DNA of 64,000 nt from Tachypleus tridentatus. Taxonomy: Eukaryota > Arthropoda > Merostomata > Xiphosura > Limulidae. Shown here piece after piece: positions 1-64,000 of the stretch. Where the stretch lies: positions 156,569,290 to 156,633,289 of the forward strand of contig NC_134834.1 of the NCBI RefSeq assembly GCF_004210375.1, given 5' to 3'. Position numbers and translations under genes: made by a program. The notes under the pieces are model-generated. The model was not told the origin of the DNA and made no database searches. It saw only the letters and a program-made list of their open reading frames with translations. How positions within the stretch are numbered: the stretch's first letter is position 1; every line of letters starts with the position of its first letter.

Positions 1-134
1 ACGAATAGTGGGATTGACCGTCATACTATAACGCCCCCAAGACTGAAAGGGCGAGCATGTTTCATGCGACCGGGATTTGAAGCTGTAACCCTCAGATTAC
101 GAGTCGAGAGCCTTAACCACCTGGCCATGCCGGG
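1..134 (-). mobile_element. tRNA-head SINE (family 1), cut by window edge
   Basis: The reverse complement reads CCCGGCATGGCCAGGTGG with a box-B-like region and the start of the common body (GACGGTCAATCCCACTATTC). The 3' part lies outside the window. Confidence 0.85.
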
Positions 135-240
135 ATCGTTCAACTTCGTTATAAAACCATATAATTATGCTTTTCTGTGATAAGCTGTCGTCTACAATCA
201 CCCTCTATTTTGTTCAAAACAAAGGTTCCTTATAAATTTG

Positions 241-515
241 GCACGGCACGGCCAGGTGGTTAAGGCTCTCGACTCGTAATCTGAGTGTCGCGGGTTCGAA
301 TCCTCGTCACACCAAACATGCTCGTCCTTTTAGCCGTGGGAGCGTTATAATGTGATGGTCAATCCCACTATCTGTTGGTAGAAGAGTAGCCCAAGAGTTG
401 GCGTTGAGTGGTGATGATTAGTTGCATTCCCTCTCTTCTTGCACTGCTAACTCAGGGACAGCTGGCGCAGATAGCCTTCGTGTAGATTTGCGCGAAATTC
501 AAAAATAAAAAATAA
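241..515 (+). mobile_element. tRNA-head SINE (family 1)
   Basis: The head has box A (GGTTAAGGC) and box B (GGGTTCGAATCC). The body has AATCCCACTAT, GTAGCCCAAGAGTTGGC and GCGCGAAATTC, ending in an A-rich tail. It is head-to-head with the preceding copy. Confidence 0.9.
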
Positions 516-2147
516 GCCTTAATTATTTTATTTTGAAAAATAAAATACACTAAAATAAACAACACATGAGAAGATATAATTAAACTCATTTACAAATTGA
601 AAGCATAATAAATTAGTAAATTATAGTAAGTATTCTGGAAGAGACGGCAACTGACTGTTTTAGAAAAAAAAATCCTCTGCACTTTTCTCTTCTTCACTAT
701 AGACAAATGCTGACCATTCCAATGTACTCAGCATGAATACATTGCCTAAACATGCTATTAAAAATATTAAATTATAATATTAAATAAGATCTTAACTGCT
801 AATATTTTGTTAATATTATATTCAGTAGCGGATCTATGATTTCTTCCAAATACGTTCTGTTGATTTCGACTGACTTGTAAGAAAGAAAGGACTAGAAACA
901 GTGAAGAAACTTTTTTCAGCAAACAGACAATTAAACTAACGAGTGGTTAGTAAGAAATACAGCACCTTTAATGGATGTAAGTCTGTGTAAAATCTGCTGA
1001 AGACTGAAAAACATAGTAATCTGAATGGATGCGCTACCTACGTCAATGTAGGTAATTCCGATTGAAAAATAAGGATCATAATCCCAAGACATTACCTGAC
1101 ATTTCTGTGGGAAATATCATTGTCTGTCTTTACACATATTTAAAACTATTTTTAGCATAAGAAAACATACAAGATCTACAAAGAAATGATCAAGAACTAT
1201 GGGTAAATGGAGCGAAAGTGACTTATCCATATTCCCAGACCAATCGTTGCTCTTGTTTTAAACCTACATATACATGTATACAAGAAAAATGGGAAAACAA
1301 TTTTAGGCGAACTTTAATAAGAGTTCACTTTTTAAATTAAAGAGACAGAAAACAACTTGTGTACTACTATTTTATACAGATAGTTTAACAAGCTTTTCAG
1401 TATAACTGAGAAACTGAACTCCAAGCACCGAATACTGGTGGGAGAACTAGATCAAGAACGTTCCCCCATTCACGATAGAGTGTCTGAGACAAAGATCTGA
1501 CCAACACAGTATTTCACGCATTAAGAGTCCCTAGAATATAACAGGAAGCAAAAATTTAAGATCAATTTAAGTTCTAAAGTTGTCCATTACCTATGAGATA
1601 CAGAAAATCATTATTTAATCATAGAATACAAGGCACAAAATCCCCTTCTCTGGTCAAAGCCTACAAAGGGAAACCTATATATGCTTTCCTCAACCAGAAC
1701 TGTCTTACTATGCTCACAAAATAAAATATACCATTTGCAGAATAGCCTAGTTTTCACTCTCAACCAGTTACGATTCACGTGACTGTATTTTTAAATATCA
1801 GCAACATATGATTAGAAGTTATTGACCGAAAATTTACAACAGCATTTTAAAGTGCACAGCACTAGTTTCACCACTGACACCAAATTGCAATGATCCAAAA
1901 TTAAAATACTTAAAATTTTATTTATTACCACTAGAATTCTAAACTAAATATATAATTCATAGTTACACTTAAAACTCAGAATCCAACCACAGTAACAATA
2001 TAGTATAAATATTTCTGATTGAAATTGTATTATCTTTGATTTCGACTTAAAGCACTTTCTGTGTTCACAAATTCGTATTTATCGTGCTTAAAAACAATGT
2101 GGTTTAAGTTTTTTAATTAATTGTTGAAAACTTTGTTTTGTTTCTTT
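516..2147. other. AT-rich gene-free stretch
   Basis: Neither strand shows an ORF, splice-flanked exon or repeat that I can support. Confidence 0.5.
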
Positions 2148-2272
2148 TTTGTTTGTAGTTAAACGTAAAGCTACACAAGGGATTATCTATACTGTGACCA
2201 CCACAGATACCGAAACCGGCATTTTGGTTACAAGCTTTCAGATGTACTGCCGAGCCACTGGGGCTTGAAATC
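2148..2272 (-). mobile_element. Val-type SINE (family 3), decayed
   Basis: The reverse complement begins AGCCCCAGTGGC and ends GTAGCTTTACGTTTAAC then CAAACAA. Box-B-like CCGGTTTCGGTA is present. The overlapping 94-codon open frame is incidental. Confidence 0.65.
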
Positions 2273-2927
2273 TTTGTCATATACTGTTGGATTACAAAAT
2301 GTTTTACTTTATTTTGTGACTTAATGTTTAACGGTTGTTTAGCTTTAAAACAGGATTGTTGAAGATGGGTTGTTTTAAAAAGCGTTGGTTGTAACAAATT
2401 TTGTCACGTAATTCTGTACAAACCGTACATTATGTTTGCAATTGCATTATTGTCTAAGCTTTACTAATACTTTGACGTCACGTTACTTGAAAATCTTCCA
2501 TGTTTATTTGGTAACCTTAGTGTGTAAAATATTTCAAGCCTCAGTTGAGCATGATAACTGTATAAATGACTAAGTAAAAGTTCACTCAGAAAAAGTTAGA
2601 AAACATGAAATTAGCCAGCATTTGAATGATTAACTACAATGAACGATATTTTAAAATGAGCTTCACAGTTTAATATCATAAAGAGAATAATTTGTCTTGT
2701 CAATGGTTGTTCTAAAGTAATAAAACCCGCCTGTGTGAACTTTGATGAAAAGGAGATATTATTTAAAGTTCGGGATATAACTGTGATAACCCACAGGGCA
2801 AGGAGTAACGTAGATGAATTATTCACTTATACTATTGTGACGAGAATAAAGAAAAATAATTCATGTTGTCAAATGGATTCTAAAGTAATTGAATCAGCCC
2901 CAATGGAATTTTTACAAGAAAATATAA

Positions 2928-3591
2928 GTAGAAGAAGCTGTGAACGACAACGGAACAGTAAGAATTATACAACGGTTAAAGAACAGTAGAAGAAGCTGTG
3001 AACAACAACGGAACAGTAAGAATTATACAACGGTTAAAGAGCAGTAGAAGAAGCTGTGAACAACAACGGAACAGTAAGAATTATACAATGGTTAAAGAAG
3101 TAGAAGAAGATGTGAACAACAACGGAACAGTAAGAATTATACAATGGTTAAAGAGCAGTAGAAGAAGCTGTGAACAACAACGGAACAGTAAGAATTATAC
3201 AATGGTTAAAGAACAGTAGAAGAAGATGTGAACAACAATGGAACAGTAAGAATTATACAATGGTTAAAGAACAGTAGAAGAAGCTGTGAACAACAACGGA
3301 ACAGTAAGAATTAGACAATGGTTAAAGAACAGTAGAAGAAGCTGTGAACAACAACGGAACAGTAAGAATTATACAATGGTTAAAGAACAGTAGAAGAAGC
3401 TGTGAACAACAACGGAACAGTAAGAATTAAACAATGGTTAAAGAACAGTAGAAGAAGCTGTGAACAACAACGGAACAGTAAGAATTATACAATGGTTAAA
3501 GAACAGTAGAAGAAGCTGTGAACAACAACGGAACAGTAAGAATTAAACAATGGTTAAAGAGCATTAAAAGAAGATGTGAACAACACCGGAA
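2928..3591. repeat. 58-bp minisatellite, about 11.5 copies
   Basis: Units start at 2928, 2986, 3044, 3100, 3158, 3216, 3274, 3332, 3390, 3448, 3506 and a partial one at 3564. Each reads GTAGAAGAAGCTGTGAACAA onward, with CGGAACAGTAAGAATTA and ACAATGGTTAAAG in the second half. One unit is 56 bp, shifting the frame. The last units alternate ATTATACAATGG with ATTAAACAATGG, a 116-bp higher-order period. Open frames inside are a by-product of the repeat. Confidence 0.95.
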
Positions 3592-3736
3592 GTAAATGGG
3601 CCTATATGTGCACAAAAGTAGTAATGGCGAAAATAGTGTATAGATTACAATTACGCAATATTTTTAAGGCACTGTTTTGATAAATGGATAGAAAGAGGTA
3701 AGCGTCTTGGATTAAAAGATAGTGAACTTTATTTGT

Positions 3737-3803
3737 TTGTCTTGCTACAGCAAAGCCACATTGAGCTATCTGCTGAATCTACCGAGGGGAATCGAGCTCC
3801 TGA
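3737..3803 (-). mobile_element. Val-type SINE (family 2) fragment
   Basis: It contains TAGCTCAATGTGGCTTTGCT in reverse, plus the GGGGAATCGAGCTCCTGA head remnant. It lies between the minisatellite and the gag-like remnant. Confidence 0.6.
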
Positions 3804-3849
3804 GGTAGTGAACTATGGGAGTTTGTTAAACAACAAGAAGAACTACAGA

Positions 3850-4750
3850 AAGAAGAGAAGAATAAAGGCTGACATAAGAAAAGGAGATTGAAGAAATTGA
3901 GGAAAAGAAAAGACAAGAAATAGAGAGAGAAATTAGAGACGGGAAATAGATACAGAGAGAGAATAAGAGTACAAACTGAAAAAGAGAAAATGGGAGGGAC
4001 TGTAAATAAGGAGAATAAGAGCACAAAGTGAAGTTGTTAAGCTCATTCAACAGAACAGGAAATGACGCAAGATTAGTAACGGGGTCACGGTGAGCTCACC
4101 CAATCTGTCCAAATTTGATAAACAGAAAGATAATATAGTTGGTTTCTTGAAGAAAGATGAAAGCTTTGCCCAAAGTCAAAATTCAGACAAAGGTAACTAA
4201 GTGATCTATCTTAGCCCACTTTTATAGAAAAAAGGCCTACATGTGTGTACAGGCAAGATGTCAGAAGGTACTGTGACTATGTCAAATTAAAAGCGACCTT
4301 ACTGAATGATATGAACTTATGGAAGTTAAGAGAAGTCAAACCTAACAGTGGAGAAACTGTATTTCAGTTAGTGGCACGTATATGGTGTTACCTTACAAGA
4401 TGAACTGGCATTGACAAAATGAAAACGTCTATGAGTGATGGTAGATCTACTAATACGTGAACAGTTCATGATCAAGTGCTCAATTAACATGTCACTGTTC
4501 CCAAACGAGAAAGCACTAAAAGACATGGATGAAATGATCAATCTAACAGGACAGTATAAGAAAGTCCATGTTGGAAGTACAGCTGGCAAGTCCAAGAATA
4601 TCTTGATAAAGTCGAAACAAATGGTGGCTAACCAGGGGAATAAGTCTATTAAGGGTGACAGGAGAAGACATGCTACAATTGTTATAAAATAAGGTACATT
4701 ACAATGAAATGCAATTCCATCACCAAGAAGCAACAGAAGTAACACCCTGA
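3850..4750 (+). pseudogene. Decayed gag-like fragment of an LTR (Ty3/Gypsy-type) retrotransposon
   Basis: A Lys/Glu-rich segment (3850-4020) is followed by a capsid-like segment near 4290-4560 with a LLIREQF signature resembling SCAN/gag capsids, then a zinc-knuckle-like C-x2-C-x4-Y-x4-C around 4673-4715 with Tyr where His is expected. Several stops and frame changes interrupt it, so it cannot be functional. No pol, integrase or LTRs are seen. The longest uninterrupted part is 4435-4692. Confidence 0.6.
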
Positions 4751-4799
4751 ACACGTAAAATAACTACGCCCTTTTACTAATAAAATTGTGTGCTAATTT

Positions 4800-5750
4800 G
4801 AGAAAGTGTCCAGCAGATAGGTTTATTGTAACAACACTTTAACGTTGTTACACTTTCAATGGATTAGACCTACAAAAAAGGGGGTGACAAAAATACATGC
4901 AAAGATAATTTAATTTTCTTATATTTTTCTCCAGAAGTTAAACATAAATTGTTAAAGGAACCCATTTCTTAAAGCAAAAGCTTCGGTTTAGAGTTTAGAG
5001 TAATGATTTTCAAGCTGTTTAAACAATATATTTGGAATTTCCTATTCGACAGTAAAACGCTATATATTGCTAAATGAAAGTGAGTATTGTCGAGAACGTG
5101 TCAATGTGAGTTATTAATACTGTCTTGCCCACATCATTTGTTAATTATATAGAACCATAATAGCCAACATAAGTATATTTGTGCGCTTTAATGCCTCACA
5201 TGTATTTGTTTACACTAATTTAGTTTCCAAAACACTTACAGCTTTTTAAGTCTCTACAAGCTAAAGTTACACTGGTACATATTGAAAACTTGAACCCCAC
5301 TTTTCAACCTTATTCTGTATGGTTGTCAAACTACAATATAGAATTGAAATAATTATCTGGTAGTCTTTGTAAATGTTGTAATTGTATAATAAACCTGAGA
5401 AGTCCAACAAACCCTACAAGAGGTATACAGCACGTATGCAGGTGATGTACACGCTCTCCTTAAAGTAAGCAATGTCATGTGAAAAAGCTGCAGATGGTTT
5501 GCATTTTCAGGTTATATTAATAACATTAAATAATAGTAACTTTTCTAAGAGTTATTTTACTGCACTAATATGTGTATTGGCTAATGTCAGAAAAAAAGGT
5601 CCTATAAGAAAACTGATAACACGAACTAATTTTTCTTTTGTAGTAGCTCTTTTACTGTAACAATAACATATATGTGTTGACTTTGATTAGAAACATAGGA
5701 TACAACAACATAATACAAACTTGTTGTTTTATAGTAGTTCTTTTATTGCA
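4800..5750. other. AT-rich gene-free stretch
   Basis: Nothing supportable was found; the 62-codon frame at 5472 has no coding character. Confidence 0.4.
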
Positions 5751-5754
5751 TCGA

Positions 5755-5870
5755 GTGCCACCTACTAGTTAGAGCGCTGAGTTGAGAATCCGATGGTCCA
5801 TGGTTCGCATTGCTGTTAGTGTTAAAACAAAAACAAAAGAAACGTACTCTGCATTTTAGGGTTGCATGAG
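5755..5870 (+). mobile_element. Decayed tRNA-head SINE with a different head
   Basis: TAGTTAGAGCGCTGAGTTGAG followed by GGTTCGCATTGC resembles boxes A and B. It then has ACTCTGCATTTTAGGGTTG, a segment shared with the remnant at 45168-45375. Confidence 0.45.
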
Positions 5871-6210
5871 TATTGCTACTTACTATAATTTATCTCAGAC
5901 GAGACTTCAATTTATGTTACGTATTACGATTTCAAATACAGTGAAACTGAGTTAATGATAATTTAAACTTAGAAGTTAATTAAATGTGGATATGTATCAT
6001 CTTTATGATATTTACCAAAAAAGTTCATACACACAGTTTTCTTTCTTAATACAAATATATTTTAATACACAAACAATAATACAATTTATAATAATGGTTA
6101 TTACAAATAAAGATTTCTACGCAAAAAATTTGCAAATTTACAAACAATATTGAGTCTTTTATCTCATTCGGAACTTCCTTGATTTTCTATTGAGTGTTCA
6201 ATATGAGAAA

Positions 6211-6477
6211 GGCCCGGCATGGCCAAGCGTATTAAGGCGTTCGACTTGTAGCGGGTTTGAATCCCGGTCGTACCAAACATGCTCGCTCTCCCAGCCGTGG
6301 GGACATTATAATGTGACAGTCAATCCCACTATTCGTTGGTAAAAGAGTAGCCCAAGAGTTGGTGGTGGGTGGTAATGACTAGCTGCCTTCCCTCTGGTCT
6401 TACACTGCTAAATTAGGGACGGCTAGCAAAGATAGCCCTCGAGTTACTTTGTGCGAAATTCAAAAAACAAATAAACA
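6211..6477 (+). mobile_element. tRNA-head SINE (family 1) with anticodon-arm deletion
   Basis: It starts GGCCCGGCATGGCCAAGCG and has the full body and tail. About 13 bp around the anticodon/variable region are missing between GACTTGTA and GCGGGTTTGAATCC. Confidence 0.92.
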
Positions 6478-7020
6478 CTATGAGAGAATTAATTTCGAAT
6501 TGATGTTAATACAATTCATTAAACGGGGAGCTAACTCACTCTTCGCTGATCACGCGTGAATTTTTCACATCTGAAGTTGTATAATGTTTTCGTAAAAATA
6601 CTAATGTTTCATGTTAGTGAAGTGAAATTAAACGGTTTGTAATGTTAGAAATCTATACATTTTCCTCTTTAAATACCTGAAGTTCCCAATTAATAAGCTT
6701 TAATCACAATTATAGCTTTCGAGGTTTATAACATTCCAACTGAAGCAAACAAACAATATATACTGTTTCTTGGCGCATCGTGTTGGCTTATAAACGTCAG
6801 GCGAGATTCTAGAAATTTCACCTAAAACATCAATACTGACATACGCTAGTTCTTTCGTACAACATATATTTTTGATTCTTACACTCAAAAACCTTCTATA
6901 GATTTAGGGAATGGGTGGGAATTTTGCAAAACACATTGAACAGTATAAGATACAAGTATTTCTAAATATATTAGCTAAAACAAACATTGACACTAAAATA
7001 AATATATGATAGTAAAACCT

Positions 7021-7165
7021 TTGCAGTGTTATAAGATTGAAGGTCAAATCTCACTATTCGACTAGAGTAGTAAAGGAATTGACGGTGGGTTACTGTTAAC
7101 TAGTTGTTTTCTCCCTGATCCCATAAATAATACTTGAGTAGCTTAGCAAAATATTAAAAAAGCTC
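7021..7165 (+). mobile_element. Decayed SINE body fragment
   Basis: It has AAGGTCAAATCTCACTATTC, GACGGTGGGTTACTGTTAAC and TTGAGTAGCTTAGCAAAAT, corresponding to the family 1 body without its head. Confidence 0.55.
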
Positions 7166-7681
7166 AGAAAAAACAGGTTCCATAAAATAATACATACTAG
7201 TTGAAAATGATATAAGTTTAGGTGTTGCTAAAGTACTATATTTGCAGGTTTGAGTTGGATAACAAAAACATTACAAGATAAAATGTAGTAAGCATGGCAC
7301 GTGAATTTTGCTGAAGTTCATTAAAACACTATTTGTGTTATTTTGCGGTACAAAATGAAGAACGTACTTCTGTGCTTATCGAACATAAGTGGTAGTAATA
7401 AATATTACTCTTTCTTGCTGGAAACCCCTATTAGATCATTCATGGTTAAAATAGAAATATTATTACCAGTTTTATTGCGATATCAGTTTTATCAATACAA
7501 ATAAATATTAAGCAGCTATTTATCTTCTTTGTTAACACTTATTGGAATGACAGGATATAGATATTTATTATTAAAAACTATGCATAATTACGCATATAGA
7601 GAGAGTGATGCACAGAGAGCTTTGGAGAGATTCTTGACGGCACAGCTAGAAATGTTCACACATAACATAAAAATGTATATA

Positions 7682-8572
7682 TGAGGTCTGATCAAAATGT
7701 TCTAAGACCTCTTCTGTTAGATGTGCCAGTACGGAGGCAGTGAGCCTAACTGAGGTGTGTACAAAGTACAAATAGTGATCTGCCCCACGAACAAACCATT
7801 TCTTCAGACCTTACACCCGTGTTTAGAAAAACATGTTCAAAGACAGACGTATCTCTTGTCCCTGTCGTTATAAAAATAGACAGAAAAGAAGAGCAATGTG
7901 TTTGCATTAAGTTATATGTGAAAAATGGTAAAGGAGGACATAAATCCTTGATATGTTAAGAAATGCTTTTGGTGATGACTGCTTAACTGAGGCTGTCGTT
8001 TATCAGTAGATAAAACGCTTCTAAGATGACTGAGAATCGGTCAAAAATGACCCATGTTCTGAGCGACCGTCGATATCGTCCACTGTTGAAATGGTCGCTA
8101 AGGTGAAAGAAAATTTTAAGTGTCCAGAAAGCTAACCAGGCCTTTTATAAAGAGGTCTTAATTCGCTTGAGGGTGAAAGTTAGAAGAAACCGCCGCATGA
8201 CAATGTGCCTTCACACACTGCTGTGTCTGTTCAATAAAGTTTGGCAGAAAAAAAATATTCTTGTGATACCACACTTCCCTCATTTTCCCGATTATGCCTC
8301 GTTTGATTTTTTTTGTATTCACAAAAATGAAAATTAAGTTGAAAGGAAAGAGATTTGATGACATTTCAACTATCCATAATAATGTGAAAGAAGAACTTAG
8401 TCGCATAATAGTGGAGACTTTCAACATTGCTTCCTAAAATGGCAGGAACGTTGGAACAAGAGTGTTTCAGCTGGGGTAGATTACTTTGAAGGGGGATAGT
8501 ATATAACATTGATGTATGTACATCGTTCTTCGGAATAAAAGTGAAGTCTTAGAACGTTTTGATCACATCTCG
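7682..8572 (+). mobile_element. Internally deleted mariner-type element
   Basis: It is flanked by TA (7680-7681 and 8573-8574). The inverted ends are TGAGGTCTGATCAAAATGTT on the left and AACGTTTTGATCACATCTCG on the right. Remnants of the HTH part appear near 7950-8110 (FGDDCLTEAVVYQW-like) and of the last catalytic segment near 8190-8500 (PSHT, FNKV, FDFF, YFEG). Stops and frameshifts are numerous. At 891 bp it is short against the usual ~1.3 kb. Confidence 0.8.
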
Positions 8573-8642
8573 TATATAGTGTGTTTGTAGCGCTGACACC
8601 ACATGAATAATTGCTAGGTTTTGTTTATGTGTGTCACAGAAC

Positions 8643-8787
8643 GGTTGGTATGGGTATTAACACTTTTATTGATAAGCAGAGAACAACGTTTTGACTATTC
8701 TAGGTCATCTTCAGGTCACCTTTTGCGAAGAAAGGTCGAAACGTTATTCTCTGCTTATCAATAAAATTGTTAATACCCATACCAGCC
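8643..8787. repeat. Fold-back repeat with ~50-bp inverted arms
   Basis: The left arm 8643-8692 (GGTTGGTATGGGTATTAACA on) is the near-perfect reverse complement of 8738-8787 (GAAACGTTATTCTCTGC to ACCCATACCAGCC). The spacer has TAGGTCATCTTCAGGTC. Related, shorter versions occur at 41537-41633 and 46459-46558. Confidence 0.9.
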
Positions 8788-8878
8788 ATTCTGAGATACA
8801 TTTCTTTTTCAAGTAGGTTTCTCGTCATCAAGAATTTTATTTCTTTGGATGAGTACTCATGTGTGAAAATCTTTTAAG

Positions 8879-9154
8879 GGCCCGGCATGGCCAGGTGGGT
8901 TAAGGCGTGCGACTTGTAATCATAATCGCGTGTTCGCATCCCCGTCGCACCAAACAAGTTCGCCTTTTCAGCCGTGAGAGCGTTATAATGTTACGGTCAA
9001 TCCCACTATTCGTTGATAAAAGAGTAGCCCAAGAGTTGGCGTTGAGTGGTGATGACTAGCTGCCTTCTCTTTAGTCTTACATTGCTAAATTAGGGACGGC
9101 TAGCGCAGATAGCTCTCGAGTAGTTTTGCGCGAAATTCAAAAAACAAACAAACA
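8879..9154 (+). mobile_element. tRNA-head SINE (family 1)
   Basis: The copy is full length: GGCCCGGCATGGCCAGGTGG head, box B GTTCGCATCC, body, GCGCGAAATTC and a CAAACAAAC tail. Confidence 0.93.
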
Positions 9155-9283
9155 TAAACCTTTTAGGATGGATGAGGTGGTCACAATGATCAAAACAATT
9201 TTTCACACTTTGATAAAAGTTAGGAAAAATCCCTTTTACACTCCAGAAAAATATAAAATAATATATTTTTGTTTAAATCAACA

Positions 9284-9550
9284 GGCCTGGAATGGCCAAG
9301 CGCGTAAGGCGTGCTACTCGTAATCCGTGGGTCGCGGGTTCGCGCCCGCGTCGCGCTAAACATGCTCGCCCTCCCAGCCGTGGGGGTGTATAATGTGACG
9401 GTCAATCCCACTATTCGTTGGTAAAAGAGTAGCCCAAGAGTTGGCGGTGGGTGGTGATGACTAGCTGCCTTCCCTCTAGTCTTACACTGCTAAATTAGGG
9501 ACGGCTAGCACAGATAGCCCTCGAGTAGCTTTGTGCGAAATTCCAAAACC
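9284..9550 (+). mobile_element. tRNA-head SINE (family 1, GC-rich head)
   Basis: The head has GCGGGTTCGCGCCCGCG and CGCTAAACATGC, a subfamily also seen at 54066-54336 and 62710-62970. Its 3' end abuts the hairpin motif at 9555-9600. Confidence 0.93.
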
Positions 9551-9554
9551 AAGT

Positions 9555-9600
9555 TTAACTCAACATTTCGCCCATGGGGCTTCTTCAGGGTTAATGTACA
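9555..9600 (-). other. Hairpin motif resembling a hammerhead core (retroelement tail)
   Basis: On the minus strand CTGAAGA (9588-9582) is followed by one A, a GCCC/GGGC stem with loop CAT, then GAAA (9569-9566). TTAAC upstream can pair with GTTAA downstream. The extra A before the stem departs from the hammerhead consensus, so ribozyme activity is doubtful. Confidence 0.45.
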
Positions 9601-9865
9601 TAACTGAATGACAACAAAAAACCAATTTTTTGAGATAATGAAATATGTACGTGTGTTATAACACGTCAAACAAAACTTGTCAAGTTGAAAATACTCAGGC
9701 CATATGCAATGCTTGGACTAATTGCACATGAATTATTGAGGAACGTTTTAAAAAGAGAAATGCCATAATTTATTTTACTGTTTCTCTCAGGCAGTGTTAG
9801 TCAGCTCATGGATAAAACGTTCACTTTTCTCTGTGGCTATTAGTTTGTAGGTTTATCTTCTACCT

Positions 9866-9972
9866 CCCAGTGGCACACCGGTAAATTTGCGGGCTTACAA
9901 CTCGAAAAACCGGTTTCGATATCTATGGTGGGCAGAGCACAGATAGCCCTTTGTGCTTAATTACAAACAACA
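9866..9972 (+). mobile_element. Val-type SINE (family 3)
   Basis: CTCCCAGTGGCACACCGGTA, GGGCTTACAAC, GGTTTCGATATC, CAGAGCACAGATAGCCC and TTGTGCTTAATTACAAACAA are seen in order. The head resembles tRNA-Val with a TAC anticodon. Confidence 0.85.
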
Positions 9973-10154
9973 GCAACTGTTTTATTTTCTTTGTAATAGT
10001 GTGCTTCACCAGATTTAAATAAAATAGTGAAAACTATATGTTTCTAAAAAATATATAATTGTAAATTATCGCAAAAGATTATGTTAGCAAAATATAATAA
10101 TGAATATGTTACTCGCATAATTTTTATGCTATTATTATTTTTTTCAAATCACAG

Positions 10155-10231
10155 CGGCGTCAGATAAGACTGAAATGAGACCTATTTATGTTCGGTTAAC
10201 ATGGCGTGATGACACGGGCGTATATCCGGTT
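10155..10231 (+). other. Probable 5' UTR segment of endophilin-B exon 1a
   Basis: A pyrimidine-rich run ending CACAG at 10154 looks like a 3' splice site, so an upstream non-coding exon may exist. The stretch from here to ATG 10232 is open in the same frame and contains ATG 10175. No TATA or initiator could be recognised with confidence, so the promoter is not located. Confidence 0.35.
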
Positions 10232-10306
10232 ATGATGGAGTTTGGTGTTAAATCTTTTAAAGGCTTTGTTTCAGAGGCAGCTACAGCATTTTCAAGAGCT
10301 GTTCAG
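10232..10306 (+). CDS. EndoB: Endophilin-B exon 1a (N-terminal H0 helix)
   Basis: It encodes 25 residues, MMEFGVKSFKG...AFSRAVQ, which aligns with the vertebrate B1/B2 start (M-D-F-N-x-K-K ... RAVQ). The exon ends TTCAG|GTATCA in phase 0 and is followed by a 9.96-kb intron. Confidence 0.9.
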
Positions 10307-13300
10307 GTATCAGAAAATTTCAGTATATCATACAATTATTTGATAATATCTTGTAACTTTTTTATTGTTGACAATTTTGGTCATGGGAAACTATTATTCC
10401 ACAAATGAAGTGGTACAACTACAACAGTACAAGGTTTGATTAGCTTGACTTGATAAGCCTTGCAGAAACATAACAACTATTCTTAATTAACTGCAAAGTA
10501 TGCAGTACGTTAATAGTGCTTATACTAATATTAATAGTACCAAAAAAAAAAAAAAAAACAGTAGTAGAAGTTATGATACATTAATTACGTGGAGTAGATA
10601 TATTAACATAACAGTAAAAGTGATAAATTATAATTTATGATATAAAATTGTAAAGGTGAGTCTAATCGGTGTTATTAATGCACAGAAAAAAAAAAAGGTC
10701 CCAATAAATATTTTATAGAACATTTTTCCATATGATAATCACGATTCAATTGATATTTAAATTTGTGTGATTATAAAAATAATGGTAATTATATCAAATT
10801 CAGAGTGAATACATTAACATGATACAGTATAGGTAGGTCTTGTCACAAAATGGATGTGCTTTTGCCAATGGTAGTACAGGATTGTAAATTTTAAAAATAC
10901 AGTAATGTTTAATAGCTGTTTTTGAGGGGAAATGACACCAATGTTTTGATTTGAATAATTTTCACTGGGGCTTGTTTTAACAAATTATTAGGACTTACAT
11001 TTATTGTTTCTGAAATTTTCCTCTTCATTGAATGTTTTCCTTTCAGTCTATCCAAGAAAACTTTTAAGATTTTTTGAAGATTCTTGGTAATGATACTCTC
11101 TTAGTTATGTGGTAATTTATATAAATAATGCCACTCTTCTAGCAAAATGCCCTTAAGCATAGTGAGAATTTATTAGTATACCTTGTTTTGTACCTTCAAG
11201 TAGCATTCCATTTAACTTCTTTTTTCAATGGCAAATAGTGTTAGAAATTTCAGGTTCTCCTCATATGACAATCTTTTCATCTCAGGCACCATTCCAGTAA
11301 CTTTTCATTTAATCCTTTTCAACAATTTAGTCTTTCCTAAGATAAGGATCTCTAGATTAAACACAGTACTCTAAATGTGGTCTGTACAATGAAACCTCAA
11401 AATTTGTTTAGATACAAGCTAAAATCTAAAAATTGCAAGAAGGTATAACTTTTTCAAAATGTTTGCAAGTTTTTAAAAACCTCTTATAGTGAAAACTATT
11501 AATAATAATGTATTCATGTTAGTTATGTAATGATATCATCCCTAATTTAATCTCTATTTGTATCCCATGTTTTCTGAATATTCAAAGAGTATGTACATAT
11601 GATAATAAATGTATAAACAGATGAATATAATAATAAAAATGAATTTACATAAAATCCTAATTGGACTGGGATTTGAGTGTAAAACTTTCATTTGATGATC
11701 ACTATAACCACCATAACATAGTTTTTGTAATTGACTGGGGTTTGAACTTAAGACTTGCACATGAGACAGACCACTGAGCCAGTTTGAACATTACCAAGAT
11801 AGAATCAAACATTACTGACAAAAGGCAAACAGGGTGGCTTTTATGTATGTGTGTGTGTGTGTATGTATGTATGTGTGTATATATATAGATAGATAGTGCC
11901 TTTTATAGTTAAGATTTGAAAGTGAAATGTGCATGTACACATACATTACAAGAAGAGGAAAAATCAGTAATGTGGTCATCAGGTTTTTAATTTTAAGTTT
12001 GTGATTTATAGCTTTTTTTATTGAGAGTTATATTCAGAGAAGAGGTGATGGCTCACTCTACTTTATATACTTTGAATCTGAAAATAATTCTCATGAAAGT
12101 GTAAAGGTGGGTATTGTTTTATGTATTATAACCATTCTTTCACTTTATTAGGATACTGGTGGTGTACTTTATGGGCTTTTGTAACATTACTGGGGTTAAT
12201 AGAGAGAGGCTAGTGTGTTATGACAGTGTAAGGATATCTTATACATGAATGTGAGAGTCCTGTATTCAACTGTAAAAGTGTTTATTGGTTTTTGTGTTGT
12301 CACAGTTTAGATATGTATATAGCAGAATGTGATTTAAGCTGATAGAAATGATGCACACTGAGAGTGCTTAGGAATATGTGTATGAAACTGTGTAAGTTCC
12401 TGCATGTACTTGTCAAGTTGTTTCAGGCTTGACTGGTGCAACATTGCATGCTCAGTAGCTTTATGTTAAGTATAATGTATGATTTATGAATAAATAAAAT
12501 AAACTTGTATAGTACAAACATGGAAGAGGCTATTATATTTAAATGTTTCATCTAAAAGTACTGTTTTTGAGACTATCAGCACAGGCTTATTGTGAGTTAC
12601 AGTCCACCAGTAAGAGTGCCACATTTGCATTGGACTGTACTGGCAAATGTGACGTGATAACAGGTGTTTGCAGCTGTATTACTACAGCTGCATTTCAAAA
12701 TTGCTTGGCTTGTGTAGTACTGTGCTGGATGTTTAAGTGCTTTTCTTTGTGTATTGGTATATCGGTCCTCATGGAATTTAGAAAGAAATTGTCTTCAAAT
12801 TTTGGTGGAGCTATAAGCCGTGCAAAACAGGTAAGATATTACTAACTGTGGTAATATACAGGGTGGCCTGTAAGTTCCTACCCATCCATATGTTGTGTCT
12901 AAACAACATTATAATACTAATGATGAGTTGAAGGCAGCTGTTATCACGGCATTTGGAACAATAACCCTTGCTATGTTGAGGAAAATGTCTCGCAGAACGT
13001 GGTGTTGCATAATATTATGCAGCAAGAATGAGGGACAGCACACAGATACACTGGATACATAAGATATGTGGATGGGTATTGTATTGTAGAAATAAATTAA
13101 ATTTCTAAAATTAATTTTAATATTGAAGATTACAACAACTTTTGTATGGGTCAAATTGTCAGTATTTTTAACACATATGTAACTCTACTTGTAATACTCT
13201 TAGATAGAAACCCAACATCTAGTAATAAAACACAAATGTACTAGAGTATACACACACAGATGTGTAAATATAGATTCTGGTTGTTACAATTTATTATTCT

Positions 13301-16300
13301 GAATTAGGTATCATATTAATAACTTTTGTTCAAAGCAAGTTATCTACAAATAACAGAAGTAATAATTGCATAAAATATAGATAAATTAATATTCAAGTCT
13401 AACCAGAATATTGAAGATTATAAGCTAAAACGTGAACTAAATAGAAAGCATTAATTTATTGATTGCATACCTGGATATCACTGTTTTTGGAGGTTTTTTT
13501 ATGTTTTTAACCATAATCCCAATTATTTAGAATAAAATTTACATTTGGAAATATTACTTCTCTTTCAGAACTACCTAGAGCTATTACCTTGTGTGCAACT
13601 GCCATGAAATTTCTTGTGCCTTGAACAAATTCTCACTGCTGCATGTGTTGTTTCAGTCTCTGATGTAACAGTCATAATGCTGTAGCAATCCATCAGTAGT
13701 AGGGTAATGTGACATTCATATGTAGTAAACGTCGTGAGCACTAGCACATGATCCTACATCCTTCTTTCCTCAGTGCTGTCTGTGTTCAGACATGCAAATG
13801 TTTGATGACTACTTTTCTTTGTGCTATGTTTCGTTTGTCCTCATTACATTTTCATTCCATTATAAAACAATCACAATAATCTATGGAAACGTACAAATGA
13901 TAATCATTGGAAACCTGCTCAGTAAACTTAATTGGATCATTCACCTCACTTCCAAATTACTTCATGGCTTTTAATAAGCCAACATGCTTGGACTGGTTTC
14001 AAAATGGACATTTTTGGAAGGGTGCACATTGAAGTTGTGACTATTCATTGTTTGATATTACTAAAAAATTGAAAGTAATTTTGTACCTGCCAAGCTATCT
14101 GATTAACTGTTCTCAAGATTCTATATGCAGAGAATAACTTTTAATCTGGAAACAGCAAAGAATGAGAGTCTGTAAGCTGTAGTTAGTTGTAGCCTGTCAT
14201 AATGTGTCCAGACAAGTTCAGTGCTTTCAGTCAGTTTATTTGCACAGCTTAATTGCAAAAGTTTATAGTGTAAAAAAATGTTGCTTAGAAAAACAGAATG
14301 ATGTCTAAAAATGTTTTCTCTGAGTTTATGTAATGGAAGATTTTTCTGTGGAAATCAAAGCCTGTAAAATAAGCTTCAATGTAAACAGCAAAAAATTCCA
14401 CTGAATGTTAAGTAAACTTCAATGTGAAGTTCCAGTAGAACCATGCAGTGTATACATGGATAGCATTTGCTACTGTAATTGATGGCATGTCAAAAGAATC
14501 TAACCTGAAGAAACTTTTGAAAAACATGCAATGAGTTTGTTCATACTCATTATAAGAGTCATTTATTACAATATTGGTTGGTTGATTGGCATTTACTGGT
14601 GCAAAGCAACTGGGGTGACTGTGCCAAACAGCTGGTTAAACAACATAAAAGTAAAATGTAAAAATTAATCAAAGTAAAACTAAATAAACTTCAAAAAGCA
14701 GGTAAAAACTTAAATAGAATTAAAAAGGCCAATGGCCCTTAAAAATTTTAAACACAAGTGTCACCATTGCCAGTAACACTGTCCAGTGTCAGGGGTAAAT
14801 TAATGGGAAAAAAATGTATAAAATGGTGCTATTGTTCAGAGGTTTAATGATGGCATGACAATAAAATGTGAGCTATTGTGCCTTGAATGTCACAAAGGCC
14901 ACACATTGGTGCATCAGTCCAAGATAAAACAATGAGTTAAAAACTGTGACCAATGTGCAGAGCTTTGCTAGGACAAGTTCTTCCTTTTGATCCTTAAGGA
15001 AACAAGATGGCCAAAGAACAACAGAAGGTTTGATCTGAAAAAACTTGTTACGATGAGGCTTGCTTCAGTCTACTGCCAACTGGCACAAAGCTGAACCTTG
15101 AATACAGGTTTGTAGCCCATATATAGTATGGGTATAGCAGTGATAGCACCATGCAGACAAACTTAGATGTGATGTCAGCAAGTTCGTTCTCACAAATACT
15201 GACATGATCTGGTATCCAGAAAAACTGATAGAAATAGAAGATAAAGGAAAATGGGCCAGCCAATGTTGGATATCAATGAAAACAGCATGAGAACCAATGC
15301 TAAGTGATTCTAGGGCCAGTAGAAACCTAAGAGAATCAGTATAAGTAGTACAGTTGGTGTAGTGCAAAGCTTCTACGTGATCCAGGGAAATATAAATGAC
15401 ATACAACTCAGCATTGAACACAGAAACTGTAGAAGCGATCCTGTGTGAAACCATCAAACCACAACAAAACATGGCAGAGCCCACATAATCACCTGATTAT
15501 GGAACAAAACAGAAGAGCTAAATGCACAAGAAAAGATTTTATGGAGACTATTGGCAATGCTTTAGGCACCAGCAGCTTCTTGGCCATTGGAGGGCAAAAT
15601 CAAAAGGGGGAAGAAAGTGTACTGCCCACTGACCTTCCAAATCATGTCCTATGTAATTTTGGAACTGGTGGCACAAAAGATGCTGGTTGTGAACTTAATC
15701 CAAGATTCCTTCTGGTTTTGAGGTCACCTACTGATCATGGGTGCGAGCCTGCTAAAAAAACGATGCAGTTTGAAAGTGTGGGATACCAACAAAAGGTATC
15801 TCAGGCCTGTTTTTAAGCATTCCATGCCCTTTGGTAGGCAGGATCCCACCACAAACAAGGATACCATGGAAATGTGTCAAGGATTTAGGAATGTATTGAG
15901 CAGTCACTTAGACAATACAGTCAATCACTGCTGTCATGCAGATGTCTGTTGATGCCATATAGACAATGGCATGATCAAGTTCTGAGAGAGCAGTGAAAGA
16001 GGGCCAGTTGATCTGGTCCAGCTTCCACCTAAGCACATGGATTGGGTGGCATTGACCATAGCCAGTCTCCTTCAAAATGATAGGAAAATGTGGGACACTG
16101 TAAACCCTCCAAGAGAAGTGAGACGAAAGTGAAGGGGAGCAGACAGAGATCAACAGCAGTAACAGACTGACTAGGTGCATGAAAATAAAAGGTTGTGATT
16201 CAGGAGCATATGCTCTACTGAATGACTCCTCCCATCAATATCAGCACCATCTCAGAGGGGATTATGTTCTTTAAAGTCTCCTAGGATTAAAAAGGTCAAA

Positions 16301-19300
16301 GAAAATGGGCCCAAATATACATTAGGTGCCAAGACCAAAGCAAGAGGACTCAAGCAGTCACTGGAAGGAATGGTGGAAACAGACACAGAAGTAGACGTGA
16401 ACTTGTCAACACGCTTATACAAAGAGGGCAAAAGACTGCACTTTTTTGAAAACAACTATTGGAGTCCCAGAAGGATCTTTCTGCACTCCCACTGAAGCAG
16501 TGGAGTGTGGTGCAGCAGCATATATCCAAGATGGAGGTGGAAACAGTAGCTTCTGAGCCTCAGGATAAGAAATGTTGTGAACTGTTTTCAAATGCTGTAC
16601 CTCTTTTTCCTCCACCCACCTAAGGATAAGGATAAAACAAAAGTAAGAGGAGTGAGAACCACAACAGTTAACACATTGATGGTCCAGTTTACACTCATAG
16701 GCATCATGGTCTTTGCCACTATAACAAATATATGTCAAAGAACCACAACATGACATCTTCAAGTGACCGAACTGCTGACACTGGAAATATTTGAGAAGGT
16801 TGGGAATATATGGCTGTACCTTGCAGTTCAGATAACCTGCCTTGACAGCAGTAGGTGAACGTGGTTATATAAATATCAAAATTATAACATTGGTAAGCAG
16901 CATAATTCTGTCCTTGTGAGTGGTGATATGTCTCAGTGCAGAAATTCCTTGGATGGAGAAACCAGTAAGGATCTCTGACTTGAGGATGCTCTTCAAATCC
17001 CTCTCAACAATAACTCTAAGAAATTCAAAGTAGCATGGGTTTATCCCTAATGCCCTTCAAATGCAAGATGAGTTCACTGTTTTGGGGTGGACGTTTCCAC
17101 CAAGATGTCCCCAGAACATAGTTTCTTGACTGACTTAGGAGATCCAGGAAACCTCTCTAGTCCCTCCGGAATAAAAAAGTTTGGATGTTTAGATCCCAGA
17201 GATAAACTGAAAGTACAGAACCATCTCTGGGAGGTCCACTCACCATGTAAAGGAATCCACCTTGAGGGGATGTTACAAGAAGTTCAGAACTGAAATAATC
17301 AAGCAAATGAGAGAGAAAAGGGAAGCTGAGTGGCTAAATATCTGGATGAAGTTGAAAGTGTGAATGAAGCTTTGAATTTTGATGCTGACTTTCCATTAGA
17401 GCTGGAATATCCTGTTGAGCAAAATCTTGAAGATTGCCAATCAGATCTAACATATATTACAAAAATACATTGCTTTTAGCAGGAAATACCTACTCACTAG
17501 AACTCTGTTTATGCAGTGCTTAAAAGTATATTACATCTGAAGAGGGAAAGGAGCAGTGTTCTGAAATGAATTGTGTCTGCATCTCTTCCTTTAAATTGAA
17601 ATACATGATACTTGCAAATTTCTAAAACATTTTCAATAGTTTAGTTATCTTGAGCGACAAAACTGCCATATTATTATATACACATTTATAAGATCAGGTA
17701 TTAAAACTTGTGATGTGGATCTGTATGATGGCACCAAAATTCTGCAACAAAATGTTTTTTCATGAGTTAGGTGACCACTTTGAGTAATCAAGTGAAACTA
17801 GTTTCACGTTTTTTATTTTAATAAAATGGGTTGTATTACCAGTTCCCAAAAATAAACAAACATCACAATTTGGTTTAAGAAAGATAAAAACAAGTAACTA
17901 CTCCACCCTCTGAAGAGAGTCAGCTAGCAACTTGGGATTGCAAAATCCCAACAATGGCATATCATGTAGCAGATGTGATAGCTTCCAGTCTTATTACCCT
18001 AAGAAGAAAAAAAAATTATTAGCAGCTCTAGCAGTCACACACCAAGATGATGACTCAACTTTTTTTTGAAGTACAATCTTGCTTGACTTGTACTCTATTG
18101 TAGGTGCAACTACATGAATCTTGTCATGGAATGCCTCTTATGTATCAGTTGAGGTCATGTTTTCCATTTGTACTGGTTTCATGGTTAATGGTGGATCATC
18201 ATCCATGTCTGCAAAATTTAAACATGCATCATTTCATTACTGTATCTTGGGATTCATTGTTTGTTGTTGGTCTAGGTGTGGGCATATAATTTTTTTCCAC
18301 AGTTTTTGAAGGAAATTTGTTGATGTTAATGAAGTGTTGATTTATTTTGTTGATTTCATCATTAATTTTATCGGATGAGCATAGTTTTGTTGCTGTATTT
18401 ATTTGGTTTCTTAATATGTTGAGTGTTTTTGTTTCATGTACTGAGTCCCAGTGAATGTATAATCCAGTATGGATGATTTTTTCTGTATATTTCTGTTTGG
18501 ACTGGTATTGGTTCTAGTGATCTTGAGGTTAAGAAATGCTGTTTAGTTAGTTCCTCCTGTTCACAGGTAAACTTAATATTGAAATGTATAGAGTTAACAT
18601 GGTTGATTTTTTATATATATACAAAAGAAACTGTGTACGAGGGCTGTTTAAAAAATACGCGGACTGTTTGAATTGAGCGGCTCCAGTTGGTTCCAGGGGA
18701 ATCCACTTGGTGTTGCTAGGTTCACACAGATCAGCTGATTACGATGCCATTTCCCGATTGCAAATATCTTCATTTGTGTATTAGCTACGCGGCTTAAAGT
18801 GAAGTGCGATTTTTTTCGTTTGGCGGATTTTAGAATGAATGATCTGAAGGAGCAACGACTTGCTGTGAAATTTTGTGTTAAACTTGGAAAATCTGCGACT
18901 GAAACTTTTGCTATGCTTAACACGGGCTTACGGTGATGTTGCTATGAAGCTTACGGCATGTTTCAAGTGGCATGAACGTTTTAAGGATGGTCGACAGTCC
19001 ATTGAAGATGATGAGCATCCTGGACGTCCTTCCACGTCAACTGACGACCCACACGTCGACAAAATCAACACCCTGGTGTGGGAAAATCAATGTCTGACTG
19101 TCAGGGAGCTTGCTGAAGAGTGTTGGATATCAGTTGGATCTTGTTACGAGATTTTGACCGAAAAATTGAAGATGCACCGCGTTGCTGCAAAATTCAGCCC
19201 TCAGAACTCGTGAGTTTTTGGCCAAACACTCGATCACTGTTCTTCCCCACCTCCCTACTCACCTGATCTTGCTCCTTGCGATTTTTTCTTGTTCCCCAAA

Positions 19301-22300
19301 CTCAAAAGACCCTTGAAAGGAAGAAGATTTGAGACGATTCCAAAGCCACATAGAGATTAAGGCAAATGCATACTGCTGTACTAGCGGGGTGATTTGAGAA
19401 GGAGCTGGAGCACATTACAAAAGAAGTGTACCAGGACTGTTTCAACAAGTGGAAACACTGTTGGGATAAGTGTGTGCATTGGGGAGGAGAGTACTTTGAA
19501 GGGGTCCCAGACCTGTAACTTCTAAATAAAGTACATTTTGTTTTATGACGTCTGTCCGCGTATTTTTTGAACAGACCTCGTATCCAGCAGTTGCATCATC
19601 AACATACTTGTACCAGTATGGTGGTAGGTGTAAGGCTGAATTGATTGCTTGAGATTCAGTTTCTTTGTAGGTATGTGTAGAAGCATGTGTTTAATTACTA
19701 GTATCTCATTTATCACTCATCATATCAACACAATTTGTGTTTTTTTTTACCTTATTGCCTGGAATATTTTACAAGTGATTATGTTCTGAGATTGAAAAGT
19801 ATTGAGTAAGAAACAGAGGTTGCATGAAGTTTTCATAATATGTACCCATGGTAGCAAATGAGTTAATGTATTCTAAATCCTAGTGGATGAACTTGAAGTA
19901 ACTAAGTAAACCTATTCTACGTTAGACTTGTATGAATATTTAAAACATATTTGTTGTATGTAAAATTAAATTGGTTGAGTTATGTAACTAATAGATACAT
20001 AGAGCTTTTTTCCATTTTTCAATAATGGTGCAATAAGTGACCATTAGTATTTTTATTAACCATAATTTAATATTTTGTCAGTCTCTGTGTTTCAGTACTT
20101 CCTCACAAACATTATACATAAAGAAACCTTTTTGACAAATAGGTACTTTTTTAGGTAGTACATTCATATTTGTTGCCTTGCTGGAAAAGCACCTACTAAA
20201 ACACATGAAATTAATACACTATTAATACACAGCTGTTTAACTATGTAAGTGTTTTATTATATTTTAGTATACAGAAGAAAAGCTTGGCACCTCGGAAAAG
20301 ACTGAACTTGATGCCCATTTTGAAAGTTTGGCTCAACGAGCTGATAAGACCAAACACTGGACAGAGAGAATTGTATCCAGAACAGATGCTATTCTTCAAC
20401 CTAATCCAAGTGATTTTTATTATATTTTTATGTAACCTATTTATTATTTTAAATTGCATTTTCTGAAGGTTAATGAATAATTAGGACATCATACATTACT
20501 TAAGTGATTTATCTAATGTCTTTTTTTTTTTTTTTTATCCAAACACATTTAGTGGCCACATAGTTGCTATATTAGAAAAGGTTTTAATGTCTGTATTATT
20601 GAATAAGGATACTAGTTGTTCATGGTTCACATTTGTTACACTGTGGTATGGCATTTTTACTTTATATACACAGTAGTAAATACTAAGAGAATACTTTGAC
20701 ATTCTTTAACAAATATAAATCTTATTGCTGTTATGAAGTGTGATTAGTGTTTTGAAGATACTTCATTTTCACACAATTGCCTGTTTTTTTCTATTTAGTT
20801 AAATGATTATTTGAGCAAATTTTATGGTATGATTTTAGATTAGAAATTTTATTAGTCTCTCTGCTCCTTTAAGTTACTCTATTATTAAAGTACCATTGCA
20901 ATATTGCTAAGTTGTGTGTAAAATATATATATTTTTAATGAAATAAAAAAGAATAATGTGTGTTGCAGTTTTTGATTATGACATTGTGATTTCATTACAC
21001 TCTTTAATTGCATATATACTTAAATTCAACATGAAAAATTATTTATCATTTTATTGCTTTTTGAATAAATGTTAAATAACCACTAGAGAGCTTCCTTAAA
21101 ATAATCTGAAATGTGACAGTTTATGTGTTTGTATGTGTGTGTTATTGGTAACACACTGAGTAAAAGGGGCCACCTCTGTCTTTGGTAAGTTTATTTTAAC
21201 TATGTATTACTTCTTTAATTTCGTTTATTTTTATTTTTTGCTTATCCTTTTTTACTTACTGGTTTTACAGGGTGTTATTACTTTTAGTGTTTTAATGTAT
21301 AAATATTGGGTTTTACTAGAGATTTTAAATTCCTTAAAGCTCTGAATTATTTAGTTTTTTTCAATATTTCAGAGTGAAGAATGGGATGACTTATGAAACC
21401 ATTATCTTAATGGAATATAATTATCAAGTTATAATCCAAAACATATTCTAGATAACTTCAAATGAACTCTTCTTGTTTATACTTACTATATGTTAATATT
21501 TTATGAACATTTAAGTCTTATTTTTTTTCTACACAAATTGTTTTTATTGTCCTAGATGCAAAGGTTGAGGATTATTTATTTGAAAAACTTGAGAGGAAGC
21601 GGGACCGACAGACTAATTTTGAGGCATTGGGACAAGACATGATTGATGCTGGTTCAGATTTTGGTCCAGGAACTGCATATGGTAAGGAAATGCAATAAGT
21701 TATTGTACTGGCATTTTCTAGCAGTGTATGGTTTTCTTTGGATCTTATATTTACACATTTTTATAAACTTTTTATGTACCTACTTGTTTGTAGGCTCATG
21801 AATTTATTACAAAGTTTCTAATAAAATAAGAGCCATACAAGAATGTAAAACCAAAAACTGTCAGTATTGCTATTAATTATGCTAACTATTGCTATGGATT
21901 CAAATGTATTTTATGTGAAAGTGAAGGGTTTTACCTACTTTTGGTCAGTTTTTTTCACTTCATTCAGTATGATGGTATGTGGACTGCATTAAAATTTTGC
22001 ATGGAGAAATAATAAAATTTGTGATGTAAAATTAATAAATTTTTTTTTATTTTCTGTATTACATATAAGAAAAAGAAATAATCCAAGGTATGATTTTTTC
22101 TTATTTGTTAAAGAATTTACATATCAATATGTTTAAATAAACTATCGGAAAAATATAATAAAACATTTGAGAAATTAACTTTCGATCATAAGATATAGCA
22201 ACTTCTTTTTACATGTTCTAACAATAGACAAAATAGGACTTTGTTGTGACATAAATCCTTTGTGGAAAGTAACCCATTTGCATTTGTAAAATAGAAACAC

Positions 22301-25300
22301 CATGACTTCATGCTTCCATGTACCTCAGCTGGAGATTTACTTTAGCATATTTTTTTCAAATTAATGTATATTATCTTTTTGTTAACATATTGATCTTGAA
22401 TTATGTCAGTCATAACTTTGCCAGTGTGCAGACCTTTTGAATAAAACAGGAGTATTTTCTCCTTTACTACTGTGCTTAGATTTTATTACAACATTGACAG
22501 TAAACAGAAGCATATCTTTCATTTTATTTGGAATATGCAGCAATTATGGCTATGTATGTAAATATTATTTTCATTGAACATGTGGCATAATTTTATTCAT
22601 CTATGAAAGTAATTGTGTCTACTACTGTATCTGTGCCAAATACATTTTTTTTTAACCTTCTGTGAGCTATTTGAAGTTTTTGAATGAATTATCTTATCTT
22701 TGATTAAGTAAATCAACAGCACTGATATTTCATGTACGTGTACATACCAACAAGTGCTACAATGTTTGTGTTGTATGTTGCACTTAAATATGAAAACCAA
22801 AGATGTAGATTTTTGTTTTTTTGTGGGTGGTGATGGGTGTGCTTATGTAATAGCTGAACTTTATCAAAAATATTTACTCTTAAACACACAAACTTGATTT
22901 TTTCTAGTGGTACATTCTAAAGTTATGTATATTTGAAGATTTAACGTGTGTGTGTGTGTGTGTATACGTAAAATCTTTTGTCTCTCTTTGGGTGTGAAAC
23001 AGTATAAGACTAAATTCTGAAAGCTGCTTTTTACTTATATACAGTCTAATAGTAGTGTTTTATTTACATTTCATTAAACTTCTTTAGGTAGCACTTTAAT
23101 AAAAGTAGGACAGGCCCAGAAAAAACTAGGAAAAGCTGAGAAGGAGTTTGTTCGAATAGCAAGCACCAGTTTTATTCAACCTTTACGAAAGTTTTTAGAA
23201 GGGGATATGAAAACACTCCAAGTAAATAATATTTATTATTATATTTGAGAACATGAATGTACAGATACAGAGTTAAACTTATCCAAAAAGGAAAACTTTA
23301 GTACAAATAAAATCGTTTTAGGGCATTCTTAAAAGTTCTGTAAATAGATTAAACAGTTACATTCAGTGGATTTAAACATTGTTTTCTTTTGAATTCCAAG
23401 TCACTTATTGCTTTTCTCGTAACCATACTTTTGTTTTATTTTTTTATTGTGAATGAGCTGTAAATCATTGTTTTTATTTCCTATATGATATCTTACCTCT
23501 TAAAAATAGCTCTTCTCAATAAATATTGCCCTCTGTTAGTGCACATTTTTGACATTTGCCACTGGCTTTCTATCTCATGCTTTGCATATCCACATGTAAG
23601 TGATTATATAGCAACTCTCCACAAATTTGAGTATGATGCAACTCCTATCATAACCACCACCCTTTCTGTATTGCATTTGTTAATCACTTCTCGATTGACA
23701 GTAGTGCTGTACAGGTGTACTTTTTGTGTTCGTAAATTTGTTAGCACTTTCTTTTGTACTACAGATGTAGTTTTTCTTTACTATTTTCTTGTTATTTCTA
23801 TATTTAGAGGGGCCATTTTGATAGTATATTGTGAGTCCTCAGCCTTTGGCAAGTGGTGCTTAATCAGGTTTGTGTTTGAAAATATGCACTTTTCATCCCA
23901 TTACTATGCTCAATGTCAATTACCTTGTAGCTTTTCCTCCTGCAGATCTGAGTTCCAATTTCAGATATAGGCAGATGTTGGTTGTTCAGCTGTCATCTAT
24001 ATTGAAACAGTTACTTTGCAGGCTTAGGTTTGCATACCATTGAGATGAGGTGTTCTATAAGACTGCTAGTTGTTCTGTTTAGTGGTTTTTCATAATAATT
24101 ATTTTTATCCAGACTGTACTCTCATGGTGAGTAAAACAGACAGGAATTGCTGCCTCTCTCTGATGCTGTGTAATGTTGAGACTTTTTCTGCTGTAGACTT
24201 TACAATTTCAGATGCTGCTGAATGTTGGTTGATTGACTCTGTTGATGTTTTAGCTCTGCTTTACAAAATCAGGTGTCTAAGTTGCCCATTGTACTGGATC
24301 AAGTGATGTATGTTACTGGACATGTGACCTGAGTGCACATACTCATATACCATGTCAATGCAAATAATGTGATGTTAGCTAGACATGACTGAAAGATCAG
24401 TATAATAATATAATATATATGTAAATATATGGCATTATGAAACTTAAGCTACTTAGACTGAACATTTGTATTTTTGTGTTATAATATGTAGTCATTCTAG
24501 CAAGAGAAAATCCTTAATTTATATTTAATTTTTTTATGATATTTATGACCCCACATAGTTAGAGTATAAAAAATAACAAAATATAAAGTCTTACTGAAAA
24601 CAGATGTGTGAAATGTACTTAGGAGGTTACAGAGATTAAGATTTCGAGATTTGGGGGATAAAGAATTTTTTTTTTTTGTTTTATTTACTCATAACATGAA
24701 ATCATTTTGCACTCAGACTGATAATGAAACAGACTATTTTAAGAAACAAATCTTTAGTAAAGATATTTTGTTTAAAAAATGATTTTTGGTGTACAAAAAG
24801 CTTGTAATCTTTACTAAAAGTATAACAAGTTTTGTGAAGATACAGATGCTGTCTCAAAAGTTATAGTGCAGATACTTAATATTTGCAAATGTGTAGATGA
24901 ACTTGTCTATATTGTACTGAGTCCATAGCAAAAGGGTTAATCAGTAATTTGTATTATGGTATTCATTCATGTTTTTCCACATTTTATGTTTGTGACATAA
25001 TCATAAAAGAGTAGAGAGTATACCTGGATCAGATATGGTGACCTCCCTCTAAGGTGTCATATTTTCTTTTGTTTCACATCTTATGGTCTCTCTTTGGGAG
25101 CTTCCTAAAGGAAGATAATTTTTTTCACTGGCCCTCCACCAGTTCAGTGTGAGATTCTAACTGTTCTGTGAGTGGAGGTAAGATATTGTGTCAGAAGTTA
25201 ACATTTTCCTAAAGTGAAAATATATTTCTGATAGATACTTCCCTTCCTTATATTTTCACTCAGCTTCCATATTTCTAGTGATATGTGGTGCAGGTTTTGT

Positions 25301-28300
25301 GACCAACCTCATAGTGATTATTAAATGCAAAGGGGACCCTGGTTCTGACGGGGGATGTGTCACACCTCTATTTACATGTGGATAAACAGGAGGTGGAAGG
25401 CTAGTGATGAGTGTTGAAACCTTGTGCCAATAGAGGGCTGTACTAATTGAGAAAAGCTATTTTGTGAGAGGAGATAAATATCTATCATAAATACACCTTT
25501 AATTCAAGAAAATGTTAACTTCTGTAGAAATTTTCATTTAATTAAGTGGAACATATGATGTTTGTAAACTATTTGAACTCAAAACAAGTTTCAAGGCTGT
25601 TAAAAGTTTACACATTCCTGGCTTTATCAGCTATTGACAAGTTGTCTATGCATTTGGGAAATGTAATGATTCCAACAGGAAGCCAAAACTCAACAATTAA
25701 GGCAAGAATTTTTATTTTTTGTTATTTTTAATCTCAGTGTTTCAGTTATAATTTTATTTTGGTGGAATGTCGTGTGGGGAATATATTCAAGTATTATTTT
25801 AAAGTTTGGTATTGCAAATTTTGTGTGGGAAAGGCATATTGAAATGAATTTCATTATTTTTCAGCTGTTATGTCAGTAGTAGTGTAATATAACCTTAATT
25901 AATTTTCTTTAAAAGAACAAGGATCATAGAACTCATAGGTCTTAAATTTAATGTTTTATAATTCCATTAAAAGAGTGGTATATGTTATCATTCAAAGTAT
26001 TTGAGCTGAATTTGTTTCCTATATGTTAGAAAGAAAGAAGAATATTAGAATCTAAGAGACTTGACTTGGATGCCTGCAAGAATAGGCTACGAAAAGCCAA
26101 ATCTATGGAAGCACAAGCAAATGTAAATTTTAAATTTTGTACCTTTTTATAACGTGTTTGTGAGTAAATAATGTTTTCCTCTAGAAAGTTAATATATCAT
26201 TCAGTTTAATATAGGCTTTACTGTTGGTCTGTAATTTTAAAGTGTATGTACCTTTTTTTTTATGCAACTTTGAAATTGTGTATCTCTTGTTGGATTTATA
26301 ATTGGCATAAGCTTGTTCTTTAATATTATGTTTGTAGCAATTTTAAGTTCTTTTCAAACATTTGTCTCTTCTTTGTATCTAATACAATGTTGGAGTTTCA
26401 AATAAACTTTGATAAAAGGAATTAGATAAGAAGTAATTATCAAAGTAAGGCTTAATCTTGCATCAGTCTTGTTAATTATATCTTGGCATACTTACATGTT
26501 AAAAAAGGCAGGTTTTAATTGAAAGATCATATAAAATCATTTTTCTTAACTTTTCTTTAATGCAAACTGGAGTTTATGATGAGACATTTCTATAAACGTA
26601 TATAAAATTACAACCTCTTTAACTGGATTAGTAAACTTGTAGAATATCTATAACTCCTGAAAATGCTAGAAAATTTCAGAAAAATATCAGAACAATTTTT
26701 TTAAGTGCTAGAAAACAACAGTAAGATTTTGAACATAGATTAGTGTCTCAGTTATTTTGGTGATGGTTAGTATAAAACAGATCTGCACACTTGGTAAAGG
26801 AATGAAGTATAACATAGAGGATGAAATAGTATTCTGTCCATTGAAGAGTTTAGATATTGAGTATCTTGTAAAATTACTTATTTCCACAAGATTACTTGGC
26901 TTTTAAATACTTTATCTATAAGAAGTTAACTTTTTTAATTTAATTCAAGAAAAAAAAAGAGGAAAATGGTATATTCTGTTTATGGATTGCATACTTTTTA
27001 TTGTCTCTAGGTAATTATAAGAACTTTATTATTAAATGCATTCTCCATAGAACGTACCATTCTTACAATTCTGCTTTAATAGTCATATGATCTATCTATG
27101 GGTTATTTCTTAATCTGTAAAAATGTTATTCTTTTTATTACAAGACAAAACCTGACCTAATTCAAAGGGAGGTTCAGCAGGTAAAGTGATGCTGTAGAAA
27201 ATTATATTCTTAAAGTGGCATTGACCAAATTGTTTAGTAACTGTGTATTATTGTTGCTTTGAAAAGTATGCTGTTTATAGTTAATTTTGTGAGACAAAAA
27301 GTTTTTGTGATCTTGAAATCACGTAAGATGTACAATATTTTGCATTAAATGAAATTCAGCATAAGAAAGTTATAGAAATTTTTATTTAAATAATTTATTT
27401 TGTACTTGGTGCTTGTAATCATTTTCTTATTATAAAAAGGTGAAAGTTTATGTTAACTTAAATGACATTCTTAGCATAAGCATTTTTTTTAGTTAATAAG
27501 ATATTTCATTCTGGGAATTTTCATTGGTCATGTCTATTTATAAGGAAGATGATTATAAAAATATAGACATGTACAACAGAATTATTATATTTGTTTATGC
27601 TTTTATTTGATATATTCTATTAGATATCTGTTAGATTACTCACAATTGTATCCCTAGGATTTTTTTTCCAAAATGTACAAGTCTTGATTAGGTAAATTTA
27701 TTTCTTTTGACCATTTTAAGTTGTTCATTTTATAATTAGAAGATCTTCTTGACATATGTAGTTATTTTCTGAACTTTTTTAAGTAAGTAATAATTGAGCA
27801 AATTCTTAAAAAACAACAAAAAAACAGTTATTGTCTTACAGTTTCTTGTTTATTGTTATTGTTAGGCTGAACAAGAGCTTCGGGTAGCCCAAGCTGAGTA
27901 TGATAGGCAAGCTGAAATCACCAAACTGCTTTTAGAAGGGGTCAGCAGTGCACATGTGAGTATTTTCTGTATGATTTATGCATTTTTATCAGAAATATTT
28001 TGATTCTTCTGTGAATTTCTGTAATTTGTGAAAAAATGAACAGCATGTTTCAATGTATTTGTAACTGTGGCATAGCAGTTCAGAGTATGGCTCTGAGTTG
28101 TATGCTTGAGTACAAATTTTTAGCATGTAGCTTGTCATCTTTTGACTGATTTGAGATCTAATTACTGTTTTGAACTCAAGAGGTCAAACCCTTTCAATTG
28201 ATGTATTTGACCACTACGAAGATTTCATAAATTAATTTACACAAATCCTGCCTGAAAGATTTTCTATTTGAGAGTAGTCCAGTAGAGATCCAGATAGTAA

Positions 28301-31300
28301 TGAAATTGAATCAGGTGTACATGTGCTCTACGCTTGGTATTTCTGGAGCCAAGAAATAGAACTGCATAAAAGAATTTCAGGCTCTACAGCTGTTTAAAAT
28401 TACAACTTGTTTATATATATATTTCATTTATTGAATAATAGCATGCTTGTTTAATTTTAAGCTTTATTTTTCTTATTGTAAACAGTTATTATTTTGTGAG
28501 TCTAAACAGAACAAAGGATACATTTGTTTTTAACAATATTGTTTGAGGTAGTTGGGTACAAGTCCATTAAATATCTGATCAACAGGCATGAAAAGTCAAT
28601 TTCATAAAGCATTATTAATAGTATTTGCAAGACTAATTTATATTTTTTATTTCTTTTAGCAGTTGTCCAAATCATAAGAAACTGCGATAATATGTTAAAA
28701 ATACTGTAAACTAAACAGTAATTCATTGATGCTAAAAATGTTTCTTAATTGTAAAGATTTAATTCTTAAATCTAGAAGGAAGTAAAAAGTAATTACAGAA
28801 TAAAAATTTTAATGCATGTTTTATGTTTTTAAGGCTAATCATCTTAGATGTTTAAACGACTTCGTTGAAGCACAGATGTCGTATTTCACACAGTCTCAGC
28901 AGTACGTAGCTGACCTTCAGAGAGAGATGTCCAGGTAAAACTTAACATGTTTATAACAGTATGCCTTAAATATGATGAACTTCCTAACTTTTTTCGTACA
29001 TCATTTTTTGCATTGTAATTGTACACTTTTAATGGCACATTTTTGTATATTGCTGTCTGTATTCTTAGGTTGCTCTTTGAAATTGTTTTACAACAAAAGA
29101 AAATAAGTTTTACAACATGTGTATCAATTAATGAAACCTTTTCATTCTTGTACAATATGAAATCAGAAGGCCAAAAATTTATAAGAATACTTTTAAGATG
29201 TTCTAAAAATCTATTAAAATATTTTTATCATTACATTTTAAAATCTAGTAACCTTGAAACTTTATAATTACTGTATTAATATTTCTAAACTATTAGCTTT
29301 AATTAAAATAACTTGCATTCCTTTTCTTTGGAAAAATTAAATAAAAACCACTGATCTATTAAAGTTTAATGTTTCAGAAAGTTATTCATTATTGCCTACA
29401 ACTAAAATGTTGCTATTGTAATTTACTATTCTTCTCAAAAGGAGATTGTGTAAAACTTAATTTGAATTTATTTAGAAGTATTTAATAACACAATAACTCA
29501 GCAACATAGATGCTGCATACTAAATTTGATATGAAGAAAATTATATAAGTTATGAACTCGTTGCTTTTTTAAGGCAGTGACAAACTTAGTATGGTTATTA
29601 ACTGTTGATAGAACCAGTATTAGTCTTTAAAAAATGAATCATGCACTATAACTAGATTACAAATTTTGATTTTGTTGAAGGGGACTGTTGTTAGTTTTCC
29701 ATGTGTAAGTCATGGTGAGGCTTAACAAGCCAAATCTTAAGAAATGCTAATTTACTGATATCAAACTGTATTAATTTGAGGAATAAGCGAGTACAATTGA
29801 GAAATAATGAAATAACATTCAAGTGGTGTACTATACTCAGTAGTTGAAATTTAATTTTTGGATTGTATTATCTTTAATTAAAAAAGTGTTAAAAACCATG
29901 GCTTTATTTGTATTTATTTTTTTTTACCAATATAAATGTTAAATTGATTTTACAGTTAGTATTGAACATTATTTGAGAGTATAACACTTGCACATTTCAA
30001 CTCTCCTCCTTGGAAGATCTGTTTTTCTGAACAGTTCTCAAACTTAATCCGTTCCAGCAGGCTGTTCAAAAACCGAATCAATTTTTCCCATAAGAAATAC
30101 TGTAAATTAAATTAATCCATTACAGACCTCCAAAAATTATGCATTATGAAGCATTTTAAGTAAAAATATTGCTTATTTATACTTGTATAATAATACTGAC
30201 ATGCATAAAGTCAACCACAAAAACTATAAACACAATAAAAAAAAACAATAAATGAAAATTTAACTGCACTTTACCTGTGCTGAGGAGAGCTGATGGTGTA
30301 AGTGAAAGGTGGTGAGGAACGTGGAGAGTAGGAGGGTTATTATTGTTTGGAAGAGGAGTCACCTTCCATAAAAATGTCAGGTAATTCTCCTTCTGGGGTT
30401 CTTTCTCTTTTCTGTCTCTTTGCACTGCTACAACCTGCTTGACATTCACTGGACCTATTTCTCACTAAAAACTTGTCTAATGAGGTTTGTTTCTACCTGC
30501 ATTTTAAAATGTTTTTGAAGTAATACATAGCATTGTCATTGAAAAGGTTTATGCTGCAGTTTACTACAGCTTTGTCAGGGTGAAATATTTCCACAAAACT
30601 TTGTAACTCTCCCCATTTTCCACACATTTCCTTGATTAGTGAACTAGGAACATCCTCCCTTCCCTTCTCCTCATCTGAAGACACTTTCTTAGTTGCCTTC
30701 TGTTGCTGCTCCTTCTGAAGGTCTTGGAGTTCTTCCGTGGTGAGCTCAGTGTTGTGGTCTTCCACCAACTCCTCCCCATCATCACCACTCACATTCAAGC
30801 CCATACATTTGCCAAGTGAGACAATATCCTCGACAACAGGCTCAGCCTCAAAGCCTTCAAAGTCTATCTGCTACTGAGTCTGGCCACAATTTCTTCCAGG
30901 CTGAGTTCATGGTCTTCAAAGACACTTCCCTCCAGGCTTTGTCTATGATCCTCAAGCAATGGAGGATATTAAAGTGATTTTTCCAGAACTCTCTGAGGGT
31001 TTACTCTGTGTCAGTGCTTTGGTGTAGAGTTTCTTAAAGTTTGATATGACCTACTGGTCCATAGGCTGAATGAGAGGAGTCGTGTTAGGGGGCAAGAGCT
31101 TCACTGTAATGAAACTGTACTCCTCCACCAACCCATCCTTCAAGCCTTGAGTAACAACTGTTTTTCCATGATGTAATTCTTTACACTTGGGGCACACTTC
31201 ATGGACCCACTCCATAAAAAAATTGCCTGGTTACCCATGCTTTACTATTAACCCTCCACATGACATTTAGTTTACTTTTCAGGACATTATTTTTCTTACA

Positions 31301-34300
31301 AACCCTCAGGTTCTCAGAATGATACACAAGCAAAGGCTTAAGTTTTAAATCCCCACTTGCATTACTACATAACAATAGAGTTAGCCTGTCCTTCATTGGC
31401 TTGTGTCCTAGCAGTGACTTCTCCTTGGTGATGTAGGTCCTCTTTGGCATTTTCTTCCAAAAGAGGCCTGTCTCATCACACTTGAACACTTGTTGGGGAA
31501 TAAAACCCTCAGCTTCTATATAGCCCTTAAATTCCCTAACAAATTTATCAGCAGCGTCTTTGTTAGAACTGGCACCATCCCCATGTCTCGCCACACTATG
31601 CATGCCACTTCTCTTCCTAAATTTTTCAAACAATTCCCTAATAGCCTTAAAGGCAGCACTCATTCCAGGGGTGTTTTTTTAAGAGGTCAGCATGCAGCTG
31701 CTTTGCTTTCTCACAAATGGTGGTCTCAGAAATGCTATCACCAACTAACTGTTTTTCGTTCACCCAAATCAACAAGTTTTTCTACCTCTTCCATTGTTTG
31801 TGATCTTTGTTTCGTAACCACTGTCACTCCTTTTACAACATCAGCTCTTTTGATGACCTCTGTATTTTTCAGTATGGTGCAGACTGTAGACTTCACCATA
31901 CCAAACTGTGTAGCAAGGTCAGACATGCAAACACCACTCTCATACTTCACTATGAGATCTTTTTTCACCTCTATTGTAGCTCCAACAACTTTTCTTTCTG
32001 GTTTGCTGCTTTCATTATCCTTCTTTGACCCCATGGTGGCTTATTTAATCAGAATATTTAGAAATACAAAAAAACAACAAAAAGAAAAACGAGAATGTCC
32101 ACAGCAGATTTTAGCGGGGGTGTGGACTGAGCGACAGGTGTGGATAATATGTTTTGGGCAAGCTTGGCGTGGGCCGAAAATGGTCAAAGGGTCGTTTGGG
32201 TCATCATTCAGGGGTTCGGGCCACGACAGCTTGGTTCGGGAACCATGTTTATGTTCGACAACTGATACATGTTTTTCTCAAACAATATGTTTGAAAACCA
32301 AGTTATTTGAGAAGGGAGTCATTTGAGAACTGAGGAACCACTGTATATTACATTGAGGAAAATGCACTACTTCAACCACAAAAGAGTCACTAGCTGTTAC
32401 TGGCAGTCTTTATATCCAGGAATTATTTCCCTGACTTTACCTGTTATGGGAATGAAAACATAATTTTTAGCATCATTGAAATAGGGATCTCTGCATCACC
32501 TCGCTGTTGAGGATTTATGTTATTTCTACATTCCCATACTTTCCAAGGTTTGCCTTCATAATCTAATAATTACATCCTATTTCATCACAAGTATGACAAG
32601 TGTCTGCTATCATCAATGCATTACATGCTAAGCAATTTATATAGTTGTTACTGTATTGCAGTGTATTTGAGTTCAAATCTGATACAGGCTGTTTTAGCAA
32701 TGTCATCAGTGGGTGTGTAAGGGACACAAGTACACCTGTGTCAAGACATTTAGGGGCTCTGTCTCTGAGTCTTTGTTTGTGTGTGTGTGTGTGTCTTTTA
32801 TGAGCCCACTGTAAATAGTTTAAAGTTGTATATATGCACACATACATAGGCATTCACCATGTGTGGCATAATTGGGATTAGAATGTTTACCATTGCTTGG
32901 TACTGTTAGCTAGACTTTCAGTTGAAGGCACATACTTGCAAATTGAGTTAACATGTATTTATAGGTAGTGTGTAGAGTGAGAACTGTTACAGTAGGTTAC
33001 TTTTAAAAGTCATAATTACTCTTCTGTGTGATGCAACAGTAATGTTGATTAAATAAACTGTGTGTTCAGTAGTTTCAAAATTTTGTCAAACCCACCATCA
33101 AAATACAGTAATTCAGGTTATGCAAAGCAAAATAACAGAAAAAGTACCAATAACTTTCTGGTACTTGACTTATTGTACTTTCTTGTTTAAACTTGCCATA
33201 AAATAATATAGTTTGTGGCTGATTCAAATTTTGCTGTTGATGTTCTTATTTATATAAGGCTTTCTTAGATCAGCTACTGTACCTGTGCTCTGTAACTCTT
33301 GTATTTCAGTTTTCCACCATGAATTAACAAATCCTTCTCTATTGGATGTCATTATTGACATTATAGAGAAGTGAATATGTATGGTTGAAAATACAGAAGA
33401 AAATTTAGTACTTTATAAATTTATGATATTCCTTAACTTTTCTTGTTACTTGTTTATCCGAAATGTATGTTATTAGTTAAAACACGTGATTGAGTAGAAA
33501 TATTGGTAAATGTGTGTTATAAAAGGAATTGAGAATACGTTTTTTTAAATTGTATAATACTGATAAATATATGGTTTGTTTCTTGTATTAGTTACGCCAG
33601 TGTGATACTTTAGCATTGACAGGAATATTGTTGATAAGTTTGTTTCTAACACTTTTGTATTCTATTATCTATTATCCAGAAGAAAAAGAAAAATTATAAT
33701 TTTCAAAGTAATTTTATTCTTTGTTAAGTATGTCTGTGGCTCTTTCAAGTGGTGGAACAACAGATTCATTCCAGAATATTTACCCATCATTTTCTGCAAA
33801 TGCTGGGCCAGTGTCACCAGCCCCTGATGACAAGAGAAAACAGGCTAGAGTGCTTTATGATTATGATGCTCATGATAAGTCAGAATTATCTTTGTTAGCT
33901 GATGAAGTAAGTTATCAAAGACCTGGGTGTAATTTTTCTAGCGCATTTTTAAGACATTTTGGGATTTTTGAAATTTTGTTTGGAGTTGGAGTTGAAAATA
34001 AAGCATTTCATGCAGGTTTTGATTTTAAAATATCAATAAGAAGTGTAGATCATGTAGAAAAAGCTTAAGGAAATTCTGAGAACCAATTGATAACAAAGCT
34101 GTATTTTTTTTTATTTGCTAATCTACTAAGGATTTCTTTACCACCAATGTCCAAGGAATGAACATAACCATTCAGTGAAGACTTGTTTGCCATACATCAT
34201 AATTCTTAGTTTCTGTCCTTCCTCTTGGCTAAAGGTTTTCATTTTTCATAGCTCATTCAAAAAGTAATTAAATTAATCCATTAATCTGTCTACAATGGTC

Positions 34301-35096
34301 TCAAAATTGTTTAAGGATAAACAGATATTAATGAAAAAATGCATATTTTTTGTGTTTTGTCAAAAAATAATGTACAAAAACTTCATTAGATTATCAGTTC
34401 TATGTGTTTTTTCAACTAATGTGACAAAGTAAAAATCAACTGTTTCTGCTTTAAAGATTTATGAAATGTTGGTTTCATTATAGTAAGCGACTTCAACTTT
34501 TGCTGCAAAAAACAATAAATCATGACTGAATAGTTTAAGTGTATGTGTGCGTGGAAGTAATAGTAAAACAAAATTTTAAACAAAAAGACAATTTTAATGA
34601 GCAGCAGAACATGTTAATATGATTTTATTATTATATGATACAGTATTTGCTAAAAACAAGAGACCTAACTCTTGGGTTAATTTAAAATGTTTATGACTAT
34701 TAGATTAACCAGTTTAAAACAGTTTAAATCTTCAACTTGTATTTGATTTTAAAGCAATTGGTCCTGTTTTATGTTGTGATACTAAAATATATATTTGTAG
34801 GTGGAACTGTGAACCATTTTTTTGTGACTGATTCATCAATAAGATATCAGCATTTCCATATGTAGAAATACGAATGTTTGTAACAGAAACTTCTTAGCTG
34901 GTGGAACATTTATTTAGCAGTATACTCACCTGTGATAGTGTCTTTTAAACAGATACACGAAATTATAGTCAGCAACTGTCTTTAACAGGTGATATATGTG
35001 ACATCGGAACCAGGGCAGGACCCAGACTGGATGATAGGTGAACGTGGAAAACAGAAAGGCAAAGTGCCCACAGCCTACCTCGAAATGCTGAACTAA
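10232..35096 (+). CDS. EndoB: Endophilin-B (SH3GLB-type BAR/SH3 protein), whole gene with 10 coding exons
   Basis: Exons 10232-10306, 20268-20409, 21556-21681, 23088-23221, 26030-26122, 27145-27180, 27866-27955, 28834-28934, 33729-33906 and 34989-35096 have GT-AG borders and total 1083 nt, giving 360 residues plus stop. Human endophilin-B1 is about 365. Residues 1-25 form the amphipathic H0 helix, about 26-265 the BAR domain, 266-304 a Ser/Pro/Gly-rich linker, and 305-359 the SH3 domain. Diagnostic stretches are YTEEKLGTSEKTELDAHF, LQPNPN, MIDAGSDFGPGTAYG, ESKRLDLDACKNRLRKAK, YDRQAEITKLLLEG, HLRCLNDFVEAQM, ARVLYDYDA and GERGKQKGKVPTAYLEML. The family binds and curves membranes in autophagy, mitochondrial dynamics and endocytic traffic (known). 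Identity as B rather than A type is clear from EEKLG...EKTELD and the SH3 ending in LEML(N). Start: ATG 10232 is followed at once by ATG 10235, which has the better context (A at -3, G at +4); the protein begins MMEF or MEF. An in-frame ATG at 10175 would add 19 residues and is less likely. Confidence 0.95.
10307..12542 (+). other. Endophilin-B intron 1, first part
   Basis: AT-rich intron without coding features. It holds an A-tract near 10542-10558 and a mixed GT/GTAT/GATA microsatellite at 11842-11896. Confidence 0.5.
11842..11896. repeat. GT/GTAT/GATA microsatellite
   Basis: Runs of TATG, TG, TA and GATA units follow one another directly. Confidence 0.9.
12771..12830 (+). CDS. EndoB: Alternative first coding exon 1b of endophilin-B (predicted)
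   Basis: ATG at 12771 opens 20 codons beginning MEFRKKLSS and ending ISRAKQ, then CAG|GTAAGA, a strong donor in phase 0. Exon 1a begins (M)MEF and ends FSRAVQ in the same phase, so 1b can replace it and join YTEEKLG of exon 2. Hydrophobic residues F3, L7, F11 and I15 are spaced i+4 with basic residues between them, as expected of an H0 membrane-inserting helix. The reading frame stays open upstream to 12543 with a Cys-rich sequence unlike the family; I take that as 5' UTR. No transcript evidence is available. Confidence 0.72.
12856..13076. mobile_element. Fragment of a DNA transposon with a CAGGGTG-type end
   Basis: It begins CAGGGTGGCCTGTAAGTTCC then TACCCATCCATATG, and ends ATATGTGGATGGGT, an inverted match to the latter. 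The interior on the + strand reads like a degraded transposase tail (AAVITAFGTIT, LRKMSRRTW). It starts about 25 bp after the exon 1b donor. Confidence 0.5.
14570..17300 (-). mobile_element. Deleted, inactive LINE (Jockey-like non-LTR) copy
   Basis: From its 5' side (high coordinates) it shows an ORF1 remnant with gag-type CCHC knuckles around 16600-16800, an endonuclease remnant with GDF-x-x-HNP near 16252-16300 and HFPI near 16080, a short reverse-transcriptase N-terminal piece near 15720-15900, then RNase H (15065-15484: ELYVIYISLDHVEAL, YTDSLRFLLALES, WIPDHVSICENELAD). A degraded zinc-binding tail and A/T-rich 3' end follow to 14570. The RT palm is missing and stops break all frames. It lies antisense in endophilin intron 1. 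Confidence 0.82.
17336..17479 (+). other. Short acidic open segment of unknown origin
   Basis: Forty-seven codons, KYLDEVESVNEALNFDADF then PLELEYPVEQNLEDCQSDL, end at TAG. The composition looks protein-like rather than random. It directly follows the LINE's 5' edge, so it may be an old transposon remnant. No splice sites of quality flank it. Confidence 0.3.
17480..18637 (+). other. Intron sequence without recognised features
   Basis: Ordinary AT-rich intron; two overlapping ~60-codon frames near 18104-18309 have no coding character. Confidence 0.45.
18638..19580 (+). mobile_element. Internally deleted mariner-type element
   Basis: TA flanks both sides (18636-18637, 19581-19582). The ends CGAGGGCTGTTTAAAAAATA and TATTTTTTGAACAGACCTCG are inverted repeats, extended by CGCGGAC/GTCCGCG. 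From ATG 18835 a transposase HTH begins (DLKEQRLAVKF), shifts frame near 18925, and continues (FKWHERFKDGRQS, EDDEHPGRPSTS). It then jumps to the C-terminal HPP-like PYSPDLAPCDFFLFPKLKR and YFEG parts. The first two catalytic Asp regions are gone. Confidence 0.88.
19583..20267 (+). other. Endophilin-B intron 1, last part
   Basis: AT-rich with no repeat recognised; ends in the ATTTTAG acceptor. Confidence 0.5.
20268..20409 (+). CDS. EndoB: Endophilin-B exon 2 (start of BAR domain)
   Basis: The acceptor ATTTTAG is followed by 47 codons plus one nucleotide, beginning YTEEKLG and ending LQPNP plus a split Asn codon. The donor is A|GTGATT. The Asn completes as LQPNPN with exon 3, exactly the family motif, which fixes the splice site although the donor is not strong. 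Confidence 0.93.
21556..21681 (+). CDS. EndoB: Endophilin-B exon 3 (BAR domain)
   Basis: The acceptor is CCTAG. The exon encodes AKVEDYLFEKLERKRDR through MIDAGSDFGPGTAY and ends with the first base of a Gly codon before GTAAGG. This matches the R-x-E-E/D-[FY]-x-[FY]-E-K-L and DAG-x-[DE]-FG segment of B-type endophilins. Confidence 0.95.
21682..23087 (+). other. Endophilin-B intron 3
   Basis: AT-rich intron with a (GT)n run at about 22944-22966. No gene was found on either strand. Confidence 0.5.
23088..23221 (+). CDS. EndoB: Endophilin-B exon 4 (BAR domain)
   Basis: The acceptor is TCTTTAG. The exon completes the split Gly codon and encodes 44 residues, STLIKVGQAQKKLG through PLRKFLEGDMKTLQ, then GTAAAT. 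The LIKVGQAxxKLG and QPLRKFLxGxMKT pieces closely resemble arthropod EndoB. Confidence 0.95.
23222..26029 (+). other. Endophilin-B intron 4
   Basis: A 161-codon open frame at 23485-23970 is hydrophobic, T-driven and has no domain or splice context. A more complex stretch at 25010-25460 may be an old repeat, but I cannot place it. Confidence 0.4.
26030..26122 (+). CDS. EndoB: Endophilin-B exon 5 (BAR domain)
   Basis: The acceptor is ATGTTAG. Thirty-one codons, KERRILESKRLDLDACKN through MEAQAN, are followed by GTAAAT. The exon is phase 0 on both sides, so splicing 5 to 6 or 5 to 7 keeps the frame. Confidence 0.95.
27145..27180 (+). CDS. EndoB: Endophilin-B exon 6, 12-codon microexon (possibly optional)
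   Basis: ATTACAAG precedes 36 nt encoding TKPDLIQREVQQ, then GTAAAG. It is flanked by phase-0 exons and can be included or skipped without a frame change (360 or 348 residues). It lies between the conserved KAK(S/A) segment and the EQELR helix. Fly EndoB carries extra residues here, and vertebrate B1 splice forms differ near residue 189, as I recall. Transcript evidence is lacking. Confidence 0.75.
27866..27955 (+). CDS. EndoB: Endophilin-B exon 7 (BAR domain)
   Basis: The acceptor is TTGTTAG. Thirty codons, AEQELRVAQAEYDRQAEITK through GVSSAH, end at a GTGAGT donor. This is the most conserved helix of the family. Confidence 0.96.
28834..28934 (+). CDS. EndoB: Endophilin-B exon 8 (end of BAR domain)
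   Basis: The acceptor is TTTTAAG. Thirty-three codons, ANHLRCLNDFVEAQMSYF through DLQREMS, plus AG of a split Ser codon, precede GTAAAA. It corresponds to the terminal BAR helix (HHLRCLNDFVEAQMTYY in vertebrates). Confidence 0.95.
28935..30019 (+). other. Endophilin-B intron 8, first part
   Basis: AT-rich; no supported feature before the Tigger-type element. Confidence 0.45.
30020..32343 (-). mobile_element. Tigger/pogo-type DNA transposon, inactive
   Basis: The right end reads, inverted, CAGTGGTTCCTCAGTTCTCA and adjoins TA. The left end keeps CAGTTCTCAAACTTAATCCG but has lost its outermost bases. On the minus strand from ATG 32034 come a CENP-B-like HTH (GVCMSDLATQFGMVKSTVC), then a helix region and DDE_1 with KCDETGLFWKKMPKRTYI (31199-31663), and an acidic C-terminal part (30493-30804). 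At least two frameshifts (near 31740 and 31675) and many stops in the 30850-31200 part inactivate it. Confidence 0.85.
32344..33728 (+). other. Endophilin-B intron 8, last part
   Basis: A (GT)n run lies at about 32772-32794. Nothing else is supported. Confidence 0.45.
33729..33906 (+). CDS. EndoB: Endophilin-B exon 9 (linker and first half of SH3)
   Basis: The acceptor is GTTAAG. One base completes Ser, then 59 codons. A low-complexity linker (SSGGTTDSFQ, PSFSANAGPVSPAPDD) leads into KQARVLYDYDAHDKSELSLL, the ALYDY-type SH3 start. The donor is GAA|GTAAGT. The open frame after the donor to 34068 is read-through into the intron, not protein. Confidence 0.95.
33907..34988 (+). other. Endophilin-B intron 9
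   Basis: Plain AT-rich intron. Confidence 0.5.
34989..35096 (+). CDS. EndoB: Endophilin-B exon 10 (second half of SH3, stop)
   Basis: The acceptor is TTAACAG. Thirty-five codons, VIYVTSEPGQDPDWMIGERG through VPTAYLEMLN, then TAA. The ligand-groove Trp (DW) and the P-x-x-Y of the SH3 domain are present. The protein ends at the domain edge, as in the family. Confidence 0.96.
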   Translation: MIYVTSEPGQDPDWMIGERGKQKGKVPTAYLEMLN

Positions 35097-36865
35097 TTTT
35101 AAGCCTAACTACATTTTTCAATAAACTTTTGTTGCTTGAACTTCTAATATAATGTTTTATAAAATGGGAAGATATGGCAGTTTCATGTGTGTTATTGTTT
35201 TGAAATAACTTGTTCTACACTTTTCTGAATGCACTTGGGCTTAAGGCTGTTTGGCTGTTGTATTGATAATTTTGTTTGATCATTTTCTAAGGTTTTCATC
35301 ACTTTCATTTGATATGCTAGTAAATTTAAGTTGACAGTTGGCATTATGAGCATAAAGCCAAATTGTTTGGAAGTGATACAATACAATGCTTTATAATACA
35401 TATTGCTTGATATACTTACTTCATTGCTTTACATATTTAAAATGGTCTACTTAACATTTGTTTTAAGAAATATAAAATTATAATATGCTTTGGCATAAGC
35501 TTGATGTTTAAATTATCATAATTTGACCTTCATGTTTCTACAACTTTAAATTAAATCCAATGAACACTTTTCCAGAAAATTAACCTTTCCAATTAAATGG
35601 GTTAATGTTGTAAAATATAAATCAGGCTCATTCTTTCAGCATCTAAGCATGCCTTTTTAAACTAATTTATCTTTTTAATTGAAAATTCAATCAAGTATTT
35701 AAACTAAAGAATTTTTGTGAGCGTACAAGTTTGAATACATTAGAGCTTTGTTGTAATATTCCAGTTGTTTTTTGTTTATTGTTCTGATTGTTGTCTTGAT
35801 GTACATGATTAATATAAACAACTTAGGATTATGAAGTTTAGTAATTTGTGCATGTTTGTTGAAGGTGTTTCTTGTTCTTTCATAAAAAAAAAAAAAATTT
35901 CACTGGACTTGCATAAATTGTGCCTTCTGAAAATGAACTGTATTTAAAGAATGAATTTGCTCTATCCTTTTGAATATAGATGTTTAAAAAACGTTACCCT
36001 TGTGAAATGGTGAACATGTATAGTTTGAAACTTTCTTATGATAGTGCTTAGGGAAAAGTTTTTTGATGGGATAACAAATTTTAGCATATTTTTTTCTGTG
36101 GCCTTTTTAATGGTTGGATCTTTAATGTCTTTTATTTACTTGTAATTTTCAACTTGACTTTATGAATAGAAATTATAGTACTAAAAAGTGGATTAACAAC
36201 ATTGTTTTTGATAACCAAGAATTATTAATTTAATTTTTACTTACAATTGTATATAAATCTTTAGTTTAATTAAATAAGTTTGGGTTACATAGATATTTGC
36301 TAAAGACTGTTAAGTGATAAATCAAATAAGACAGTATTATACTATTACTAAATATGGGTAGAATATGCATACACTGCAGTGAAAATCTTTTCTTTTACAT
36401 ATGAGCAGTGGAAGTATATCAGTTATGTTTTGTATGTTAAGTAGCTTAAAAAAACAATTATAGGATGGTTAGGTTTCTAATCAGCATTTTGGAACCAGTG
36501 AATGTTAGATCTGAACAGTACTTTATGAAAAAAAAAGAAAAGAGCACATTTTGATGCTAAGGAATATTTCAAAAAGTTTAGTAATTATTTATGGGTTTGA
36601 CAGCTATAGCTTAGACAAAAAAAGTGTTTAAATGTATATTTCTTAAGTATTCAGCACATTTTATCTGTGTTACATTTGTAAGGCAAACTTGCCTTTCTTT
36701 TGTTTCAGTTGTTTACAACAATTTAATGTTTTTGGCATTGAAAGGACTGCATATCTACCAGAATTGTAAATTGAGCTTGAATAAAAAAAGAGAGAAGAGT
36801 GTATTGTTAAATATCTTGCATAACAGTGAGTCATGATGCAATAAAGTGTCCAGAATTACTTTCGT
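35097..36865 (+). other. Endophilin-B 3' UTR with two possible polyadenylation signals
   Basis: AATAAA lies at 35120-35125, only 24 nt after the stop, and a second at 36840-36845 would give a 1.75-kb AT-rich UTR. Both are plain matches to the consensus; which is used cannot be told from DNA. No repeat insertion is seen between them, which fits a retained long UTR. Confidence 0.5.
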
Positions 36866-37462
36866 TTATGAATCAAATATTCATTAACATATAAAGTTGT
36901 TACTACAGGATGTTCTTTATCAGTATCAATACTGTAATCAAAGTATTAAAATAATCAAGAAGCTACTAGAAACACTTATCATATAGGGATTTTGGCTGTA
37001 TGTGAACTTTATTTTAAACAAACTTCAAATGATTCTACAAATGAGAGCATTTACTAGTAGAAAGGCTAACTGACTTATCAGCTTAGTTCCATTTAACAAA
37101 GAAGTGATTTTTTTTATTATACATAGCATATTCTGTCTGATAGTGAGACAGCTTTTTTTCTTTAAGAAAACCTAATCTTTTGTGGTGCTGTAACTCACTG
37201 AGCAGCCTCAGTAAATCTAAAATTTACTGAATGTAGTACATAGAAGGCAAAAATGGAAATATCATTTGTGGATGATTCTGATACACAAGCCCTAAAACAA
37301 GCTATTAAATACATTTTTAACTTAGCTTAAATAGGATTTGTCAAAGTACAAGTTATTGAAGATCACATATACCACTTTAAGGTATATCTCACACATCTGG
37401 TAGTATGCAGAAAAAAGTTTATTTTTCATAAATACTTTAGAAGTTACAGTCCATTAGTAGTA

Positions 37463-38557
37463 GGTTGTCCACAAATAAATGCTTTTGAACTGCGAAATTT
37501 TTAAAAGTATAAACCAATTTTGTAGAACATGCTTTAATCAAAGTATCATTTTCTTCGACACACTTTTGCCAACGTGTAACGATGCTGTTTATGCTTTTGC
37601 TGTAGAAATCAGAGTTTTTGTGGTCAATGAACTCCCTGAAAGCTTTTCCTGCAGCTGCCTAGTTTTGAGATCTCGTATTGTTCAAAACGTTGTCAAAGTG
37701 CTTGAAAAAATGAAATTATGTAGGGAAATAAATATGCTCCATATTTTTTTGGAGCATCAGCCTTGACAGGTTTTATAACGCCAATTTAGTTGATCTTCAG
37801 TCAGCTCGTGCAGAAACCACTTATCCAACTTTTTATTTCCAATCGCACTCTGCTCGGATTATAAGGCACTCGACTTATAATCCGAGTGTTGCAGGTTCGA
37901 ATCCCTGTCACACCAAATATGCTTGCCCTTTCAGTCGTGGGAGCATTATAATGTGACGGTCAATCTCACTATTTGTTGGTATTTGATATTTTAAGAGTAG
38001 CCTGAGAGTTGGCAGTGGGTGGTGATGACTAGTCTTACACTGCTAAATTAGGGACAGCTAGAGCATATAGCCCTCGTGTAGCTTTGCACAAAATTCAAAA
38101 CAAACCAATTACATTCAGGTGGTTGGCAATGCTTGATTTGCTTGTGCCTAGCTTTTCTGCAAGCTCGCGTCCTGTTGTATGAGGGTCTGTCTCAACTGCT
38201 TCCCTTAATGTGTTTTCATCTAAAGATGGCTTCGTTCCACGACCTTCGTGGTCTTCCAGACTTTCATCTCCATGTTGAAACCTTCGGAACTGACGCTGAA
38301 CTGTACGTTAAGTAACAGATCCATGATCGAATGCATGGTTGATGTTTCGTGTAGTTTCAGTAAAATCAGACGAAAATCATTCTTGTCCTTGCTACCTTGA
38401 GGGTTGCGAAACTTACTCTGAGTAGAGTTGAAACAGCAGACAATTAGGATACCTTGTAAGTGAGAAAATGATTAAACCAAACAACCAACGATAAGTTACT
38501 CAATATTCAGCTTCTAAATACCATCGTGAGAATTCCGACATTTATTTCTGGACAATC
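37463..38557 (-). mobile_element. Deleted mariner (SETMAR/Hsmar-like) interrupted by a SINE
   Basis: TA flanks 37461-37462 and 38558-38559. The ends GGTTGTCCACAAATAAATG and CATTTATTTCTGGACAATC (inverted) are typical mariner ends. On the minus strand the HTH part is seen (RQFRRFQHGDESLEDHEGRG, ELAEKLGTSKSSIANHLNVI), then, past the SINE, KLDKWFLHELTE, and directly the C-terminal AFREFIDHKNSDFYSK and VTRWQKCVE. The DDD catalytic region is absent. Confidence 0.88.
37844..38104 (+). mobile_element. tRNA-head SINE (family 1) inside the mariner copy
   Basis: The 5' head is shortened (starts near the anticodon arm); box B GGTTCGAATCC and the body are present. CCAAT at 37839-37843 and 38105-38109 is the probable target-site duplication, splitting the mariner codons for NVIG and NKKLDKW. 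Confidence 0.9.
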
Positions 38558-38559
38558 TA

Positions 38560-39511
38560 ATATTTGTGAATGATTTTTATACTGTGTTAATTATTAATTA
38601 GAATCTTGGATTAGGAATCCTGCCAAAATAGCTGATTTTGACTTACGTTGTTGGTTAACACGAATTTGGAGTTTTTCTCGCGATGTTTATTACACATGTA
38701 ACTTAAAAGACTTTGATCTGCGTATATTTTGTATTACATATTTGTTAATGTTTTTATTTATCTTTTAGTGATTCTCTGATGAATGTGAATAGAATAATAT
38801 ACAATGGCTTTTGTGCTATAAAGGTTTTAATTTTGTTTTCAAATTTACTGAGTACAGTATGAGCAGAAGTTATAATATAAACACAACATTAACACGAGGT
38901 CTTAAAGCAATATTTTAGTAGATTTTTATTAATTTAAATAAAGTGTTATGTAGCCACCATCATGATCAAAGAGCTAATTTTAACATGATATTGAAATCTA
39001 AAATTATTTTTATGACTTGTATTTTTTTTAGCGTTTACACAGTTACTAATATTTCCAATTGTAATATTAATAATAAGATATTAAACAGTGGTTTAGGTAG
39101 GTGGAACGTTTATAGATTTAAAGCTCTGAAATCGAATAGTTCAATGGTGAATAGATTTCAGGTAGCCCATTGTGTGCCTGGCACCCAAACAGACTACATT
39201 GGTTTGAGTATGTCGTATTAAAATGATTCTTAATATGCGTATCAACTACTTGTGACAAACAGTCAATATAAAGTTGCAGCGGATTTTAAAACTAAAGTTT
39301 GACATCTTAATTGATTGCTTGTGGGAAGAGTATGTAAAAAGAGTCCATTCTGACACAAAATTTTCATATGCTGAGATTATAAACGTGACTCAATTGGCGA
39401 TTTGGAATTTAAAAGGTGGGAATATCTTTTGAATTTAATGGTATTGGAAAAAAGAAAATGTAGATCAACTTGGGGCTTAGGACTGTTCAGAATGACATCT
39501 GCAGTAAGTTA
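38560..39511. other. Gene-free stretch
   Basis: AT-rich; a 92-codon frame at 38943 shows no family signature. Confidence 0.45.
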
Positions 39512-41122
39512 CACAGTTATGACAGAAAGTGTTCGTACCCCTGCGTCGTGAGTAGGTTTTTCCTCATAATTTAAAAAAATATCACGATTAGGATAATGAA
39601 AGTATAGTATATTATACATATCATATTAACACACATCTACATAACTTTTTATGTAAATTGAACGACAAATAAACTGTATAAACAAATAACTAAACATAGG
39701 AGGGGCAGAAAGTGTTCGTGCGTCTACTTTAATAGTCAGTTGTATAGCCTTTCAGGTGAATTACTTGGCGCAGTCTCTCTTCATAGCCCTCCATGATCGT
39801 TTGACAGTACGCGACTGGTATTTTCTTCCATTCTTCTTTACAGAAGGCCTCTTAACTCTTGCAAGATTTTTGGATGGCGCTGATGAACCCTTGTCTTCAA
39901 CTCATACCAAACGTTTTCAATTGGGTTGAGATCGGGTGATTGCGATGGCCACTCCAGAACGCTTAAATGGTTCCTCTGCAACCAGGATTGCACATATTTC
40001 GATGTGTGCTTAGGGTCATTGTCGTGCTGGAAGATCCAACGACGCCAAAGCCGCAAGTTCCGAGCATCATTCTTGATATAAGTGCCTAATATATCAACGT
40101 ACTCTTCTTTTTTCATGATTCCGTTGACACGGTGAAGGCTGCCTACGCCAGAAGAGCTGAAGGAACCCCTTAGCATGATCGAGTCACCTCCGTGTTTAAC
40201 TGTAGGGACGGTGTTCTTTGGAAGATTTCGTTCCTCCTTCTTACGAAAAGTATTGTGGCCGAAAAGCTGGATTTTAGTCTCGTCTGACCAAAGAATACTC
40301 TTCCAATAGGTAAAGGATTTATCTACATGCTTTCTTGCATACCTCAATCGTGCTTCTAAATGAACATACTTTAAATGTGGAGTTCTACGAGGACGGTATG
40401 CTTTGAACCTAGAAGAGCGTAACATGTTCGTAACTGTAGAGGTTCAACCCCAGTTTCCCTTACCAGTTTCTGTATGTCATTACGTGTTAAACGAGGGTTC
40501 CTACTAACTTCTTTGAGAACCTTCCTCTTGATTATCTCTGGAATTTTGGTGGGGCGTCCGGAACGAGGGAGGTTAGCAGTTGATCCTGTAAGTTTAAACT
40601 TGGCAATTATGCTTTGAATAGTAAACGTTGGCACATTAAGTTGTGTAGCAATACCAGAAAGAGACACACGAGCCTTGTATTTTACAATACGGTTTTTTAA
40701 CTTATCAGTGGACAGTTGTTTCCTGTTCGCCATGATGACCAAGTAGATAATGACGGAGACTGCGCTAAATTGCTGGAAGTACATTTTTTGCTGGCTAAAT
40801 TCCAATAATTATGAACCCAGTGTCTAATTCTGGAATGGTATGATGTAGTTTATTCGCCAAACCATACAAAAAATTTTACGGGAATATCAGTTTGCCACAC
40901 GTTCTGAACTGTACGAACACTTTCTGCTCCTATTTTTGGTTATTTGTTTATAAACAGTTTATTTGTCGTTTAATTTACATAAACTTTTATGTAGATGTGT
41001 GTTATTGTAATATTTATAATATATTATACTTCTATTCGCCTACTCGTGATACCTTTTAAGTTATGAGCAAAAAACCACTCGGGACGCAGAGGTACGAACA
41101 TACGTATTATGTCGTAACTGTG
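39512..41122 (-). mobile_element. Nearly full-length Tc1-type transposon with long IR/DR-like ends
   Basis: Terminal inverted repeats are about 200 bp (39512-39720 and 40895-41122). Each end carries an outer and an inner copy of CAGAAAGTGTTCGTAC, the Sleeping Beauty-like IR/DR layout; the right outer copy is damaged. About 1.6 kb in all. AATAAACTGT-type sequence is shared by both arms. Confidence 0.9.
39729..40733 (-). pseudogene. Tc1 transposase pseudogene (DD34E)
   Basis: The start is ATG at 40733 (MANRKQLSTDK). A paired-like HTH domain (IATQLNVPTFTIQSIIAKFK), a GRPTK hook and RNPRLTRNDIQKLVRETGVE follow. A frameshift near 40435-40445 leads to RSSRFKAYRPRRTPHL and the catalytic domain: D in LWSDETKIQLFG, D in HDNDPKHTS, and E in LNPIENVW with 34 residues between the last two. 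A second frameshift near 39850 separates ELRG from the terminal KEEWKKIPVAYC, EGYEERLRQVI and GYTTDY. Only these two lesions were seen, so decay is recent. Confidence 0.9.
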
Positions 41123-41536
41123 CCTTAACCTTGATGAGCATAGTGCCACGTCTTATAACAAGTGAGAGTACACAAACAAAGTCATTGGCAAATTAGTATA
41201 CAACATAACTGAGAAGAATATTTGTCTGGAAGAGTGACAAGTCACGTGTACTGAAATTATTTCAGCGTCAAGTAATCTGTACCATTGCATACCTTAAACA
41301 CACAGAATGAAATTGGTGTTCATGCAATATCATATAAAGACATCCTGGTTAATTTATTGATTCCAACACCATCACTGTATTTCTATTTGATAGAATTGTT
41401 AACGTGGTTGTTGGGAACTCATCAATCTTGCGTACTTCATGGATATAAACAAAAACAGCTTTACAGTAAAGACTTTTTCAGTGAAAACTACATTGGAGAG
41501 CTCGTGATAACGAGAAAACCCACTTGTGGAGAAAAA

Positions 41537-41633
41537 TATATATGTAAAACCGGCTGACCAAAGAAGATCGAAACGTTGTTCGTTCCTCTACATAGAGCTT
41601 TCTCTACCCATACCAGCCGTTTTTACATATATA
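41537..41633. repeat. Fold-back repeat, shortened copy
   Basis: TATATATGTAAAACCGGCTG (41537-41556) is inverted at 41614-41633. Between them lies GATCGAAACGTTGTTC, the same core as at 8738 and 46510. Confidence 0.7.
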
Positions 41634-41639
41634 GACGTT

Positions 41640-42615
41640 GCAAAGCTATTGTCAAAATAAGCACATCAAATTTTAATGATAATTTGCCCCATTTTATCTT
41701 CAAATATGCACGTAATGTCTATAACTAAATTTCAAAGAGTCCAAGTTTTGTTGCACCGATTCCAATGAATTTTTTTATTTTTTTGAATATTTTTCCTTTC
41801 ACTTCTGGTATTGAGAATATGAAATACCGATTTTCAGGAGGTACTGCGACAGCTGTCGAAACGTCACAACAAAGTATAATTAGTAGGTTGATAATTATCT
41901 TAAACTACTCGTTAGGTCAAGAGGTTAAAGTGTTGTATATTTGTTTTGTACTTCTTAATAGAAATCACAAATTTATAATTACCAAATAATAATCGCTTCC
42001 CAGATCAAGATGTAAATTGCACACTCAACATTTCTACCCTCTCTATAATTTAGGGTTTGGTGGAAAGAGAGCAAATAGTGCAACTTTGCCCAGTGAATAA
42101 CGGACATTTGGAGACAACTGTTTAACTTTTACATTTATTTTGTTTGCTATTACACAGAAATTTCTCTGTCTGATTGGATACTGATTAGCAAGAACAAACA
42201 TTGAAATAATTGGGTTGACTTGAAACGTTTTGTTACTTAATAAAATGTTAATATTTTCTCCAATGTTCTTTTATTTGGCATTTATGATGGCAGAAAAACA
42301 TGTATATTCAATAGATATTTATACAAAATGATGAAAAAAAAACTTATAATCCCAGCACTTTCGAAAGGTAGAGTTCTCTTCTTTAGCAGCAGACTAGTAT
42401 GTTATTCTTACCACCTTCTAATTAAGTCTAATATTTTCTATTGTATTTTATTTTATTCTTTGTACATCTAAAGACATGCATAAAGTCAAGTTTTTTTCCT
42501 GATACGACGTCTTTTAGCTAAATGAGATTAACATGGATTAATTATTTTCTACTTTACTTTATTTTACTATTTATAAATGATTAAACAACAGAAGGCGTTT
42601 TCATTCAATTACACA
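41640..42615. other. Gene-free stretch
   Basis: Nothing supportable on either strand. Confidence 0.4.
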
Positions 42616-42619
42616 TTTT

Positions 42620-42745
42620 GTTCGTTTGTTCTTAAGCACAAAGCTACAAAATTTGATACATATATATGCTAAGTTTAGGGAATTGAAATCTATATTTTAA
42701 CGTTGCAAGCTCGTGAGCTTGTATTTGACTCACCAGAGGAATTTT
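42620..42745 (-). mobile_element. Decayed Val-type SINE
   Basis: It has TTAAGCACAAAGCTACA followed by a degraded head; recognisable only by tail and spacing. Confidence 0.4.
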
Positions 42746-43214
42746 TGATTGCAGAGTTCAGGTTAAGTTTCTATAGAGATACTCGACACTTCATATCAAC
42801 TGGTGACGAACTAGAAATAAGTTATAAGGACATGTAGGTAAACGACACATTAACCGTTAATGGGTGGAATGTGAAAAACTTGCGCTCTGTCCAGTAATGG
42901 TTATGGAGTCGCAAGGCTATATCAATTATGACAGCCATGCATATAGTAATCATGACATTGAATGACACAAACTACACACACGAAAGCCGTAAAAATCTGC
43001 AAACCATGAGCGTGTACATCGTAAGAAAGGACCACATACACTACGGCTCTCGGTAATTGTATAATACAAATAAAAACAGCACCGTACCATAAAAAAAAAA
43101 AAAACGATAAATTTGAAGTAGAGGTCTTGTGATCCAAAGCGTGCTTTGCTGTATTGTATATTAGCTAAAGCGACGTGAAAATCCAAGTAACATGTATAGT
43201 AATTTTTATCTTGG

Positions 43215-43382
43215 AGTCAAGCGTGGCCTAGTAGTCAACCTTCGCGATTGTGGATCTCCTTTCACGTCTCGTTACCCCATAACATGCCAAAATAAAATTA
43301 CACCCCACACTCTGGAGTTAGCGATGAAATACCACAATCCAGCGGGACAATAGTTGGCTTTAAGTGTTGTTGACTAGCTGCT
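43215..43382 (+). mobile_element. Decayed tRNA-head SINE
   Basis: CGTGGCCTAGTAGTCAACCT (box A like) is followed by a degraded body ending TGACTAGCTGCTG. The next SINE begins immediately after it. Confidence 0.4.
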
Positions 43383-43655
43383 GGCCCGGCATGGCCAAGC
43401 GTGTTAAGGCGTTCGACTCGTAATCCGAGGGTCGCGGGTTCGAATCTCGGTCGCACCAAACATGCTCGCCCTTTCAGCTGTGGGGGCGTTATAATGTGAT
43501 GGTCAATCCCACTATTCGTTGGTAAAAGAGTAGCCCAAGAGTTGGTGGTGGGTGGTGATGACTAGCTGCCTTCCCTCTAGTCTTACACTGCTAAATTATG
43601 GACGGCGAGTGCAGATAACCCTCCAGTAGTTTTGCGCGAAATTAAAAAAAAAACC
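43383..43655 (+). mobile_element. tRNA-head SINE (family 1)
   Basis: Full length: head GGCCCGGCATGGCCAAGCG, box B GGGTTCGAATCTC, body and GCGCGAAATTA tail with A tract. Confidence 0.94.
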
Positions 43656-43775
43656 CAAAAAAGGCATAATTACCAAAAACAAGAATTGTGTCATGCATAC
43701 CTTGCAGTCAAGAGAATATTATGACTTTATAATTATAGAGTAATATTTTAGTAATATGTGTTCCTTTATTGAGAG

Positions 43776-43885
43776 CCCCACGATAGTACAGCGGTAAGTC
43801 TACGGATTTACAACGCTAAAATCAGAGGTTCTATTCCCCGCGGTGGATAGCCCGATGTGGATTTGCTATAAAAATACAAACACAC
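43776..43885 (+). mobile_element. Val-type SINE (family 2)
   Basis: CAGCGGTAAGTCTACGGATT then TACAACGCTAAAATCAGAGG, GTTCTATTCCCC, ATAGCCCGATGTGG and TTGCTATAAAAA with a CACAC tail. Confidence 0.85.
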
Positions 43886-44099
43886 ACTTCTTCGTTACGT
43901 TTTCGTGACTATCTCTTTCAGTGAAAACTGGCACGGTCTAGATACGCAGATGCTAATAAAATTCAATATTCCATTTTCTGAGATTATTACAGCTCTTGTA
44001 TATATAATGTAACGTAATGCTATGGTGATCAATTTTTAATTATCTGATGGATTTCTGTCATTCTTACACAAAATAATGTGTAGTTTGGTTCCTGATTAT

Positions 44100-44350
44100 T
44101 GGGTCTGATGATTAAATCGCTCGACTCCTTGTTTGTGGGTCGTGAGAAAGAGACCCGTCATCAACCACGGGTTCAGACGTAAGAGTACTATGATGTTTTG
44201 GTAAATACCACTAAGCGATTAAAGTAATCCAGTAGTTGGTGGTGAGTAGTGTTGCCAAGCTGCCTTTCATTTAGTTTGTCCCTTCAAAGGCAGGGATTTC
44301 TGGCGTAGCTAACCATTTAATAGCCTTGCGCTAAAATTCAACAAACAAAC
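44100..44350 (+). mobile_element. Diverged tRNA-head SINE
   Basis: A head like GGTCTGATGATTAAATCGCT is followed by a body related to family 1 (CAGTAGTTGGTGGTGAGTAG, GCTGCCTTTCATTTAGT, CTTGCGCTAAAATTCAACA). Confidence 0.6.
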
Positions 44351-44778
44351 CCGAACTTAACTGCATTCCTGTTTGGTTCGTTTGCAGTTTCACGATTTCA
44401 TCGTCATGGGAACGTATTAATGTGCTAGTTTCATACACACTTGTGTTGTTTACTTTTGTTGTTAGTCTCTTTAGGGTTTCTCATAATTTCCTCTGAAATT
44501 TACTTTAAAGGAGACAATGTGCTGCCCTTAAAACTTCAAGTTAAAAATATCCCCTTTACTGTGGCTGTTCAAAGAACAAAGGAATCTATGATAACATTAT
44601 ACAATTTACTGTGCTGTAAGAAACTATTCCGCTTTTTATCTTGTTTTCGTTTATCATATCTTTGAAAGAAAAAGGTCGAGCGAACACATTAGATGTTGAC
44701 ATTTATGAATATGACCGATGTATGTTTAAGACTTTTGTGAAATCTGTGTATTTTCTAATTCCAATTTCTATTTGAAAA

Positions 44779-44993
44779 GACCCGGCATGGCCAAGCGTGT
44801 TAAGGCGTGCGACTCGTAATCTGAGGGTTGCGGGTTTGCATCCCCGTCGCGCCAAACATGCTTGCCCTTTCAGCCGTGTGAGTGTTATAATGTTACGGTC
44901 AATCCCACTATTCGTTGGTAAAAGAGTAGCCCAAGAGTTGGCGGTGAGTTGTGATGACTAGCTGCCTTCCCTCTAGTCTTACACTGCTAAATT
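44779..44993 (+). mobile_element. tRNA-head SINE (family 1), 3' end lost
   Basis: Head and most of the body are intact. The copy stops at ACACTGCTAAATTT, about 60 bp short of the usual tail. Confidence 0.9.
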
Positions 44994-45167
44994 TATTTTT
45001 AAAGATAAATATCATAAGAAATTTATTTAAGAAAATGTACAAAAGTCACATTTTTGTAAGTGTAACCACTATGTTAGTGATCACATAAAGTTTTTGAATA
45101 CAGGGATGATGCTTATTTTGACTTCAAAAACAAATTGTATTTCAGAAATACAGTGTAGTTTATAAAT

Positions 45168-45375
45168 AGACGTGGTCTAATGATTAGCATTACAGTCTAT
45201 GTCCCTTTAGTACAGTCCCTTTGTCGCAAAAAAAATAAAAATAAAAAATTGCCTTCTGCACTTTAGAGTCGTATGTATGTTATAAAATGTCAAATCCCAC
45301 TATTTGATTAAAGTACTCCAGTCTGTCCGTACTACGTTAGGGGTGGTTAGCTTATATGACTGTTGTGTTTAGCTT
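45168..45375 (+). mobile_element. Diverged tRNA-head SINE
   Basis: GTGGTCTAATGATTAGCATT head, CTTCTGCACTTTAGAGTCG, AAATCCCACTATTTGATTAA and a TTTAGCTTTGTATA tail. Confidence 0.5.
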
Positions 45376-45491
45376 TGTATATTTATATGAAATAAAATAA
45401 ACTATTGTTCTCATGTATAAATAAAAAAAATACTAGAAAAACAACTGTGGTACACAAGACCAAAAGTAACTCGACCTAGTCCTGATTTCGC

Positions 45492-45560
45492 GTAAAACAT
45501 TATGTTATACGGTCACCAGGACAACTGTAAAACATTATATTATACGGTCACCAGGACAAC
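45492..45560 (+). repeat. 35-bp tandem duplication
   Basis: GTAAAACATTATGTTATACG... occurs at 45492 and again at 45527 with one change in the first part. Confidence 0.9.
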
Positions 45561-46286
45561 CGAGCGGTAGCACAAGAATTAATCTTGGTCCAACGGATAG
45601 AGCAAAATACCTGACTTGGAGCCAGCAGTCAAGATTTTAGTAACGGTTCTTGTCAAACCACATGGAACAAATATTAATGCGTTACTATGTTATCCTTGTG
45701 TAAAGTGAGGACTGTAAATCGTTTTGTTTTCGTAGCCACGTTATTTTCACATTTAAAGACAAAAATACGGTGGCCTCTTTTGTAACTAATATAAAGCCAC
45801 AGTTTCTGAAGTTTAATCAGGCGTGTTATTTTATTTTGATCGTGTAAACCAGCTCGACTTTAGAGCAGACTGGCCTAGATAAGCAACTTCGAAGAGACGA
45901 AGCAGCTGGCTTTGTTGACCTAGCCAAAATGGTTCCGCTATAATATACCACGTATGTTATTTTGTATATTTATCAGAAACTTCCCCAACCCCCAGATTAA
46001 TCGCATACCTATATGAAAATAAAATGATCTTTGGGAGAGAAGCTTGCGTAAAGTTTGATATCTGGTGAGTTACTGTCCGGTTTTGACCTTACGTGGATTT
46101 ACTACCTATCGGACGCATTGAGTGGAATACCACTTGATAACTGTTATTGATTCAGCTTGCAACATTAAGTTAAGATGGTTTTGTTTAATGCTAAACAAAG
46201 ATATGTTTTCTGCAAACAACTATGTTAAAACTTAGATTCACTTTCTTGTTTGTTCTTGTGAGAAGTGATAGCAGCAGAATTTTGGG

Positions 46287-46376
46287 AATTTTAGTCTTAC
46301 TCTGTAATAGTGGCTTACTGTAAAAATAATTTTAGTCTTACTCTGTAATAGTGGCTTACTCTAAAAATAATTTTAG
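46287..46376 (+). repeat. 41-bp tandem duplication plus partial third unit
   Basis: AATTTTAGTCTTACTCTGTA... repeats at 46287 and 46328, with AATTTTAG of a third unit at 46369. Confidence 0.9.
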
Positions 46377-46458
46377 GTGATTTACAAATTTCTGTTTTAA
46401 TAACGTAATAAAAAACGACACCGCTTGATGATGAGAAATACACTTGAAATAAAAATGT

Positions 46459-46558
46459 ATCTCAGAATGGCTTGTATGGGCATTAACACTTTTATTGATA
46501 ACCTGGGAAGGTCGAAACGTTGTTCTCTGCTTAATACCCTTACCAGCCGTTCTGAGAT
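46459..46558. repeat. Fold-back repeat, shortened copy
   Basis: ATCTCAGAATGGCTTGTATG at 46459 is inverted at the right end (CAGCCGTTCTGAGAT, to 46558). The centre has AAGGTCGAAACGTTGTTCTC. Confidence 0.8.
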
Positions 46559-46918
46559 TAAAAAGAAAACAATACTGTATACACACATGTCATGGATGTA
46601 GGTAGCTATGACGTCACTAGGGTCTGGACTTTAGGATAAATTCGAAATTTAATGTACTATGTGGTTATCATACCAGTTTAGACCTCGGGTAAATTGTTTC
46701 TGTTGCTAATGCCATACCACACAGGTTCTCTCAGAAAGGCCCTGACCACTTCTAACTTTTGAGACCCCTGACTATAATAATAAAAAAATGATGACACATG
46801 AAAACGAAATAGGATGGTCATTAGCCCAACAGAAGTGAAACATAATTAGTATACACAATTTGCATCTCTAAGCTGTGTGTCACATTTTTTGTTTGTTTGG
46901 ATAACACATAAAAACAAC

Positions 46919-47022
46919 TCCCAGTGGACTTACAACGCTAGAAACCGGGCTTCGGTACCCGTTGTGGACAGAGCACAGGTAACCCGTTGTGCACCTTTGT
47001 GCTTAACTAACAAACAATAATA
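46919..47022 (+). mobile_element. Val-type SINE (family 3) with head deletion
   Basis: CTCCCAGTGGACTTACAACG shows loss of the box A part. GAAACCGGGCTTCGGTACCC and ACAGAGCACAGGTAACCC follow, then TTTGTGCTTAACTAACAAAC. Confidence 0.8.
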
Positions 47023-47457
47023 TAAAACAACTCGCAAAGTTTAACAATTGCCAAAAAATTACGAGTGTCTAAACTTGAGGTACGGGCCAAATGATCCCCA
47101 AATTGACCTTAGTGACACATATACATAATCATTGAACAAGAAAAAGATCATAGTTACCATGAAACTGAATGCAGAAAATATACCATATTAGGTATCCTAG
47201 TGCAGGAAGAAGCTCGTGTTTGTTAATTCCAAGTTTCCTTGTGGGATTTTATTTTACGCTGAAACTGAAGTCTTGTTAAGATGAGTTCATATCGTTTATC
47301 ACTGTGATTTTAATAAAAATATATCTACGTTTACGCGATTTTGTCTAATGACAAAGTTTCATGTGTTTTTTTGTTTAGATTTATATTATTATTACATATG
47401 GACAACAAGGAGCTAGTTGGTCTTCCAGGGTTGTTCCTGTATCTCCTTTCTCTATGT

Positions 47458-47572
47458 ACCCCGCTGGTGCAGCGATAAGTTTACGGATTTACAACACTAA
47501 AATCAGGGGTTCGAATCCCCTCTGTGAATACAGCATATAGCCCGATGTCACTTTGCTATAAGAAAACATACG
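47458..47572 (+). mobile_element. Val-type SINE (family 2)
   Basis: CCCGCTGGTGCAGCGATAAG, GGATTTACAACACTAAAATC, GGGGTTCGAATCCCC, ATATAGCCCGATGTCAC and TTTGCTATAAGAAAACA. Confidence 0.88.
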
Positions 47573-47575
47573 CAC

Positions 47576-50500
47576 GCATCTCCTCTCTCATTACCATTAT
47601 TGTCGTAGTCCAGCGTAGATTTTCTTCATTTATTTTAGTAAGACGTAATGATGATTAAAAACAATAATAAAGTTATGAATTTTTAACATTTTATCTTGTC
47701 AGACGTTAGTTAGTAAACCAAATTTCATGATCCTGCCTGTAAACATGAGTAGAGAAGCAAATAACGCCAACCGTTACACGATGACATGGAAAAAAAAATT
47801 GTCCAGTTATATCGTTAAAGGTATATTTTTTCATCGGGATATTACATACCAATTAGGTCGTCAGCATTTGTAGGTTAAAGACTATCGCGGTGATGTCCTG
47901 TATCTGTAGGGATATAACGTCATGAAAAACCAGTTTCTGTCGAAGTTCCGGTCATTGTCTACAGCGGATAGTAATCCGGTGAAGGTTACCTAGACACATG
48001 ACTGCTGCGGAATGTGGTGTAAAAGTATGTCAGGAATTAGCCAGTGGTAAAATTGTATCGAGGAATTTCTCTATTTGAGTGTAATGTTTGGGCGAAATAG
48101 GACAACAAAAACATCACAAAGCCTGTCAGAAGAGTCGAGACATAACAGAATATTGAACTAGAAAATGCAGTGTGGTTTGAAATCAAGCGTACCAGTACAA
48201 CTGCAGATGTTAGGATGAAATAAGACTAAGATGTATTTGCTAACACACGATGCTGGTGTTTTAAAGTTTCGTAATTAAGTTACATACAACTGATTGGTTG
48301 AGTTTCTTGTAGTGAAAGGTAAAAAGTATAACTCCCTAACTTTTAAAGTTTTGACTCAAATATCATTATGACCTTCAAGATGTGAGACTTACATATTTAA
48401 TATTATATATGCGCGTGTAGTAAATATGCAGAGAAACAACGCTAAACGTTATACAGTGTAATAGAAACAAACGTGTTTTTTTCTGTTTACTCATATAATT
48501 TTATTTTTTACAGAAATATTGCATACAAATATTCACCCGTAAAGAGTTGAATAGGTGTGACTATTCCTAAGGAAAATACATTCTTCGAAGGAAACGTAAA
48601 GAGCGCTGACTCGAAACATTTCTCAGCATACCGTAGAAGTAATGAGCGATTTGTCTGAAAAAAAAAAAGAGTAAAAGCGTAAATAATTTAAAGTGCGGTT
48701 AGGAGAATTTCTGGTGGGGAATTCAACACTGGTAAATTTACATGTGTCAACAAAAGGAAAACTGGCAGTCTATAAGGCATAATCTTATTTCACATTCCTA
48801 TGTTAGACCGTAGATTTAAGGGTTACTGGACTCCAGTTCTTCAGGAATCTAATGAATGTGGGATATTTCTGTTAGTCTATGTCTCATGCAGACGAAATGG
48901 CAGTTATTTAACCTTAAATCCGATGGGGCTAATGGACGCCAATGTCTTTTCAGTAGGTATTTCTAAACTGTTTATGAACTAAATTGTTTGCCGATAAACA
49001 ACTTTATTGGTTACAATACAAGGTTTCTAACAATGAACACAAAAAATTAAAAACACCACCAATATTTCAGTTACTCCCACTAACTATTGCTCAAGAATGT
49101 TTTGCATAAAAATTAGTGATTCCACTTAACCTTTAGTTCAGATTTTTATACTGAGTGTTGTAGCAGATAAAAACGTAAGTGTTTAATATGATGTAATGAA
49201 CCTTAGTGATAGTAAACTGTATGAAATACGTGGAGGGTTAAAAATACAGAGAGAACAACCATGTGTGTTCGTACACAAAAATGAGGGTTTATGGAAATAG
49301 ATCAGTTTACTTTGAAATTTTGTAGTAAATAGTCATGACTGCACAAATGCTTATCTAGAATTAATTAATTAATGAAACAGCAGTTTTCATTAGCTTACAA
49401 AGTTATACAAACCATTAAAAACTTAATTTTAACTTTTGATAACTGTGCTTCTGCATGACTTGTTGCATCGTTAAATATTTTAAACAGAAAAGCAAGTTTT
49501 CGGGTTTCAAAATGACACAAAATAAATGCGCTAAACAGTAAATTAATTTAATATATAACTTCTATACAAGACTAAAGAAAGTATAATTGATTGTGTAATA
49601 AGTAACTGATACTTGTTCTTAACAACTGCTACGTGTCTTATAGTTGTAAACACTTTGCTTTAAATTTAATACACAAATAACAAAAATAATGAGATACATT
49701 TTACATAGTAGCCAATTACTGGAAATGAAATCACTTCTGCAACATTTCAAATAACGATTCTGTTAAGCAAGGCTACAAATTTGGACTTGTGGGTAATATG
49801 GTTTAGTAGTAAAGAGGAACTGAACAATATTAATTAATTTACTACCAAACAATAAATTATAGAAAGTGAGACTGATCAATATACTTTTTATTGTATGTAC
49901 GATTGGACGCGTAGGTTTTTCATATTTTAAATACTATAAATTGGAATTGTTGATTGCATAACTACCGGAATAATAGGAAAAGTTACAATTAAATTACGTT
50001 AAACATGACAATGAACGATTCAATATACAATAATGCTGAACACGAACTAAATCCTACATCAATGTTTTTTTTCTTATTAAGCCTAGCAAAATGTTAAAAT
50101 ACAGAACTGACAGAATGAATTTATGTGCCAACAAATCAACGGCTGTTAAACCTGATATAGAATGTTGGAATACTAAACATGAACTCTTATCTACAATTCA
50201 TTAAAACCCATGTTGGAATATAGAACTGCTAGAATAATGGGTTATAAACTCTATCCAATACTTGACCTTATCTAACGCTTAAATATAACAAACTTATGTC
50301 TGGTGTTTGAACAATTTATAAGAAAATTCTACTGAGTGTTGTAGCAGATAAAAACTTAAGTGTTTAATATGATGCAATGAACACCAGTGACAGTAATTCT
50401 TCACTGAAGAATTATAAGCATTCCATATATCAGTCTATTAGATTATAACTTTCATAATGTTTCAACCAGTTTATTTAACTCTAAACCATTGAACGTTCTG

Positions 50501-50800
50501 ATAGCATTGGTAGATAAAGCTTAACATTCTAATTTCAAAACCTACGTTTATTTGTTTCATTTGCAAATAATGTAAATGTATGTTTTATCATTGCAGTGTA
50601 CACCATTAATAGAGCATGTGATATCGCTGTTTCTTTAATTAATTTTTAATTTCTGTGTTTCGTCATGGAATCATTTAATTTTATGACAGCCTCCAAACTT
50701 GTATTTGCGTACGCTCAGTTACATGCAAGTAAATATGAAAAGGTTACTCTTCGTTTATAGGTATGTTCAAAGGATTAATATAACACCTGACCGAACTTGT
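47576..50800. other. Gene-free stretch with a dispersed 66-bp direct repeat
   Basis: No ORF or exon is supported. TACTGAGTGTTGTAGCAGAT... at 49149-49215 recurs at 50330-50396 in the same orientation. Confidence 0.45.
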
Positions 50801-50809
50801 ATCCACACC

Positions 50810-51028
50810 TTAACACTTGTCTCGACCTGTCTGGTCAAGGTAGGGGCTGCTGTAGAATTCCTGCTGTTGAGTAGAAGGCTGTGCTGAGAATATCCCAGCT
50901 GGTGGAAAGACTGGTTCTGGTTAGCCTGAAGGCCGAACAGAGTTGTTCCTCCGTTGAATCAAGAAGCGGTCACGGGTTTCCCGCATGGTCACATTGAACC
51001 TTTTACAGAACAAAAGTACAAAGCCCAG
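50810..51028. promoter_or_regulatory. Higher-complexity island upstream of the coiled-coil gene (possible 5' exon or promoter)
   Basis: It is less AT-rich than its surroundings and lies 340-560 bp before the coding start. It has + strand donor-like sites (CAAG|GTAGGG, CCCAG|GTATTC) that could join the acceptor at 51337. The minus strand also reads as protein-like pieces (FNVTMRETRDRFLIQRRNNS; PVFPPAGIFSAQPSTQQQEF) separated by a stop. The role is unproven. Confidence 0.3.
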
Positions 51029-51337
51029 GTATTCACACATCAAAACTATTGTTCTTATCCTTCAGTTGTAGGATATTAACAAGAATTTTCCGTACTTAAG
51101 ACAACGCGCAATAGAATTAGTATTTGTCACAAGTGTTCTAATAGTACTCTTGTCAAGTTCTACTAAGTATAGAATCACGAAATAAGACTGAAAACTTGTT
51201 TCAGAAAGTTCGAGAACAAAACATGAAGTAAAGTCTGTAATAAGGATATTTCACAAAAACTTCCTGCGATTTTTTGAAGTATTTGAAATAAAGTTACAGA
51301 CAACTACTTGTTCCAGTAGCTGACAAGTCTGTTTCAG

Positions 51338-51367
51338 AAGATATTATAGAACTCAAGCAGCTGCAGA
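51338..51367 (+). other. Possible 5' UTR part of the coiled-coil gene's first coding exon
   Basis: AAGTCTGTTTCAG ending at 51337 is a good 3' splice acceptor just before the start codon, so an upstream non-coding exon is likely. Possible donors upstream are CCCAG|GTATTC at 51028 and CAAG|GTAGGG at about 50840. Confidence 0.4.
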
Positions 51368-51415
51368 ATGACAGAAATTTGGGATAACGAGGCTGAATCT
51401 CGTCCTTGTTGGGAG
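51368..51415 (+). CDS. Coiled-coil gene, coding exon 1
   Basis: Sixteen codons end at a consensus GTAAGT donor. The acidic N-terminus (TEIWDNEAE) continues without frame change into LEADVLRL of the next exon. Confidence 0.68.
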
Positions 51416-54400
51416 GTAAGTACGTGAAATACTCTTTGCATATTATTCATGCTTTCTCTCAACTGTAGTGAGCTTTGTCAAGAGTTTTAGTTTTATATAT
51501 GTAATAAAAAAGTATACTTATAACGTTAGAATGTCCGAAAATACAAACGAATTAATTTGATGAAAAGTGATCCCAGCTCTTAAATTTTTTCTCTCTAGAC
51601 AGTGACATTCCAAGACTGATACTGCAAAGTGCACTTTTGCAGTAATAGTTTACATTCACCATCAGTAATTTCTCTTAGTATTCGTAAAATTATGTATAAT
51701 CAACGGCATGTCAGATTTATACCTTTTTTTTTCTAATCGAGAAGTCTAACCTGAAAACTGATAAAGCTAAGAGGAAAATAATTCTCATGCTTTTTTAACG
51801 ACCCTTTTCTGAAATAGAAGGGGGTGAAAAAAAACGCAACCCTGCAGAAAATTTTAGTTTTAATTACACCACTAAATACAATTGGCTTAACAAAAATAAA
51901 ACTGTCGGTAAAATTGTCTTCAAAACCGAATTATTGAACAGTAAATAAGCATATGTTTGATATGTTATTAACTAGTAGAGTACAGTTATGTAAATATCTT
52001 TAAACCCAGAATTAAATACAAGGTTCGTACTCAGTCATCATCATATGCCACTCGATTTCTTAAGGAACATAGGGCCGCAATCGCTGCGGTTTCTGTAACA
52101 GGCTGGTTTTTTTGAAGTGAGTAGGTTGTTAGCGTACTGCACAACCCCCAACCAGGAGGACAATTTCTTAGCCCACCGAGGGGAATCGAACCCCTGATTT
52201 TAGCGTTGGACATCCGGAGACATACCGCTGTACTAGCGGGGGTCTCGTATTCACTGCCATTGGCATTTTTTGGCGTATGTTGTAAAATGTTTTATGGCTT
52301 TTCATATTAAAGTATCCCTAATGGCATTCGAGTCACATAAAAGAAAAACTTAAAGAAAAATAGCAACAATACTGCACTAAAATCCACTAATAATTGTTGG
52401 TGTTTCCTGTCTATTTTCAGTAGAAAATGACTGAGTGTACATTTTATCTGTCGATTCTTTATAAGCAAATACATAGAATTACTAAATATGTGGACTCCAT
52501 CGATAATGAACAATTTTAAATCAAGTCTGAGCGTTTGCAGCGACATATCATAGTCTTATTTTACTTTAGTAAAGTGAAAGAAAATCACCTTAGTACATAA
52601 AATTTACGTTTTTAGGTTTGAAACAGATTATATCTAAATATACATAGAAATATAATTTTCTCTTCCTATGTTGGTGATAGCTTAAGTAATAAATAATTAA
52701 ATATATATTTATTTAACTTTCCTAACCTTTGTTCACAATTATCTTAATCACTTGTTTTAGTCTGTTGGAAATGAAAACCTCGTTTTAAAGCTTTAATTTA
52801 CATCATTTTCTTTATTCAATCCTAGGAAAAACAATAACGAGTTTTCGCGATGGCAAGGGCTAAGTATGCCTAAAGGCTTAACAAATCATCAAGTGACGCA
52901 ACGCTACACATGGACATAGCAATTTTCAAGTGAATATGATTTGACATCAACCACAAAAAAAGCAAACATTATAATTTTTTCTCGATTATCATGATAGTTT
53001 GGTATATGTATGAACTAATTCTATAAATACGTAACCTTAGTATTTGTAACAGCTGAATCAACAATATTATGTTACAAGCAGATTTAAGTTGTTTTTGTTG
53101 TTGTTTTTTTTTGTCAAATTAGAAGTCTTATTATTTTGCTTTTATTATTTAAATTCTGTATAATTACAAACGTTACCTAAATATAACACTATATATACTG
53201 CGCTATATATTTTACTTTGTTCATGATGGTTTCTAATTCATTTAAGCTCATAAAGCATTTAGGCTACAAATACAGACTTTATGAATTATGTACAATCAAC
53301 TGCTTCATTGTCTGATGTACCGTGCATCATAGTGTATGAAATGTGATTTAAAAAAATGCACGACGTGTAATGCTAGTTTTAAGGAATCTTAAAATACCTT
53401 ACAGTTGTATGCAAGTTTCTAAACTAAAGAGGGCACAATAATGTTTTTCACATTATGACAGCGTGGGTAGGTGCAACTCTTTGTGAGATCAAGACATTAT
53501 CTGATGGGAGCGTGAGGAAATATAATTAGGCAAGCTTTTGTTTTGGATTGAAAAGCTATGCAAATCACCCTGTGAGTGAATTGGTTTCTGTCTGGGATAG
53601 CGTAAATAGGTATTTCTGAAATTGGGGTCACATAGGGAAAACGTTTGAGAAGCGTTGCCTTAACACTCCTACGAAAAGTGGGGCCTAATAGGCCCCAGAG
53701 CAACTTGAAAGGTTATTAATATTAGGCTAATAAATTTGTATTTAAATGAAATTACCATTTCATTTAAATATTAAATATTAAAATTAATATGGGCTTATTA
53801 GGCCCCACTTTTCGTATGAGTGTTAAAACAACAAAGGCAACTTTCTGAAAACACTGTTTATAAAACCTTCACAAATATTCATTTGTTAATTAAAGGAGAA
53901 ATCAATGTCATATTTTTGAGAATAGAATAAATTGGAAGATAAAGTTGTCGAAAAAACTTACTGTTTGGTAGCTTAAATTGTGTGATTTACATTGTGCCAT
54001 ATATATGTTTAGGCCGAATATTGGTAGTAGCAATTGAGATATTTAAAGTTCATCATAGTTCGTGATTGTTTGTTTGGAAATTTCGCACAAAGCTACTCGA
54101 GGGCTATCTGTGCTAGCCGTCCCTAATTTAGCAGTGTAAGACTAGAGGGAAGGCAGCTAGTCATCACCACTCACCGCCAACTCTTGGGCTACTCTTTACC
54201 AACGAATAGTGGGATTGACCGTCACATTATACACCCCCACGGCTGGGAGGGCGAGCATGTTTAGCGCGACGCGGGCGCGAACCCGCGCCCCTCGGATTAC
54301 GAGTCGCACGCCTTACGCGCTAGGCCATGCCGGGCCGCATAGTTCGTGAGTTTGTCGTCGTTGTATACGTTTATGCTTTGGTGTCTGAGAAATTTGTAGT

Positions 54401-55353
54401 TTTATTTGATATTTAATAGCTAAAAACTTTTCCACCTTCACAGTAAATACACTTCATTAACTTATATGTTCAGCTGTCGTGTATGTTGTAATTTTCTAAA
54501 CGCTTGTCTTTATTTTTATACTTAGCTCGAGGCTGACGTCCTTCGATTAACAACACGACTGATGAAAAGGGAGCGTGAGTTGCGCCAAATGAAGATTCAA
54601 ATGACGTCACAAGTACAGAAAACACGACGCCTGGTGCTAGTCTGGAAAACTCGTGCCCTGAGAAAAGAACAGGAGCTTACCTTAGTATTGGAACAGAAAG
54701 ACAAAGAAATGAATGGCATAATTTCTCAGTTACTTTTGTTTCAAAGTGGAATGCAACGGGAACAAAAGCAAATCGAGAAACTTTTACTGGAAAAAGACAA
54801 ACTAATAAGAAAACAGGAAGCAGAACTAGTATCACTGAGAAAAGCAAAGCTAGACATTTCTTTCTGTGACCAATCACAGCAAGAAAAAAAGGACACAGCT
54901 TCACATCTTCAAAATCAGGCAGGGACAGATAAGAGTGCTCTTAAGCTTGACAGTGAAAACGATTCATTAATAAACATAAACAAAGAAGAAAATAATTGTG
55001 TACTTGATGCGCAGCACCAACAGTTCCATATGATTAAACATTACGAGTCAACAGAGCGCGAAGTGAACATTGAACATGACCAGAAGTGCAATAATCCAGA
55101 AAATTTAAGTGCAGAAGTATTAACATGTGGCAAAGAAATATTCGAAAAATCAAAAAGTTGTGAAAGATTAAAATCTCAGAAAATTTTTCCATTGAACAAA
55201 AATAATAACCAAAATGTCCTTCAAGTTTTACCGAAATGTCAAGAGAATTATACTCGTTACCAGCCTTGTAAAAGTTTTCATATGTTCAAGGGCCATAATA
55301 TTCTTGAAACGCAGGGTATAAAGATTATTTCTGCTCATTTATTTCAGTTGTGA
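51368..55353 (+). CDS. Unrecognised coiled-coil protein, two coding exons
   Basis: Exon 1 (51368-51415) encodes 16 residues, MTEIWDNEAESRPCWE, ending GAG|GTAAGT in phase 0. Exon 2 starts after ACTTAG at 54526 and runs to TGA at 55353. Together they give 291 residues. Residues about 17-124 (LEADVLRLTTRLMKREREL onward to VSLRKAK) are heptad-rich, highly charged and without Pro, a strong coiled-coil prediction. The rest is polar, Asn/Gln/Lys-rich and probably disordered. An in-frame TAG seven codons upstream supports ATG 51368. I do not recognise the family and assign no function; a cytoskeletal or scaffold role is only a guess from composition. The 3.1-kb intron carries Val-type and tRNA-type SINEs and a MITE. 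Confidence 0.72.
52145..52243 (-). mobile_element. Val-type SINE (family 2), head end
   Basis: The reverse complement reads CCCCCGCTAGTACAGCGGTA then CTAAAATCAGGGGTTCGATT and CCCCTCGGTGGGC. Beyond that the body differs from the family. Confidence 0.8.
53664..53822. mobile_element. 159-bp MITE with TTAA target duplication (piggyBac-like)
   Basis: TTAA flanks both sides (53660-53663, 53823-53826). The inverted ends are ~33 bp, CACTCCTACGAAAAGTGGGG and CCCCACTTTTCGTATGAGTG, including GCCTAATA/TATTAGGC-like inner parts. The centre is AT-rich and non-coding. TTAA specificity is typical of piggyBac-type elements; the TIR itself is not one I can name. Confidence 0.8.
54066..54336 (-). mobile_element. 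tRNA-head SINE (family 1, GC-rich head)
   Basis: The reverse complement is full length from GGCCCGGCATGGCCTAGCGC to TTTGTGCGAAATTTCC. It is nearly identical in body to the copy at 9284, with few changes, so it is a young insertion in the coiled-coil intron, ending 190 bp before exon 2. Confidence 0.94.
54526..55353 (+). CDS. Coiled-coil gene, long exon 2
   Basis: It is open for 275 codons from the acceptor, far beyond chance for this AT-rich DNA, and its codon content differs from the surrounding intron sequence. The first ~108 codons are the coiled coil. A GTATAA donor at 55316 could remove the last 12 codons (IKIISAHLFQL region) and lead to the terminal exon at 55868. Confidence 0.78.
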   Translation, partial: LEADVLRLTTRLMKRERELRQMKIQMTSQVQKTRRLVLVWKTRALRKEQELTLVLEQKDKEMNGIISQLLLFQSGMQREQKQIEKLLLEKDKLIRKQEAELVSLRKAKLDISFCDQSQQEKKDTASHLQNQAGTDKSALKLDSENDSLININKEENNCVLDAQHQQFHMIKHYESTEREVNIEHDQKCNNPENLSAEVLTCGKEIFEKSKSCERLKSQKIFPLNKNNNQNVLQVLPKCQENYTRYQPCKSFHMFKGHNILETQGIKIISAHLFQL

Positions 55354-55867
55354 TGTAATGAAACTAAGCAATGATGTTACGATAATTATGAATATATCTG
55401 TGAAATGTACTTTAACGCGGATTTACATACTGGCATCACACAAATGACAGTAAATAACAAGGAATGTTAACTATTTTATACGATTCTTTAATAAGACTTC
55501 TGGTTATAGCAATTAAATGCTATGATTCAACCATGAAGTTTAAAAACAAACCAAAAAATTACCATAAAAATTCAAAGAGTGGTTGATCACTTTGTAAAAA
55601 AATACCAACTTTGGCCTTTAACCCTGTTCTTTTTGTTATACAAGTGTAATAATATTTATATAAAACAGTAAACAAATTTAAGAAAGAACGAGTGCATGAT
55701 TTTTTATTATCTGTATACAGGATAAATCATTCATCTTATGGGTGATATTTAGTCGTAAATTTCTTAATTATGATTATTATGTATTAATGCTTAACCTGGA
55801 TTTCGTACACTACTCATATTCATTCTATACTGTTTTTGTTTTATTCGTTGGTGTGCTTGGAACAGAG

Positions 55868-55941
55868 AACTGTCGAAGCTAGTGCAGCGTGAAAAACTTA
55901 ATAACAACGCTAATGGGCAGCTTGCGTCATCTTACATATGA
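55868..55941 (+). CDS. Possible alternative terminal exon of the coiled-coil gene
   Basis: After TGGAACAGAG, a frame encodes (E)LSKLVQREKLNNNANGQL and then ASSYI before TGA at 55939. It joins in phase to the potential donor at 55316. The S-Y-I end fits a class I PDZ ligand (S/T-x-hydrophobic). Using the stronger-looking CAG three bases earlier would give a stop after a few codons, so this exon is tentative. Confidence 0.35.
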
Positions 55942-56190
55942 AGTAAAAACAACGACAACAACATTGTTTAATAGACATCTTGTAATTTTGAAGATTATTG
56001 TGGATTAGATGAAATGTTTCAAATTTCTGTAGTAGCTACATTCTTCTTTATTATTATTGTGTATCAAATTACTTTTTACTGTGAGAATTAGTAAAATATT
56101 CTCCCATTTTTATTTACTTTTCGTCAATAACCAAGCCTGAAATGTTGTAGAATCGAGCTTCTTGTCTATTTATTCGATTTGACATGATAT
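55942..56190. other. 3' flank of the coiled-coil gene
   Basis: AT-rich; no clear AATAAA close behind either possible stop. A run of AATAAA appears only at about 56478-56500 within an AAAT microsatellite. Confidence 0.35.
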
Positions 56191-56194
56191 TACC

Positions 56195-56330
56195 ATTGTT
56201 TTCCTTTGAGGTTTTATTTGTTGTTAAACGCAAAACTACACAGTGGACTATGCACGCTGTAATCGTCATAAGGGATCGAAAACAGAATTTCAACGTTTTA
56301 AGATCTCGAGCTTATGACCGAATCACCGAG
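56195..56330 (-). mobile_element. Decayed Val-type SINE
   Basis: In reverse, the tail GTAGTTTTGCGTTTAACAAC and a degraded head are visible; the overlapping 72-codon frame is incidental. Confidence 0.45.
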
Positions 56331-56477
56331 AATTTATCTGGAGCTTACTTCGTGTACTTCGTAGTCCCTCCAAGGAGTTCCTTAATTTTTGTTTTTTATT
56401 AAAATGTGTAGCGATTAATTTATGACAAAATGTAAATTGGTTATTGGGCTTACAAACTAGAAGCTGAAATCGGTTTT

Positions 56478-56500
56478 GTAAAATAAATAAATAAATAAAT
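56478..56500. repeat. AAAT microsatellite
   Basis: Five tandem AAAT units. Confidence 0.85.
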
Positions 56501-56544
56501 CGGAAAATGCTGTTAAATAGATAAATTTCGTATCGTTGTTTTTA

Positions 56545-56635
56545 TTTGAAGCTAAGCACAAAGCTACACAATGGGCTTTCGAAACCTGATGTCTGGCGTT
56601 TCGCAGTTACACCACTATGCCAATGGGGCTCAAGG
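56545..56635 (-). mobile_element. Decayed Val-type SINE (family 3)
   Basis: The reverse reads GAGCCCCATTGGCATAGTGG at the head and ATTGTGTAGCTTTGTGCTTA at the tail, with the middle shortened. Confidence 0.6.
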
Positions 56636-56703
56636 ATGTTTGTAAATGTTTTTTGTTCTGAAATCAAATGATTTCTTGCATTAGCATTTTACTTGTGTGT
56701 TCT

Positions 56704-56965
56704 CAGGCGAGACAGCGGTAAGTATCAGGGGTTTGATTTCCTTCGGTAGACACAGTAGATAGGTGGGTCCATAGTCACTTGGTTTTGACTTTGTAACCCC
56801 GAAAAGTTTCTGCGTACGTTCATATATTTGTTATACAAAACAACGCTTATTCAGTGTACATAGGGCTCGTGTTGGGTTAGCAGTAAACTTATGAAACTCC
56901 AGTATTAAAACTAAAAGGTATATAATTCCCCACTGTGGACAGAGCTTAGTTAGCTTTGAACTGAA
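56704..56965 (+). mobile_element. Two decayed Val-type SINE fragments
   Basis: AGGCGAGACAGCGGTAAG with GGGGTTTGATTTCC (56704-56810), and GGGTTAGCAGTAAACTTATG with CCCCACTGTGGACAGAGC (56862-56965). Confidence 0.45.
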
Positions 56966-57550
56966 ACAAATCACAGTATAAATAAATTATGTAATCAGTA
57001 CCTCAAATTATTTTTATTGATTGATTTGTAGTTCTATAAAATTTGTAATTGGTACAACAATCTAGTAGTCTTTATATATAATTAAATATTACAAAACTGT
57101 GTTTGGGGAATAGCGTATTGCTCAACAAGTTCAGACCTGTTCCTTGACTGCCATCCGAAGTAGACAGTGTGAAAAACAGTTGGGGGCCATCGTAGTACAA
57201 TATATACGAAACACCGTGTGAAAAACAATTCGGAACCACTATATACGATACATATACGATTATGTTTGTGACCCAACATTTCATTTGTATACGCTGTTCG
57301 TGGACAAATGTTGTGGTCTTTTTAGGAATAGAAACTGTTCATTCTTATTCATTATATTGTTCTTTATTATAAAATATATAAACATGTGTTTTTAATATAG
57401 CGAAAGTAGAATAAACCAAACGTACCTACGTCAATATTTTCGTGAGCAAAACTAAAAAAAAACGATATATTGTATAACATAAAAGTTGGGCAGCATAAAA
57501 TAAAAATGTCTGCTTTAAATTTCAAAACAATAAAAAGTTGGAAACTTAAA

Positions 57551-57573
57551 TTCTTTTTTTTTTTTTTTTTTTA
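57551..57573. repeat. Poly-T tract
   Basis: About 20 consecutive T, next to a decayed reverse Val-type SINE at 57595-57690; probably the poly-A end of a reverse insertion. Confidence 0.6.
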
Positions 57574-58189
57574 ATGGGTGATGAACACTGGTGATGTTTT
57601 CATTGTGCATAGCTGCACAGTGAGCTATCTGCGTTCTGTTTACCGCTTGGAGTCGAGACCTGGATTTTAGAGTTGTATGTCTTTAAACTTATTGGTGATT
57701 CACTGAGATAACTAAATGGACAAAGTAAATAGTAGCATCTATACTTTTACGTTAGCTTATCTACTTAACACAACTTACGATGGAAATTAATTAATTTCGT
57801 CGTAAGGATGCATTAAGAAGTTCAACTAATTTAATAACTGATATTTAAATAATATTTATGTAATAATTAAAAATAATTTAATAATAAATTCAAGCAAAAC
57901 TTTGTTCAAAATGGGGTTAGAGTTCAAGATAAAGAGTTTTACAATCTTACAATAAACACTGATTTTACTTTAAAGTGATTGGAAAAACTAAAATATACTT
58001 CGACCAACCTGGGGTTTGAACAGGTATCAAGTATCCCATGCTCTACAAAAATTATACTAAACAAACGTTTAGCACGACCTAAATCACTTTAGAACATGCT
58101 CTATTGATTAAGTTAGCCGGATGTCATGCACAATCTTTTTCGTTATCTAATATGAAAAATTTTTTAGTTTGGCTTGCCATAGGTTTTTC

Positions 58190-58578
58190 TTTGCAAAATG
58201 GTACCTATAGTAGGTTGCAATTACTTGCTATAGGAGCAGTGTCCATACAGGACCGTTCTGCCCAGCCATTGTTCCTTAGATTGGAGTCATCTGCCTGGCC
58301 AGATTGAGTGTTGCACCATTAATGACACTATGTCATTTGCCTCACACTCGTCCACAACCTGCCTTCCATGACTTCATCGTAACCCTGACACGGGGTGCTA
58401 AATGGGTACTCGGTCTTGCCCAAGGACCTCCCATGGGCTAGCGGAGGGAAGGAGCACCTTACTGTTCCTTTGTCACAGCGTGCTCTGACCCACTACCCAG
58501 AGAACAACAGAGAAGTCTGGCATGCCATGGTCGTCGATGTCTGCCGCAGATTTGACACATGAAGAAGAAGAAGAAGAA
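58190..58578 (+). mobile_element. Retroposon 3' end with (GAA)n tail
   Basis: A GC-richer block (GCTAGCGGAGGGAAGGAGCA, CATGGTCGTCGATGTCTGCC) ends in AAGAAGAAGAAGAAG. Composition and tail suggest a SINE or LINE 3' end unrelated to the tRNA-head families. The family is not recognised. Confidence 0.45.
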
Positions 58579-58739
58579 TATGAAAAAAATGAAAACTTCT
58601 ACTTTTTATAATTTTAACTATTCGATATAGTTGATTTTTTATCATTAAAGATATTTGAAGGAATTAGTATCTTAATTTTAAAAAAAACGAGTGATTATAT
58701 TTATTATTTTATTTTTATAAGGACTTTGTGTTGGAGTTC

Positions 58740-59360
58740 TTTAAAAAAGTAAACATTTCCCAGATCTGTAGTCGAGTCCTCAAATATAGAGTCCAAGTCC
58801 GATCATTGGCATCTAAATCACCGTCGAGTCCAAGTCACAAGTTCCTGACTTTCACCTGTCAGATAAGCCTAAAAACTGCATTTTAATTGTTGTGTGCTAT
58901 TTGAGCATAACTACCATTAAAACAGAACATAGCTAAGTATTTCAATATTTCAATAAATATTTATCTATATTTGGAAAACGAATGCATTACAACTGTTGTC
59001 TAGTTAATTTGGGAGTCATGTGGGTGGTGCTAGCGAACGAGCTTTTGATTGTACTAATATGTTTCCCTTCTAATCACAGTTTTATTTTTCTTCGAAAATG
59101 TTGCGGAGGTATTAAATTTAAGTGACTTTAAGAAGAAGCCTAATAACTATATGAATGATAAGAGCTGACTTTAAGATTAAAAAAAAAAATTTATTCAATA
59201 ATTTAGTTTAATTTAGAAGTTTGAAAGTTCAAGATAAGTCCACTGTTGTTTATAAATATTATGCTATGTTATATTTATGTTCAATTCCGAGTCATACATG
59301 GTCGAGTTCGATTCTTTTGCGATGATAACTCGAATTAGAGTCTCAATCATGAAGTACGAA
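58740..59360. repeat. Two fragments rich in GAGTC/AAGTC words
   Basis: 58765-58850 has GTCGAGTCC, GAGTCCAAGTCC and CGTCGAGTCCAAGTC. 59285-59365 has CCGAGTC, GTCGAGTTCGATTC and AACTCGAATTAGAGTCTC. They may be the two decayed ends of one element. Confidence 0.3.
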
Positions 59361-59369
59361 GCTCGACTA

Positions 59370-60115
59370 TTATAAGACTGATGGTTCCCTTGTTCACAAA
59401 TGATACTGAAATAATTAGCCTTTTATTTAATCATACTGTTCTGAAAGATGACACTACACTATTTTTTTCTTTCGACATTTTGTGGGAAGCTTATATTTTA
59501 CGTAGAACGTTTGGTTGTACGAGTGTTCTTGAAATGGGAATATCTCATATATTTATTTTCAGAATAAATTGAACAAATCTTTAACTTATGAAACGACTAA
59601 TTATTTACCCAAAATATATACACGCACCAGTAACAGTGGTTTATCCTAAAAGTAATTTTAGTTATATAGGATGAACAATTATTTTGATTTGTAATAGTTA
59701 CAAAAATATCAGCATGGGTTACAATATCAATTATTAAATACGGTCCATCGATTTGATTTGAATACATACACGGAACTAAAACTGAATTATAATTAATTGG
59801 AAGGAAAAAATAAAGGTTAAAAATAACACGTTGGTTACAAAAAACAAAACAGAACAATAAATAAAATTCTGGCCCGTTAATTCCGTGATATTTTTCTCTT
59901 CAAATAAACAACTTGATGAATAAAATGTTTGATTAAAAATGTTTTTAATTTTATTCTCTTTTTCTGTTGATATTTTTTCCACTTAATGAATAATAGTTTT
60001 GATTATTTTTATTCTTTCAACTTCGTATTCTCTGTTATGCCTAATTTTCGTTATTTTTTTATGACGTCCTAAGTAAAGACTCAAAATGCTGCGTGGTAAT
60101 TTACATATGTGTGTG
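59370..60115. other. Gene-free stretch
   Basis: AT-rich; nothing supported. Confidence 0.4.
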
Positions 60116-60117
60116 CG

Positions 60118-60225
60118 TGTTTATATAGCAAAGCCACATCGGGCTATCTGCTGAGCCCACCGAGAGGAATCGAACCCCTGATTTTAGCGTTGAAAATCAG
60201 TAGACCTGCCGCTGTACCAGCGGGG
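60118..60225 (-). mobile_element. Val-type SINE (family 2)
   Basis: The reverse complement runs from GCCCCCGCTGGTACAGCGGC through GGGGTTCGATTCC to TAGCCCGATGTGGCTTTGCT. Confidence 0.9.
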
Positions 60226-60526
60226 GCGTATATATGTAGGTCATAAACATCTTAGATGTTGGAAGCATTTTCTACTTTGTTTTATTGTTATAATTTGATA
60301 TAACATGGTCAATGAAGCAATAGTTACGTCTTTTTCAGATGAGGAATGAAGGTTATGTCCATCCCATAATTATGGTTTAAATTGCTTTGTAAAATATACA
60401 GTTCTTCTTGTTGGGCATAATTTGAACGTCTTTTATTTTTTAATTAAAATGCTTTTGTTTTTACAAAGTTTGGAATATAACAAGGTTATATTGCGAATTA
60501 TACAACTAAATATTCTCGTTTATAGC

Positions 60527-60652
60527 GAGCGCCCCGCTAGTACAGCAGTAAGTCTACGGATTTACAACGCTAAAATCATGGGTTCGATTTCCCTCGCTAG
60601 GCTCAGCAGATAGCCCGATGTGAGTTCGTTATGAGAAAAACACACACACGTT
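60527..60652 (+). mobile_element. Val-type SINE (family 2)
   Basis: GCGCCCCGCTAGTACAGCAG, GGATTTACAACGCTAAAATC, GGGTTCGATTTCC, CAGCAGATAGCCCGATGTGA and an ACACACACAC tail. Confidence 0.9.
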
Positions 60653-60659
60653 TATAGAG

Positions 60660-62705
60660 AGACCTTAACCCTTTCACAGTTACCACATACAGCGCCGGAT
60701 TATTTATTAGGCACAATAGGCACAGTGCCTAGGGCCTACGAAAACTATAGGTCCATGAAAGTTTTCCTTGAAAGTTAATCTTTAGTTTAACTTATACGGC
60801 TAAAAGGGCCTACGAACAAAAAGTACCAGGCCTTACGGTCGTCTTGATCTGGCACTGATCACATATTCATAATTTTTTTTTTTAAATCATCGTATATATA
60901 ATAAACCACTAAAAATATATATTTCTGAAGTGTAATTAATAAACCAAATAAGAATAAACCATTCATCAACAACCTATTAACGTTCATATGAGAACGACTT
61001 TCATTCAAAACAAGAAGCTCTAAACCTTCAAAAACGTACAATTCAGTTCGCTAATAAAAGTAGCATATGATATTATTTGAAATTATTTTATTACTGCAAA
61101 TAAATCCATGTTTATCACACTCTGAAGAATCTAATGTTTAACCGTCATTGAAGAATGCAATATTTGGTAATAAACGATATATATCGTAAAATTTGTGTCA
61201 TATTATTTATTATTTTTGTTTAATAAGCCCGGTTAGTTATATTTTATTATCACACATTACGTCATGCCTAAGACTATACCATTTTTAATAACACAACCTT
61301 GCGGGATTAAAGTTTTCTCCTTATGAGAGAAAAGTTTAGTTTAAGTGTCCGCGATTTTGAAATCATCGACAAAATACGGTTTGAAAGTGTATATTACTTT
61401 GTATATTTTAATTTATAAAATTAATTAACTAGTGTTGTGTTATCTAAGATAATATGACGTCACATTTTCTTTTGTGCTATATGATAACAGTGTTTTACAT
61501 TTTTAGATACTTGACATGATTATTGGGAGCATTTTGTTCCGAACACACGTTAAGTTCGCGCATCGTTTATGTTCTTTTGCATTATTTAAACATTGACAGT
61601 ATTCATGTACCCGATAAAATGTCGTTTATTGCACTGTATCTATCTGTATTAGCGCCTGATTTTTAAACTTTATTATGTAAATAATTTAAATTGTATTGTT
61701 GTCTAATTTTTAAACATCCTTCGGTTTTAATCTAAGCTAATTTTAAGTAAATATCAATCGTCAACAGATGGCACTACATTTTGTAAACAGCGAAGGATGT
61801 TTAGTTTTGTAGTATAGGGCTATACTATATGTTTTCTACTGAGTTTACTTTAAAACACTAATTTCACCTAATAATTGTTTTCTTTTTCTTCCTCTATAGT
61901 TTTCCGGGTTGAAACATGTATTGCTCAGATAAGTTTCTAACCTTAATTTTACCTAGGAGTTAATTGGATTAAGTAGAGATTAAGAGCCTTCATATCTGAT
62001 TCTCTACAGGAATTACATTGCGCATTTTTATTAGCAGGTCTAGTAATTCTTTTCAAAGACTCAATCAGTAACATAAGTGAACCACTTCTTCATCTTTAAT
62101 GCTAGTTGGCTAACTGATCTAACAGGCACAAGTTATTATTTTATTACGTCAAAACCTTGAACGCCTATTGCCTTATATAAGACAGTATTTGGGTCTGAAA
62201 GAACATATGTTTACCTAAATTTCAGTAAAAATTTCAGAGATTTTCAACAGTTTTAGAAAAACATTACTTAGGTTTTTCATAAATTTAAGTAGTTGTTAGA
62301 CAGAACGACTTTCAGAATTTTGTGACAGTTCTTCAATGACAGTCACTAGTTTTCATATGGTTTGCTGCTATGAATTTTCCGCAAGTTATTAAAAGCTGTT
62401 TTAATTAGAGTAGTGAAAACTCCCAAAGTTCGCACCTTCCTCTTTGACAAAAATATAAGCGCATTACTTTTGTACAGTTTTACTTGTTGAGAACGTTGCA
62501 ATTCGTCCAGTGGTTCTATAACTAACTTCTACCTTTCCTTGTATGTGAGAGTAAATTCACTCATAAGTTAGTTTAATGAGTAAGAACATGAGTTGTCCTG
62601 TGAGTAAACAGTGAGTTTGTTTAGTGTACTCAGCATAATTTTCTTTTTTTCTTTGTATTAAAGTTGGCTTCATAGATTTACATTAACTTGCAAACACTTT
62701 CTCTC
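60660..62705. other. Gene-free stretch
   Basis: AT-rich with no supported gene or named repeat. Confidence 0.4.
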
Positions 62706-62709
62706 TTAG

Positions 62710-62970
62710 TCTTACATGGCCAAGCGCGTAAAGCGTGCGACTTGTAATCCGAGGGTCGCGAGTTCGCGCCCGCCTCGCGCTAAACATGCTCGCCCCCCCC
62801 AGCCGTGGGGGGCGTTATAATGTGACGGTCAATCCCACTATTCATTGGTAAAAGAGTCGCTCAAGATTTGGTAGTGTGTGACGTTAAGTAGCTGCTTTCT
62901 CTCTAGTCTATTACTGGTACATTATGGAAGCTAGTGTGAAGAAGCCTCATGAAGTTTAAGTGAAATTCAA
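62710..62970 (+). mobile_element. tRNA-head SINE (family 1, GC-rich head), decayed 3' part
   Basis: ACATGGCCAAGCGCGTAAAG and TTCGCGCCCGCCTCGCGC match the subfamily head. The body is good to TTGGTAAAAGAGTCGC and then diverges. Confidence 0.85.
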
Positions 62971-62974
62971 AATA

Positions 62975-64000
62975 AACTAAACTTTGAAGTGTAAAAAACA
63001 TTTCTTTATTTAAGTACATAATCTCAAAATAATCTGGTAAATTTTCTAGCTTCCACTCTCTTATGTAGCACTAAGATCAACTGTTAGATAAAGAGTTCGA
63101 GTACTAACAACTGTTTTAATTTATATTGTTCTTCAAAGAATTGACCTTTAATTTATGGAAAATAATAAAAGTTCACAGCCGATAATTTATGGATTATTAT
63201 TTAATCCTATTAGAAATCATTTAGTGCAGTATTTCACAACATAGATTATCTTCCTCTGTCCTTATGTACAATCTGAATAAGACATCCACTCTTTAATCTT
63301 TCTAAAGTTAGAAATGTATAGAGGCTATCTTTACTTATGTTCATAACAACTTAAAACTGATATAACTATAAACAAAATATATACGAATATTCATGTTGAA
63401 ATGGATATTGTCGTAATGTTATGGTACAAAATGATACCATGCATTCTCTATTTCCTTAGTTAATATGTAAATTATCTGAAATTTCTTGATTCGTTACAGA
63501 TGACTTTGGACACAGAAAGTTACTCAAGTAAATATACAAAATTTATTGCGATCTTAGATCAGGACCTAAGTTCACTAATTGTCAGTTAACCGTATTTTCT
63601 TGCGGGAGAGATAAGTTTTGATGGCATAAAATGGAACTGCTTTCTCTTTTGGCCAACCAGGTTTTCCTGCTCTTGCTCTTGAGTCGTTGTGAACAAAAGC
63701 CACAGGGTTGACGAGTTGCAAACTGTCTTTGTGTGATCTTTTTGTGTTCTTCATTAAAAAAAAAAGACACCTCCCCTTTTTGCAAATCTTTCTTTATTCA
63801 AACGTTTAGCAAACTTGAAGATTTTGTTAGACTTCAACTTTTCACTTCAGAGCTTTAACCTTTTTGTTTCATGTTTTAACTTAATGTTTTAATGTTGTAG
63901 TTTAATTTACTGTGAGAAGGGGCACACACACACAATGAACTAATGCAGGGGGGCAACTTATTTTTCATAGTGGCCACAGCTGTGGCTAATGAAAACAGTG
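62975..64000. other. Gene-free right edge
   Basis: AT-rich. A minus-strand frame at 63582-63785 has a basic, Arg/Gln-rich stretch (QRQFATRQPCGFCSQRLKSK) that I cannot assign; it may be a transposon remnant. Confidence 0.3.

Follow-up and report, generated by a model that had tools for sequence, protein, structure and literature searches.

The Endophilin-B Locus

The window, by which we mean the whole 64,000-base stretch of DNA that was analyzed, comes from the horseshoe crab Tachypleus tridentatus and spans positions 156569290-156633289 of contig C10; the genome searched holds 2,167,478,450 bases in 205 contigs. Between 10232 and 35096 of the window, on the + strand, lie exons 1a to 9 of an endophilin-B gene (Table 1). 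Exon limits were read off the sequence, and the protein query used in the searches omits the 36-base microexon. The initial annotation had named the gene endophilin-B, an assignment borne out by the BAR and SH3 domains of the predicted protein and by its best match. Its BAR domain matches PF03114 at 237.6 bits (E 1.9e-70) when the translation starts with exon 1b, the best match in the PDB is human endophilin-B1 (E 2.5e-97, the endophilin-A chains reaching E 7.6e-18 or weaker), and exons 8-9 code for a C-terminal SH3 domain (PF14604, 53.5 bits). In exon 1a, homology begins at the second ATG, at 10235.

A protein search of the crab's own genome gave 15 matches, of which seven are this gene and seven belong to the one other endophilin-B gene found, on the minus strand of contig C12 at 10.189-10.214 Mb. 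The remaining match, on C19, was weak (E 7.3) and was taken as spurious. Intron 1 of the C12 gene measures about 1.2 kb, and the gene carries an exon of the 1a type, MEFSVKSFKGFANEAGKAFTRVVQ.

Table 1. Exons of the endophilin-B gene and other open frames in the window (window coordinates)
Feature	Position	Strand	Remarks
Exon 1a, coding part	10232-10306	+	MMEFGVKSFKGFVSEAATAFSRAVQ; donor GTATCA, phase 0; counterpart in the C12 duplicate
Exon 1b, candidate alternative H0-coding exon	12771-12830	+	MEFRKKLSSNFGGAISRAKQ; donor GTAAGA, phase 0
Exon 2, YTEEKLG...	20268-20409	+	acceptor common to 1a and 1b; end placed by hand so as to run on into exon 3 (PNPN/A)
Exon 3, N-BAR domain	21556-21681	+	limits set by hand
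Exon 4, N-BAR domain	23088-23221	+	limits set by hand
Exon 5, N-BAR domain	26030-26122	+	limits set by hand
Microexon of 36 bases, N-BAR domain	27145-27180	+	TKPDLIQREVQQ; phase 0; NKPDMIQREIEQ in the C12 duplicate
Exon 6, N-BAR domain	27866-27955	+	limits set by hand
Exon 7, end of N-BAR domain	28834-28934	+	limits set by hand
Exon 8, linker and start of SH3	33729-33906	+	limits set by hand
Exon 9, remainder of SH3 and stop	34989-35096	+	
Open frame, 154 aa	31199-31663	-	resembles a Tigger/CENP-B-like transposase fragment (by eye); intron between exons 7 and 8
Open frame, 195 aa	39838-40425	-	resembles a Tc1-type transposase fragment (by eye)
Open frame, 263 aa	54562-55353	+	looks coiled-coil-like (by eye); may be an exon of another gene

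Frame, Donor, and Phase of Exon 1b

In N-BAR proteins, the segment called H0 is an amphipathic helix that inserts into membranes. The initial annotation proposed that a stretch between exons 1a and 2 codes for a second version of this helix and ends at a consensus phase-0 donor, and both the translation and the donor of exon 1b agree with that description. The donor, CAG/GTAAGATA, matches 8 of 9 consensus positions, as compared with 6 of 9 for the exon 1a donor. Because exon 2 begins at 20268 with YTEEKLGTSEKTELD, preceded by ...ATTTTAG, exons 1a and 1b can both join it in phase 0, and the claim that 1b fits the phase of the gene is thereby upheld. The sequence could belong to a different transcript, such as a nested or read-through RNA, that is never joined to exon 2. 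We consider this highly improbable, since the gene continues with exon 2 in the right phase, and since SRAKQ followed by YTEEKLG mirrors human SRAVQFTEEKLG.

No stop interrupts the frame of 1b for 100 codons, from 12543 to 12842. This length is unremarkable because the + strand of intron 1 has three stretches of at least that size. The start codon is uncertain because in-frame ATGs also occur at 12543 and 12729. With the frame open this far upstream and in-frame AG dinucleotides allowing exon starts at 12585, 12597, 12603, 12615, and 12738, the segment could instead form the 3' part of an in-frame exon spliced between 1a and exon 2, in which case the protein would carry two successive H0-like helices. 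These acceptors are poor, however, with only 5 to 7 pyrimidines of 13, the residues preceding MEF are cysteine-rich (by eye) rather than H0-like, and 1b begins where the human H0 does. An internal exon is accordingly very unlikely.

Resemblance of Exon 1b to an H0 Helix

How far the 1b peptide resembles H0 beyond chance was assessed in several ways. Candidate first exons were defined as an ATG followed by 15-35 open codons and a phase-0 donor that fits the consensus at 4 or more of its 6 flexible positions; the window holds 21 such candidates on the + strand and 18 on the - strand, and exon 1a itself fails the donor filter. Scored against the human endophilin-B1 H0, exon 1b reached 40 and exon 1a 42. 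The next candidate elsewhere in the window scored 8, and 1b read from the upstream ATG at 12729 scored 7. In 300 random windows generated as first-order Markov sequences with the dinucleotide statistics of the window, none of 5,827 candidates reached 40 and the best scored 25. A looser scan admitted frames ending at any GT (1,779 on the + strand and 1,719 on the - strand). Here 1b scored 38 and 1a 40, and no third H0 exon was found, with other frames at 17 or less against the human H0 among the best eight per strand, frames within 1a aside.

Shuffling the 1b peptide 20,000 times never reproduced its score against the human H0, 16 shuffles reached its score against exon 1a, and 34 reached its score against the 1a-type exon of the C12 gene. 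When a hidden Markov model was built from these three H0 sequences, 29 of the 20,000 shuffles scored at least as well as 1b. The global score between 1b and 1a is a weak 23, and an unrelated stretch near 32778 has a local score of 36 against 1a, where 1b has only 23. Exon 1b thus resembles the human helix rather than 1a, given that the 1a-type measures are weaker and an unrelated stretch comes closer to 1a.

The Pfam BAR model gives a further measure. The protein scores 237.6 bits with 1b, 237.7 with 1a, and 225.4 with neither, so that the two exons bring gains of 12.2 and 12.3 bits, respectively; eight shuffled versions of 1b gave 225.4-228.7 bits, a gain of 0.0 to 3.3. The gain supports only the residues AISRAKQ, because in both exons the match takes in just the last seven residues. 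Against human endophilin-B1, the protein scores 328.2 bits with 1b and 330.8 bits with 1a. The earlier claim that 1b codes for an H0-type helix is therefore sustained by a match to the human H0 beyond chance and by a Pfam gain like that of 1a.

A frame of just 20 codons, for which no second copy was found, might still owe its H0-like look to chance resemblance in intron sequence. The weak similarity to 1a, with a global score that 16 of 20,000 shuffles reached, and the unrelated stretch that does better against 1a leave some room for such an account. Against it stand the random candidates, none of which approaches the 1b score against the human H0, and a Pfam gain that equals that of 1a and is absent in all eight shuffles; we regard the chance of mere coincidence as very small.

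Divergence and Probable Selection

Alignment of exons 1a and 1b, with a gap of four codons, pairs 60 bases, of which 31 agree and 29 differ. Identity by codon position is 11, 11, and 9 of 20 for the first, second, and third positions, a pattern that by itself is no sign of selection. Of the ten residues that the two share, five are encoded differently, among them S (TCA/AGC) and R (AGA/CGT). In simulations with 4,000 runs each for exon 1a, the C12 exon, and exon 1b, the sequence was allowed to change neutrally to about 52% identity under a simple substitution model with no indels and AG/GT as the only donor requirement. The ATG, frame, and AG/GT were kept together in 0.45%, 0.30%, and 0.27% of these runs, respectively. 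No run preserved an H0 score of 40, which is a harsh criterion when the starting sequences themselves score 42, 37, and 40.

Since the start, frame, and donor of 1b have survived a divergence that would seldom spare them under neutrality, 1b has probably been under selection for much of its separate history. The argument presupposes an H0 exon as the ancestor of 1b and is silent on the most recent past. Within these bounds, the function that the initial annotation ascribed to 1b gains from the divergence pattern, which speaks for selection on the peptide. What the sequence of exon 1b shows is its reading frame, phase, donor, and H0 similarity, along with a divergence that neutral decay would not easily produce. 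Chance and a neutral relic were both judged unlikely on the random windows, the shuffles, and the simulated decay.

A former alternative exon that was long under selection and has only recently fallen silent would leave much the same record. Such a history would accord with the failure to find 1b in 59 kb at the C12 locus or, in a search of short reach, anywhere else in the genome, and with a repeat element lying a few to about 25 bases 3' of the 1b donor. Its ATG, frame, and donor are all intact, though, and in simulated decay at 0.1 substitutions per site at least one of the three was lost in 61-63% of runs. We rate a recent relic as improbable. The repeat itself, at 12836-12900 just 3' of the donor, has 39 other matches among those listed. 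It came to light in a search with 12700-12900, in which 40 of 1,201 candidates were scored and 39 of these proved to be the repeat 3' of exon 1b; the matches mostly begin at 12850-12857, the earliest at 12836. This search is also the one that bears on whether the putative promoter sequence is unique in the genome.

Start of Transcription

The initial annotation also suggested two promoters or first exons. A second promoter at 1b found no support in core promoter motifs, which were uninformative, or in the CpG profile. A scan for core promoter motifs upstream of 1b turned up nothing beyond a CRE-like site at 12650, and the same scan found none upstream of 1a. The observed/expected CpG ratio reaches 1.12 in 9901-10300, a segment covering most of exon 1a. 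Between 11 and 37 kb, the ratio per kilobase is 0.00-0.36, except for 0.50-0.61 at 18-20 kb, and in windows at or beside 1b it is 0.08-0.37, like the gene body. This profile fits a promoter at 1a and lends no support to a germline-active one at 1b; a tissue-specific start at 1b might lack a CpG trace. The body of the endophilin-B gene as a whole (10700-37000) shows a sharp CpG depletion with CpG-richer flanks, as expected from gene body methylation. The more CpG-rich stretch at 18-20 kb contains a mariner-like element (by eye).

Because 1b resembles a complete H0 that begins at its own ATG, it likely has a promoter of its own. It could also be a real alternative H0 exon that lacks one, with a non-coding leader, shared with 1a or more distant, spliced in front of 12771 and the choice between helices made by splicing. 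That the CpG content shows no sign of a separate promoter would then be natural, and acceptor-like sites do precede 1b, giving exon starts at 12718, 12688, 12580, and other positions, as one also precedes 1a (10155). Such sites are common in AT-rich sequence, however. There are 14 AG sites in 12559-12770 alone, none of them with a strong pyrimidine tract (8 of 13 at most), and we think it unlikely that a spliced leader accounts for 1b.

As an exon prediction 1b is well supported, and the best reading is that it is a real alternative H0 exon, retained or gained in one duplicate. That 12771-12830 functions as an alternative first coding exon of the endophilin-B gene we hold at a probability of roughly 0.6. 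Transcription would then begin within intron 1, at most a few hundred bases upstream of 12771, and translation at the ATG at 12771 or an in-frame ATG slightly upstream. Splicing would join 12830 to 20268, and the H0 of 1a would be exchanged for a shorter, more cationic, and less hydrophobic helix on an N-BAR and SH3 body that is the same in both forms.

Properties and Possible Role of the Two Helices

The description of 1b as the more cationic helix holds, with a net charge of +4 as compared with +1 for 1a. Counted from MEF, 1b has 20 residues and 1a has 24. Hydrophobicity is 0.118 for 1b and 0.407 for 1a, and the hydrophobic moment is 0.358 for 1b, 0.389 for 1a, and 0.285 for the human helix, with both methionines included in the 1a values. 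The moment of 1b is a moderate one, reached by 7.7% of shuffles; the human value was reached by 15%. From its charge, the predicted 1b helix can reasonably be expected to shift toward anionic membranes through electrostatic binding. That the two forms target different membranes is speculation. According to PMC11920102, human endophilin-B1 cannot be recruited to the outer mitochondrial membrane in response to diacylglycerol unless it has H0, and a changed H0 would plausibly matter for that reason.

Human endophilin-B1 (SH3GLB1, Bif-1) has the same order as this gene, H0 followed by N-BAR and SH3, but differs in that the literature searched shows no alternative H0 exon for it; nor did that literature yield an alternative H0 or alternative first exon for any endophilin-B. 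Alternative first exons that alter protein N-termini are a general phenomenon, and 1a and 1b follow the usual plan of two phase-compatible first coding exons sharing one acceptor. Unlike the general case, the exchange here would replace the whole membrane-inserting helix of an N-BAR protein, so that 1b is ordinary in its category and unusual in its place. A natural H0 swap on an unchanged BAR body would amount to a ready-made experiment on helix charge and length.

The Duplicate Gene

The only relative examined was the C12 duplicate, in which no counterpart of 1b was found, a result that tells against the exon. A scan of 59 kb, including about 27 kb upstream of the C12 gene, showed no recognizable 1b-like exon; the best other frame scored 28 against 1b, and 1b scores 98 against itself. 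Given these figures, a moderately diverged copy would have shown and a strongly diverged one would not. DNA comparison of the two loci (window 9501-36000, + strand) gave 11 matches. Nine of them coincide with exons and two lie 5' of exon 1a; the introns were otherwise without matches. A whole-genome search with the 1b peptide found nothing beyond 1b itself, and its range is evidently short because exon 1a went unlisted too.

The C12 gene presumably derives from genome duplication. With no recognizable 1b there, either C12 has lost the exon or C10 has acquired it. A gene pair in which one member has 1b and the other apparently lacks it could shed light on isoform loss and gain following the duplication of a gene or genome. 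A broader proposal, and a tentative one, is that horseshoe crab endophilin-B, perhaps as a trait of long standing that the other copy no longer has, uses alternative first exons to provide two interchangeable H0 helices, one hydrophobic and the other shorter and strongly cationic, which would steer the scaffold to differently charged membranes, and that this option was kept or gained in one duplicate after genome duplication.

A scan of a 13.6 kb C12 intron, comparable to the one for 1b, did recover the duplicate's 36-base microexon, near C12:10192004 and with the same splice sites. The microexon of the window may lie at the same place as exons 6 and 7 of vertebrate Bif-1 and may resemble an insert in human endophilin-B2; it is possibly a deep bilaterian neuronal microexon. 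In vertebrate Bif-1, the neuronal isoforms Bif-1b, c, and e arise through alternative use of exons 6 and 7, which alters the N-BAR domain (PMC10269655 and PMC5891588); the microexon also lies in that domain. The Bif-1 exons are internal, whereas 1b would alter the first helix.
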